64,000 nt of DNA from Tomocerus qinae (lineage: Eukaryota; Arthropoda; Collembola; Entomobryomorpha; Tomoceridae), in contig JAECZT010000014.1 in assembly GCA_020055645.1 (NCBI GenBank), forward strand, positions 207,001 through 271,000, given 5' to 3'. The notes under the pieces are model-generated. The model had not been told where the DNA came from. It made no database searches and saw only the letters and a list, made by a program, of their open reading frames with translations. The position numbers and the translations under genes were made by a program. Below, one piece after another: positions 1 to 64,000 of this stretch (the first letter of the stretch is position 1; every line of letters starts with the position of its first letter).

Positions 1-1328
1 CTCAGATAAGCCTTGCTATCTGTACTAGATAGACTTTTTCTCCTGTCTTTCAATTGCAGAAATCGAACCCATACCGTTGGTCATTTCAGTAATTGCAGCC
101 CTAGCAGCACTATAAAACAATCCTTGTGATTCTTTAAGTTATTTTTGTTTGAAGACCCACATTATCTAAACTGTTCACAAAGGCCATAGAAATTCGCTTC
201 GTGATAAATATTACGGACTGGTGTCGAAACTGAAAAGTTAGACTCTGAATGTCATTTTAATATAAAGGTAACAAATCTCAAAAAAGTTTTAAAATGTTTA
301 ATATTCTTTAATTTCACATTTCCACTCAAATCAGTTTGACAAGTTTATGTACCCAGCCACTGAGATGCAAATACTTGAATACTTTTGTACTGTCTACGTT
401 TAGGATAAAAATTGCTAAAAATGTCCGACATAATTATTTACTTTTTGATAAGTGAAATGTAATGAAATCTAAAGTGGGGTAGAATCACGTGACCTTCAGA
501 AAATACTAAAAGTTTAGCCATCGTTTTATTCTTCAAAACAGTTTTTCATATACGTTGTTATATTGCCAATTTTGGCATTCTCTTAGAATATATCAATGTA
601 ATTCATTTACCGAATTGTAATATAATAAGTCAACAGAAATTACTGGTTGGACAGTTGGATTGCAGTTAAGTTAGTCCTACCAGAATCTCTTATCACGAAG
701 TGTGAAGAAATGACTGCAGATATTTTATGGAATGAATACCGCGACCCGCCTGCCTTCTTTTTTGATCTATACGCTTCCATAAATTCGTTGGAAAATTATT
801 AATAGGGTAACTGAAATAACTTAAACACAAACTCTAATATAACCCACTCTTTTGAGGTTGGCTAAAATCTATTGATGATCTGACAGTATAAACAAAAGCA
901 ATACAATTTTACAACATCGAGGTCGACAAAAATGTCATACATTTTTTCCTTTGCCAAAACACATTTTTTGCAGCTCATTTTTAAAAAAGAACTTTATAAA
1001 CATGCATCTTCTCATCATGCAGTAGTAATAAATCGTAACAATAATGAATGACACTCGAAATATTTTAGGCATACGGAATGTCCAGCTCTGGCTTTTTGGA
1101 GTGAGTAGTTAAAAAAAGTTTAGGAGAATAGAAAAAGCAATTAATTCTAATCGGTACTCTTACTTTATTTTTTATTTTTACGCTTTATTATATTTAAAAA
1201 CTAATAATATATCTGCATGTTTTATACTTTGTGATAAGTTTTTTTTGAATGTTTTATTTCAGATAAATTTCAAAAATTCAAGAAGAAAGTCTACCCAAAA
1301 ATTATTGTACTGCAAAACATTGATAACA
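1..1328. other. 5' flank of the methyltransferase-GNAT gene, no gene seen
   Basis: AT-rich sequence without a convincing coding exon on either strand. The only structured signal is a good 3' splice acceptor (T-rich tract followed by cag) ending at 1262, just before the open frame of the next gene. This suggests that the mRNA has an upstream non-coding or short exon that I could not place. Confidence 0.5.
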
Positions 1329-3440
1329 ATGTCGGAAATATTTAATAGATATTGTCATGGCTATGTAGCCATACCGGTAATTATGGCGTGTAAAGCCAGC
1401 GGATTTTTTAAGTTACTTGAAAAGGAAGGCCCAATTCCTGTAAAAGCCATATTAGAACGCCTTAAATTTAACGAAGGTCACCTAATGGTTGCTTTGCGAT
1501 TATTGCAAAGTTTAAATTGGGTGTGCATTAATGAATTTGGCGCATATAGCCTAACTGGAACTGCTAAAATCTACAAAAAAATATCGCCCAAAACAATTGA
1601 ACTGTATGAGTTCCAATTTGATAAATATTTAAAGGGCAATAAGCTGAGTCTTCAACCCTGGTTTAATGAAAGCGACGAGTGGCACAAAACTTTACCACTT
1701 CAATGGGCTGACATTCTTGACGGAGTTTTAATGGCCCCTCTCATAATTGCATTACATACGCATCTTCAAAATCCGAAATTGGAGCAACCAATTTTATCCG
1801 ACGTAGATCCTTTTGTGTACTCTGAGTTAAGTAGATTTTTTGTTAAAAGGGAGTGGTGCAATTTAACAGACGGAAAGCTTTATTTAAACTACTTGGGCAA
1901 GATTTTAGTTGATCGAGCTCTAAATATGGGATTGGCAGTGTCTTATCGTCCACTGCTTACTAAAATTTCAGATTTATTATTTGGTGATGCGAAAGAAATA
2001 TTTGACAATGATGAAAATGGTAAAGAAAGGCACATAGACCGAACTCTTAATGTTAATACTAGTGGATATCAGCATGGGAAGTATTTTTCTCAAATGGAAA
2101 CTATGGTAGTGGAAATTTTCAACCGTCTTCCATATGAGGATCAACCAGAATACATTTTAGACATTGGCTGTGGAGATGGAACTCTACTAAGAAATCTACA
2201 TGACAAAATATGCGTTAATTCATTACGAGGGAAAGTAATAGGCGCTCATCCCGTAACCCTGATAGGAGTCGATTATAAAAGAGATACTTTAAATGTCATT
2301 AGAGAGACATTGAAGGATTTACCGCACAAATTGTTTATCTGTAATATTAGTAATCCCCAGGAGCTTTATGATGAGTTATTGGCTCATGAGATTGAAACAG
2401 ATAAGGTTTTACTAGTACGGTCCTTTCTTGATCACGGTCGCCAGTTTACAACCCCTGAGAATTCACACGCAATGATGAATGATATGGCATTTCATGGAGT
2501 TTTTGTAGATAATGATGGTGGTTTAATACGTCCAGCTGCAATGGTGCAGAATTTGGTTGAACATCTTCAGCGTTGGACCAAAATTGTTGGACCACATGGA
2601 TTATTGAATTTAGAAGTTCATTGTTTAGACCCCTTAATTTGTCAGCACTATTTAGATCAATGTGAAAATGCGTATTTTGATGCATTGCAAGGATTCGCAA
2701 AACAATATCTTGTCGAGGCAGATACTTTCTACATGGCTGCTGCAAGAGCAGGTCTGTTTTTTAAAAACGGTACTCTTCGTACCCATCCAAAGAATTTTTG
2801 CTTTACACGAATCACATTGGGCCATTTTGTAAAACAAAACTATATTATAAGATATGCAACGTTCAAGGATATGCCACAACTAATAAATTTGGAGATGGAA
2901 TGTTGGGGAAAGAAGTTAGGTGCTAGCTTTAATAATATACAAACCCGAATAAGCAACTACCCCCAAGGTCAGTGTGTGATTGTTAAAGATGGGACAATAT
3001 TGGGAGTTTTATACACCCAAAGAGTGTCAAAGGTGGAGGACTTAAATCAAATGCCATATAAAAACATTGAAATACTCCATGCTCCGAATGGCTCGGTTGC
3101 CCAATTAATTACTCTAAATGTATTACCGATTGCACAAAACCAGGGTTTAGGGGAAACCTTATTAGAATTTATGTTAGAACGCTTCACCTTGATATGTGGA
3201 ATTGAAAAAGTTGCAGCCATTACAAGGTGTCGCAAGTATGCAAAATATAAACATTTACAATATGAAGATTATATTACGACGTGTGACGAATACGGTCTTT
3301 TATTAGACCCTGTATTGAATTTTCACAGGACACATGGAGCCAAAATAATTCAACCAATACAAAACTACAGACCAGAGGACGAAGGGAACCTTGGTTGCGG
3401 AGTTCTTATTGAATATGTAGTAAAGCGGCAGAATTTTTAA
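1329..3440 (+). CDS. SAM-dependent methyltransferase fused to a GNAT-like domain, resembling bacterial polyketide synthase loading modules
   Basis: Intact intronless frame of 703 codons. The open frame continues upstream but crosses a splice acceptor at 1262, so the first ATG inside the exon (1329, MSEIF) is taken as the start. Residues about 8-75 form an N-terminal helical region (HGYVAIPVIMACKASGFF) as in PKS-embedded methyltransferases. Motif I LDIGCGDGTLL at about 277-287 is the SAM-binding loop, followed by conserved blocks RSFLDHGR and LLNLEVHCLDP. Residues about 503-640 form a GNAT fold, with motif A (TLNVLPIAQNQGLGE) near 592-606. Known: AprA, CurA and GphF loading modules pair such a methyltransferase with a decarboxylating pseudo-GNAT. 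Inferred: this is a stand-alone derivative acquired from bacteria. No acyl carrier protein or ketosynthase lies nearby, so substrate and product are unknown. Codon use is AT-rich like the surroundings, which argues for an old transfer rather than contamination. Confidence 0.85.
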   Translation: MSEIFNRYCHGYVAIPVIMACKASGFFKLLEKEGPIPVKAILERLKFNEGHLMVALRLLQSLNWVCINEFGAYSLTGTAKIYKKISPKTIELYEFQFDKYLKGNKLSLQPWFNESDEWHKTLPLQWADILDGVLMAPLIIALHTHLQNPKLEQPILSDVDPFVYSELSRFFVKREWCNLTDGKLYLNYLGKILVDRALNMGLAVSYRPLLTKISDLLFGDAKEIFDNDENGKERHIDRTLNVNTSGYQHGKYFSQMETMVVEIFNRLPYEDQPEYILDIGCGDGTLLRNLHDKICVNSLRGKVIGAHPVTLIGVDYKRDTLNVIRETLKDLPHKLFICNISNPQELYDELLAHEIETDKVLLVRSFLDHGRQFTTPENSHAMMNDMAFHGVFVDNDGGLIRPAAMVQNLVEHLQRWTKIVGPHGLLNLEVHCLDPLICQHYLDQCENAYFDALQGFAKQYLVEADTFYMAAARAGLFFKNGTLRTHPKNFCFTRITLGHFVKQNYIIRYATFKDMPQLINLEMECWGKKLGASFNNIQTRISNYPQGQCVIVKDGTILGVLYTQRVSKVEDLNQMPYKNIEILHAPNGSVAQLITLNVLPIAQNQGLGETLLEFMLERFTLICGIEKVAAITRCRKYAKYKHLQYEDYITTCDEYGLLLDPVLNFHRTHGAKIIQPIQNYRPEDEGNLGCGVLIEYVVKRQNF

Positions 3441-3977
3441 CAATTTGCAGCAAACGAGGTTGAACCATTAAAAAGTTCCAAAAATTTACTTTTAAAATTT
3501 TAGACTAGCCCATTTCCCCTGAAGTGGATAAATAATTTAAATTTTTGGTGGAAACAGTGTCTGCAAAGTCAATCTATTTGAATCAATCAACCTCGGAGCA
3601 ATTATTCATCAAGTTCAGAGAAGTTGGGGTAGAATGTGGTAATAAAAAAGGAGCTAATGAGTTAATTAATTATCCTTTATATATAATAGAAAGTTGTCGA
3701 AAATAGGCATATGTAGGAGAATAGGGGTCCAGGAATTTGACCAAGAGGGACCCACCCAAAAATGTTGGTAAAAATAATACATTATCGCACAAAAATCTTT
3801 TCGGTTTTTGCCTTTTTTTGACAAAACATCCTCTATTTCTTGGGAATTAGGGAGGCGCTAGTCCTTCTAATAATCCACTGGATACGTGCTTGATCTAAAA
3901 ATTTTAAATCCATAAATTGATAAATGTCAGCAGGGGTTTCGTTAGAATATGGCCATAGAATAGAATTAGTTAAAAAT
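3441..3977. other. 3' flank, including a degenerate repeat related to the GCACGTANCCAG family
   Basis: No coding potential seen. The stretch about 3715-3895 contains a run of purine-rich and C-rich sequence ending in a segment whose reverse complement begins GCACGTATCCAG, resembling the termini of the repeats at 11.24 kb and 58.39 kb. Confidence 0.3.
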
Positions 3978-4544
3978 CAGTGTACAAAATACCAAATTTT
4001 TTAATGGTATTTAAAGTTAAATAGCAGCACCTAAAAAGTAGTGGTAAAAATGGTAAAAAAAGTGGTAAAAATAGTTTTGTTTAAATTTCGTGTTTAGATT
4101 TTGAATACAATTCGGTGCCAAAGTATGAAATAGCTTAGCAGCTGATGATGATTGCTGTTACAAATTGATAAGAAATGTTCATCCATGTCCATCAGAGTTG
4201 GAGAGTTGGATTCAACCGATGTGGGCATTAATAGCCCTAAATGCCTAAATTAATTCCAATTAAATTGCCTCATTCATATCAATTTTAATTTGGCAATACC
4301 AAATGCAATCTTGGTTTTAGTAACATTGTTTTTATAACTTTCGGTGAAAAATCGAGTTAATGGGACTAGTAATTTGATGGTCAATTAAGGGGTTAATTGG
4401 AAATGTTTCATAGAAAGTAAAGTTTTAAAACTTATAGTTTAGTAAATCTTGTGTATGTGTACTAATATGTCTAATCAATTGCTAAAATTTACTATTTTTA
4501 CCATTAACTGCATTTTTACCACTGTGATGGCAACATCGTCCTGG

Positions 4545-4795
4545 CGTACAGGATTGGTGTAGAAACTTGGGTGGCTGTCCGCATTCTTGGGTTCGAATCT
4601 TAAGAGCGCCTCAGGTTGTGTGTCAGTTTGGAACTGGGAGAAGCTGTCTTAGGCGTATATTCGTTACTAGTGAACCCTGGGTTCAGAACCCAGCTAAGGG
4701 GCGAGCCTGGCATTCAAGAGAAATTAAGCAGGCCCCCCATCACAGTAATAAAAACATTTCCGGATCAAATGGAAAAATTCCTAAACCAAAATAAT
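4545..4795 (+). repeat. SINE-like element with a tRNA-like head
   Basis: A Pol III B-box-like string gggttcgaatc lies at about 4588-4600, downstream of a weak A-box-like stretch. The 3' body (acccagctaaggggc, then aggccacccatcacagtaataaaaac in related copies) recurs at about 5829, 5975, 10525 and 62400, so this tail is dispersed. The tRNA of origin cannot be assigned by eye. Confidence 0.4.
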
Positions 4796-5755
4796 AACTG
4801 TATTTCGTAGTGTTCAATACAGAGAATAATAAAATACTCTATCCTCCTAATATCTATCCAGAATAATATAAATTATGACTATCTATCCTTTCCCTGTCTG
4901 CATTGTGCAGATTGCTTTCTTGGTTTGGTGTACACTAAGAGCTTGTCTAGTGATATACTGGATTAAGGAGCACATGCAAAGGGATGCGGGAGGTTGCGAT
5001 GACTGTCACACATAATGTGGTCAGCTTTTACTTTTGAAATCTACGCATATTTCTCTATCGAACGAACCTGAAGGCCAAATTTCAAAAACATTTTTCGAAA
5101 GCTGAAAATTTTAATTTAATTTGAGTAGGAGAAATGCATTGCAGAAATGTATTTACATTTTTATTTACTGTTTAAATGATGAAAACTGAAAAAAGCGGCT
5201 TCAGGTTCGATAGATATTTTGATGGCTTTTTTTTGAAATTTATTTCACCTCTGCACAATGTCCTGAAGTTTCGCAATTTGAAAAATGCGATTTTCCATGT
5301 AAAATTTTTGATAATTACTGCAAAAAATTTTGTGGGAAGAACAAGGAGACGTCTACAAACAATTTCTTTACGAACAAAAGCTCCGCAACCAAGGCAACCA
5401 TCAAAACAACTCAACAACTCGCAGCAATTCCTTCTCATCCACAATTTGCGCGCACACCCTATTTTTTTAAGTTTTGTCGCAGACTATAGATTCCGCTATG
5501 AAACAATGAACCCCACCTTAACTAACCTTGCCACCGAAGCGCACAAAGGTAGAATACGGGACTGTGTAGGGCTGTACCACATAATGGTTCAGTACCCCTT
5601 ACCAAAGTCTCTTCGTGTAAGTCTATACGCTCAGTAAAGTTGTCAGGGAGTCACTGCAAGTAAGCCACCCCAGGCTTGAGCGGTAGCAAAGCACTACTAC
5701 TATAGTGGATGCATATGCACTCCCTCTAACACAAACTCACTGTCATAGTAAGAAA
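4796..5755. other. Unassigned sequence within the insert
   Basis: Contains an ATG-initiated open frame (5176-5637, 153 codons) with no recognisable domain and a low-complexity, basic middle. Its lack of homology cues and its position inside a probable mobile insertion make it unlikely to be a gene. The end (about 5640-5750) is moderately GC-rich and non-coding. Confidence 0.3.
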
Positions 5756-5828
5756 GCCTAAAAAGTGGTAAATTTTGTACAATGATGAAAATGCGCCATA
5801 CTTTGTAATTCAGGATATTGATAACTAG

Positions 5829-6230
5829 TGAACCCAGCTAAGGGGCAAATCTAGCACTCAAGAGAAATTCAGCAGGCCACCCATCACAGTAATAAAAACA
5901 ATTTCGAAAACACCCCATTAGGTTATTATGTTACCTTTGTAAATACAAAGTATATTTAAATTAATATACTTTTATAGTGAACCCAGCTAAGCGGGGCAAA
6001 CCTAGCACTCAAGAGAATTTCAGTAGGCCACCCATCACAACAATAAAAATAATTCCAAAAACATAATCGCTATTTCCCTTAAGTTATTATGTTAATCAAA
6101 ACTGTTATTCAATTCTACATAAAATGTGTTCAAACTGGTAGAAAGAAATCTTGGGGACAGTAAAAGTAACAGCAGGTCTATTAAAAAATGCTAAATAAGT
6201 TTGTTGATATATTGTAGCAGTTGAGTCGTC
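5829..6230 (+). repeat. Dispersed repeat with SINE-like tail, two tandem head units
   Basis: The segment gtgaacccagctaaggggc...aggccacccatcacag occurs twice (about 5829-5905 and 5975-6065), followed by a body up to about 6230 that resembles the one at 10850-10960 (both have a tri-nucleotide-rich stretch ending ...taaatta/gtttgt.gatat). Diverged copies, so an old family. Confidence 0.5.
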
Positions 6231-7730
6231 TGGTGAGTTCGACTATCAAATTAGCCCTTAACTTTTTTTGGCAAACTTAAAACTTCTTCGAGAATACTGG
6301 TCTTAGGATGACAAAATTGGACTCCCAAATCGCAGAAAAACCTGGTTGAGGTGTGGTATTCTGCGTTTATTCATATTCATCTCCAATTTCGAGATATTAA
6401 GGTTTTAATTTGCATACCTCGAAATTAGTAAATAGTAGTCATAGATACTTCCCAATCACCTGTACTTGAGCTTTATTTATGGAATTCCCTGTATTTTGAA
6501 AAACCCATGTTTACAAAATGTCCCCTTTGCTAATCAATTCCACTCAATCACCAATAATCAACTTAAGTAAATTTCTACTTCCTAGTATTGTTATTTTCAT
6601 GTTATAATGATTTATGAAACAAATCATTACGTTGGTTTAGAGGAAATGCATGAGTATGCGCATTTTGCTTTTAAGGAACCTGCATCTATTACGTGTGCAG
6701 TTGTTGGGGGAGTAGGTACCCAAAAGTGTTACAGTCAGCACTTGCGATTTCCGTTAAACATTGGCGAGGGGGTTTTGCGTTACGTAATATATGCACGTTC
6801 CCTAGGATCTCCTCCCACACATACATATAGACATAGATAAGTTGGTACATGCCCCTATGCATTGTTCGGTGGTTTAGAGAAACTGAGCATGCGCATTTTG
6901 ATTTTCGGAACACCCTACCAACCGTACATACATAGATAGATAGACACGTAAATTTTATCGATTCTGCGATTATAATATAGAGATGATATGAACAAAACCA
7001 ATGGTAGGATTTTCGCTGAATTTATATTTATTTTAAAACTGTATTTATCTAATGCAGCATGATTTGTTGGTTCTAAACTTATTAGAAATTTTAATATAGA
7101 TATGCTACGTTATTTAAAAGCTTATACTGTGTGAGCGACCAACGGTACAAACCTTACCTTCTTACTTCGTCCACCACGATACACTCTGGCTTGAAGTTTG
7201 TATAGCAAAGCCGTTTTTATACTTCAACAGTCAAAATTGTGAATCTCTTTTACATCACTGGTGTAAAAAGATTACCAATAAAGCATTTGTGTTATACTAA
7301 ATTATGTAGTTTCTATCTCAAACTATGCTACCAATATATGAGCTGTATTGTCTAAAGAAAAATTAGCTTCCATTCATAATTGTTAGAGATGTATTATTAG
7401 TTTCTATAACCGTAAAGACAGAATTGGTATACTAAGGAGTTGCATTAATGTTGACAAGTGATGTCGTCGCATTCTTAACTGCATATATGTGCAGCCGTGT
7501 TTTTATTTTAATATACATTAAGGTTATGGTGACTTCGGTCGTTTACATTAGAGTTCCTACTCCATACGGCGACTCTTTGTCATAACAGATAACATTTATT
7601 CCTAATCATCTTTACTGCAGTTGACTCATGCATGATTCGACCGAATTAGAATTCATCTAATCTGTGTCAAAGTTTCCCATCTTGTTCCATCCAATTTTTT
7701 CCTTTAAAGCGCATCCACACGAATCCCATT
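6231..7730. other. Intergenic, no gene recognised
   Basis: No supported exon. The stretch about 6900-6980 resembles 11420-11490, which would extend the dispersed repeat family to roughly 1 kb. The short open frames here lack domains. Confidence 0.35.
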
Positions 7731-8432
7731 TCACAATTTTTTTGATTTGGTCATTGAATTGCGATAGTCGTCAAATGCTGGACACTGAAATCTAATTATT
7801 TCTGGATTGTTAGCTTTAAATGCCCTCCATTTTTGGTAACATAATGCAGTCACTCTGGTTTTTCTGATTGATGAATGGTTCTCTTCGCCATCAGCATTGT
7901 GCTGAGCATTTTTTCCCAAAAAGTGAACAGAAAGATCGATAGGATTATTAATAGGAAATCTTGCATCTCAATTATGTCTAAGTAACATAAATCCAAACCC
8001 AGACTTTTTAAATCGTTACTTATCCCTAAGCCGATGACCTTCCTTCCTGTCAAGCACTTTTCCAAAAGTAATTTTATCTGTAATACGAATTAAAAATAAG
8101 GCTGAAATTATGATTACACTGTAATAATGAAACACTGATATATTTAATAGTGCTATATTTAATAATACATAATACAATACAATTAGTTAGCTTTGTGTTA
8201 CTTACGATGTCATAGTTGATTCCTTTACGAAGAAGATTCCTTTCAATTGAGTGTTACATCTACAAACGTTTTCCTGGTTGATAACCGCCCAAAATAGTAA
8301 ATTTCCATTTTTGTCAACTACAGCAATCGTTCCAGCTATCGGTTTATGAGTCTCCCCTTGGATAACATTCTCCGTGTTTAAAAAGACTTGTTTGTACCGA
8401 CTGATCAAATCTCCTTTATATATAAGTTGCAC
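7731..8432 (-). pseudogene. Decayed ISG20/REXO4-like 3'-5' exonuclease (DEDDh family), two exons
   Basis: Exon A (about 8432-8207) is bounded by an acceptor (ttttcag) and a GTAAGT donor, and reads like the family start: a LDCEMV-like site that here reads LNTENV, then AGTIAVVDKNGNLLFW. Exon B (about 8067-7731) has VIGLGISNDLKSLGLD, matching the family's GH-x-NDLK-x-L block, then ENHSSIRKTRVTALCYQKW, matching HSS-x-EDAR. The family removes nucleotides from RNA or DNA 3' ends. Here the first catalytic Asp position reads Asn, and the Asp expected shortly after HSSI is replaced by basic residues. Exon B also changes reading frame once, between about 7920 and 7980. These features point to a non-functional copy. 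No further 5' exon was found. Confidence 0.5.
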
Positions 8433-9835
8433 CTGAAAATATTCAATAATATTTGAGACAATAGAACAATGTAATATGATCCGTATATGTATCTGTTTTT
8501 ATTGGCTTCCGCGGCGCCCCGTATCACATGTCATTGGTTGAAGGGAGGAGCTTAGGCCTTCGCCGCATGTTTACAAAACCACAACCCACTGGACCCCTTT
8601 TAGTATATGGTTTCTGTACATCTTAAGTAAGAAAAAATATTGTTTTTTCTTGCTTGTGATAGTTTAATCTATGAGGGAAAATGTGAACATCTCTCTTTTT
8701 GATTTCCCACCTGAAACCTTGCATTTAACTATATCAAATAAAATCTGTCTTATGTTCAAATCAAGTCGTCATTGGCACAAGAAAAAAAATTATTGTATGA
8801 AGCCATAAGAAAAGTAAAAGTGCAACGAATTGTGCTAAATTAAATGTAAATAATTAAAAACTTGTTGTGAGGTTTTCATTTCAGGTTTTCTATTGGAGCA
8901 AAAAATGATTCTATAAAATGTCTTCAGATAGTTCTATCAGTAATTATAAATATTTAGGAATAAAAAATTTTTGAAGCAATTTTTTGTCAATTTACAAACT
9001 TTTTAGCAAAATTTTTGATTTAAACTGGTTCTGAAACAATAAAAGAAATGCAATTATGCAAACATGCTAAACATAACATAAGCATTTTGGTAACATATGT
9101 AATATTTGCAAAAATTAAAATTTTTTGAGATTTCTGTTCGATTGATTTTAAATACTCAACATGTTTTAGTCGAGTTCTGAACACATTCGACATGAATTAT
9201 ATTTATTCCACATATTACGTAACATTTATTTTTGACCCCACATGTTCCTAGCGTTGCCATATGGTAACGGGCATTATCTCGGGGGCTTTGCAGATTTCAA
9301 TCATATGATCAATGTAAAAAATGTTTCTCTACCCCAAAGTAGTGTGATACTGAAATATCAAATCCGAGACTCAAAAAAAATAATTCCGTAACGGATGGGT
9401 TAATTTACATACAGTATTTTCTACATGAGAATACTACTGCATACTGTCAACAAAATTATGGGTATAAATTTTCTAAATCTTTTCCATCTGCCTCTAGCTG
9501 CCCAATCACGAGCTAATAGAACTGTCTCTTTCAAGGTTACCACATTTTGGCACATGTGTAACAGCATCCACCAATGGCATAATGGCACTCCTTAAAATTG
9601 AAAAGGCAACATCACACACAGTCAGCATAAGCTACCCAAAAGCGACATCATGGATATAGTCCAGAAAACTTGCTTTATTAGAACGGAGGACCCGGAGTAG
9701 TGATATATTTAAGTTAATATGATACAATTTAATGTAAATGTAATTTATCGGCACTATGCCCAAACAGCACCTTGTAATACATTCAACAAATGTAATGTAA
9801 TAGTTTTATTGTTAATCTTTGCACAACAGGTTACA
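8433..9835. other. Intergenic, no gene recognised
   Basis: AT-rich sequence with one GC-rich block (about 8505-8580). The segment about 9475-9530 resembles 60140-60200 (ttttccatctg...agctgcccaat), so a diverged dispersed repeat is present. No coding exon was identified. Confidence 0.35.
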
Positions 9836-9998
9836 CAGTGGCGGGGCTAGGATTTTTTCAGACGTGGGCACCAGTAAAAAACAAAAAAAAATATTTGTTT
9901 TTTCAATAGTTCCTATTATATCTAAAGTATAAAAACCTAAAATTACACGTGGGCACGGGCCCACGTGTCACGTGTGCCCATTACTAGCCCCGCCACTG
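9836..9998. mobile_element. hAT MITE, 163 bp, CAGTGGCGGGGC termini
   Basis: Terminal inverted repeats cagtggcggggctag and ctagccccgccactg. It is flanked by a perfect 8-bp duplication aggttaca (9828-9835 and 9999-10006). Too short to code. The 8-bp duplication and CAGTG terminus are diagnostic of hAT mobilisation. Confidence 0.9.
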
Positions 9999-10524
9999 AG
10001 GTTACACTGCTGGTTTTCAATAAAGGAGTTTATATGTTTCTATTAATTAGGTTAATATATTGTTAATGTGTACATGTCATTTCAGATTAGTGAACTACAT
10101 GAAATATTAAATAATAAAGACAGAAATTAAAAATAATATTGCATGGGAATTAATTCACATCATAACGAAGATTAAATCATTAATCGCGTAAATGCAGTTT
10201 AAATCTTTATGCATATCAATAGTCTTAATGCTAGTGGGAAGAAAAAACCCACATGTCAACAAATTTATATTAAAAGATTACTTAAAATAAAATTATAATT
10301 TGGTGTTCGCAAATCATATTGATATAAATGGCTCTAAATCTTGTCACTATGGTAAACAGTGAGATTAAAAAATCGGGTATGTGACTACTTTTTGATATAT
10401 TAAAATAAAAGTAAAGGTTGGAATATTTCACTTGTTCAGTTATAAAGAGGATTTCCGCATCGTCATACAGTTTGTAAAGATTGAGGAGAGCTACATTTAG
10501 CCTTAATATGTGCATATAACTTAC
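9999..10524. other. Intergenic, no gene recognised
   Basis: AT-rich. A minus-strand ATG frame of 77 codons (10282-10515) has hydrophobic character but no recognisable family and no splice context that I trust. Confidence 0.3.
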
Positions 10525-10960
10525 TAGTGAACCCAGCTAAGGGGCAAATCTAGCACTGATGAGAAATTCAGCAGGCCACGCTTCACAGCAATAAAAACAA
10601 TTCCGAAAACATCCCATTTGGTTATTATGTTAACCTTGTAAACTAAAGTATATTTAAATTAAAATACTTTAATCTATAGTGGTGGATAAATTAGCTGCAG
10701 CCCCAATTTCCTGATAAAAAGGAATTTCCTAAACCAAAATAATAACTGTAGATCGTAGATTCAAATGCAGGGAAAAATGAAAGACTCCATTTTTGAAAAA
10801 TTACTTACGACTAAGTATTTTTAAAGAAAAGTTAGTTAACCAGTACTGTTATTTAATTCTACAAACAGGTGTGCCAACTGCCAAAAGAATCAAGAGGGTA
10901 GTAAAAACGTAAACCCAGCTCTACTAAAAAATATTAAGTTTGTCGATATAGCATAACCAA
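10525..10960 (+). repeat. Second copy of the dispersed repeat with SINE-like tail
   Basis: Begins gtgaacccagctaaggggc and runs colinearly with 5829-6230 at visibly reduced identity. The tail aggccac..ttcacagcaataaaaac is shared with the copies at 4.7, 5.9 and 62.4 kb. Confidence 0.5.
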
Positions 10961-11237
10961 TTTGTATTAAAAGTTTTTAAATGCTATTTAATAAGCCACA
11001 TTACGATCATTACGAAATACCTATTACTCAGATTAAATTGAAAATGCCACGTATAACCTTAATTACAAATTATGTGTGTATTATAATAAGCAGTCAAAAA
11101 CGAAACTTTAAATCTAACCGCACCAACCATGCCCAAGACATTAGCAAAACACTTTTCATTTTCACGCAGTCGAGAGTCGAGGTTACTGATTATGAAACAT
11201 TTCCATTTGCTTTTTGGTATTATCCTAGCTCGCTCAT

Positions 11238-11411
11238 GCACGTAACCAGTAGAGGGGGTGGAGGGGCTGCAGCAACCCCCCCTCCCCCAAAGAAAAGTTT
11301 TTCCCAAAAAGACCTATCCCGTAAACATTTTTGGCAGTTCGCACGAATATATTACGTTCTTGCATAACCATTTGTGGCGCCCCCATTTGACCAAATTTCT
11401 GGTTACGTGCC
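11238..11411. repeat. MITE-like repeat with gcacgtaaccag inverted ends
   Basis: The ends gcacgtaaccag (about 11238) and ctggttacgtgc (about 11400) are exact inverse complements, enclosing a G-rich then C-rich strand asymmetry. No target duplication could be called. A related repeat lies at 58393-58560. Confidence 0.55.
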
Positions 11412-12479
11412 TGAGTTCGACCTACCACATATAGTGACATACATAGGTAGGTAAATTTATTGCTTTATCTAAGACGGTGTTTATAATATAAGTGATAGCC
11501 ATACTTCACAGTGTCGCTATCACCGTATTTTCCGGAAATTTCGTTAACTATTCTTTTATTTTATTAAAACCAATATTTTTAACCTTGTAGCAATACAAAC
11601 TTTTTTTTCAAATTTTTCATTTTTGCCATTTTTGCAATTTTTCAAAAACCTCAGGTACAAGAAGACCCATGATAATAAGGTATCCGGAGATTTCGTCAAT
11701 AAAATTTCGACAATTGACAATGGTGATTCCGACAATAGGTAAAAGGTGATTCCGATAATGTTAAAGGAGATATCGATAATGTCAATGGGGAATTCGACAA
11801 TGAATATGAATATACTAATATTGTACTCAGTAATTCTGTGATGTTGTCTGTAGTGTATTATTTGCTACTTGATAAGACGTAAATTAGTACTCCTCATTTG
11901 ATTTCTTCGCTCGTAATCTCCCTTAGTCCAATATAATAAAATTAGGCATTTGTGTAAGTTGAAGTCAACATTGCTCAACTAATGTAATACTTAAACTACA
12001 CTTCAGTTGCACTGTAGAAGTTGACCTGGAATCTTCAAAATGAGTGGCCAGTCAGTGTTTTTATGGTAAAATACAAGAGTTAGGTCTGCAAAAACAATAT
12101 ATTGGTGTATGAATTTAAGAGATGTGTATGAAAAAAAATTTGAAATTCGATATTGAATCTCAACTAATGATAACCTATGCAGAAAGGGGAATGTAAAAAA
12201 CAGTTTCTTTCCGATTTTTGATCCACCGCCCCCTTCCCGTAGGACACACCCCCCGAAGGTCGAAAAGCATATACAAAAAATCTCGGTAACTACTGGACCG
12301 ATTTGGATGAAATTTTTTTTAAATTGAATGAGATAATATTTGATCCAGGGGTTCTGCGATTCATTTCAAAATTCGAACTCCATCATTCAAAATAAATTTC
12401 AAAATTTTGAAAAAAGTCGTTTTTTTGAAATTTATTGCTTATAGAGCATATCTTACTGTAATAGCTATACAAACAGCCA

Positions 12480-13027
12480 CACACTTAGAAATCCAGTCAA
12501 AGTGGTTTAACATTATTCACTTAATGTTAAAATTTAACATTAAATAAGGCACCTGCAATATTTTTTTAATGTAAGTTTTAACAGTAAATGTCCTGTAGGC
12601 AAAAGTCACGTTAATTTTATGTTAACCTGACATGACCATAACGTTAGTTGATGTTAACAGTATGTCATGTCAAGTCATCTCAGCTAGATTTATCACCAGC
12701 AATAACCACCATAACATTTCATGTGGCGGTGTGGTTCAGTGAGTAGGGTGTCCGCCTGAGTTGTGCATGGAACTGGGATCGCTTCCTGGCTTCCCTTTTT
12801 GCACCATCAACATTAAATAATGTTATAATGACATTATTCCTAACATGAGGCAATGTTAACTTTTAACATGATCCCATGTTAATTTTAACCACAAATACTG
12901 TTAAAATATTAACAGGATGTGGACAATGTTAATTTAACGCTAAATAATGTGTAACCATCCCTACGTGATTTCTAAGGTGATATACTGTTAAATATAACAG
13001 TATATCAGCTTAGGATTTCTAAGTGTG
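12480..13027. mobile_element. MITE with cacacttagaaatcc termini, 548 bp
   Basis: Exact 15-bp inverted ends cacacttagaaatcc (12480-12494) and ggatttctaagtgtg (13013-13027). The interior is dominated by taacattaaataatgtta-type palindromes in both orientations, so a single strand would fold extensively. No target duplication is obvious. Confidence 0.65.
12724..12790 (+). tRNA. tRNA-like segment (SINE head or tRNA relic) inside the MITE
   Basis: The string gcggtgtggttcagtgagtag resembles a Pol III A box and D arm. About 45 bases later ggatcgcttcc resembles a B box with one or two changes. No complete acceptor stem was found, so this is more likely a SINE head captured in the MITE than a working tRNA gene. 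Confidence 0.3.
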
Positions 13028-13968
13028 CAGTTATCATATTACATCAATTTGACCTTTGAAAATGTCAAAGGTCAACTTTTAGAAACGCTTCAATATATCT
13101 TGTGTGACCTATCAATCAGCATCTAAATAACTCGAGCAGAACGATTATGATGTAAAATGACACAAATTTTGTACCAGTAATAGGTCAAAGGTCAATTTCT
13201 ATAAATTAACAAAAATAACATTGTCACAAATTGATCTTTGACCTTTTACCAGTAAAAAATACCATTGATACTGAACGACATTGTGCTGCTATAGCCCATT
13301 TATTACACAGTAGCGATAAAAAGATTATAAGAAGAAACAGAATGATTGAAGAAGCCTCTGACACAGAAGGTGATGAGAATGCTGCAATATATAAGTTATG
13401 GCCATTATGATTATCATAAATAGAATTATAAAGATATAATAAATAGACTACGGAATATTAATATTGACTACGGAATTTTAAAAGTAAGTATAACGCTAAT
13501 ACTGCTAATTGGCATATTATTATGTTTAAATATGGTATGACATTTTGTGTGAATAAAAGAAATTTTTGATTTGTCGATATCTCCATTGTCATTGTCGAAT
13601 AATCCTTTACCATTGTCGATATTAAACTTTTTCTTGTCGAAATCTCCTTTGTCAATTGTCGAAACTGTATTGACGAATTCTCCTACAACCGATAATAAGG
13701 GAAAGCTAGCACAATTTGACAACTAGGAAACTGATTGACCAAAATTTAATACGGTTCGTCACGGGCCAATAAGCAACGTTTTTACTATATATGCATTAGT
13801 TGGAAACATAAATTCGTAATTTTGCAGCCCCCCTTGACTTGATGCCCGGTGCCATCGAGCCGGTTGGTCACACCCCACCCTCCAATTCCACGGCCCTACA
13901 CCTTAGAAATATTAAGTTGACTCCAGTCTTAACTAATTTACTTTAAACCCACCCTTAACATTTTTATC

Positions 13969-14135
13969 AGGGCATGAGTTTTTGCTTTTCGTTAGGAAAA
14001 ACCCAACCCAAAAACCCGGGTTTTGGGTTTTTGAGCAAAAACCCTGGGTTTTTGCTGTTTGCTACCCAAAAACCCACCCAAAAACCCAATAACCCAAAAA
14101 CCCGGGTTTTTGGGTTTTTCAAGTCCCACATTTTG
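13969..14135. repeat. gggtttttg palindromic repeat, copy 1
   Basis: A dense run of aaacccgggttt-type palindromes bounded by gggcatga-like ends. A close relative lies at 46550-46705, and a looser one around 21200-21625. The sequence is self-complementary and non-coding. Confidence 0.6.
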
Positions 14136-14229
14136 CATTTCTATCAAACGTTGCTTCAGTTCTACTCCGATTTAATAACGCTGTACGCAGATGACATCAA
14201 AAGTTGGTCCGTAAAATAATTAAAAAAGT

Positions 14230-14690
14230 CCCTGAAAATGATTTGATGGGTCAATTTTGATGATGTCCCCAAACAACCTTTACTGATTTCTTAAGCAATT
14301 TAATTAAATGAAAATTTTCTGGCGAAGTCTGGAATAAAGTGTCAGTGCCAAGAACAGAGACCGAGAAATCTTTTGACGCCCTTAGCAATGCGAGGTCTTG
14401 GATAACTTTTAATTGTTTCAATCTTTTTGGGATTGGTTAGGACGCCCTCAGGTGTAATAAGAAATCAGATTTTAGGCCCAAATTTACTATTTCACTCGAA
14501 GATGTGACTGTCTTGTCATTAGAATTGCCGAAATTACCAGACGTCTGATTCTTTTTGGTGGCCAAAGATTAAGACTCATTGCATAATAAAAGCTGTTGAG
14601 TGCGCGCTGCGCAGCCTTTGTTGAGATCTGCCACAGTTTCACGGCCTTTGACAATAAACTCAATTAAATTGGCATTTACGCTGTCTAAGC
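14230..14690 (-). mobile_element. Ty3/gypsy-like LTR retrotransposon pol relic
   Basis: Translation of the minus strand shows the reverse transcriptase to RNase H connection typical of gypsy pol: a LITPEGV-x-NPKKIE block followed by a PRPRIAKG-x-x-RFLGLCS-like block. No LTRs were identified on either side. It is a short, broken fossil with several interruptions, and appears old. Confidence 0.6.
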
Positions 14691-16959
14691 TTCACTTTAC
14701 TAATATTTACTAATAGTCGGATCTATTTTCTTATAAAGGGGATTAATTTTTGCAACAGAATGTTTCAAAAGCCTCATTAAATTATTGCTTCGTATTAAAT
14801 AATTGCTGTGTCATGACACCATGACTTTGACCAGATTTATAATATGAAATGAAACTGGTTTTGAAGTCATCCCATGCAGTCCTGACGCATCCGGGACTCG
14901 TTTCCAAACGAAGTATTCTTCAAGCTCAAAAATAAAACATTCTGGAGTTAATTCTGCACAATTAAACTTAACATTTGTATTTCTCACGGAAAGTAATTAT
15001 ACCTTAAGATCATTACCAGCCCTTTATAATACATTTATTGGAGTTTTAATTTTTGGTCTGGTAATTGAAATAAAATTTTACCAACGGAAATAATTTTTAT
15101 CCAATTGAAATGATTTTCCTGTATTAAATTGAATTATTATGTTTTTGGGTTGCAATTTTAGCTTAATGCTGTCTATTGCTATGACTACAGTTTTGTTGAC
15201 CTTTGACCCGGTAACCGTATTTTGCACACACCCACAATGTTCGGCTAAAACTATTGGTGCCACTGTGTACTTAAAAATTTTCGAAAAAAGGTTGATTAGC
15301 CACTATGTTTATATTGAATTTTCGGGAAAAACTTTATTAACCACTGGATGTTATTTTGAAGTTTTGGGGAAAAACTTATTAGACACCGTGTGCTTATTAT
15401 TCAATTTTTATATTGGAAGTCGTATTACAAAATAATTTCTATATGTTTTATATTCTTTACGAAAGACTCCGCTTATACTTAATATTGTACAATAAAAGGG
15501 CGAACTACTGTGCATATGTAATATAGTAAAAGAAAGACATGCGCATGTCCCACTTTATGTTTAAAGGTTATGTTTATGTATAGTAAATATTAGATGTAAA
15601 TATACACGGCCTTCTATAATGCAGTGATTTTATTTCATTGTGTGTGCAACCTGTTCTAATAATAATTGCTTTAAGACAGGTTAAATGGAAGTTTAAACTA
15701 TATTAGTAGGTTATAAAGTAGCTAACTAACTAACTATAATATAAATGCTATGTATGTGTAAGCAAAGGTTTTTGTTATGCATGTATTTTGATGTATTTAT
15801 TGTTATTACTACAAATGCTCCATTTTTAAGCTAATTTAAAGAAAAATGGTAGTAGAAAATAAAAATATGCAAATCTACACATCAAAAAATATTCCAAGAA
15901 AATGTTAGTTTTTTATTTCCAATTACCGATTGGGAAGTGTGGCCACAAATACAGGAGGACGACACTGTTGTATATTAATTTAATACTACCATTAGACAAT
16001 TCGTATTCTTCTAGTCGACTAAACCAGATGGAAGTCTCATACAATACATGCATATAACATACAATGTACATTACCGTACGTAAGCATGGGGATGGGGAAT
16101 CATCATTTCCACAGTAATTATTTTGCCGTGCATACAGGATGTCCCTTGTGCAGTAGCAAGAGTGAATGAAAACAACGAAATTTCACTATTTAAGTCTTCG
16201 GCGAAAGATTACAGGTTCTTCTTCTTCTTCTCCAACTTCAACGCCTATCTCTAGAACGAACTTCAAACTACGAGTCAGCAGTATTTTCTTCAGAAAGCTG
16301 TGTGGAATAACATGTATGTTGTTATTTATGTATGTACATTTTGACATGCAATGCACTAACTTTGGAAATAGCACTAAACAAATAAAATGAATAAAGCAAA
16401 TATAATTACCGATGACACGTTCTTCAGACTGCCAAATGTAGAAGGTAAGGGAATAGTATAATCGCTTCTATGCTAGCTCTCAATATCCGAAATATCAGTT
16501 AGCTCATTCTGATTTTAGCAGTATCCAGCCAGAAGTCATCTGTGTGTTTTTTTTATAGGGAATATTGGCTATAAGCAAAAAAAGAATTCTTAATCCCTAA
16601 TTAAGCCATAATTTTAATCAGGAAGCCATTTCTATGACGAACTAGATTTAAAAAGCTGAAATATTGTAAAACGCTACGGTAAAATAATAATAAAAGTGTT
16701 TTTAAAGGAGCAAGGATGAAGGTGGGTGTGAGTTTTAGGCAGAGCTAATTTTACATTTGCCGGATTCATGCAGGAGTCAGAATCAACAATTGCCTATACT
16801 AAGATTAAGGTGAGGTATGCTGAAGGACAGTAGATGGAATGTACGTTGCAGGTGAGGAGAAAGATGCACACAAAACACACAGGTTTACAGGGTATAGCAA
16901 GAGGAACGGATATTATTTGAAGAAGTCATTGAAGAACTTGGACAAATAATATAATACAA
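14691..16959. other. Intergenic, no gene recognised
   Basis: AT-rich. A short degenerate threefold repeat of about 45 bp occurs around 15275-15420 (ttttcgg-gaaaaac-ttatta). Nothing else is supported. Confidence 0.35.
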
Positions 16960-17345
16960 TGACACTAACTACTTTAATAACTGCTAACTAAATACTTAAT
17001 TAACTATACTACTACCTAACATACTAACTAAATACTAATTACCTATACTACTACCTAACTTACTAGCTAAATACTAATTAACTATACTACTACCTTACTT
17101 ACTAACTAAATAATAATTAACTATATTACTACCTAACTTACTAACTATATACTAATTAACTATATCACTAACTAACTTAATAACTAAATACTAATTGATT
17201 GTATTTCTAACTAACTTTTTAACCATATACTATTTAACAATATTACTAACTAACTTTTTAACCAAATACTATTTAACAATATTACTAACTAACTTTTTAA
17301 CCAGATACTATTTAACAATATTACTAACTAACTTAAATTAAATAC
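16960..17345. repeat. Degenerate satellite of taactaaatactaattaac units
   Basis: About eight units of roughly 45 bp built from ctaacttactaactaaatac and variants. Both base composition and period are irregular. Confidence 0.8.
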
Positions 17346-17936
17346 ATCGATAAGAGAAACTTACGACCAGTTGACTGAGCAACTTCACGTTAAGGCAAGG
17401 CTGGGGAGACCCGGTCCGATTGTCAAGCAATCTCCTAATTTGCCCGTGAAGTATCGACAGATACTGCAGGCGATAACCAAATCCTCAGAGTTGTCGATGG
17501 CAACTTACTGGATAAGCTACTGATCCCGAAGAAGGGTCTCGAAGGCTTTTTATAACCTCCGAGTTCCAAATAATCAGATGCAATTCCCTCATTATTATTT
17601 ACTTTAGAGGGATTATCTCAGTGAAAATAATATATGGGCTCTTATGACCGAATGCAACGTGCATTTAATTGACCATCAATTAATATTTTAAGGCCAACAG
17701 TAGGCGAAATTAGTTTTAAAGATTAAATGGACGTTTTTACAAAGGACAAAAGGGATTAGATGGGTAGCATCCAGTTTTTTACATAAATAGAACTATAGCT
17801 AGGTAGCTGCATAAATATATTCTAATGGTACTTTGGGCATACAAAAAGTTAAACAAACTAAGCTCTTGGTGCTGCTCGCACTAGCATTGACAGTTCCAGA
17901 TTATAAAAATAAGGCGACTGACCGTTGTACCTTACA
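17346..17936. other. GC-richer block of unknown origin followed by AT-rich flank
   Basis: Positions about 17365-17560 are clearly richer in G and C than the neighbourhood and contain short open segments, but no frame is long and no family was recognised. It could be an eroded transposon fragment. Confidence 0.25.
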
Positions 17937-18258
17937 GAGGTATTTAAAATTACGGCGTTATTTAAAAGTACGGCGTTATTTAAAAGTACGGCGTTATTTA
18001 AAAGTACGGCGTTATTTAAAAGTACGGCGTTATTTAAAAGTACGGCGTTATTTAAAAGTACGGCGTTGTTTAAAAGTACGGCGTTGTTTAAAAGTACGGC
18101 GTTATTTAAAAGTACGGCGTTGTTTAAAAGTACGGCGTTGTTTAAAATTACGGAGTTATTTAAAATTACGGGGTTTTTTAAATTACGAGGTTATTTAAAA
18201 TTACAATGTTATTTAAAATTACGGGGTTATTTAAAATTACGGGGTTATTTAAAGTAAC
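17937..18258. repeat. 18-bp satellite, gttatttaaaagtacggc
   Basis: About 18 head-to-tail 18-bp units with small variants (tgttta, aattac). The period is a multiple of three, so it stays open in several frames and produces spurious repetitive open frames. Confidence 0.95.
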
Positions 18259-18577
18259 TAACGGGAAGATTGGGGTTACCTGTTATACTTTATAAATAAA
18301 ATGAGCACACTGCTTAAATATTTGTATCTTTTTGGACTTTAGTTGGAGCCTGGCATTTCGGAAGAATGTTTTTGGATTCAACTGAGGTTAGCGTTAATAA
18401 CACTGCCATTGTAAACCACTTCAACATAGTGTTCAGGAGAGAGATGCCATGGTAGTTATTTGGCATCGGGTGGGATTCCCTTTTTTATAAACTGTTTCGA
18501 CTTCTATTTCTGATCATTGCTTTGGCATTTGCTCGCTATCTAGCACATTATTGAATAGGCACAGAATGCTTTCCTTT

Positions 18578-18959
18578 CAGAGTTCTATTTTAGCCGGCTT
18601 TTTTACATTTTGCCCACCCACCCGGGCAAAAGGGGCAAAGGGGGCAAAAGGGGTAAAAGGGGCAAAAAGTCTAAATCGTAGTTCATCTACCAAAATAGAT
18701 GTCGCATCGATGTCTCTTCGTTTATACGTACCTAAAAACAGGCTTACTAGAATATCATTAACTCCGAATTTCAATGGCAAACAGTTAGTTTACTTGCGTG
18801 AGTTAAGTTTGAAATTTTTTTGTGCTATTTTTAAAACCTTAATTTTACTTTTGCCCCTTTTGCCCCTTTTGCCCACTAGCCACCTGACATTTTGCCCGCC
18901 CACTAGCCACTTTTGCCCCCTAGCCACCTAGCCACTACCCACCGGCCAGTTGAACTCTG
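18578..18959. mobile_element. hAT MITE, 382 bp, CAGAGTTC termini
   Basis: Ends cagagttc and gaactctg, with a perfect 8-bp duplication tttccttt (18570-18577 and 18960-18967). The interior has ggcaaaa and ttttgccc runs in opposite orientation at the two ends. A shorter relative lies at 60260-60501. Confidence 0.9.
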
Positions 18960-18989
18960 TTTCCTTTAGCATACCGGTACCATTTTTAA

Positions 18990-19580
18990 GAAATTTATTT
19001 GGGACTAAATCTGGCTTTCTTATTTTTTAGACTTCTTCCGCAAATTTAATTTCTGAGATAGAAAGAGCTTTATCAAAATCGTTACATTTTGTTTGTGAGG
19101 TGTCGGAAATATGTTATTCTATAAACATCCTTTATCCTGCAACTTGTTTGCACATTTCAAGAATTCAACAATATGTTTTGTGTCGCTAAGTTAATTTTGT
19201 ATAGATTGAGTATTAAGAATTAACTTTTTCCTTGCAATTTTTTAAAATTGAAGTTTCATATTTGGTATATAGCAAGAGAAAGATTATCAAAGTTTTTTAC
19301 GGGGGCACGTTTTGCTCTGTTGTATTCCAACTTTGCCATTTTATACTCCTCATCCCACCACGGTTGATTTCTGATTATAATTTTTTGAGAATAATTATAT
19401 ACTGTTAATACATCTGATTTCACCTGTTCATCTTGCCACTACTGTCATTGCCTGTATTAAATAATTATATATGGACTGTCGTCTATGTCTACCAGACTGT
19501 TGTCTCCAACCCTTCTAGCTCCGTTAGTTGAATGTGAAGCTGTTCCTAAGTCTTGTAGTTTTCCCTTGGTGTTTGTTTAC
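18990..19580 (-). mobile_element. LINE (non-LTR retrotransposon) pol relic
   Basis: The minus strand encodes QPWWDEEYKMAKLEYNRAKR (about 19290-19370), typical of the segment between the endonuclease and reverse transcriptase of LINEs. Further downstream it encodes LSISEIKFAEEV then KPDLVPNKFL, matching the start of the reverse transcriptase (IKKAL..K.PGPDGIPNEFL). Stops and frame changes are frequent, so the copy is dead. The clade is not resolvable by eye. Confidence 0.6.
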
Positions 19581-19919
19581 TTTTTATAATGGCAAGAAAA
19601 TAGCTTATTGCCAATGAAAAATGCACTGAAATCAGATATCCATTTATTGATTTCCAGTTAGTTAAATTTCATAATCATAGCTTCATAGCTTTATACTAAA
19701 GTGATTCAGATGTAGTCACCTAACTGGTCTCCCAACACAGAGCCCCAAGTAACTAACCTATCCCGTACTTGCACCGAGCCGAATTTGGTACTTCTTAGAA
19801 TTGTCCACCTAAATACGTTGTTATTGCAGCGCTAAGATTTTTAGACAAGGGACTGAGTTGTTTAGATAATAGACTTAAACAGTCTGTTGAGCGTATAAGC
19901 TAGCTACAATACAATTTGC
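19581..19919. other. No gene recognised
   Basis: Flank of the LINE relic. No further motif was found. Confidence 0.3.
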
Positions 19920-20040
19920 ATACACGTCACCCATCCAAATATTGCTCAGCAGGCATCGTAGCTTAATCTCAGCTTCCAGTGCAACGCTTTGGACATTTGC
20001 TACTTTGCCTTGCCCTTCGCAGAGGATCAAGGTGTTAAAT
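19920..20040 (-). pseudogene. 5S rRNA-like relic (5S pseudogene or 5S-derived SINE)
   Basis: The minus strand contains agattaagctacg followed after about 20 bases by atttggatgggtgac. This matches the order and spacing of the 5S internal control region (gttaagcaacg ... acttggatgggtgac). The 5' third of 5S is not recognisable. Confidence 0.4.
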
Positions 20041-20124
20041 TGGCTTAATTTAATGTTCTAATGGAGAACCGCAGAATTTGGGTTTAGTCTTAATTGAAAT
20101 AATTTAGTTAAGTTTTACTTATGG

Positions 20125-20275
20125 CGTAGGTCATAAATAAAATTCTAATACAGTAGGCCATTAATAAAATTCTAATTGAGTAACCCATAAATAAAATTCT
20201 GATACAATAGGCCATAAATAAAATTCTAATAGAGTAGCCCATAAATAAAATTCTAATGGATTGGGCCATAAACCT
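20125..20275. repeat. Short tandem repeat, ataaataaaattctaat
   Basis: About five units of roughly 30 bp (cataaataaaattctaatacagtaggc and variants). Confidence 0.85.
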
Positions 20276-21199
20276 AATCTCGGGCTCCGAGTTTGGTTCA
20301 AATTCAAAAATTGTGAAATAATAGATAGATTAAATAAAAATGAAGGTAGTCAGTTATCATGGGGTACAACATATTTTTAAAATTAAACTATTCATATAAA
20401 TTTTAATATGCTATGGTCAAAATTATTGAAATTCCAATGAATGCTGTAGAATAAATTGAAATGTTATTGGAGTACATTAAAACTTAATTAAATTCTAATG
20501 GAAATTATTACAATTCCAATACTCTCAGCATGCTTTAAAAGTGTACAATGATTTTTTGGCGGCTTCTGTGTCATAAGTTTTAAATATTAACAATCCAACT
20601 TTTTAAAGTTTACATAAGATAAGACACTTTAGCTCTGTTTGAACCCCGTCTCTAGGACACTTAACCTCGGCATTTTGTCATAAACTTTCTAAAGCTGTCG
20701 TACCATACCTATTAAACATAATTTGAACATTAAAACGCAATATTGTCATAATAAATTATACAAATTGCAAAATATTTACCAAACTATTCAACCAGGAAAA
20801 CATTTTGGCACTGTCACTTTCGTTGATTGGATTGGCATTGATTTTAACGGTTATAAAACACCATTAGTATTACCCATACTATTATACCAGTGAGCCAAAT
20901 ATTTGTAATTAATTCAGCGCCAAATAAAAATGTCGTGGAGGTCTTAATATTTGCCAAAATAAATATTATCATAGAGAATAAATTAATGATTGTGACAGCA
21001 GGAGCCTATTCTTTATAACTAAAAACCTATTTATTGAAGCTTCACTGAAGGAAATATATTCGCTAACTCTCCTTAACGATTACTATAAGGTGGTTTATAC
21101 TAATTTCAGCTCATGAAACTTTAACGCCAAAATTTTTTTAAAATCATATACCTAAAACACCCAAAATATATTTACCCTAATAACATTTTGGTTAAACAA
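20276..21199. other. Intergenic, nothing recognised
   Basis: AT-rich, no coding exon or repeat structure seen. Confidence 0.4.
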
Positions 21200-21625
21200 G
21201 GCCTATATGGGCCTATAATATACCCATGGGTTTTTGCTTGAGTAATCTATAGCGCACCCCAAACACCCAAAGACGAGTTTTTGCCCAAAACCAAATTTTT
21301 GCCTAAACCCCGAGTTTTTGTTGGTGGCAGGGTTGTATATTGTCCGGACAAAATGAAAATTATACTGGATGAAACCAGTTTTGCCTATGGATGGAATTAA
21401 TTTCCTCCACTCTTATACTGGAAGAAATTCATTTTGTCCAGTTTTAACTATCCATCCGATTTCACCCACCGCAACCCTGGTTGGTGGGTACCCTTTAACC
21501 CAAACAAAAACTCTATTACCATGGGTCTTCGCCCAAAAATCTATGTTTTAGTTGTTTGATGCACTAAAACCCACCCAAACACTCTAAAACTCGGGTTTTG
21601 CTTTTTGATACCAGAGTAGGGTCTA
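21200..21625. repeat. gggtttttg repeat, diverged copy, split by a hAT MITE
   Basis: Runs of cccgagtttttg and acccaaacac flank a 152-bp MITE. It resembles the copies at 14.0 and 46.6 kb at lower identity. Confidence 0.5.
21328..21479. mobile_element. hAT MITE, 152 bp, CAGGGTTG termini
   Basis: Ends cagggttg and caaccctg, with a perfect 8-bp duplication gttggtgg (21320-21327 and 21480-21487). It is inserted into the gggtttttg repeat. Confidence 0.88.
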
Positions 21626-22315
21626 GACAGGCAGTATCAATGTTTAAGCAAAACTCGACCTCTGCCAATTGAAACTGCATGTTGAACCCAACCGTCAACC
21701 TATTAATGCACTCCCAACCACCTGATCTTACGTCGTTTGGGTCCTACATGCAATTAATCATTTTCTTCTCTCTACATGTGGGGAATGGTAATAGGAACAA
21801 ACAACTTTCTGGAAAAATGGACCGGACTGCTGTGTTAACATACAAATGACATCTAACTATATGTTAGATGACACATAGTAGCCTTTAGTATGCAGAAATA
21901 AGCTAACTTATTTTGGAATAATTTAGCAATTTTGTGAGTGGTCATATACCATCAATGGTACAGTCAGTGGTACATCAATGTTGAAGTATTATTGCTTCTA
22001 AACTCTTCTGGAGGTCGTTATTAGCCAAAATAATGCCTTTAGGGACATCGGAGTGCTTGTCAGCTTTCGATTGATACCTTAGACATTGAAAATCTTCTTA
22101 TTACCAAGGATTGACTTTGACACATAGAAGGGTTCACCGAAAGTGAAATACTTGATACACCCTCAATCCTCAACGAGTTGTTTTATATTTTCTTTAAATT
22201 GAATAGAGCAGATGTTAGAAAAAAATTTTCTTTTAGGGAAAAATTCGAAAAGACCCACTTTTTGAAACTAAAAATTTGCAGTCTTTCAAAATACGTTTGG
22301 AGATATACTTATGAC
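21626..22315. other. Intergenic, nothing recognised
   Basis: No supported coding sequence on either strand. Confidence 0.4.
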
Positions 22316-23141
22316 CAGTGTACAAAATACCATTTACCACTGGTAAGTGGTTTTTAATGGTATTTAACGTTAAATACCACCATACCACCTTAAAAGTAGT
22401 GGTAAGTGGTAAAAATGGTAAAAAATTGTTTCGTTTAAATTTCGTGTTTAAATTTTGAATAAAATTTGGTGCCAAAGTATGAAATAGTTTAGCAGCTGAT
22501 GATTGTTGTCATTCTATTACTAGTTATTACTAATAACATATTAACAACAACACACAGGAAAATATTTTGTGACCTGCCACATTGAAATTATATTTATATA
22601 TTGACTATCGATTATCAACGACTCGGATATGATTAAGAGAGTTAGACAACTAAAGTGGCTTGTCTTCGGTGCTGACTTTTGTTAAAACAAATTCATCTTC
22701 TGTTATTTGAACTTTTTGGCACTATAATAAAATTTGAATACAATTGAAGTTGATAAGTGTACATCAATCAAAGTTGGATTCAACCGATAGAGATACTAAT
22801 CGCCCCTATTTGCCAATTGAGAAACTAATTGCAATTAAATTGCCAAATTTATATCAATTTTAGTTTGGCGATACCAAATGCAATCTTGTTTTTAGTAACA
22901 ATTTATAACTGACGGTGAACAACCAAATGAATAGGATTAATTTGATTAGCTAAGGGGCTAATTACAAATATTTCATAGAAAATAACGTTTTAAAATTTTA
23001 TTTAAAATCTATATATAAATATATATTTTAGTAAATCTTGTGTATCTGTACTATTCTGTCTAAAATTTACCATTTTTATCATTAAATGCATTTTTACCAC
23101 TGTGATGGTAAAAAAGCCTAAAAAGTGGCTTTCGTACACTG
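22316..23141. mobile_element. Non-autonomous hAT element (CAGTGTACAAAAT family), copy 2, 826 bp
   Basis: Starts cagtgtacaaaatacc and ends gtacactg, with a perfect 8-bp duplication cttatgac (22308-22315 and 23142-23149). The subterminal regions are packed with ggtaaa/tttacc strings in both orientations, which are likely transposase contact sites (inference). No transposase frame. Confidence 0.92.
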
Positions 23142-23394
23142 CTTATGACGGGTCTCCATACCAACTTTCATGATAATCCGTCCAGGGATTCCAAAGTTAT
23201 TTTGCTTTCCTTTTTAATAGACCTTTTCCATATAACTATCGACACATCGACAGGGTTAAAAAAGATTTTGTTCATGAAAGTTGTTTGTAAGTTCCTATTG
23301 CCATTCGCCACATGTAGAGAGAAGAAAATGGCATTTTGTAAGCCATCGGAAAAACCTATATCAAATAAAATCTGTCTATTACTGATTTTAGATC

Positions 23395-23525
23395 ATTTTT
23401 AAGTATATTTAAGTATAATTTTTGTTTGTTAAAATACCTGCAAGTATTTTAAGTACAAGGCCCAATTTAAGTATTGTACTTGCGAACTTGCCATTTAAGT
23501 ATACCTAATGATAACCCTGGTTGGA
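23395..23525 (-). repeat. Dispersed tacttaagta repeat, copy A
   Basis: The reverse complement begins ccagggttatcat and continues ggtatacttaaatgg...atacttaaattgggcc, matching 61487-61570 on the plus strand and a shorter piece near 44690-44775. The cagggt end suggests a hAT MITE family, but no target duplication was verified here. Confidence 0.5.
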
Positions 23526-24844
23526 GAAGTCCAGAGCCCCACTGCTCAATCGCTTAGGCGATGCACATTGTTTAAAACAAGGAATATGATAATAACATAT
23601 TTTCAGAGTAAACGAGAGGTTAACTCGTAAATCTTTTGAAATTCAGTAGCACTACTGAAGGTGAGTATCACTGTGAATATTACTTTTCCAATACTAGAAT
23701 TTTCTTAATTTCTGACATTTTTGTACTTTCCAAAAGTGATGGCAAAGCTGTACGAGGGGGAATTTAGAGACTAAAGCCTTGTTCAAAAAAACAATTTGTT
23801 TTCAAAAAGTCAAAATTGTAATGAAATAACTTTTGTCAAAAAGCGTTTAATTTTTCTCACAACTCAGCACCGCCGTAACCGAGTTATCGCGCAAAGATTT
23901 TGATGATATAAATTATATTATTGAAATTAAAACTAATGTCAAAAATGTTTTGACATTTTTCAGAAAAATCTTTCAATAAGCAGAGTTTTCCAACTTTTGT
24001 AAATTGAAAATATATCTGTTTTAATATATATAGATATATAGATATATTGATTTTTAGGGATTCAAGTTTTTCCACCTTTTATTTTTGTATATTTTTTGAA
24101 TCATTTAATAGCAAATGATATTTTTAAAATTTACCTTATTAATGCAACTTTGGTCTCTCGAATAGTGGACATTACTGGGATGTACTACTTCATGTTGCTA
24201 GAATCTTTAAGAGGACATTTCAAATAAAACGTCTGTTCATGTCTACTACTCTACGAACTCTTGAACCGTCAGCTAAAGGGGAAAGGATACCTAGGGAATG
24301 CAATATCCTATTCACGGCTAGTCGGCATCAAATGTCTTCCTATGAAAAATCAGAGGATTGTGTTGAATTAATTTGCCTTAAATGTTACTACCCCAATTTA
24401 AATTAATTTACAATTTTGGGGCCATATCAAATATATATTGAATTTATCATTCAATTTATAAGCCATTCAATAATTGAAATTTTTTATGAATATCCAACAT
24501 AATGGTATCAGTATTTTGACATGACTGAACATTAGATTGTAATTATTCAGTTGTATTTATTATTTTGTTAAAGAAGAAACTCTTTATTACCTGGGTCAGA
24601 AGTAAGGATTTTCACTATTACTATACTATTATATCACGATTAGTCAGTAAGAAATTGACTGGGCAACATAGTTGAATTGTGAATATGATTATATATAGGA
24701 AATGATTAGGTACAGTTTTGTTTGCTATTTGTGTTGTACCCTCTCAAAATAGTTTTAAATTTTCACTGCATTGACTGGAAAATCGTCTTAAGTAGTTGTG
24801 GGAATCATATTTTAACCTTCATATATAGTCTCATGCTCACAAAC
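23526..24844. other. Intergenic, nothing recognised
   Basis: AT-rich. Short open frames only, with no domain cues. Confidence 0.4.
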
Positions 24845-24990
24845 ACCACTTCACTGTGAGCCCGACCCCGAAGGCTGAGTGAAACGGACGCGATAGGAAA
24901 AGGGTAATTGGAAAGGAAGGAGGTGGTTGGTGTGCAATGGGAGCCGACCGCACTCATTTTAGCTCACCTAACTTGTGCTTAAGTAATGTG
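24845..24990 (+). repeat. Direct repeat, left copy
   Basis: About 140 bp sharing gacgcgataggaaaaggg, ggtgtgcaatg, agccgaccgcactcatttta and acttgtgcttaagtaa with 25975-26105. The two copies are in the same orientation about 1.1 kb apart and are GC-richer than their surroundings. Confidence 0.75.
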
Positions 24991-25229
24991 AAATCCACAG
25001 CATAAAGTATAGTATTTCATAATATAGTTTATATTTTTACTCATATTTCATGTAAAATTAACTTTGCTTTAAATCTGTTCTGATAGGTTAATTAAGTTTA
25101 TTTTTACCTTTCGTTTGATACCCCATATGCTGTTGTGGGTCAAGGTTGAAAGGTTTTGAAATGGGGTGCTTCTTGCCTATCTAGTGCATGTATTAAGCCT
25201 AGGTATTCAATGAGCCATGTATTTAAGCC

Positions 25230-25560
25230 TGGACTCACTGGTTGCATATTGTATCACTCACTGGTTGCATATATTATAGTAGTCACTGGTTCTCAGTGAA
25301 CCAGTGAGTGACTGTCTGTATCTATATGGACAATGGTTTTTTCTTATAGGCTAAAATAAAATAAGACTTATCTATTAATTCTTATATGATTGTATGCAAT
25401 TTTGTCTTTAGAATTTTAGATTGTATGATGATTTTGTGTCCTAGAATCTTAAGATAAATCTGAACTTCTGTCCTACTTTGTATTCAATGTATGAACTGAA
25501 GTCCACTTCCAGACACCATAATTACATAATTGGTACCTGGAAGCGGACTACAATTTTCAA
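25230..25560. repeat. Hairpins and short direct repeats (cactggttgcatat, accagtgag)
   Basis: Tandem cactggttgcatat units are followed by tcactggttc-tcagt-gaaccagtga, a near-perfect stem of 10 bp. A second inverted pair, gtccacttccag and ctggaagcggac, lies at about 25501-25552. Confidence 0.6.
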
Positions 25561-25619
25561 TGTATGAAGTGAAGGTCGTGCCCTATCTAAATGTTGAAGG
25601 TAATTATGTCAATGCTCAG

Positions 25620-25790
25620 GTTATAAATACCTGTGACTTACCTGTAATCGTTGTACACTTCTCTCTTGTCCTTAGGTGACTACACTTCTTTGTAAATAAA
25701 TTCTCTGCTAAACTTAAACGTTCATTTTCTCTAGTCTCAATTTCCCCATCCAGTTAGCTCATCTTAGCATTTTACCATCCAAACTGCGGA
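25620..25790 (+). promoter_or_regulatory. Possible promoter and polyadenylation cluster (TATA-like then aataaa)
   Basis: ttataaatac at about 25619-25630 is followed 60-80 bp later by tgtaaataaattctctg. Such spacing occurs in LTRs of retroelements, but neither TG...CA ends nor a primer site could be identified. The assignment is tentative. Confidence 0.2.
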
Positions 25791-25974
25791 GACATTTAGA
25801 TCTTTTTGTGGAAACATTTTCGATTATTCCTAACGATTTTGAACTTTGTGTTGAGAACACATAGCTAGGTTATAGCTTTTCTCAAGTAATGTCGTGTGTG
25901 TTAATATGAACTATTCGTTACTTAGCATTATTAGTTATTACTATTACTTATCATCATGTTCGCAGACAATGTAT

Positions 25975-26105
25975 AGAACGCACGAAAGGCCGAACTGCTA
26001 GTTGAAACGGGCGCGATAGGAAAAGGGTTGAAAGGAAAGAGGCAGGTGTGCAATGCAAGCCGACCGCACTCATTTTAGGGCACCCGACTTGTGCTTAAGT
26101 AAAGA
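25975..26105 (+). repeat. Direct repeat, right copy
   Basis: Partner of 24845-24990, with the same block order and scattered differences. Confidence 0.75.
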
Positions 26106-26426
26106 TGTATGTGTAATTATCACAACGCGTACAAATGTTTGTTAAATTAAGCGTAACAAATTGGTCTCTAATATAATCCTTTGACTCACAGTGCGCATAA
26201 TGAATTAATGCACATTATAGTATAAATGCTGTAGTTGTGTAGCACACAATTGTCAAATACGAAATGAGTGCGTGTTTGTTTTTTATTTCTTTGTTTCAAG
26301 GTAGGGTTAGAATACTAGTAATGTAAATAGGTCAAATATATCTAATATTATTACATTAACCTCAGTTATAACAGCAACAGTAACTTACAGAATATTTTGT
26401 TGTGTAGGTAGTCGTACACAGTGACA

Positions 26427-26553
26427 TTCGAAAATACTCGAAGGCGTTCGAATATACTCGAAGGCATTCAAAAATACTCGAATGCATTCGAATATACTTG
26501 AAGACATTTGAATATACTCGAAGACATTCGAAAATACTCGAACGTATTCAAAA
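26427..26553. repeat. 20-bp tandem repeat, ttcgaaaatactcgaaggca
   Basis: About six 20-bp units. Each contains ttcgaa and ctcgaa, so units are partly self-complementary. Confidence 0.9.
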
Positions 26554-26897
26554 ATGATCTTCAGTTCCTTCATGATGATGTTCAAAACGTTTGCATGAGG
26601 CCTGACGAGAGTGTAATGAAACCATAATAACGGTCCACCTCGCTTGGGCGTCCCCTATTTTTTTCATACCCACCAATATTTAGCAAAACGAATTTTGACT
26701 TCGTATGACATTTTATTCATGTTGACAAATGTTGATCATTAACCTATCAACCCAGGTTACCATGACAATTATTAGATAGCCCTACTGACTTATGCGTAGC
26801 CAAACCATTTCCCCCCTTTTCCCCATAAGTAGAATTGACAAATAGCCCAAAAATCAAATTCTTAAGCGGTGCACTCCTTTAAGTTCATTCCATTCGT
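26554..26897. other. No feature recognised
   Basis: Non-coding spacer between two short satellites. Confidence 0.4.
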
Positions 26898-27020
26898 AAG
26901 GTTGTAAAACTGTAGTGGCTGGTTATAAAACTGCAGTGACTGTCGTAAAACTGCAGTGGCTGGTTGTAAAACTGCAGTGGCTGGTTATAAAACTGCAGTG
27001 GCTGGTTGTAAAACTTCACT
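26898..27020. repeat. 21-bp tandem repeat, ggctggttataaaactgcagt
   Basis: About six units of 21 bp alternating ggttgta and ggttata. Confidence 0.9.
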
Positions 27021-27846
27021 ACCCAAGATGTAAAATTTTAGATGTGAAAATTCCTAATACCGTAACTGTCGCCGTAACACCTGCGTTAAAGTGGTTTTAA
27101 CATATGTAAGACTGTCACGCCCAACTGTCCCGTGAGGAAGTCATTTTCAATATTATTTCTAGGCTGCTTTCATAGAAACAGAACCAAATTGGTAAATCTC
27201 CCCTTCGCTTTTGTACCGTTATTTTGCACTCTCCTGCACAAATATTTTGTCCACGAACTGATCGCAATGGGAAAAAGTCTGGAAGCGCAACTGGCCTAAG
27301 AAACTCAATTTAAATACTAATTTGCGTCGATTTACGCAACCGGTCATTAAAAAAAGGAAGTGACACTCAAGACAATTTTAGCGGTGAACATGGAGAGAAT
27401 GTGTCCTATACAGCCCGGTTGGTAGAATAACGATAATACAATAAACTGTGATCCCTATAATTAGACAACCATTTATTATGTGTGTGAGTCTGTGTATACA
27501 TGTGAGTTATGTTATGTTAAGGATGGGTTTCTAAATTAAAACATTATTTTTTGTGACAGTTAGAGAATTTAAAAATTTTTTGGAAAATCTATTTAAGATT
27601 AAATATTTTAAAAAATGTTTGTTTAAAATTTAGATCTGGAGACATTAGATTAGTTCATTTAGATATTTTTCAGCCAATTGAAGTATCCTAACCAACAAAT
27701 TCGCGCCAAGAGAGAGAAAAATTTGAAATTTTACTTCAAAATTTATCAATAATGATTTGACAAATTTTGTGTCAAATTAAGTTTAACGTTAAGTGACATA
27801 GTGAGGAAAAGAAGTTTCCTATTTATCCTCCACTGATAAGTGATTA
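27021..27846. other. Flank of the large inverted element, nothing recognised
   Basis: AT-rich, no coding exon. The homology with the right arm starts only at 27847. Confidence 0.4.
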
Positions 27847-27854
27847 ATGGAAAT

Positions 27855-28270
27855 CAGTAGTAGGGGGACCAGTAAGCCACAACCATACGCCATCTTGGAT
27901 TCTAAAAAAGGCTCGAACAGCCACAACCATAGCCTACGGCACTCATCAAGCACAGTCACTAACCTAATCCCTTATGCTCGGATAGTAATCCTCACCCTCA
28001 CTGTATGCTTGGATAGCCACAACCATACGCCATCTTGGATTCTAAAAAGGGCTCGAACAGCCATAACCATAGCCTACGGCACTCATCAACCACAGACACT
28101 AACCTTACTCTCGGATAGTAGTCCTTACCCTCACTAAGCTTGGATAGCCACAACCATAGCCTGCTGCAATGCTTGTAGTACAGACACTAGGGTAACTCTT
28201 ATGCTCGGATAGTCACAACCATACCCCGATGCAGTAACAGAAATACACTATGCTTGAATAGACACGTTCG
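27855..28270 (+). repeat. Iteron-like terminal repeats of the left arm
   Basis: The motif gccacaaccata (with gccataaccata and gtcacaaccata variants) occurs six times within 400 bp. It is embedded in about one and a half copies of a 150-bp higher-order unit (ccatcttggattctaaaaa, ctcatcaa, atgctcggatag). Placement at the outer end of a replicating element fits a binding-site role for a replication or recombination protein, but that is inference. Confidence 0.7.
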
Positions 28271-28827
28271 TAACCTGAAGCAGTACATTTATGCTAAAGC
28301 AATATAACAAGTGGTAGATATATACAGTATACATAAATCAAAGTCAATAATACGGTCTATAATTACAGAATAAAAGTAGATATGAGTAGAAAATGTTAGG
28401 TACTCGTGGGTACTTATACATTGCGAAGTCAAAAATAATATAATACATAATATGCAATCAAAAAAGGGTAGCATAGGAGAGAGGCTAAATGCCATGTAAA
28501 GGGTAAGTCAGAAGTGATAGGTACAATGGGTACTTGGTTGAGTCAAGTGTATGTGAGAATAATACAGCAACATGTTACCGATAAGGTACCTTGTATAATA
28601 CTACAGCAGAAATAAGTTATTTTCGACACTGCACTACCATTCAAACAATAGGGACGCTATGACTTTCAGTCGACTAATCCCTTCTCAGAAATGCTTTACA
28701 TGAAAACGTTGTATCTTATATGCTTGGTTAAACTTGCACAACCTATTTTTAATATTGCACAAGACTTCACTATGAATATTTTTTCCTTTAAAAAGGAGTC
28801 AATCTAATATATCAATTCACAACGTTT

Positions 28828-29410
28828 TTGAACTCTAAACCTCAAACAACTTCAAAAAGCTCTGTTCCTGTTACTACAAACATTCAAAATATGGAAAATT
28901 GTCCTTTCTGCGGTGTGGCTTTGGCTGGAAATTTTGAACAACATTTTAAGGATATTCATCACTGTCCATCCTGTTTGAATTTTAAACAATCTTGTCACTG
29001 CTATGGTAAATAATATCATACCTATTAATATACTTCAGTTTACTTATAACAATACTTTTAACTAAATAATAAATCATTAATAACAATGACTTCTATACTT
29101 TCAGCGTGTCCAAAATGTGCCAAACCATTTAAAACACAGGATTTAATGGAAGACCATCTCCTAACTGACCATATCTGTTCTATTTGTGACAAAGACCAAA
29201 CCGTATGTATCTGCATTCAACAACTGGCTGAGTCCCCGAGCTTGGACACAAGGAAACGTGGACGAATAGGTGAAGAAATTCCAACTACAAGTAAGCGACC
29301 GAAAATGTCAATCCCTTCAGAAATTACTGACTTGGTTCCAGTTCCTGTAACAATGCAAGTGGACGACATTCAAGACAACCAACTTCCGGACAATGCTGTA
29401 AATCCAAACG
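28828..29410 (+). CDS. Zinc-finger exons of the polymerase element (fossil part)
   Basis: Cys/His-rich segments: CPFCGVALAG...HFKDIHHCPSC, then CPKCAKPFKT...HLLTDHICSICD. A family-type intron separates them (donor near 29006, acceptor tttcag near 29104). They lie directly upstream of the hAT insertion and in the same orientation as the polymerase, whose own beginning also carries a C2H2-like finger, so they probably belong to the same gene or transcription unit. Function is unproven; nucleic-acid binding is likely. Part of a broken element. Confidence 0.5.
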
Positions 29411-29418
29411 TTATTGAC

Positions 29419-32400
29419 CAGAGTATAAAGTAGGCACGCCGTAAATTGTTTTTTTGTACGGCATGCCGTAAATGCCGTAATTGCCGTAAATGCCGTAAAT
29501 GCCGCAAATGCCGTAAATACTGAGTACTAGCTTTACAGCTTTCAATATAATGTATTATATACTGCATTTTTAAATGAATCTGGATAGTCTAATTACTACA
29601 TTTAAAATGAAATTGCGACAAAATGACTACTAAATTATACAGATTGTTTACTACTAACAAAACAAAGCTATAATCATAAATATTAGTAAATTATAATGAC
29701 AATACCAGAATGTATGTAATATTTGAGAACACATCTAATCGTACACAACTAAAGTAAGACATTTATTGCTACTAAAAACTATCAATTAAGTTAAAATTCA
29801 TTTAAGTTGATTTGAGTACTAAATGGTATCTTTTTAAAGTAGGCCTATATAAACTTAATACTGGACTGGAGTATATTATTTATTGTTGAGGCTACGATGT
29901 ATAACAGTTAGTTTGGCAGCTTTTTCGATACCAAGCTTATTCCTGTGATCCGTAATGATGTTTCCCATTGTTGAAAAACAACGCTCCATACCACTCGAGG
30001 ATGCCGGTAGTAACATAAGTCGTACCGCCAAATCCACCAAGCCGTTAGGTAATTCTAGTCCCTTTTCAATTCCGACTTCTCTCCACCATTGCTGAGGGTT
30101 AAACAGTTGTCACCGATGAATAAGGTTTTGTTAAGCAAGTATGAGGGGAAGTACTCCTTATCATTCTGTCGGAGCTTTATCGGAGCAATAACAAATTGTG
30201 GATTTTTTCTCTCTAAATATTTGTTGCCCTTCTCCACAAATCTAGCCGGCAAATTTTCACCTGAATAAAATCATGCAACAAAATACCATTACTGTTTCAA
30301 AAGCAATAAATGACATCAGAAACAGCTATACAGAAATAAAATTAATAAAAAGAAACCTCGGTATTTCGGGTGCAGTAGATACGCAGCACAAGCGAAATCC
30401 GAAAGTGCAATGTTTAATATTTCTCCAAACCGTTTTTTGTAATCTTGAGGAACTTGGCAAATATTGATTATGTCAATCCAAAACTTAGTTGCGTATGCCA
30501 AAGATGCACGATCATGTTGCAGCTGCAATAAAAAAAGAGTTACTCAAATTATTGGACATATACAACTAAATCACCCGAATAAATCATAAACTACAAAGTT
30601 TAGTTTAGTTTGAGTTTATTAAAAATATGTATTTACTTTTATAATTGCTTCCGCAATTGGCTTCATCAAATTCATCGACGATTCCACGAAGTTGTAAAAC
30701 TCAATGTCCATTAAGATCTGTTGCACTTCCAATGGACATTTTGATCTTACATGCTTACTAATCTCGATGTAAGCAGAATGGTTTTTGATGTAGTTTTTCA
30801 AGCAATCAAATTGAGAGTTCCATCTGGTTGAGCAGGGTAATGTAGGCAGATTGATATTTTTTTCCTTTAATGCTTCCCGGGGATATGTGTTGTCCTTAAA
30901 AAAATGTTGAACAGTTTTTACTTTGTTCATCACTACATCTGGGGTAACATTTTTGCCAACTAAGTTCAACAAGTGGGTGTGACAACCATATGTAATTATA
31001 TTATCTTCCTCCATTAGTTTTCTTCGCATAGCAGCTAATGTATTGGTGTTATCTGTCACTACTGATATAATTTTACACCCATACTTGCTTTCGGTAAACA
31101 TCATTGCTTCTTTCAGAAGGTTTAGGCAATAATCCGCATTTTTTTCATCGGACTTAGCATTGACAGCATTGATAAATTGAATTTTATTACATTCAACACT
31201 AATGCAATGAGCGATAATAGGAGAGCTTTGAGCACCTGACCAACCATCTTGCATAATAGAAACATATTTTCCCTGTATATTGAAGTTCTTCGAATCTGTA
31301 AGCTCTTCGTATACTTCTTCAAGAAGTCTACCTCCCATAACGTCCTTGCTAGGGAGAGTGTAGTGAGGCTTTGCAAATTTCATTAGTGCTGCAAATTGTG
31401 GATTCTCGACCGTACTGAAAGAAAGATTTGCTCCAAACACAAATTTTGCAACGTAATTGTCCATTTTCTTTTTCTCTTCGGCCAATTTAATAGTCATAGT
31501 CGGTAGGTCCCAATATTTAGCTTTTTTTGATGAACTAGCACTTGTTTTGTATTGTTGTTGAGCTATACTATTGGCTGATTGTTGTTGAGCAGTACATCTC
31601 TCCACGTGAGCTCTCAATCTATTTGCTTTGGGCCAATTAAAGATTTTTAAACAGGTTTTGCATTCCGCTGTCTTCACTCTACCTTTATTGCCTTTTTGGA
31701 TAACAAAATGAGCCCAGGTTGAATCTTTTGGTCTTCCAGATTTCTTACAAATGTTTCCAAGATTTTCGGTAGGTCCTGGGCTGCCATTGGAATCTTCGTC
31801 GCTGGAAATAGTGTCCATGTCTAGAAGAGGATCGTAGTCGACATCTTCTACGTCTCGAGGCGAATTTTGTTTGTTGAAATTTTGTAAGTCTAATTCGACT
31901 ATTTGCCCCTCTTGAATGATTTCTGGCAAAGTAAAACCTCCTTCTTCATCAACTGAAGTCACCATAATTTGCTGCGAATTATACCCTGTTGTAGCAATGT
32001 TCTCCCCTTCTGATTCCGAATCGTTTTCATCTGATATCCATTCTTCGTTATATTGTGATTGGGATTGGGAGGCATCTGTCATTCCATTGATCACGAGGAA
32101 AATAAATTCATAATATGTTAATGTTTATTTGAAATGTAAAATATGTATAAAAATATTAACGGTATTTTTAAAAACATTAGTTGTCATTATTTACCAGTAT
32201 TACATCAAAATTTAAAGTTCAACAAATAAATCTTGAAACGATATCATTCATTGGCGTGGACAGAAATAAATTTTACTTACCCAAAATTAATCGAATTTGA
32301 CTGTCACTGCACAGTCGACCGGTTGTATTTGCAGTGCTATCCATGTGGTGTCAGTTGTTGAACAACAACAATGTTTAGCTGTCAAACGTCGAAAATGTGA

Positions 32401-32663
32401 CAAAAAACAGTGACGTAAACCAAATTTCGAATGCCAAAATTTAAATATTCACAATGGTAAGAAGAAATAAGCTGTTGATTGTTGAGAATGTGTGATGTTT
32501 TGTTTATTGGATTATAGATTATGCAATGCATAAGCTAAAACAGTGTTCTATGGGTTTACGGCATTTGCGGCATTACGGCATGCCGTAAATTATTTTTGTG
32601 CCGTATTTACGGCATTTACGGCAATTTACGGCATGCGGCATTTACGGCACACACGATACCTTG
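29419..32663 (-). mobile_element. Full-length hAT transposon nested in the left arm, 3245 bp
   Basis: Ends CAGAGTAT and ATACCTTG, with a perfect 8-bp target duplication ttattgac (29411-29418 and 32664-32671). Both subterminal regions (about 29440-29520 and 32550-32655) are arrays of gccgtaaatg units in inverse orientation, plausible transposase binding sites. The transposase runs on the minus strand. The copy interrupts the polymerase element, so it is younger than that element and older than the arm duplication, because both arms carry it at the same site. Confidence 0.92.
29888..32094 (-). pseudogene. hAT transposase, left copy
   Basis: The main exon (30619-32094) begins MINGMTDASQSQSQ, with an acidic N-terminus and then a BED-type finger (ECKTCLKIFNW ... 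HVERC). It is followed by a DUF659-like catalytic region (GRLLEEVYEELTDS, VSIMQDGWS, VVTDNTNTLAAMRR, YGCHTHLLNL). Two smaller exons follow through introns (acceptors near 30529 and 30253). The last contains the hAT dimerisation block LPASSSGMERCFSTMG. The transposase cuts and pastes the element using the terminal repeats. The last exon changes frame relative to the right copy, so this copy is probably not functional, although the catalytic exon is open throughout. Confidence 0.85.
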
Positions 32664-32689
32664 TTATTGACGTAAGTTTGTTACGATCT

Positions 32690-35600
32690 AAACACTGTCA
32701 TGCTTGTGACATTATGTTCCCGTCATCTCATAGTCTTCATACACATTTAGTTACAGTCCATCCAGAATATTACATAAATGTGAACCTACCACAAGTAGGA
32801 ATGGGTGATGAACATCTTGATTTAACTTTAGTTCAAAATGCATTTGATATATACCATGAATTTGACTGTAATTTAGATGGTTTTAAAGTTAAAGACGTGC
32901 GAAATCAGATTTTAAATATTTTTAACAGTTATTTAGAAGATTGGAATACTTTTAAAGTTCACTTTGACATAGTGGTAGGTTTTAGCAAAGAACAACATGA
33001 TGAGACATTTAGGTATGATGAAAGACCTTATCCAGGCTTTATGTTCCCTGTCATAAATATTGAAAATGCTAAGATGGCCATTAAAGTTACAAATGACCAT
33101 CTTGCTGAAAGGTTGCAAGAACATATTCGTAATGGTTCAGGTTGAAATATTGAGAATATTAAGGCTTTTAAAATGACTATTGTTAAGTACAAACCATTTT
33201 CTGGTGGACGACGAAACATTGCATTGCCACAATTGTTAAAAAACAAATGCTACACGTTCATAAACGTCGCCGTAGATGATGGATTATGTTTCAAGCGTGC
33301 TATTTATGCTCATAAAGATTTACATGCTAAATATGTTGATCCCAATCATGTCAATAGGACTTTAGAGAGTGTTAAATTTTATGAGGACATCTTAGATAAT
33401 GGTAAAGTCAACTGGGCTGGAATTAAGTTTCCATTTTCTCTAAAGCAAATCAGTAAATTTGAAAGACAAAATCCAGACATCGGTTTAACCGTCATTGGAT
33501 TTTCAGAAGAATTTCACGAAAAACAAAAGAAGTGTAAGTCAAAACTTGAGGACGAAAATAATTATGATGATATAATAGATAGCGTTGCAATTAATGTAAG
33601 GCCACAGGATGAAAACTCAGAAGATGAAGGAGAACAAAGTGATAAAAAGAAAGATTATCATAAACAGCAGGCTGAGATTGTTGATTATTGTGTTCCTTTA
33701 CATGTGTGTAAAAATGACAGGCCAATCAGGATAGATTTACTTTTAATTATGGATGATATTGTTGAAGATCATTTTGTATTTGTGAAAGATCTGAGGAAAT
33801 TACTCCATCAAAAATATTCAAAACATGTATGCCGTCACTGTCTTCACGGGTTTAACGATGATTACGATGAGCATGTAAAGTACTGTTCTGCTCTTGACAA
33901 GATAAAAACAGTATTTCCAAAGCATAACTTTTTGAAATTTGAAAAGTTTTGTCGTACTCAAATGTCTCCATTTACTGTTACGGCAGATTTTGAATCATTT
34001 CTTAAACCTACGGGGAAATTTTTAGAAATCAAAATAAGTGACAAAAACAAGAAAACGCCAAACACTGTAAAAGTACAACTTCATAAAGCTAGTGGTTTTA
34101 GCTGGCGATGTATTAATTGGAAAGGTAAACAACAAAGTAGCAGTTCATATAGAGTAGAAGACGAAACAGATGATGCTCCAAAACGATTTCTGACAGAAAT
34201 TTTAGCACTCAATGAAGAATTACAAATTGAAATGAAAGAGTATGAAAAAGAAGCTAAGAAAAATATGATAATTAGTGAAGAAGATAACCAAAAGTTTAGA
34301 AATCCTCACAAGCTATGTAGTACTAAATGCCATTTTTGTCATAAATGCTTTACTTTCAAGGATTTTAAGGAAAAGAAAATAGTTAGACATCATGAACATT
34401 TGCCGCCTTATAATTTCATTGGTTTTGCACACAGATCATGTAATATAGCGGCCTCTACACCTAAAACATTAACTGTATGCTTCCATAATTTACGGGGCTA
34501 TGATGGGCACTATCTTATACAAGCAGCTTCCGAGGATCTTGTTAAAGAGGTTGAAGTTATTCCGCAAACATCGGAAAAGTTTATGAGCATCATTATAAAC
34601 AAACAGATCAAATTTATTGACACTGCACTCTTTATGCCGGAAAGTTTAGGAGATTTAGTCAAAGATCTAAAGGAATTTCCAATAACAAGAGATGCATTTT
34701 CTCAATATAGCAAAGAACAAGTAGATTTACTTTTAAATAAGGGTGCATATCCATATTCTTATATGGATTCTGTAGAAAAGTTCAAGGAAACAGAATTACC
34801 ACCAAAATCGGTTTTTAAAAAATGATCTAACCGGCAAAGATATAGATGATGATGTCTACTGCAATGCTCAAAAAGTGTGGAAGGAATTTGGTATTAGTAA
34901 TATGGGTGAATGGCATGATTTGTATTGTCAGCTAGATACCGCGCTTTTAGCAGATGTTTGGTTTACACTTCGTAACACAATGTATGATAAGTATGGTCTA
35001 GATGTATGTCATTATTTTTTATTACCTATGTTCAGTTTAGATGCAGCATTAAAGTTTACAGGTGTGTCTTTAGAATTTATTAAAGATCCAACAATGCATG
35101 TATGGCTAGAAGGTGCAGTACGTGGAGGGTTAGTAAGTGCGGGAGATTTAAGAGCAGCAAAGGCAAATAATGAATATTGTCCTGATTTTGACGATAAGAA
35201 ACCATCTTCTTATATTATGTACTGGGATGCTAACAATTTGTACGGCCATGCATTAAGTGAATATTTACCTCATAATGGGTATAGATGGGCAACTGATGAA
35301 GAGTTAGAACAAATTAGAAAAGATCCTAAAAGTTATATCTTGAGCATGGAAGATAATCAGAAAACGTTCATGTTTTTTGAGGTAGACATGGTTATCACTG
35401 AAGATAAACACGATTTTTTAAATGCATATCCACCCGCTCCAACATCAAGGATTGTAAATGACAAAGAAATCTCTTGTATGCAACATGAACTAGCTGATAT
35501 GTTAGGAGTAGAAGTGGATGGTAAACAAAAGCGATTAATTGCTGATTTGAAAGACAAGGACGGCTATGTATGTCATTATAGGGCCTTAAGAACTTATTTA

Positions 35601-36656
35601 AAATTAGGAATTGAAATTAAATATGTTAGGAAAGTTATGGTTTGTAACCAAAGTCCATGGATGAAGCCTTTTGTTGCGGAGAATACTAAAATGCGCACTT
35701 TAGCTACCAGCGAAATAGAAAAACGATTTTGGAAGCTTTTAAATAATACAGGTTATGGTAAGCTTATTGAGCAAAAAAGACAACGAACTTTAATGCACGT
35801 AGTTCTCAATAAAGAAAAGGGTCTTAGATTGAATAGTAGACCCAACGTTGCTCATTCATCTATTATAGACGATAAAATTGTCTTATTAACCATGAAGAAA
35901 ATGCAAGTTACTCTTGATCGGCCAATAGCGGCTGGTGTTGCGGTATTAGATATCAGTAAGACCACAATCTTCAATTTTCATTATGATTTTATTGCCAACA
36001 CATATCCTGAGAAACATAAGTTGTTGTATACAGACACGGACAGTCTCATTTATTTAATAGAGACAAAAAATGTTTATGATGATTGTCAAAAATATGAGAA
36101 AGACTTCTTTGATATGTCCGATTACAAGTCAGATGATCCAATTTTAGGAAAATATCATAATGCGGTAAATAAAAAACGTTTAGGTTATTTTACAGACGAA
36201 TCTCCTAATGCAGTTATTACTGAATTTGTTTGTACTAAACCAAAGGCTTATTGTGCTCGTAGCAGAAAAACAGCTGATATTTATAATAACTCAGGAGATT
36301 ATTGTAGCAAGAAAAGACTTAAAGGTGTAAGTAGAAGTGCGGTGGAAAATGACATTGTTTTTGATAATTATGTAAATGCAATGTGTCCAGATAATTTTCT
36401 CAATGCTCAGACCTTTGCTGTAAGCAAATCTCTGCGTAGTTTCTTACACCAAATGTACACAATCGAGAGTAGAAAAAAGGCTATTAATGGTCTAGATGTT
36501 AAAAGATATTCTCCCGATGGGATTGTTACTCTAGCATATGGCCATAAAGATATAAAGTGGTATGAACAAAATGATTTTGATGTTAATATTGATATGAATA
36601 CTTGTGAAAAAGATGCCCGCAAATTTGCCGCTGATTTTGTTGATTCGTTTTACTAG
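32690..36656 (+). CDS. Protein-primed family B DNA polymerase (Polinton type), left copy, fossil
   Basis: Starts with a C2H2-like finger (CHACDIMFPSSHSLHTH). The exonuclease domain shows TADFESF (about 33.98 kb), NLRGYDGHY (about 34.49 kb) and YCQLDTALLAD (about 34.93 kb). The polymerase domain shows WDANNLYG (motif A, about 35.22 kb), NNTGYGK (motif B, about 35.75 kb) and YTDTDSLIY (motif C, about 36.03 kb). These are the hallmarks of the protein-primed polymerases of Polintons, bidnaviruses and adenoviruses, which start synthesis from a terminal protein. The full domain order is present, but the copy is broken, with about two interruptions. No capsid gene accompanies it. It ends just before the centre of the palindrome. 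Confidence 0.88.
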
Positions 36657-36690
36657 TATGTAACCTAACCTAACCTAATATAACCTAATT
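36657..36690. repeat. Short telomere-like cctaa run
   Basis: Three consecutive cctaa units (aacctaacctaacctaa), then a degenerate one. This matches the arthropod telomere unit TTAGG on the other strand but is short enough to be chance. Confidence 0.3.
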
Positions 36691-36793
36691 TAGATTAATT
36701 TAAATGTTATAAAATAAAAATGAATAGACAATATAAGTTGATGTAATCCATCGTTCTTTAATGTAATTTAATGCACTATTTTAAATATATATT

Positions 36794-37000
36794 ATGGTGA
36801 TGATTGAAAATAAAATAAAAATTTTTCCACATAAACCTGTTTGGTATGCATATATTTATTTTAAATTAAGAAAAAAATACTTTCATTTACAAATAAAAGT
36901 TTCTGAAACGTTAAAAGATTTGCAAAATTGTACAAATAATCAAGCTGCTATGAACAAAAATTCTGCGGTTTTCAAAATATCAACATTATTAGACATATAA
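36794..37000 (+). CDS. Small basic hypothetical protein in the palindrome centre, 68 aa
   Basis: An ATG-initiated frame rich in Lys, Ile and aromatic residues, about 140 bp downstream of the polymerase end and in the same orientation. No family recognised. Position suggests it may belong to the polymerase element, but the sequence is AT-rich and the frame could be chance. Confidence 0.25.
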   Translation: MVMIENKIKIFPHKPVWYAYIYFKLRKKYFHLQIKVSETLKDLQNCTNNQAAMNKNSAVFKISTLLDI

Positions 37001-37136
37001 ATATCTACTTAAAGCCATTGACTCAGTGTTATCTTAGTTACATATTGCAAAATTAATGTAATAAATCATTCATTTCATGCATAAACCTTGAGAAATTACA
37101 TTAAAAGTCACACTGCTACATATACAAACGTACTGC

Positions 37137-37268
37137 AGTATCAACCGCAGTAACCGCAGCATAAACCGCGGTAACCGCAGCATCAACCGCATTAACCGCA
37201 GTATAAACCGCAGTAACCGCAGTATAAACCGCAGTAACGGCAGTATAAACCGCAGTAACCGCAGTAAT
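37137..37268. repeat. aaccgcagtat tandem repeat at the inner edge of the right arm
   Basis: About twelve 11-bp units alternating accgcagtaa and accgcagtata. The array ends exactly where the right arm begins, so it marks the inversion junction. Confidence 0.9.
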
Positions 37269-37270
37269 TT

Positions 37271-39750
37271 TTATTTATATTCATTATTTGCCTTTGCTGC
37301 TCTTAAATCTCCCGCACTTACTAACCCTCCACGTACTGCACCTTCTAGCCATACATGCATTGTTGGATCTTTAATAAATTCTAAAGACACACCTGTAAAC
37401 TTTAATGCTGCATCTAAACTGAACATAGGTAATAAAAAATAATGACATACATCTAGACCATACTTATCATACATTGTGTTACGAAGTGTAAACCAAACAT
37501 CTGCTAAAAGCGCGGTATCTAGCTGACAATACAAATCATGCCATTCACCCATATTACTAATACCAAATTCCTTCCACACTTTTTGAGCATTGCAGTAGAC
37601 ATCATCATCTATATCTTTGCCGGTTAGATCATTTTTAAAAACCGATTTTGGTGGTAATTCTGTTTCCTTGAACTTTTCTACAGAATCCATATAAGAATAT
37701 GGATATGCACCCTTATTTAAAAGTAAATCTACTTGTTCTTTGCTATATTGAGAAAATGCATCTCTTGTTATTGGAAATTCCTTTAGATCTTTGACTAAAT
37801 CTCCTAAACTTTCCGGCATAAAGAGTGCAGTGTCAATAAATTTGATCTGTTTGTTTATAATGATGCTCATAAACTTTTCCGATGTTTGCGGAATAACTTC
37901 AACCTCTTTAACAAGATCCTCGGAAGCTGCTTGTATAAGATAGTGCCCATCATAGCCCCGTAAATTATGGAAGCATACAGTTAATGTTTTAGGTGTAGAG
38001 GCCGCTATATTACATGATCTGTGTGCAAAACCAATGAAATTATAAGGCGGCAAATGTTCATGATGTCTAACTATTTTCTTTTCCTTAAAATCCTTGAAAG
38101 TAAAGCATTTATGACAAAAATGGCATTTTAGTACTACATAGCTTGTGAGGATTTCTAAACTTTTGGTTATCTTCTTCACTAATTATCATATTTTTCTTAG
38201 CTTCTTTTTCATACTCTTTCATTTCAATTTGTAATTCTTCATTGAGTGCTAAAATTTCTGTCAGAAATCGTTTTGGAGCATCATCTGTTTCGTCTTCTAC
38301 TCTATATGAACTGCTACTTTGTTGTTTACCTTTCCAATTAATACATCGCCAGCTAAAACCACTAGCTTTATGAAGTTGTACTTTTACAGTGTTTGGCGTT
38401 TTCTTGTTTTTGTCACTTATTTTGATTTCTAAAAATTTCCCCGTAGGTTTAAGAAATGATTCAAAATCTGCCGTAACAGTAAATGGAGACATTTGAGTAC
38501 GACAAAACTTTTCAAATTTCAAAAAGTTATGCTTTGGAAATACTGTTTTTATCTTGTCAAGAGCAGAACAGTACTTTACATGCTCATCGTAATCATCGTT
38601 AAACCCGTGAAGACAGTGACGGCATACATGTTTTGAATATTTTTGATGGAGTAATTTCCTCAGATCTTTCACAAATACAAAATGATCTTCAACACTATCA
38701 TCCATAATTAAAAGTAAATCTATCCTGATTGGTCTGTCATTTTTACACACATGTAAAAGAACACAATAATCAACAATCTCAGCCTGCTGTCTATGATAAT
38801 CTTTCTTTTTAACTGCATTTTCTTCTTCATCATCCTCTGAGTTTTCATCCTGTGGCCTTACATTAATTGCTACGCTTTCTATTATATCATCATAATTATT
38901 TTCGTCCTCAAGTTTTGATTTACACTTTTTTGTTTTTCGTGAAATTCTTCAGAAAATCCTATGACAGTTAAACCAATGCCTGGATTCTGTCTTTCAAATT
39001 TACTGATTTGCTTTAGAGAAAATGGAAACTTAATTCCAGCCCAGTTGACTTTACCATTATCTAAGATGTCGTCATAAAATTTAACACTCTCTAAAGTCCT
39101 ATTGACATGATTGGGATCAACATCTTTATGAGCATAAATAGCCCGTTTGAAACATAATCCATCATCTACGGCCACGTTTATGAACCTGTAGCATTTGTTT
39201 TTTAACAATTGTGGCAATGCAATGTTTCGTCGTCCACCAGAAAATGGTTTGTACTTAACAATAGTCATTTTAAAAGCCTTAATATTCTCAATATTTCAAC
39301 CTGAACCATTACGAATATGTTCTTGCAACCTTTCAGCAAGATGGTCATTTGTAACTTTAATGGCCATCTTAGCATTTTCAATATTTATGACAGGGAACAT
39401 AAAGCCTGGATAAGGTCTTTCATCATACCTAAATGTCTCATCATGTTGTTCTTTGCTAAAACCTACCACTATGTCAAAGTGAACTTTAAAAGTATTCCAA
39501 TCTTCTAAATAACTGTTAAAAATATTTAAAATCTGATTTCGCACGTCTTTAACTTTAAAACCATCTAAATTACAGTCAAATTCATGGTATATATCAAATG
39601 CATTTTGAACTAAAGTTAAATCAAGATGTTCATCACCCATTCCTACTTGTGGTAGGTTCACATTTATGTAATATTCTGGATGGACTGTAACTAAATGTGT
39701 ATGAAGACTATGAGATGACGGGAACATAATGTCACAAGCATGACAGTGTT
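37271..39750 (-). CDS. Protein-primed family B DNA polymerase, right copy, partial fossil
   Basis: Same finger, exonuclease and early polymerase-domain sequence as the left copy, at near identity. It extends only to about the beginning of the polymerase domain, ending at the inner junction, so motifs A to C are absent from this copy. Broken, with about three interruptions. Confidence 0.85.
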
Positions 39751-39778
39751 TAGATCGTAAACAAACTTACGTCAATAA

Positions 39779-42700
39779 CAAGGTATCGTGTGTGCCGTAA
39801 ATGCCGCATGCCGTAAATTGCCGTAAATGCCGTAAATACGGCACAAAAATAATTTACGGCATGCCGTAATGCCGCAAATGCCGTAAACCCATAGAACACT
39901 GTTTTAGCTTATGCATTGCATAATCTATAATCCAATAAACAAAACATCACACATTCTCAACAATCAACAGCTTATTTCTTCTTACCATTGTGAATATTTA
40001 AATTTTGGCATTCGAAATTTGGTTTACGTCACTGTTTTTTGTCACATTTTCGACGTTTGACAGCTAAACATTGTTGTTGTTCAACAACTGACACCACATG
40101 GATAGCACTGCAAATACAACCGGTCGACTGTGCAGTGACAGTCAAATTCGATTAATTTTGGGTAAGTAAAATTTATTTCTGTCCACGCCAATGAATGATA
40201 TCGTTTCAAGATTTATTTGTTGAACTTTAAATTTTGATGTAATACTGGTAAATAATGACAACTAATGTTTTTAAAAATACCGTTAATATTTTTTATACAT
40301 ATTTTACATTTCAAATAAACATTAACATATTATGAATTTATTTTCCTCGTGATCAATGGAATGACAGATGCCTCCCAATCCCAATCACAATATAACGAAG
40401 AATGGATATCAGATGAAAACGATTCGGAATCAGAAGGGGAGAACATTGCTACAACAGGGTATAATTCGCAGCAAATTATGGTGACTTCAGTTGATGAAGA
40501 AGGAGGTTTTACTTTGCCAGAAATCATTCAAGAGGGGCAAATAGTCGAATTAGACTTACAAAATTTCAACAAACAAAATTCGCCTCGAGACGTAGAAGAT
40601 GTCGACTACGATCCTCTTCTAGACATGGACACTATTTCCAGCGACGAAGATTCCAATGGCAGCCCAGGACCTACCGAAAATCTTGGAAACATTTGTAAGA
40701 AATCTGGAAGACCAAAAGATTCAACCTGGGCTCATTTTGTTATCCAAACAAACAATAAAGGTGGAGTGAAGACGGCGGAATGCAAAACCTGTTTAAAAAT
40801 CTTTAATTGGTCCAAAGCAGATAGATTGAGAGTTCACGTGGAGAGATGTACTGCTCAACAACAATCAACAACCAATAGTTTTGCTCAGCAACAAAACAAA
40901 ACAAGTGCTAGTACATCAAAAAAAAGCTAAATATTGGGACCTACTGACTATGACTATTAAATTGGCCGAAGAGAAAAAGAAAATGGACAATTACGTTGCA
41001 AAATTTGTGTTTGGAGCAAATCTTTCAGTACGGCCGAGAATCCACAATTTGCAGCACTAATGAAATTTGCAAAGCCTCACTACACTCTTCCTAGCGAGGA
41101 CGTTATGGGAGGTAGACTTCTTGAAGAAGTATACGAAGAGCTTACAGATTCGAAGAACTTCAATATACAGGGAAAATATGTTTCTATTATGCAAGATGGT
41201 TGGTCAGGTGCTCAAAGCTCTCCTATTATCGCTCATTGCATTAGTGTTGAATGTAATAAAATTCAATTTATCAATGCTGTCAATGCTAAGTCCGATGAAA
41301 AAAATGCGGATTATTGCCTAAACCTTCTGAAAGAAGCAATGATGTTTACCGAAAGCAAGTATGGGTGTAAAATTATATCAGTAGTGACAGATAACACCAA
41401 TACATTAGCTGCTATGCGAAGAAAACTAATGGAGGAAGATAATATAATTACATATGGTTGTCACACCCACTTGTTGAACTTAGTTGGCAAAAATGTTACC
41501 CCAGATGTAGTGATGAACAAAGTAAAAACTGTTCAACATTTTTTTAAGGACAACACATATCCCCGGGAAGCATTAAAGGAAAAAAATATCAATCTGCCTA
41601 CATTACCCTGCTCAACCAGATGGAACTCTCAATTTGATTGCTTGAAAAACTACATCAAAAACCATTCTGCTTACATCGAGATTAGTAAGCATGTAAGATC
41701 AAAATGTCCATTGGAAGTGCAACAGATCTTAATGGACATTGAGTTTTACAACTTCGTGGAATCGTCGATGAATTTGATGAAGCCAATTGCGGTAGCAATT
41801 ATAAAAGTAAATACATATTTTTAATAAACTCAAACTAAACTAAACTTTGTAGTTTATGATTTATTCGGGTGATTTAGTTGTATATGTCCAATAATTTGAG
41901 TAACTCTTTTTTATTGCAGCTGCAACATGAGTCGTGCATCTTTGGCATACGCAACTAAGTTTTGGATTGACATAATCAATATTTGCCAAGTTCCTCAAGA
42001 TTACAAAAAACGGTTTGGAGAAATATTAAACATTGCACTTTCGGATTTCGCTTGTGCTGCGTATCTACTGCACCCGAAATACCGAGGTTTCTTTTTATTA
42101 ATTTTATTTCTGTATAGCTGTTTCTGATGTCATTTATTGCTTTTGAAACAGTAATGGTATTTTGTTGCATGATTTTATTCAGGTGAAAATTTGCCGGCTA
42201 GATTTGTGGAGAAGGGCAACAAATATTTAGAGAGAAAAAATCCACAATTTGTTATTGCTCCGATAAAGCTCCGACAGAATGATAAGGAGTACTTCCCCTC
42301 ATACTTGCTTAACAAAACCTTATTCATCGGTGACAACTGTTTAACCCCTCAGCAATGGTGGAGAGAAGTCGGAATTGAAAAGGGACTAGAATTACCTAAC
42401 GGCTTGGTGGATTTGGCGGTACGACTTATGTTACTACCGGCATCCTCGAGTGGTATGGAGCGTTGTTTTTCAACAATGGGAAACATCATTACGGATCACA
42501 GGAATAAGCTTGGTATCGAAAAAGCTGCCAAACTAACTGTTATACATCGTAGCCTCAACAATAAATAATATACTCCAGTCCAGTATTAAGTTTATATAGG
42601 CCTACTTTAAAAAGATACCATTTAGTACTCAAATCAACTTAAATGAATTTTAACTTAATTGATAGTTTTTAGTAGCAATAAATGTCTTACTTTAGTTGTG

Positions 42701-42924
42701 TACGATTAGATGTGTTCTCAAATATTACATACATTCTGGTATTGTCATTATAATTTACTAATATTTATGATTATAGCTTTGTTTTGTTAGTAGTAAACAA
42801 TCTGTATAATTTAGTAGTCATTTTGTCGCAATTTCATTTTAAATGTAGTAATTAGACTATCCAGATTCATTTAAAAATGCAGTATATAATACATTATATT
42901 GAAAGCTGTAAAGCTAGTACTCTG
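39779..42924 (+). mobile_element. hAT transposon nested in the right arm, 3146 bp
   Basis: Inverse of the left copy, with the same 8-bp duplication (gtcaataa at 39771-39778 and 42925-42932). One end has lost about 100 bp of the gccgtaaatg subterminal array. The loss lies between two gagta repeats that are still visible in the left copy (29421-29425 and 29522-29526), which points to slippage or recombination between them. Without that array this copy should be a poor substrate for transposition. Confidence 0.9.
40349..42568 (+). pseudogene. hAT transposase, right copy
   Basis: BED finger (ECKTCLKIFNWSKADRL) in 40349-40930, catalytic DUF659-like region in about 41000-41824, and then two exons (about 41920-42127 and 42184-42568). 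The last is open to a natural end and carries LPASSSGMERCFSTMG and DHRNKLGIEKAAKL, the hAT C-terminal dimerisation domain. The frame is disturbed between the finger and the catalytic region. The two arms have thus lost the gene at different places, which means decay happened after the duplication. Confidence 0.85.
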
Positions 42925-42932
42925 GTCAATAA

Positions 42933-43515
42933 CGTTTGGATTTACAGCATTGTCCGGAAGTTGGTTGTCTTGAATGTCGTCCACTTGCATTGTTACAGGA
43001 ACTGGAACCAAGTCAGTAATTTCTGAAGGGATTGACATTTTCGGTCGCTTACTTGTAGTTGGAATTTCTTCACCTATTCGTCCACGTTTCCTTGTGTCCA
43101 AGCTCGGGGACTCAGCCAGTTGTTGAATGCAGATACATACGGTTTGGTCTTTGTCACAAATAGAACAGATGTGGTCAGTTAGGAGATGGTCTTCCATTAA
43201 ATCCTGTGTTTTAAATGGTTTGGCACATTTTGGACACGCTGAAAGTATAGAAGTCATTGTTATTAATGATTTATTATTTAGTTAAAAGTATTGTTATAAG
43301 TAAACTGAAGTATATTAATAGGTATGATATTATTTACCATAGCAGTGACAAGATTGTTTAAAATTCAAACAGGATGGACAGTGATGAATATCCTTAAAAT
43401 GTTGTTCAAAATTTCCAGCCAAAGCCACACCGCAGAAAGGACAATTTTCCATATTTTGAATGTTTGTAGTAACAGGAACAGAGCTTTTTGAAGTTGTTTG
43501 AGGTTTAGAGTTCAA
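42933..43515 (-). CDS. Zinc-finger exons of the polymerase element, right copy (fossil part)
   Basis: Mirror image of 28828-29410 with the same Cys/His pattern and intron. Confidence 0.5.
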
Positions 43516-44084
43516 AAACGTTGTGAATTGATATATTAGATTGACTCCTTTTTAAAGGAAAAAATATTCATAGTGAAGTCTTGTGCAATATTAAAAATAG
43601 GTTGTGCAAGTTTAACCAAGCATATAAGATACAACGTTTTCATGTAAAGCATTTCTGAGAAGGGATTAGTCGACTGAAAGTCATAGCGTCCCTATTGTTT
43701 GAATGGTAGTGCAGTGTCGAAAATAACTTATTTCTGCTGTAGTATTATACAAGGTACCTTATCGGTAACATGTTGCTGTATTATTCTCACATACACTTGA
43801 CTCAACCAAGTACCCATTGTACCTATCACTTCTGACTTACCCTTTACATGGCATTTAGCCTCTCTCCTATGCTACCCTTTTTTGATTGCATATTATGTAT
43901 TATATTATTTTTGACTTCGGAATGCATAAGTACCCACGAGTACCTAACATTTTTTACTCATTTCAAACTAACTTTTATGCTGTAATTATAGACAGTATTA
44001 TTGATTTTGATATATGTATACTGTATACATCTATCACTTGTTTTATTGCTTTAGCATAAATGTACTGCTTCAGGTTACTTACGT

Positions 44085-44490
44085 GTCTATTCAAGTATTG
44101 TGTATTTCGGTTACCGCCTCGGGGTATGGTTGTGACTATCCGAGCATAAGAGTTACCCTAGTGTCTGTACTACAAGCATTGCAGCAGGCTATGGTTGTGG
44201 CTATCCAAGCTTAGTGAGGGTAAGGACTACTATCCGAGAGTAAGGTTAGTGTCTGTGGTTGATGAGTGCCGTAGGCTATGGTTATGGCTGTTCGAGCCCT
44301 TTTTAGAATCCAAGATGGCGTATGGTTGTGGCTATCCAAGCATACAGTGAGGGTGAGGATTACTATCCGAGCATAAGGGATTAGGTTAGTGACTGTGCTT
44401 GATGAGTGCCGTAGGCTATGGTTGTGGCTGTTCGAGCCTTTTTTAGAATCCAAGATGGCGTATGGTTGTGGCTTACTGGTCCCCCTACTA
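44085..44490 (-). repeat. Iteron-like terminal repeats of the right arm
   Basis: Inverse of 27855-28270. The tatggttgtggc motif recurs six times. Confidence 0.7.
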
Positions 44491-44501
44491 CTGATTTCCA
44501 T

Positions 44502-45243
44502 CGAAATTGGAAGAAATTTTTGACAACTAGACTGGATAGATCAGAAATTCGCGCGATACGTGAGAAAATTTCAATATTTAAACTTTATTGAACGCTAACA
44601 AAATGTGTTCTAATATTGAATGATGAAATTATTCCATGCATTGTTACCGATTTTATCGAACTATATTTAAATATGATTTAATTTTCCAATACTTACAAGT
44701 ATTTCAAGTATATGGTCTAATTTAAGTATTATTCTTCCCATTTAGTATATCAGCAATATCAGTTAACCCTGTCCACGGTACTCTATTCGATTAATAGGTT
44801 GTCAAATTTGTTTTTCATGAATATGAATGTTTGGCACTTTCTGAATACATAGGACATAGAGAAGTGTTTTGTATATTGAGGTGTTTGGCGTTAACGTAAG
44901 GAAATAATATAGGTGTGGAGTGAAGGTTTAGAAAGGTAAGGCCGTTCGTTCGGAACATCCTACCATTCTTTAGTAAAAACTTGCATCGAATACATGTATT
45001 TGATACATAGTAATCATAGAGGCTACATTGAATTGTTTATCGTGTTCAAATAGTCTTAAAATATATCAATTAAACAAAATTTTTCATCAAAAGGTTGTAT
45101 AACACGTTTTCATTTCTACCTTAAGCGGTTGTCATATTTAAGTAATTGTTTAATCAGCTTACTTAAATCTAAAAAATCAATTGGCCTATCTGTATTATTT
45201 CGTATTACAAACGTGAAGAAGTAAAAACATACAATACAATAAA
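44502..45243. other. Spacer between the inverted element and the SDR gene
   Basis: No gene. Positions about 44690-44775 hold a fragment of the tacttaagta repeat ending in ttaaccctg, related to 23.4 and 61.5 kb. Confidence 0.4.
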
Positions 45244-48200
45244 ATGAAGCACGCCGGTTATATCCTTCTAAGAATAAAAATTCTGGTTTATACAGTTTTA
45301 AGTTACTGTTTTGGTATAAAATGCATATTGTTACAGGCGATGACCAAACTAAAATGTGCCAACAAAACAGGTGAGGAACTAATAAGTTTGACATTATTCA
45401 TCAAAAACACAGGTTGCTTCTCCCGTAAAGAACCTTGCAAAACTTTCTCTGGCATTTGCGCTGGTGGTTAAGTGCTGCCTTTTTCGTGTTAAAAGTGTCA
45501 AAAGAATATTTGCAAATAAAAATGAAATACGATGATCCATGTAAAACATGTAATGTACTTGTACTCCATAGTAAGAGTGCTATGTTGTAAATTGTAAATT
45601 GACCAAAAATGTTAACCCCGTTAATCATTGAATACTACCTCTTTCAAGCTTTTAATAATTATTTTAAATCAAAATGGCAATTTACCTTCATAATTTGAAA
45701 TATTGCCTGCACAGATCAGGCTGGTTGTACAAGGATTTACTAGTTTAGGGGTCTTGGGGGCCGAGGGAAGGGGGCAAACCAAATTTAGGTGTCCCGAACA
45801 AACATATTACTGATTCCGGGGTTTGCTCGTGGCCCCTCGCCGCGGCCTTGCCTAGCGGTGCGGTACTCAGGAGACTGCACGTTAGTGAATACTTTTTTTA
45901 ACTAACTTAGTAAAATTAACAAACTAAATATTTTTCAGATTGGGATTTAGGAACCGAAAAAGTTGCTATAGTTACTGGCGCCAACAGAGGGATCGGTTTT
46001 CATGTGGCAAAAAATCTTTTGCAGTTCAACTATCACGTCATATTTGGTAGTAAATTATTTTTTAAAGCCTTTAATGTTGTTTTTAAAAATTTAGGTACCA
46101 AATAACAATGTTAATACGGTAGTCGTGCAACTGTTACATTTTTCTGATACCCAGTAGCACATCTGCAGTTGCTCCCATCGTTACTAAAGCGTTGCATTTT
46201 AAAATCAAAGACTTATAATTCCCAGATACTTTTTATGTCAACAAATAATTTAGGGTGGGAATCGTATTTCTCCGGGTCAGAAATAATACCGAATTTTTAT
46301 TTCAGAGGCACTGTTTTAGCAATACAAAATGATCATTTAACAAAACTCCGTCATTTTAAATAACCACGTCATTTTAAAAAACCTCTTTATTTTAAACCTT
46401 TCCGTTATTTTAAATAACCTTGTTATTTAACCGTTAGAGAACCAACACATTATGATATTTTTCGTTCAATATCGATTCTACTATGCTTTTCAATACCATC
46501 ATGTAAAATAACAATTTGAGACATTGTAATCATTTTTACTAGAGAACAGGACATTAAAAACCCATGGGTTTTTGCTGTTGGTGAGGAAAAACCCAACCCA
46601 AAAACCCGGGTTTTTGGTTTTTGACCAAAAACCCTGGGTTTTTGCTGTTTGGTACCCAAAAACCCACTAAAAACCCAAAAACCCGGGTTTTTGGGTTTTT
46701 CATGCCCTGCTACAGAATCGAGTGGCGACCAATATATAATATGACATTATGGTTATTGATATTTGATCACCTCCGTCGTAAAATGGCAAATTTGCTACGA
46801 AATGAAATTTCGTTTACCTTTAACAACATTTAATTTTGTAGCAACGAGATTTGTCACTTTATGGAAGATGAGCTCATTTCCAGTAATAGAACTATTATTA
46901 ATCACTACTCAATTAAAACTAAATTTCAAAAAATGTGCAAATTTTATTGAATTTCTAAATTTTCTTTCCTTATGTGCTATGCGGGAACTAATGTTTGCTC
47001 TTGATCTATTCTTGGCAGTTGTTACTTAGAAATGTGGAATTCAGAAGAATTTATTCTTTTTAAAAAGAAAGTTCCAACTTTTCTCCTATCATCGTTTTTT
47101 ATAATATTTCAAGTCTATTGTTTTCAGAGGCACGCTCAAGTGGCTAGCCGTACTGATAGTATACAGGTTTTTTTTCTTATTAAAATCGTGAAACATGGTA
47201 CTTACTGAACTATACTGTAATTTTGACGTAGCTGTACGAGATATAGAAGCTGGGAACATTGCTGTCAAAGAAATAAGAAAAGATGGTATTCATACTGGTT
47301 CTACGTGCGTCCGTTTCCTTAACCTATGCTCTCTGACTTCAGTCCGCCAGTTTGCTAAACAGATTTTAAAAGAAAATCGGCGAATTAACTTACTAATAAA
47401 TAACGGTGAGTAATTGGCTTCCACTTAGTTACCATTAAATTTAATCTTAATTGGTAAACATTATATACTGTAAACCATGCTGCTAACGACAAGTAAGGGC
47501 AGAAAAGTAGTAAGACGCGGATTTGTTGGAAACTATTGGGAATTCAACCCGATGACGTTTTTGGGTCCTGTACTGGGCCGATTGATTGTGGCAGCCGAGC
47601 CATGTTATGTCCCACCGTAGTTAAGGCTATCTCGTCGATGCTCATGCAAAGAAAAGTGATAACACGCAGGGTTACCCGATTAACACAAGTCCACCGTTTA
47701 TGGGTACGGGGTGGTTTGTCACATAATCATTTAAAAAATTATATTGACAAAATATTTTTGTGATGAACATAGCAGGGTACTACCAAATTCGGTTTCAATA
47801 TTTTCGGTCTTAATTAGTTTATGAACTATCGGAAATAAAAAACGGAATTTCTTAAGTGGTATCATTATTTTGGGTGCTAGAGCCAATGTAAATGAAAAAC
47901 CCTTTTGAAAGCTTTCAGCTTATATTTTTTTAATTGACTTCAATTTCAGACTGTCTAATTGTCATTAGTACTCTACGATTACTCTACTTTTAACCATTAA
48001 ATTGGACTGGTCACACATGATAATGATATGATGTGATCAATAAAAACTTGTACAATCTAGAAGTAACATGGCGAAAAAATTTGATTGCTATTTAAATCAA
48101 CTTTCATGAACTCTCGAGTTTTAATAATACTTTATTAGGACTTTGCACAGAATAAACGTTATTTGACGTTATCATTGTTTTTGTTCTCTTAGATAAATTT

Positions 48201-51200
48201 GAGAGTGTGAAGATGTATAAAAGTATCCATAATACATTTAGGCACCCCAGAAGAACTAATCCAATATTATCCAAGAGAGCTCAAATGTATCCGGATACCT
48301 TTGAACACACACAGATTCTCAAAGGTATTTGGAAATGGTTTCCAAACATTTATTTTTAAATGGTATTCAAGCATTTGTTTGGAAATGGGGTTCAAGCATT
48401 TGTTTGGAAATGGTTTTCAAGCATTTGTTTGGAAATGGTTTTCAAGCATTTGTTTGGAAATGGTTTTCAAGCATTTGTTTGGAAATGGTTTTCATGCATT
48501 TGTGTGGAAATGGTATTCAAGCATTTATTTTTGAATGGTATTCAAGCATTTGTTTGGAAATGGGTTTCAAGCATTTGTTTGGAAATGGTATTCAAGCATT
48601 TGTTTGGAAATGGTTTTCGAGCATTTGTTTGGAATTGGTTTTCAAGCCTTTGTTTGGAAATGATTTCCAAGCCTTTGTTTGGAAATGGTTTTCAAGCATT
48701 TGTTTGGAAATGAATTCAAAGCGTTTCGGAAATTTGCGATAAACCTGTCTAAAATGTCTAAAATGCCATTTATATATAGCTATAATTAACTATATACATT
48801 TTAGCTGGAGTTAATTGGATTCCTGAAAAATATACTGAGGATTCTTTGCAGGAGACATTTCAAACTAACTATTTAAGCCATTTTCTGCTCACCAATCTTT
48901 TGGCAGGCCGTATGAACTATACGGGACAGCAGAGCGGAAAATACACACGAATTGTTAATGTTGCTTCAGTGGGTCAATACAGAGGCCATTTAAATTTCGA
49001 TGATATCCAATCCAAGTAAGTGAAATCGTTCTATTAATAATAATGGTCTCCACCATCTATAACAAAATTATAATATAAACGATTTCAAACAGGAAATTCT
49101 TTATTCCTTCAAAAGCATATTTTGATTCGAAGCTTTCAATTGTGGTCATTACAAAATTCTTGGCAAGGCAATTTCAAGAAAAAGGTCTTAAAATTCGAAT
49201 TAATTGCGTTCATCCTGACATTGTGGCAACTAATATGATTCAAAGACACAAAATTGGACTCTGGTTTGTGAAAAATGTAAATTGGATATTTCCGGTAAGT
49301 TCTGTAATAAAATGTAATAATAATAAGTAATCTAAAAATTTTTAAATAACAAATCACTGATTTTATATTTATTTTTGGTAATAATCGATATAATTTCCAG
49401 CAAATCAAAATTATTTCCCGGACGGGGAAGTATATCGATTTTTCTCCGTAAATAGCTTTAGTTTAGCTAAAGTTTTATAATTCTCCGTATCGAAATAATA
49501 CCCCGGTAAAAACTAAGGGTATTTAGTTGCAATTGCAGTAAGTATAATACGTGTACCAAAAGAGAAAAGAACATTGGCATTGAAAGTAGTTGCATATTTA
49601 CTCATTAATCAAGCATTTCGCCTCTCTTCTGGTAGATTTTTAACAAATTCATTGCAAATGAAATCCGGGCCAGGTGCTTTATTGTTTAATATCTTTTTAA
49701 GCGTTTGCAGTTTATCCCCAGCGTCTTGGAATGTGAGTTCGTATACTTCAGGCTTTCTTTATATTTGTCAATTAGGGGACACCTCCATCTCAATTCACTC
49801 TCTCTTCTCTGCGGGATTTACTGTGTCTCTACCTTTATTAAGTGCAACGGGGAAATGACACGATTCATTAAAGTTAAACTGTAAGGTTATTTTCTTCTTG
49901 AAAATTGATTAAATTGTGTCCGTATTTAATGCTGTAATATAAATCTCTTAGATTATCCAGGCTGAGCTGATATTAATTGCACTGATTAATTTAATGTGAC
50001 TAACATTAAATTAATGCATTTTGGGTAACGCAAACCAATGAATTTAAAAATACCTTGGAATTTTGTAATTTTCACATTCCCACGAGTCACAAAACCAGAT
50101 CATACTGCAACTCTTATACATCTGATTTTCCTCGCAGTTCAAATAATTCAATTAGAGGATTCCCTCAATGTCCCAATAAATAAATAAATAATTAATTTTA
50201 CTTTACCTATTATTATTATGTATTATGGTTGTGTTTGTGGGCTGTCCATTTCATTCTTTGGGGTAGCGTCCAACTTGTCGTTGACCATGTACGAAATCTC
50301 ATATTTTCCCCTCCTAAAGATATTTATTATCTGGGTGCCTTTTAGTTTGGACCTCATTATCGGTGTCACCAATCTCGTTAGGCTTTTTACGAAGAATGGC
50401 ATTTTTTCTTTCATCAGGTATGAAGTCTTGTTGATTAAGGTGCCATCTCCAAGTCTTTTCTTCTCCCTCAGTATTCTCCACAGCCCTCAACAATTAACGA
50501 GAATTGGCCGCTCCTGACTCATCGATGGTTTCCCTAGTCGATAAATATTGTCCAGCAGAACATCCTTCTCTTCGATTATGTTCAATAACTCTTCAAATTT
50601 TACAGCAAGAACGCTCAGTGACAGTGTACAAAATTTACCACTTTTTAGCCCTTTTTACCATCACAGTGGTAAAAATGCACTTAATGGTAAAAATGGTAAA
50701 TTATGGTAAATAATTAGCATAGACATACAAAAGACATATTAAAAAGTTTTCGTGCTCTATTTTCTCTAAAATATTTCAAACTAAGAATTATAATATTTGA
50801 ATGCTCACTGACGGTAGTTGAGACAATCATAAATTTATTTACTTTATACATTCAAATTTCATTCAGCAAGAAAAAAATGCCCTTTTAATTAAAATTAATT
50901 ATTCAATAAGTAAATACGGACGAAATGTCCCAATTAGTTGACTCGTGCTTTAGTTATATAACATACATTAAGTTGTGGAGTCAATTTATAATAAAAATCA
51001 GCCGCAAAGGTAATTTAAGTATTAGCGGCGAATTTTATTCAAAATTCTGTACGAAATTTAAATAAAACTGTTTTTCACCATTTTTTACCAATTATACCAT
51101 TTACCACCAATTTTTAGCTAGTGGTAAATAACATTAAATACCTTAAAAACCACTTACCACTGGTAAGTGGTAAATGGCATTTTTTACACTGCTCAGTGAT

Positions 51201-53163
51201 TCCCTCTCGTCCTCCTGAACTCCACTGATAACCAGATTTTTCTCTCGATGGGTTTTTCCACATTATTGTTCCGATTTTAAACGGCTGCCACTTTCTGCTT
51301 CAGCTTTGGTACTTCAGATATTCCTTAAATTAAATTTAACTCTTGGCTCGTCTGGGTCTCTTACCCATTTTTATATGATATATGTACTAAATAATCGTAG
51401 AGTTGAAAAAATTTACCTGCCTATATATCTATGTATAGTTGGTAAGGCAGGTTTAAAATTTTACTGCGTTGATCCAAGGAGTCATTATTACTATTTATAT
51501 AACACCTTTCGAAATCGAGTCGCGTATGCTGGGAGCTACTAGTATGTATTAAAAACGAATTTTTATCCAAAATTTTGGCAGAGCAAAAAGTTAGGTATGC
51601 TAGAGCTTGAATTGCCCTCGCACAGGACTTACATACTTACCAACTTATGCACCGATTAGATGCACCTTTCCATCGAGTAACTTCGTAAATGAATTAATGA
51701 ATTTGTACTTTGCGTTACGAAAATACGGAGTTTTTATTCGTGAAAACTTTAATTACCCGTGGTAACCACTACGAACTTGAATTCTAATGAAAACCTCATT
51801 GTTACGGAGTTTTTTAAATAGGTTTTGTCAAAAAGGGCACTCCATATTCAAATGAGTTACATGGTTACGATGTTATATTCACGGACTTACGGACTAGATT
51901 TGGAGAACCGCCAGTATATATTAGTTTAAGGCAAATTTCATTTGTTGTGAAGATTATGTATTTTTGTATACATAATTATGCTCAATTTTAATTACTACTT
52001 TCATTTTCAATGTTGCTGTACTGCTTCGTTAATAAAGCTCCAAATTAATGAAGTCAATTTAATCAGTGAAATATTATAATGCGTAGTCAGGACGGCAGCT
52101 AGGAAAAAATATTTTTTGGGGGGCGACAAAATTTAAGTGAAAATAGATACTATTTTCATAAAAAGGTTTGGTTTTTAAGGCAAAAATTCTCTTCTTTTCT
52201 TCGATTTCGGATGGGGGGAAATTAACTTAGGGATACAGGCTATTTGGGCAACTATTATTGCCTAATAAACTTGGGCATCGCCTTAAAATAATTTCCGAAA
52301 GTACAAAAGAATTTTTGAATCAAACTCAGTAGTTAAGGTTTTTTTAATCTGAGAAAGATTTTTTATAATTTTTAAAGCCATTACCCCAAGGGGGTAGGAG
52401 ACAGCCCCAGAGGGGGGTACATTTCTCCCCAAATTTTTACATTAATTGCAATAGATTGCAACCATATTTGGCGTACAAACACTTTCGGCCCCTACCTAAA
52501 TCTTAAAATCACAATGTGCTGCCCCTCCTGCCTGCGGCTCTGTGCATTCACTGGTTGTTATCAATCAAATAGTAATAATAGAATAGGTGCTCAAAAATCT
52601 ACTTGTTTGCTGTTAAAATATTTAGCAATAAAACTGTTTGCAATTTAATTTATGTTTTTATAGGAGTAAATGATAGTGGTTGAAACGTTGCAAGATTACA
52701 CGGATGTTGTTATTGTCAGCTGTAGTTTTCCTTTATGTTATGGTATAGTATAGCCTTGCATTTATGCCAATAGTTATATAAAAAACCCAAAAAACGCTGG
52801 TTTTTTGATACCTTGGTATACTGCCAATCTAGCAGAGGAACTCATAATTATATTGAACTTGGGTTGCCCTTCACTAGCAAATCTCTATGGCATAGCTACG
52901 TTGTAAGTTGTAAGCCTGGAAACAATAGTATTCAGGTGTCATTTATTTTTTTGTTATTGCAGCCGAAGAATCAAATTGGTGACCGAGTTTTACATGTTGC
53001 TTTATCCTCCAGTATTAACACCGTAAATGGCGAATTCTTTAAAAACGATCGACCCTGGAAATGCAATAAACAAGCTAATGATTTATGCGTCCAAAATAAA
53101 CTCTGGCTTACCTCAGTACGGCTTTGCCAAATGGAATCGAAATTGGAGGAACTTTATCTTTAA
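45244..53163 (+). CDS. Short-chain dehydrogenase/reductase, retinol dehydrogenase type, six exons, 340 aa
   Basis: Exons: 45244-45370, 45939-46046, 47232-47405, 48805-49015, 49093-49294 and 52963-53163. Junctions are GT-AG and phases agree throughout, giving 340 residues, normal for RDH11-14-like enzymes. Residues 1-35 are hydrophobic (LLRIKILVYTVLSYCFGI) and probably anchor the protein in the ER membrane. TGANRGIG at 55-62 binds NAD(P), NNAG is at 135-138, and the catalytic Ser is in NVASVG near 191. The catalytic Tyr216 and Lys220 lie in YFDSK. The usual PG of the PGxVxT loop reads PD (HPDIVATN). It likely reduces or oxidises a retinoid, sterol or other lipid carbonyl; the substrate is unknown. 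Exon 3's acceptor (gacgtag) is weak. The 3.7 kb last intron holds a LINE relic and a MITE, but the coding exons show no damage. Confidence 0.87.
46555..46705. repeat. gggtttttg palindromic repeat, copy in SDR intron 2
   Basis: Close relative of 13969-14135 (aaaaacccgggttttt palindromes, end tttttcatgccctg). Confidence 0.65.
47490..47765. other. GC-richer intronic block of unknown origin
   Basis: Lies in SDR intron 3. It has higher G+C than the surroundings and short open segments, but no recognisable protein family. Confidence 0.25.
48325..48725. repeat. 25-bp satellite in SDR intron 3, ggaaatggttttcaagcattt
   Basis: About 16 units of 24-25 bp, explaining the repetitive open frames seen in all three plus-strand phases. 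Confidence 0.95.
49560..51330 (-). mobile_element. LINE relic antisense in the last SDR intron, split by a MITE
   Basis: Minus strand at about 51270-51200 gives ISGVQEDERES. Beyond the MITE, at about 50621-50545, it gives VLAVKFEELLNIIEEKDVL and NIYRLGKPSMSQERPI. Together these are the RNA-binding region of a LINE ORF1. Then GDGTLINKTSYL at about 50430 fits the ORF1 C-terminus. At about 49740-49600 ILNNKAPGPDFICNEFVKNL is the start of a reverse transcriptase. The intervening endonuclease is missing. The copy is dead. Confidence 0.65.
50622..51191. mobile_element. Non-autonomous hAT element (CAGTGTACAAAAT family), copy 4, 570 bp
   Basis: Starts cagtgtacaaaatttacc and ends ttacactg, with a perfect 8-bp duplication ctcagtga (50614-50621 and 51192-51199). 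Opposite orientation to copies 2 and 3. It lies inside the LINE relic, so it is younger than that relic. Confidence 0.92.
51331..52087. other. Intronic sequence, nothing recognised
   Basis: Part of the last SDR intron. Short open frames only. Confidence 0.4.
52088..52537. repeat. Possible DNA transposon remnant with caggacggcag / ctgcggctctg ends
   Basis: The ends are imperfect inverted repeats (caggacggcagctagg against the complement cagagccgcaggcagg). The interior has G-rich and matching C-rich tracts. The target duplication is not convincing. Confidence 0.4.
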
Positions 53164-53465
53164 AAAAAGTGGTTAACATTTTCATTTTCAGAAAACACTT
53201 TTTTATAAATTAAAAATTCAACCTGTTATTTAACAATCGTGACTCGTGCTACAATTAACAGGTAGCACCGTTCTCGTTCACTCTCTTTTATCTTTCGTTA
53301 TACTGGTACTTAAATATGTTGTACTGTTTTTTCAGCCACTATCATTAAATCAATATTGACAGTCAAATGGTTAAAATTATGTTACTTTTTTATCTGCTAT
53401 AATTATTATTAATTGACATTTTTTCCAAAGCCAGGAGGTTAGACCATATGCGCTCTATTACACAA

Positions 53466-53640
53466 AATGTACCCTATTAAATAAAATCTACTTTAATAAA
53501 TAAATTGCACCCTATTAAATAAATTGCACCCTATTAAATAAAATGCACTCTAATAAATAAAATGCTTCGTAATAAATAGAATGCACCCTATTAAATAAAA
53601 TGCTTCGTAATAAATAAAATTCATTCTATTAAATAAGTAA
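53466..53640. repeat. 20-bp satellite, caccctattaaataaaatg
   Basis: About nine units just 3' of the SDR gene. Confidence 0.9.
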
Positions 53641-54058
53641 GCCGACATTCCCTCTGAATGCGATGTGTGCACGGTTAGAGTTCAATATAAAACATCAGTG
53701 TGCTATGCATTCAAATGGTTTAGAGTTGCGTTAAACATCGTATAACAATAATTTTATTATTCGATTAATAAGAAATAAATAATAATACTTTTATTCTAGA
53801 CGATGTGGCCAGTATACGTGATTACAGAATTTCTAATGTAATATTTCATTCATTAATGCTATAGAGTTGGGTTTAATAATTTTTGACCAAGCGACAACTC
53901 AACTTTGGGATAGGTAGATGAGTAAATATTGACTTTAAAATTGTAAAATGTAGCACAGATAACATGACTCTTGTTGTAGTACATATCCCGCATCAATGAA
54001 TATTTGTTAACCGATTGGCGACGTTCAAAATTGGTACTCCATGGGTCCAAATAATGAG

Positions 54059-57000
54059 TTAGTAGACGAGCAATAGTGATACTACGTAATTTAAAACAGA
54101 AGAAAAAAATAGAAGCGGCAATTCTCGCAAAACACTGGCATACTCCCCAAAAGAAACTTTGAGTTGTTTGCAAGATTCGATAAAACGGGAGTCATAAGGT
54201 CCGTTACAAAATTTTATTTTCTGGAGAGCAAAAAATGTCTTTGAAATATTGGTCAGTTGATTGGTGTAAAAGGACATTGACACCACTGGAATGGAGTAGT
54301 TTATCAAAATCATTAAGAAAATGAAAGATGTTAATCCCAAGTCAGATGCTCCTCGTATGAGTAAGAAGGTTATTTGAATACAGCAGATTAAAAGTATAAG
54401 AAAGGTATTTGGTAAAAAAAATTTACAGAAAGCTGTATTAAACAAATTATGTTGCATCTGAATAGCGCGGTATGCTTCTCTAGTTATTTTTTTAACTTGT
54501 GAAATTTCTGTTGTAGATGAAGAATTTTCACACATGTCTCTGTAAAATGTCAAACATAATATTAGTTTAATGCTCCTGAATAAATGTAATAATCATAATT
54601 ATTTTGCTTATATAATTGAGTCTTTTATATGATCAACTTGCTATCTCGTACCGTAATTTTAATAAACGAAATTAAAATCACGTTACTAATCATACTAATC
54701 AACGTAAACAAACTCTGCTCCTAAATTCCATCAATGGAACTTACCCGATTTGAAAATCTGCAAATCATTGCCATCGTAATGATTTGGTTATTAGTTTGTA
54801 CAAAACAAATGATTACCATAAAAATTTGCACTTACCATAAGCAATTGTACGCTATTTTAAAAACCAAAGAAGTAAAAATCATATTTCAATTTTTTGGAAG
54901 TACAGCGACAAAAATGACAAAGAGCAGTGATCTTTCTATAACCGTAAGTCGTTTTTCCAACATCAACAGCCAAAAAAGGCGGAAAACAAACTATTCGACG
55001 TGGATAGACGTAGAAAAGTATCTTCACCGCAATAGTTGCAGTATTTTACTCGAAACAATGTCATTAACCCAGCAGTCAGTGTACAAAATGCCATTTACCA
55101 CTTACCAGTGGTAAGTGGTTTTTAATGGTATTTAACGTTAAATACCACCACCTAAAAAGTAGTGGTAAGTGGTAAAAAATGGTAAAAATAGTTTCGTTTA
55201 AATCTCGTGTTTAAATTTTGAATAAAATTCGGTGCCAGAGTACGAAATTGCATAGCAACTGATAATTGTTGGTACAAATAGATAAGTGTTCATCAATCAG
55301 AGTTGGATTCAACCGATAGGGGCATTAATAGCCCTTTTTTGCCGATTGAGAAATTAATTGCAATTAAATTGCCTTCATATCAATTTTAATTTGGCGATAC
55401 CAAATGCAATCTTGGTTTCAGTGCAATTTTTTATAACTTTCGGTGAATAATCAAGAAATTGGATTTTAGATTAATTTGGATGATTAATTAAGGGGATAAT
55501 TGGAAATGTTTCTGAGAAAATAAAGTTTTAAAACTTATATTTCAGTAAATCTTGTGTATCTGTAATAATCTGCCTAATCAATCGGTAAAATTTACCATTT
55601 TTGCCATTAAATGCATTTTTACCATTAAGTTCATTTTTACTACTGTGATGGTAAAGAAGCCTAAAATGTGGTAAATTTTGTACACTGCCAGCAGTAGAAC
55701 CACCTAATGAAGTAAGATACGTTCAAAGCAAATTCAAAGTTTGCACTGTATCAAAAATTAAAATTGATTTGTAATAAAAATAAAATCAATGCTTTTGTAC
55801 TCGTTCTGTATATAATGGAGAAAATATCGGAAACTTAAAACTGGATTTGGGTGTACAGAAGAATTTTAAATGAAAAAGGGCTGAGATTCGGCCAACCCAA
55901 GTCCTGTTCTGCGTGTGACGAATTCAAGGTAAAAATTGACGGAATAGTAGAGACAGCAGAAAATGTTGACCAATTGGAAAACTTGCGGACTGCGAGAATT
56001 GAGCATCATTTAAACGCGGAAAACGGGGGAATGTTTTGGGAGGGGGCACTATTTTAAATTACTTAAACATTCATTTATTATGAAATTTTTTTTGATTTTG
56101 GTATATTATTTTCGAGGCATTGTTTAACCCTGCCCTGTTCTCACCAACACTGAGTATTTTTATCTGCCCAAGTTTACAACTCATAACTTGGCAATCGTTG
56201 AAGATTCAATAGACACTGCTGCAATGACTATCTGGCATTTTACGGAAGGAAATAAAGGCAGTTGCGAGGTTGTTGGTTCACTGCTGAAGTTTTGTATTGA
56301 AAAATATGCCGCTTTAGAAACAAACGGGGGAGAAATCTTGTAGATTGGAGTGATAGATGTTCCGGGCAGAGCAACAACCAATACATCCTTTTATTTTCAA
56401 GTATCTAATGGACATTAAGTTGTTTACTACGGTAGCGTTATAAAAATTGCATCGCAGAATGAATGGAACATCTTTGCCTTATAGTTTGCCTATGTAGTCT
56501 TTTGTTTTTCAAATTGAACAAAAGTTCTTTACAACTGGATACAAGTTTTTATCAACCGACAGAAATTTGCTCTGAAATGATACATCGCCCGAATGATTGC
56601 ATGAATATAATACGAAATGCAAATCCCAGCCAAATTCAAAAAATTAATCATCATGATTTCAAGAATTTTGTAAATTTTGTTTTGCTTGTAGTTTAAAAGT
56701 AACATGGGTAAAATTAATACTATTGGAAATGTGCACCCTAACATCATATCCACGAAGACAGAAGTGTAAGATAGTTGATCACTTCGTCACTAGAATGCCT
56801 ATGGAAAATCTTATCCTTGAAGATATGTATCATAATGATATACAACTTCCGGATCCACTTGTAAAAGATTTAAAAACATTAACCTACTGCAGCATCTAAA
56901 ATTAAGTGAGTCAATCTATATTTTAATTACATAAAGAAACGGAATTTATATTATTAAAGTATTTGCACACCCGTGATTTGATAGAAATTAGTATTTAAGC

Positions 57001-59453
57001 CATCAGGTGTATTCAGTAAAGATAAAAAAATATTTGATGGTCAATTCAGGAATCGAACCTGAGCACTTTCAATGTTTCAATATCTGGTCTACTCATATCA
57101 TCAAGTCGCCATCCAACCGGTGACCATACAATTGTACCGTCTGTTTTTTACTTTACTTTAGTAACTCTACTGGGTACTATGATAATGCCAATCAAGGTTT
57201 CGAGTGGGAAATGAAAGAAGTTAGACATTTCCCATTTCCTAGTGGCAAAAGTAGGAAACAAAAAGGCCAAGTGGGTGGGAAAATGGGAAATAGAAAAATC
57301 AAGTGGGAAATAGACCCTAATTCCGCAAGATGGCGACACCCATTTCCCACTATTTCCCAAATTAGTGGGAATTCCCAGTGTCCAAGCAAAATTTGCTGGG
57401 AAATGGGAATATCCGAAACTATGATGCCAATTAATTTTAAAGCTCTGTTAACTGCTAGAGATTCATTAACGGAAATAATTTAGATAATTTTGGGATGTTA
57501 CGGTGGCTAACCGAAGTTTTAGTATTAAAGTACTTTGTTACTTGCTTCTCAGTAAACCGCACACCCGTTATTTGTTAGAAATTAGAATTTAAGCTATCAG
57601 GTGTATTCAGTAAAGATGTATTTATATTCATATATTACAGTTTCAGCATTTTGTTGGAATATGGAAAAAAGATTGCCGTGGGTAGTTCTCAACCTCATTA
57701 ATAAATTTCCCGTTTTTATTTATAATTCACCTACTGAACTGATAATTTGAATGAGGAAATATTTCCAGAATGGGATTCGGCTGCTTTAAATTTCATAACT
57801 TTTCGTTGGTATGAGTAACAACGCTCTAAATATAAAAAACCTGTATACGAGATAGCAGGTTGATCGTATAAAAGGCAAAATTATTAATATACATGTTGCA
57901 TTGAAGCCAAAGTGGTACGGTGGATAAATAAACCAGAACAGTAGAAAGATGAGTCAGTAGAAGAGACCAGTCACAAAATATAGAAATACTTAATGGTATG
58001 TAAATCATCAGTTGATCGCGGAGTGAAGAGCTTCCCATACGAGATGCAACCAGTATTTCCTTGGTAAGAAGTATTTCAGGGGCGAATAGTAAAGTTGGCA
58101 GGACTAGTAAACTTACAGCATATATCAGAATAAGAAACGTTCTTCCATATTTTTCCAGAGAGCTATTTTCACAAATTTGGTCAATTTTTGTGGAGTTTTC
58201 CAACTTTAGTTCTAAAAAGTTAAAAGTAAATATTACAGTCGAATAATTAATGCTGAAGAATTTAAAGCTAATATTGTATTTTTATACTCCTAAGCAAATA
58301 TAAACAAACTGCAACTATTCAAATAAATGGCATTTCTCGCATTGTGTAGGAAATTTCAAGTTACAAATGTTAAAAATGCCCAATATACAACCTAGGCACG
58401 TACCCAAAAATTGCCCAAGGGGAGCGAAACGAAAAACAATGTTTTAATTGGGACACATTTGCGCGAAGCGCTAGGAGGGGGTTTAGGGGGTTCTGCGCGA
58501 TTTAGGGGTGCGCTACGCCTCTCCGTCCCCTACTGGATGCGTGCTAGATACACCCCTATAGAGAAATAACTAGATCTAAAACAAAGTTGGGTAAGGACTT
58601 AAGATTATATAGTGTGGAATGCCATTAGGCCATATTAGGTCAAGATAGTCAGAAAAATCATGTTTTTGTTGATGTAATATTAAGAAAGTAATATAACAAC
58701 TAGGCTCGGGGTAGGTGACGGCATATGGTCACATTAGACTAGCTTCAGAGTGAATCATTATATAACGAGAAATAGATAGATATTTGGTACATAATGATCA
58801 TAAACGAATTTGAGAAGGAAGATCAAAATGACACTGTTTTTTTGGAAAAACTAAGTTTCTGTAACTTTTTTTAATTGGGTCACTGAAATAGACTGAATCT
58901 ACACTTATATAACTTACTACCTTTATATTCACGTTAACTAACTAAGATATATAAGCTTTTCCCAAAATAATCTTAATTATGGGATATAATAATCAAAGAA
59001 ACCCGGAAAATGTTGTCACAATTTTGAATTTTCCCTTGCGGGATGCATTTTTCATTCCTTATTTCTAAAACATAAGGTTGGTAATTTACCTAAGTGATAA
59101 TTCAGGAAAAAGAAGTTGTTGTAAAACAATAGTAGTTCTTCTTTGTATAACATCGTATTAATGTGAATCAGCAGTACAAGGATGAACCCACATTCTACGA
59201 TTCCATAAAATGCTGCAGCAACGGGGTTACGTATACGTTCATCTGTTAAAATGCTGTGAAGGACACTCATAACTTCCGTTCCACGGAGAAAAATTTGAAA
59301 AAAGACGGCCATATACCAGTAGCATAACTTCCACGATTTCTCCAACTCGAGCATTTTTTTTTCAGAATGCCATTTAAATGGCAAGGTTTTCAACGTTGTA
59401 GATATTGTGAGTGTTAGATTTAAAAGTCGTATTGTTTTTGGACCCAAAAACAT
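54059..59453 (-). CDS. Seven-transmembrane chemoreceptor (arthropod gustatory/odorant receptor type), three exons
   Basis: Exon 1 is 59453-59090 (MFLGPKTIRLLN start, donor GTAAAT). Exon 2 is about 58211-57849 (acceptor tttttag, donor probably GTATAC). Exon 3 is about 54537-54059, after tttacag. With these junctions the phases agree and give about 401 residues, the usual receptor length. Hydrophobic spans occur in exon 1 (YGIVECGFILVLLIHI), exon 2 (FLILIYAVSLLVLPTLLF) and exon 3 (FLPNTFLILLICCIQITFLL and LGLTSFIFLMILINYSIPVV). The C-terminal helix ELPLLFFSSVLNYVVSLLLVY ends at the stop. These are ligand-gated channels of sensory neurons with an inverted topology. The exon 2 donor and exon 3 acceptor are uncertain by a few bases. 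No damage to the frame was seen; the ligand is unknown. Confidence 0.75.
54734..55068 (+). other. Unassigned plus-strand open frame up to the MITE
   Basis: ATG-initiated frame with one hydrophobic helix (LQIIAIVMIWLLVCTKQMI) that runs into the hAT element at 55077. It lies antisense within the chemoreceptor intron. No family recognised; it is more likely chance than a gene. Confidence 0.2.
55077..55687. mobile_element. Non-autonomous hAT element (CAGTGTACAAAAT family), copy 3, 611 bp
   Basis: Starts cagtgtacaaaatgcc and ends gtacactg, with a perfect 8-bp duplication ccagcagt (55069-55076 and 55688-55695). Same orientation as copy 2 but about 215 bp shorter internally. Confidence 0.92.
55845..56400 (+). 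pseudogene. Degenerate transposon-like protein fragment (CSACDEF family)
   Basis: Segment RRILNEKGLRFGQPKSCSACDEFK is followed by a Leu/Glu stretch ending HHLNAENG. After a break it continues LPKFTTHNLAIVEDSIDTAA, TIWHFTEGNKGSCEVVGSLL and ALETNGGEIL. This order matches a repetitive protein family common in arthropod genomes that I believe is transposase-related. I recognise the pattern but not a formal family name. Stops interrupt it. Confidence 0.4.
56463..56696 (+). CDS. Small hypothetical secreted-type open frame, 77 aa
   Basis: ATG start, hydrophobic N-terminus (LCLIVCLCSLLFF) like a signal peptide, then a polar segment with two Cys (EICSEMIHRPNDCMN). It could be a first exon or a chance frame inside the antisense chemoreceptor intron. 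No homology recognised. Confidence 0.25.
   Translation: MEHLCLIVCLCSLLFFKLNKSSLQLDTSFYQPTEICSEMIHRPNDCMNIIRNANPSQIQKINHHDFKNFVNFVLLVV
56968..57030 (+). repeat. 62-bp direct repeat, left copy
   Basis: cacccgtgatttgatagaaa...atcaggtgtattcagtaaagat recurs at 57563-57625 in the same orientation. Confidence 0.75.
57030..57125 (-). tRNA. tRNA-like segment with long variable arm (relic or SINE head)
   Basis: The minus strand has a perfect T arm, tcagg-ttcgatt-cctga, and an 87-base span whose ends ggtcacc and attgacc pair at five of seven positions. The A box is weak and no anticodon stem is convincing, so it is not called as a working tRNA. Confidence 0.3.
57194..57417. repeat. gggaaatgg repeat insertion
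   Basis: Dense gtgggaaat and atttcccac strings in both orientations. Flanked by similar direct repeats actatgataatgccaat (about 57176) and actatgatgccaat (about 57418), consistent with an insertion. Confidence 0.5.
57563..57625 (+). repeat. 62-bp direct repeat, right copy
   Basis: Partner of 56968-57030, about 595 bp away. The tRNA-like and gggaaatgg segments lie between them. Confidence 0.75.
58393..58560. repeat. MITE-like repeat, ggcacgtaccc / ggatgcgtgc ends
   Basis: Related to 11238-11411 by its ends and by G-rich/C-rich asymmetry (aggggg..tttagggggttc, cgtcccctac). Lies between exons 1 and 2 of the chemoreceptor. Confidence 0.4.
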
Positions 59454-60259
59454 TTTCAATGTTGGCTATAACAAATATTAAAATACAGATATGGTTTCAC
59501 CGATACGTCTTAATGCATTTAAAAAATTCTTTTGCCATGTTCAAAAACTATTTTATTTGTATTGGATACGCCCTTGCACTGAGAATGCGCAATATGCATC
59601 CACAAGCTAAGCTGACACCGCAAAAGCGCACTTTGCATGAACTTTAAATGCATATCTCGAATTTCGGTGTCAGTATGAATACCGGTCGGCGGAACGGTAC
59701 ACAATTTATCTGTGCATTCAATAGGTGAATTATTTCGATTAAAACAGATCGAATTAAGTTTCTAATGTACAAATTAGTGTGAACTTCAATGTTCAAAAAC
59801 AAAAGAAATTTTGCAAAACCTACTGACAAGCCGTTACATAAGCCTGCTTTAGTAATAGGACCGCATCACAGTGTCGCCATTACGGTCATCAGCGGGAATG
59901 AACACATTTATCAGTAAACAATTTTCAATGTTTTCAAACTGGGATTTAACAGTCATTTTAAATATTATGCTTGGTCTACTTTTTTCTGGCACTAATGGTT
60001 GATATTGTCATACAAAACAGCCTAATTCCTATCTGCTCTTATGTGCAATGTATCAGTTCTGATATCTTAAAATTCCTCCACCCTTCCCCATTAACACTAC
60101 TGCGAACAATTTACCAATTATGCGTAGAAAATTTTCAGTTTTTTTCCATCTGGCCGTAGCTGCCCAATAATCAAAAGATCTGGCTAGCCCAAGGAAACGA
60201 GCTTAAAGAACCCTACAGTCTCTTTCTCAGAAACAGTCAGTCTTTGTTAACACCATAAC
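59454..60259. other. 5' flank of the chemoreceptor, nothing firm
   Basis: No exon recognised. The segment about 60140-60200 resembles 9475-9530. The promoter of the receptor should lie here but no motif is clear. Confidence 0.35.
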
Positions 60260-60501
60260 CAGAGTTTTAATAGCCACCGGCTAGTGGGCGGGTGGCTACT
60301 AGGGGGTAAAAGTGGCTAGTGGGCGGGTAAATTGCGATGTGGCTAGTGGGCAAAAGGGGCAGAAGTGGGCAAAAGTCAAAATCGGCCTAAATAACACAGT
60401 ACAGGATGTAAAAATTGGCGCAAATTTTTGAATTTTAGGTAATTTGCCCTTTTGCCCGGGTCTGGGCAAAATGTAAAAAAGCCGGCTGAAAAAGAACTCT
60501 G
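60260..60501. mobile_element. hAT MITE, 242 bp, CAGAGTT termini
   Basis: Ends cagagttt and gaactctg, flanked by accataac and gccataac (7 of 8 agree). Interior ggctagtgggcggg and ttttgcccgggt strings relate it to 18578-18959. Confidence 0.82.
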
Positions 60502-60758
60502 GCCATAACTCTCTAAACTTAAACGGATTGAGACAAATTGTTGCTTATTGGCCCATGACGAACTGTATTAATTTTGAAATAAATCAGTTTACTGGTTGTC
60601 AAATTGCGTGCAGCTCTCCACCTATTACCATTACCACAAAGGGCGGTTAGTTTGAACACAAAGGGAAACCGAGTTTTTAAAAAAATTCCAATATTTCCAA
60701 TACCTTTATTTAAAGAATTTAAAATGCTTAAAAACACATGATCGTACAACTACAAGGT

Positions 60759-61088
60759 CAGGGTTGGCAAGTGAAATATTTCGCTTGAAATAAATAGAGA
60801 AATAAATGACTTTATTTCACGAAATATTTCACTTCAGCTTTTGTTGAAAAGTGAAATTAATGAAATAAATACAACAAAGTGAAATAAAGTCATTTATTTC
60901 ACCTGCCCAAGGTGAAATAAAGTCATTTATTTCACTTGAAAAGTGAAATAAATGCCATGTATCCCTATTTATTTCATTTTATTTCATTAATTTCAATTTA
61001 TTTCTTTATTTCAATTAATTTCAATTAATTTCATTTATTTCACTTTTCAAGATAAAGTCATTGAAATGTGAAATAAATGCCAACCCTG
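60759..61088. mobile_element. hAT MITE, 330 bp, CAGGGTTGGCA termini
   Basis: Ends cagggttggca and tgccaaccctg, flanked by tacaaggt and taaaaggt (7 of 8 agree). The interior is almost entirely tgaaataaatg and catttatttca in both orientations. Confidence 0.85.
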
Positions 61089-61486
61089 TAAAAGGTTAAA
61101 AATATTGTTTATAATAATATAGTAAAACCATATTTAACGTAATTTTCGGAAATTACGGTAATGACGACACTGCGCATTATAGTTTTCTGGAAGCGCAAAT
61201 GTATTCACTACTCGTCCTAAATCAATGTTGAAGTCAAGTTTAATCAATATATATGTCCTAACTTACTAGAGTTATCGTGTTAAAAAATAAACTGACCGAC
61301 TGCAGTTTTATAAACTTGCTTTTTCGAGCAAATTAAATCTCCTAAAGGCGCAGGAGGAAATAATTTCAAAAGATTCTCCTTGAAATTAGATAATTTTCAA
61401 TTCTAGTTTGGAAGGTGGGAAGTGTTGAAAACTTTAGATATAGAAACTTATGCATTTTCCATAAGACCATAATTGACCGGGGACAG
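61089..61486. other. Intergenic, nothing recognised
   Basis: No coding exon or clear repeat. Confidence 0.4.
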
Positions 61487-61805
61487 GGTGACTAGGAAGG
61501 TATACTTAAAGTGCAAGTATAATGCTTAAATTGGGCGTTATACTTAACATACTTGCAAGCATTTGAAAATACCTAAAGCATACTTAAATTACTTAAATTT
61601 AAATATACTTAACTTATATTTAAAGGTACTTAAATTATATTTAAAGGTACTTAAATTATATTTAAAGGTACTTAAATTATATTTAAAGGTACTTAAATTA
61701 TATTTAAAGGTACTTAAATTATATTTAAAGGTACTTAAATTATATTTAAAGGTACTTAAATTATATTTAAAGGTAATTAAATTATATTTAAAGGTACTTA
61801 AATGG
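61487..61805 (+). repeat. tacttaagta repeat with an internal 21-bp satellite
   Basis: Starts cagggtgactaggaaggtat, matching the reverse complement of 23395-23525. From about 61600 it continues as ten 21-bp units (ggtacttaaattatatttaaa). The satellite appears to have expanded inside the dispersed repeat. Confidence 0.8.
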
Positions 61806-62395
61806 GCTAAAATTGGTAACATTGAAATATCTGCATCCATAAGTACTGAAACACATATTCTTAACTTTTAAATACATCGAATACACCAAATATTACAATC
61901 AAATTATCTCAAAGTATCAAATACTCTTGCTTCACGCAAATTTAATTGCTTGTTTTCTTCAATCCAGTTTAAATCTCTAACAATTTCGATGGAAATCGAT
62001 TGGACAGTTATCCGGGAGGACGAATTACAAGAAACGTTTCTTTCCTATGTCACTAAGTCTTCAAAGTTAAATTACCGATTCAGTATTTTTTCTTGATTTC
62101 CTTTGTACTTTTCTACTATATGGAATTCATTATAAACAACGTAATTTACGAAATTTTTGCTTCATTTTCATCAAAAACCATAAATTTGTTAGAAGTGTTC
62201 ATATTATCGCCAATTATGGTGCCAGTTGGCAATGGCTTTGGTTGGTCAGAATACTTAAATTCGCTAAAGAAAATGTGTAACACGACAGTGACTGAGACAT
62301 TATATACATCAAATTCTTTTGTTTTTTCAGCGGCAATTTTTTTTATTTATAGAAAATTCAATTTCACATTTTCACTATAAAAAAGCCAATTGCCA
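61806..62395. other. Intergenic, nothing recognised
   Basis: A 95-codon open frame (62093-62380) lacks an ATG at its start and any domain. Confidence 0.35.
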
Positions 62396-62485
62396 AAAAA
62401 TCTGGAGACTGTAAAGGGTCGAATCTTGCACTCAGGAGAAATTCAACAGGCCACCCATCACAGTATAATAAAAATAGTTTCGGAA
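62396..62485 (+). repeat. SINE-like tail, additional copy
   Basis: agggtcgaatcttgcactcaggagaaattcaa then aggccacccatcacagtataataaaaa, matching the tails at 4.7, 5.9 and 10.5 kb. Confidence 0.5.
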
Positions 62486-62754
62486 AATCGCGAAAAAATA
62501 AGCCAAAAACTGAAAATAGTCATTCTGATCCAAATTAATTCTGGATTTTAACCCTTAAATGCTGCTAAAAATAAATTTTTAGGCTTTTGAATTGAATTGC
62601 TATTTAAAAAATCTTTTCTGTAGGGTTGGGGGCGGGGTACTGACCAATTTTAGCATTTGATGACAGAGGGGGAGAGGGACATAATATGTGCATCACCTCT
62701 ACTGTATGCAGGTTTCCCAAGCTCTCCTGCCAGACATACATACCTTAAATGGAA
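62486..62754. other. No feature recognised
   Basis: Short spacer with a G-rich patch near 62620-62680. Confidence 0.4.
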
Positions 62755-63335
62755 GGACCCCTTTTTGTCAACAAAATATTTTAAAATCCCTTTTTGTCAA
62801 TAAAATATTTTAAAATCCCTTTTTGTCAACAAAATAATTTAAAATCCCTTTTTGTCAACAAAATAATTTAAAATCCCTTTTTGTCAACAAAATAATTTAA
62901 AATCCCTTTTTGTCAACAAAATAATTTAAAATCCCTTTTTGTCAACAAAATATTTTAAAATCCCTTTTTGTCAACAAAATAATTTAAAATCCCTTTTTGT
63001 CAACAAAATATTTTAAAATCCCTTTTTGTCAACAAAATAATTTAAAATCCCTTTTTGTCAACAAAATAATTTAAAATCCCTTTTCGTCAACAAAATAATT
63101 TAAAATCCCTTTTTGTCAACAAAATAGTTTAAAATCCCTTTTTTTCAACAAAATAGTTTAAAATCCCTTTTTGTCAACAAAATAATTTAAAATCCCTTTT
63201 TTTCAACAAAATAGTTTAAAATCCCTTTTTGTCAACAAAATAATTTAAAATCCCTTTTTTTCAACAAAATATTTTAAAATTCCTTTTTTTCAACAAAATA
63301 TTTTAAAATTCCTTTTTGTCAACAAAATATCTATT
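62755..63335. repeat. 29-bp satellite, aatccctttttgtcaacaaa
   Basis: About 20 head-to-tail 29-bp units with few variants (ttgtcaac or ttttcaac; aataattt or aatatttt). Confidence 0.95.
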
Positions 63336-64000
63336 GTACATGCCAAATATATAATATGTAATTTATGATACCCATAGTATAATCGTAAAGTGGAATTGAG
63401 TAATGGAAAAGTAACTACGCAGGCGCAAGAATACAATATTTCGGAATTAAACCAAATGGTGGACGAGTGATAAAAGGGCCTTAAACAGAAACTTTAGAAA
63501 AGATTTCTGTTTTTTTGCTATAATGATTGGATTTGGTTTTATTATGAGTGGATAGTGTCGATAGTTTCCGTAGGACGGGCTTATTTCTAGTCATAAATAA
63601 TTAAGGACAATGTAATGCAACAATTAAAATTAAATAAATACTTTAAACGAAGTTATCTTTAAAGGCATTAAAATTAACAAAAACTTCACACCTTAAACCT
63701 AAAAATTTCTTATTAAGATTTTAAGCATTATTAGTGATATTCCAGTTCCAGGAAATTCTCGGGAAGTCTCATTTCCCGGACTTGCCAAAACTACCCGAGA
63801 CTGGATCCCCTTTTTCCAAAATAATTTAACTTTGACTTTGACAAAACTTGAGACTTACTTCGTCAAAAGCCTAGTGACTTTTTCTATTGATGCTTGACAA
63901 AATAGGTTCACCGGTTCGCAAATAACAGCTCAAAAATTGTGTTATTTAATTTTTCGTGCTAACTGTTGATTCTAATAATGCTGTTTTATTGAAAAATAGT
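63336..64000. other. Terminal flank, nothing recognised
   Basis: AT-rich. No gene seen before the window ends. Confidence 0.4.

What the first reader, a model, noticed from the sequence alone, without database searches (positions are those of the whole stretch)
27847..44501. 7.3 kb inverted arms carrying a Polinton-type polymerase and a hAT transposon
The two arms agree almost base for base in opposite orientation around a 2.1 kb centre. Such a structure could come from fold-back replication by a protein-primed polymerase, from breakage and inverted duplication, or could be an element with extraordinarily long terminal inverted repeats. The polymerase element shows no capsid genes, so it may represent a capsid-less lineage. 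This is the strongest candidate for an undescribed element type in the window.
Basis: partly seen in the sequence, partly recalled or inferred. Interest (0 to 1): 0.85.

Follow-up and report, generated by a model that had tools for sequence, protein, structure and literature searches.

The report
Palindromic Polinton derivatives with conserved hairpin
The inverted 7.3 kb arms are a damaged copy of a virus-like jumping element built as two mirror-image halves; related copies elsewhere in the same genome have a small conserved hairpin at the mirror axis, which hints at an unusual way of copying DNA.

Summary
The inverted arms are real and not a one-off. The element (window 27856-44492) is a decayed member of a set of palindromic elements, about 13 kb when complete, dispersed in this 334 Mb genome. 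Each arm carries one PolB gene of the protein-primed kind (PF03175). Ends are AGTAGTAG-like with 6-bp target duplications in 10 of 11 palindromes whose two ends were read; the window copy is the exception, with an altered duplication. A conventional Polinton in the same genome has the same ends and PolB (90% DNA identity) plus rve integrase and A32-type ATPase; its proteins have no match in the palindromes except a weak low-complexity one. Arms of one copy differ by 0 to 22 of about 5,700-6,000 sites outside the axis region (7 copies); PolB of different copies by 0.3-16%. The axis is a conserved imperfect hairpin. The hAT is a nested passenger present in both arms. Best mechanism (inferred): the integrated form is a head-to-head dimer of a linear molecule with one protein-primed end and one hairpin end, inserted by a Polinton integrase in trans. 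Arm-to-arm copying after insertion also seems to have happened here.

The parts
27850..27855 (+). left copy of the 6-bp target duplication, altered: it reads as the reverse complement of the right copy
   Evidence: 3 of 4 empty host-repeat copies (L046-L048) read GATTTC there, L049 differs
27856..44492 (.). whole palindromic Polinton-derived element (decayed copy)
   Evidence: termini AGTAGTAG...CTACTACT
27856..29418 (+). left outer arm: terminus, subterminal repeats, N-terminal zinc-finger part of the PolB reading frame
29411..32671 (-). nested hAT transposon in the left arm (29419-32663) with 8-bp duplications TTATTGAC
   Evidence: (DUF659; Dimer_Tnp_hAT in the right-arm copy); uninterrupted site in L044
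32664..36656 (+). PolB reading frame of the left arm, in pieces (a premature stop and a frame change besides the hAT)
   Evidence: related to PF03175-matching copies. DANNLYG and YTDTDSL as PolB motifs are recalled
36661..37270 (+). inner arm: non-coding centre module, up to the deletion that removed the axis
37277..39770 (-). right arm PolB pieces (3' half of the gene, inner arm and axis missing)
   Evidence: PF03175 match C14:244451-244993 = window 37451-37993
39771..42932 (+). the same hAT insertion in the right arm, with a 101-bp deletion at its outer edge
42933..44492 (-). right outer arm
44493..44498 (+). right copy of the 6-bp target duplication

Best explanation
It is a defective, palindromic derivative of a Polinton (Maverick). 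The integrated unit is a head-to-head dimer of the Polinton's PolB end: terminus, subterminal repeats, PolB gene, non-coding centre module, imperfect hairpin, then the mirror image. Proposed cycle: PolB primes from a protein at the open AGT end and copies inward; the other end of the extrachromosomal monomer is a covalently closed imperfect hairpin, so copying runs round it and yields the full palindrome. The two arms are then the two strands of one duplex and start out identical. A Polinton integrase acting in trans inserts the palindrome by its two identical termini with a 6-bp duplication. SHOWN: architecture, termini, duplications, arm identity, conserved asymmetric axis, no match in the arms to the related Polinton's integrase, ATPase or protease, and the presence of that Polinton in the same genome. 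INFERRED: the hairpin-ended monomer, protein priming by this PolB, the integrase in trans. In the window copy arm-to-arm transfer after insertion seems also to have happened and may account for the doubled hAT.
For: 30 inverted-pair loci by hand from printed coordinates; 23 hold the axis core, 11 of these within 30 bp of the pair's midpoint. More than 700 bp from the axis, arm substitutions were 0 of 5,987 (c11), 3 of 5,846, 2 of 5,833, 6 of 5,748, 6 of 5,751, 15 of 5,980 and 22 of 5,986, while 7-10 of the innermost 38-45 positions mispair in each of the 7 copies. PolB of copies differs by 0.3-16.1%. 39-bp asymmetric core: 21 hits, reversed control 0; second pattern 30 against 2. Direct 6-bp duplications in 10 of 11 palindromes with both ends read. 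AGT number varies, once between the two ends of a copy. PF03175. Conventional Polinton: rve 1e-7, Pox_A32 2.8e-5; of its 7 non-PolB proteins tested, 6 have no match in the palindromes and one (ORF304) a weak low-complexity match in one copy, while the PolB control matches all 20 half-copies and the window. Centre more alike than PolB; patchy fourfold divergence.
Against: No extrachromosomal form was seen. The left target duplication of the window copy is the exact inverse of the right, so arm-to-arm transfer after insertion seems to occur and could explain part of the arm identity. hAT arms are less diverged than outer arms (19 of 3,139 against 21 of 1,563; Fisher 0.011), which fits later conversion. 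Of 84 sites where arms differ, 24 have both states in other copies, more than pure private mutation would give. Arm differences are commoner 46-700 bp from the axis (1-12 per copy). No resolvase was identified. The five F4 pairs, one F3 pair and the window lack the core. Core orientation is uninformative in a palindrome. The PolB tree does not separate palindromic from conventional copies, so constraint on PolB need not have acted in palindromes.
Confidence: 0.6

Rival explanations
1. Arms are kept alike by ordinary gene conversion between the two arms of an integrated palindrome; the palindrome arose by fold-back in the past and moves as a plain long-TIR transposon.
For: Window left target duplication is the inverse of the right; the hAT and a premature stop absent from a relative are in both arms; hAT divergence is below outer-arm divergence; 24 of 84 arm differences have both states elsewhere.
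Against: Conversion should also have erased the asymmetry of the core, kept in all 7 copies measured; duplications in the other 10 palindromes are direct repeats; several copies have almost no arm differences.
Confidence: 0.25
2. Repeated, independent copy-back events in conventional Polintons (defective snap-back genomes; palindromic defective adenovirus DNAs are recalled as a parallel), not a persisting lineage.
For: PolB of conventional L003-L005 falls among palindromic ones; the other Polinton proteins are missing.
Against: Same axis, same centre module (87-99.8% alike in 10 copies) and same asymmetric core in many copies; no core hit lies in the conventional Polinton C1:112767005-112781594.
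Confidence: 0.1
3. Chromosomal breakage and inverted duplication at this single locus.
For: Inverted 9-bp flanks at the two ends of the window copy.
Against: The flanks are a 6-bp insertion site in a dispersed repeat; 29 other inverted-pair loci.
Confidence: 0.02
4. Assembly or library artefact (palindromic chimaeric reads).
For: Only the palindromic shape; no reads were available.
Against: Precise termini, direct 6-bp duplications in 10 of 11, conserved asymmetric axis, copies on several contigs, differences between arms.
Confidence: 0.03

Closest known systems
Polinton/Maverick transposons (polintoviruses)
   Same: Protein-primed type PolB, AGT ends, 6-bp target duplications; PolB DNA about 90% identical to conventional Polintons in the same genome.
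   Different: None of the related Polinton's integrase, ATPase or protease; a palindrome with a PolB in each arm; conserved hairpin at the axis. Polinton gene list from passages of PMC4028283 and PMC6431247.
Palindromic defective genomes of adenovirus (recalled; the search listed no paper on them)
   Same: End of a protein-primed genome doubled head to head.
   Different: Here inserted in many genomic places with a shared conserved axis.
Hairpin telomeres of pox- and parvoviruses (recalled)
   Same: Imperfect palindrome that reads like a copied-through hairpin end.
   Different: Other polymerases; no resolvase or Rep was identified here.
pELF1 linear plasmid (PMC6863802, passages incl. abstract)
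   Same: One end presumed hairpin, the other presumed to carry a terminal protein, as proposed here for the monomer.
   Different: Bacterial 143 kb plasmid; homology not tested.
hAT transposons
   Same: DUF659 and Dimer_Tnp_hAT domains, 8-bp duplications.
   Different: Only a passenger in the window copy.

Membership tests
[quoted passage not shown]
   PF03175 2.3e-14 for a c15 piece; window right arm 3.6e-7, over the cut-off. hmmscan of whole ORFs and of the window left-arm pieces did not list it
Polinton/Maverick | AGT-type ends and 6-bp target duplication | tested here: met
   10 of 11 palindromes with both ends read (8 F1, 2 F2), window altered; the conventional Polinton itself shares only 5 bp. 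That AGT ends are typical is recalled
Polinton/Maverick | RVE-type integrase | tested here: not met
   tblastn of the L035 integrase against 20 half-copies, L036, L037 and the window: 0 matches at 1e-3; present in L035 (rve 1e-7, at the cut-off)
Polinton/Maverick | packaging ATPase and protease | tested here: not met
   0 matches; in the conventional relative Pox_A32 2.8e-5 and Peptidase_C5 0.024, the latter below its cut-off
Polinton/Maverick | capsid proteins | tested here: inconclusive
   two candidate ORFs of L035 (464 and 253 aa) have no match in the palindromes, but they matched no Pfam model, so their capsid nature is a guess
Hairpin-ended replicon | imperfect palindrome at the junction of head-to-head units | tested here: met
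Hairpin-ended replicon | covalently closed extrachromosomal end | not testable with these tools
   needs DNA from the organism
Hairpin-ended replicon | hairpin-resolving enzyme | not tested
   no search for one was made
hAT (nested passenger) | hAT transposase domains and 8-bp duplication | tested here: met

The most novel reading that the evidence does not exclude
A portable hairpin-centred module has turned Polinton ends into satellite replicons, without capsid or integrase genes, that have one protein-primed end and one hairpin end. The module recombines onto different arms, and each acquired arm is doubled at once because the two arms are the strands of one duplex.
Probability: 0.4. Interest if true: 0.9.

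Novelty: new variant of a known kind. Interest (0 to 1): 0.78.

Why it matters
Protein-primed and hairpin-primed replication are usually held to be separate solutions to copying DNA ends. Elements whose integrated form carries a Polinton protein-primed end and a conserved hairpin axis would join the two and make it testable how virus-like elements trade replication modes. They also offer an internal clock (arm divergence) and a natural helper and satellite pair in one genome.

Tried and rejected
Rejected: single-locus inverted duplication (29 other inverted-pair loci); assembly artefact (direct duplications, conserved asymmetric axis); hAT as part of the element (not in the arms of 10 of 10 other fetched copies; one 84-bp match to the hAT end lies outside the c13 palindrome; 4 of 4 independent hAT copies examined have their own 8-bp duplications); 'no target duplication' for the window copy; opposite orientations of the core as flip-flop evidence (trivial for a palindrome).

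Led nowhere: structure prediction of the window PolB piece (single sequence, pLDDT 30.8; no fold search made); PDB profile search (0 hits); relatives in viral contigs (52 pattern matches, none confirmed) and phage records; core pattern in viral contigs (0); PHROGs and NCBIfam; core in F4 pairs (none); outer end of the C1:23.26 Mb relative (not seen in the 250 bp fetched). Literature: searches listed no paper whose title or abstract start describes palindromic Polintons; only passages of three papers were seen, and the library lacks most subscription journals and bioRxiv as a collection. The arm tree left deep branches unresolved. Dropped rows: c13 and c25 were left out of the end reading, and c13, c19, c25 out; c13's right arm out; BLAST rows of 60-80 bp or less were not shown; four three-mismatch hits (C1:114205915, C3:825495, C5:9949602, C5:11714577) were not entered; one search looked at one strand only, which is why one search was run.

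Full report
WHAT IS THERE. Self-comparison confirms arms of about 7.2 kb at 98.4-98.6% in opposite orientation. The element's termini are 27856 and 44492. Inside lie a PolB gene in each arm, broken in both, and a hAT at the same place in both arms: 29419-32663 on the left and about 39779-42924 on the right, flanked by TTATTGAC. A relative at C1:23.26 Mb (outer arm 92-95% alike) reads through that place without the hAT (L044), and 4 of 4 hAT copies examined elsewhere have their own 8-bp duplications. Both arms share a premature stop that the relative does not have at that codon (by eye). Part of the right arm and the axis are missing.

OTHER COPIES. A search of the same genome with window 34500-37600 gave 127 matches. 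Ten loci were fetched as adjacent halves. In all ten the PolB lies in opposite orientation on the two sides, with the outer arm on both sides (for c13 the right outer arm lies beyond the fetched stretch); the centre module is on both sides in 7 of 10, since c13, c19 and c25 have truncated or interrupted arms. Counting by hand from the coordinates inverted-pair loci were listed: 13 like the window (F1, the window included); 8 that match only over the PolB 3' part and centre, at 73-89% (F2); 4 found with L036 (F3); 5 more that share 75-83% with part of L036 (F4). About 15 loci are single-armed or broken and are not in this census. Of the four examined, three (L003-L005) are conventional Polintons and one (L002) is truncated.

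ARMS AND AXIS. Within a copy the PolB arms differ by 0-0.67% in nine fetched copies and 1.05% in the window, while left arms of different copies differ by 0.3-16.1%. For seven copies measured from terminus to axis, substitutions more than 700 bp from the axis were 0 of 5,987 (c11), 3 of 5,846 (c09), 2 of 5,833 (c17), 6 of 5,748 (c15), 6 of 5,751 (c21), 15 of 5,980 (c23) and 22 of 5,986 (c27); 46-700 bp from it 1-12 per copy; and 7-10 of the innermost 38-45 positions mispair in each. Gap events number 4-27 per copy. Of 84 sites where PolB arms differ, 60 are private to one arm and 24 have both states in other copies; the latter speak for some exchange or recurrent change. The inner axis folds as a branched hairpin and is nearly identical in ten copies, c19 keeping only about its inner 55 bp. 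A 39-bp asymmetric part occurs 21 times in the genome with up to 3 mismatches, 12 exactly, against 0 for the reversed pattern; a second part occurs 30 times against 2. Of 30 inverted pairs 23 contain it, 11 within 30 bp of the midpoint; five further hits lie outside pairs; the window, one F3 and all five F4 pairs lack it. In L036 (F3) the DNA shows no long match to the inner 2 kb on each side of the c11 axis, yet the core is 89% alike over 73 bp; the first 470 bp of L036 are, however, 89-91% alike to stretches of F2 palindromes, so F3 is related to F2. No PolB was found in the 5 kb of L036 or L037.

INTEGRATION. Eight F1 and two F2 palindromes with both ends read carry identical 6-bp direct duplications (the script took a wrong start for L040, whose TATGTG was read by eye). 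The window is the eleventh and differs. Ends are AGT repeats, two to four; in c19 the two ends differ by one AGT, as expected of sliding-back initiation by protein priming (recalled). The window copy sits in a dispersed repeat; 3 of 4 empty copies read ATG GATTTC CAT. Its right duplication is GATTTC, the left GAAATC, the exact inverse. The simplest account is a normal insertion followed by copying of the right junction into the left.

SOURCE. Three loci with the same PolB (about 90% to the window) continue after the PolB stop into a shared stretch with a Pox_A32-like ATPase instead of the palindromic centre (Pfam run on L003 only). One of them, C1:112767005-112781594, has AGTAGTAGGGGG at both ends, an rve integrase (1e-7, at the Pfam cut-off), the ATPase (2.8e-5) and a weak adenovirus-protease match (0.024, below the cut-off); two further ORFs may be capsid proteins but matched no Pfam model. 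Its ends share 5 bp (GGTAC), not 6. Searched by tblastn against 20 half-copies, L036, L037 and the window, its integrase, protease, ATPase and three other ORFs had no match at 1e-3; ORF304 had two 41-residue low-complexity matches, one in each arm of c11; PolB as a control matched all 20 half-copies and the window. The genome gives 83 PF03175 match rows.

HISTORY. PolB evolves under constraint (dN/dS 0.08-0.22 over 21 pairs of 7 open frames), but conventional copies fall among palindromic ones (their grouping needs 2 changes, 1 in 42% of bootstrap trees), so the constraint need not have acted in palindromes. Fourfold-site divergence is patchy along the gene (c11-c15: 0.38, 0.09, 0.03, 0.22), and the 420-bp non-coding centre is 87-98% alike between the window and nine others although PolB is 84-85% alike. 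This suggests that arms are exchanged while the centre is kept.

MECHANISM. A palindrome with an imperfect, conserved axis is what one gets when a linear molecule closed by an imperfect hairpin is copied through. The arms are then the two strands of one duplex and identical at birth; an exchange in the monomer appears in both arms; the axis keeps its asymmetry. Plain snap-back or gene conversion would tend to make the axis symmetric. I put this model at 0.6 and gene conversion of a long-TIR element at 0.25. The extrachromosomal form, the priming and the integrase in trans are inferred. The doubled hAT fits acquisition before insertion or later conversion; its lower arm divergence (19 of 3,139 against 21 of 1,563 in the outer arm and 24 of 2,497 in PolB; Fisher 0.011 and 0.16) leans to the latter.

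KNOWN OR NEW. PolB, ends and duplications are Polinton features; integrase, ATPase and protease are missing, so it is a derivative rather than a Polinton proper. Searches of the open-access library listed nothing on palindromic Polintons by title or abstract start; subscription journals, preprints and repeat databases are not covered.

Noticed in passing
window 1245-3440: Intronless 731-aa ORF with AprA-type domains (Methyltransf_36 2e-91, AprA_N, winged helix, weak GNAT), normally bacterial polyketide synthase parts (recalled), in a eukaryotic contig; two further matches in the genome, one in a 2970-aa open frame at C1:35.29 Mb. Possible horizontal transfer.
   Followed up: partly
L036 (G000:C1:48616001-48621000): Another near-perfect palindrome (99.2% over 4.7 kb) with a 287-aa C2H2 acidic ORF in each arm and the same kind of axis core; its outer 470 bp resemble F2 palindromes.
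   Followed up: partly
C4:4361688-4365765 and four similar loci: Inverted pairs (F4) sharing 75-83% with part of L036 but without the core; axis not read.
   Followed up: no
window 62759-63330, 48326-48742, 17932-18253, 16984-17345: Four arrays of tandem repeats with spacings of about 58, 50, 54 and 78 bp.
   Followed up: no
L035:7058-7171: A low-complexity stretch of the conventional Polinton resembles (about 85%) the repeat in the palindrome's centre; the origin of the centre module is unknown.
   Followed up: no
genome G000, PF03175 hits: About 23 further PolB loci outside F1 and its relatives with open frames of 1,000-1,458 aa (hand count), not examined.
   Followed up: no
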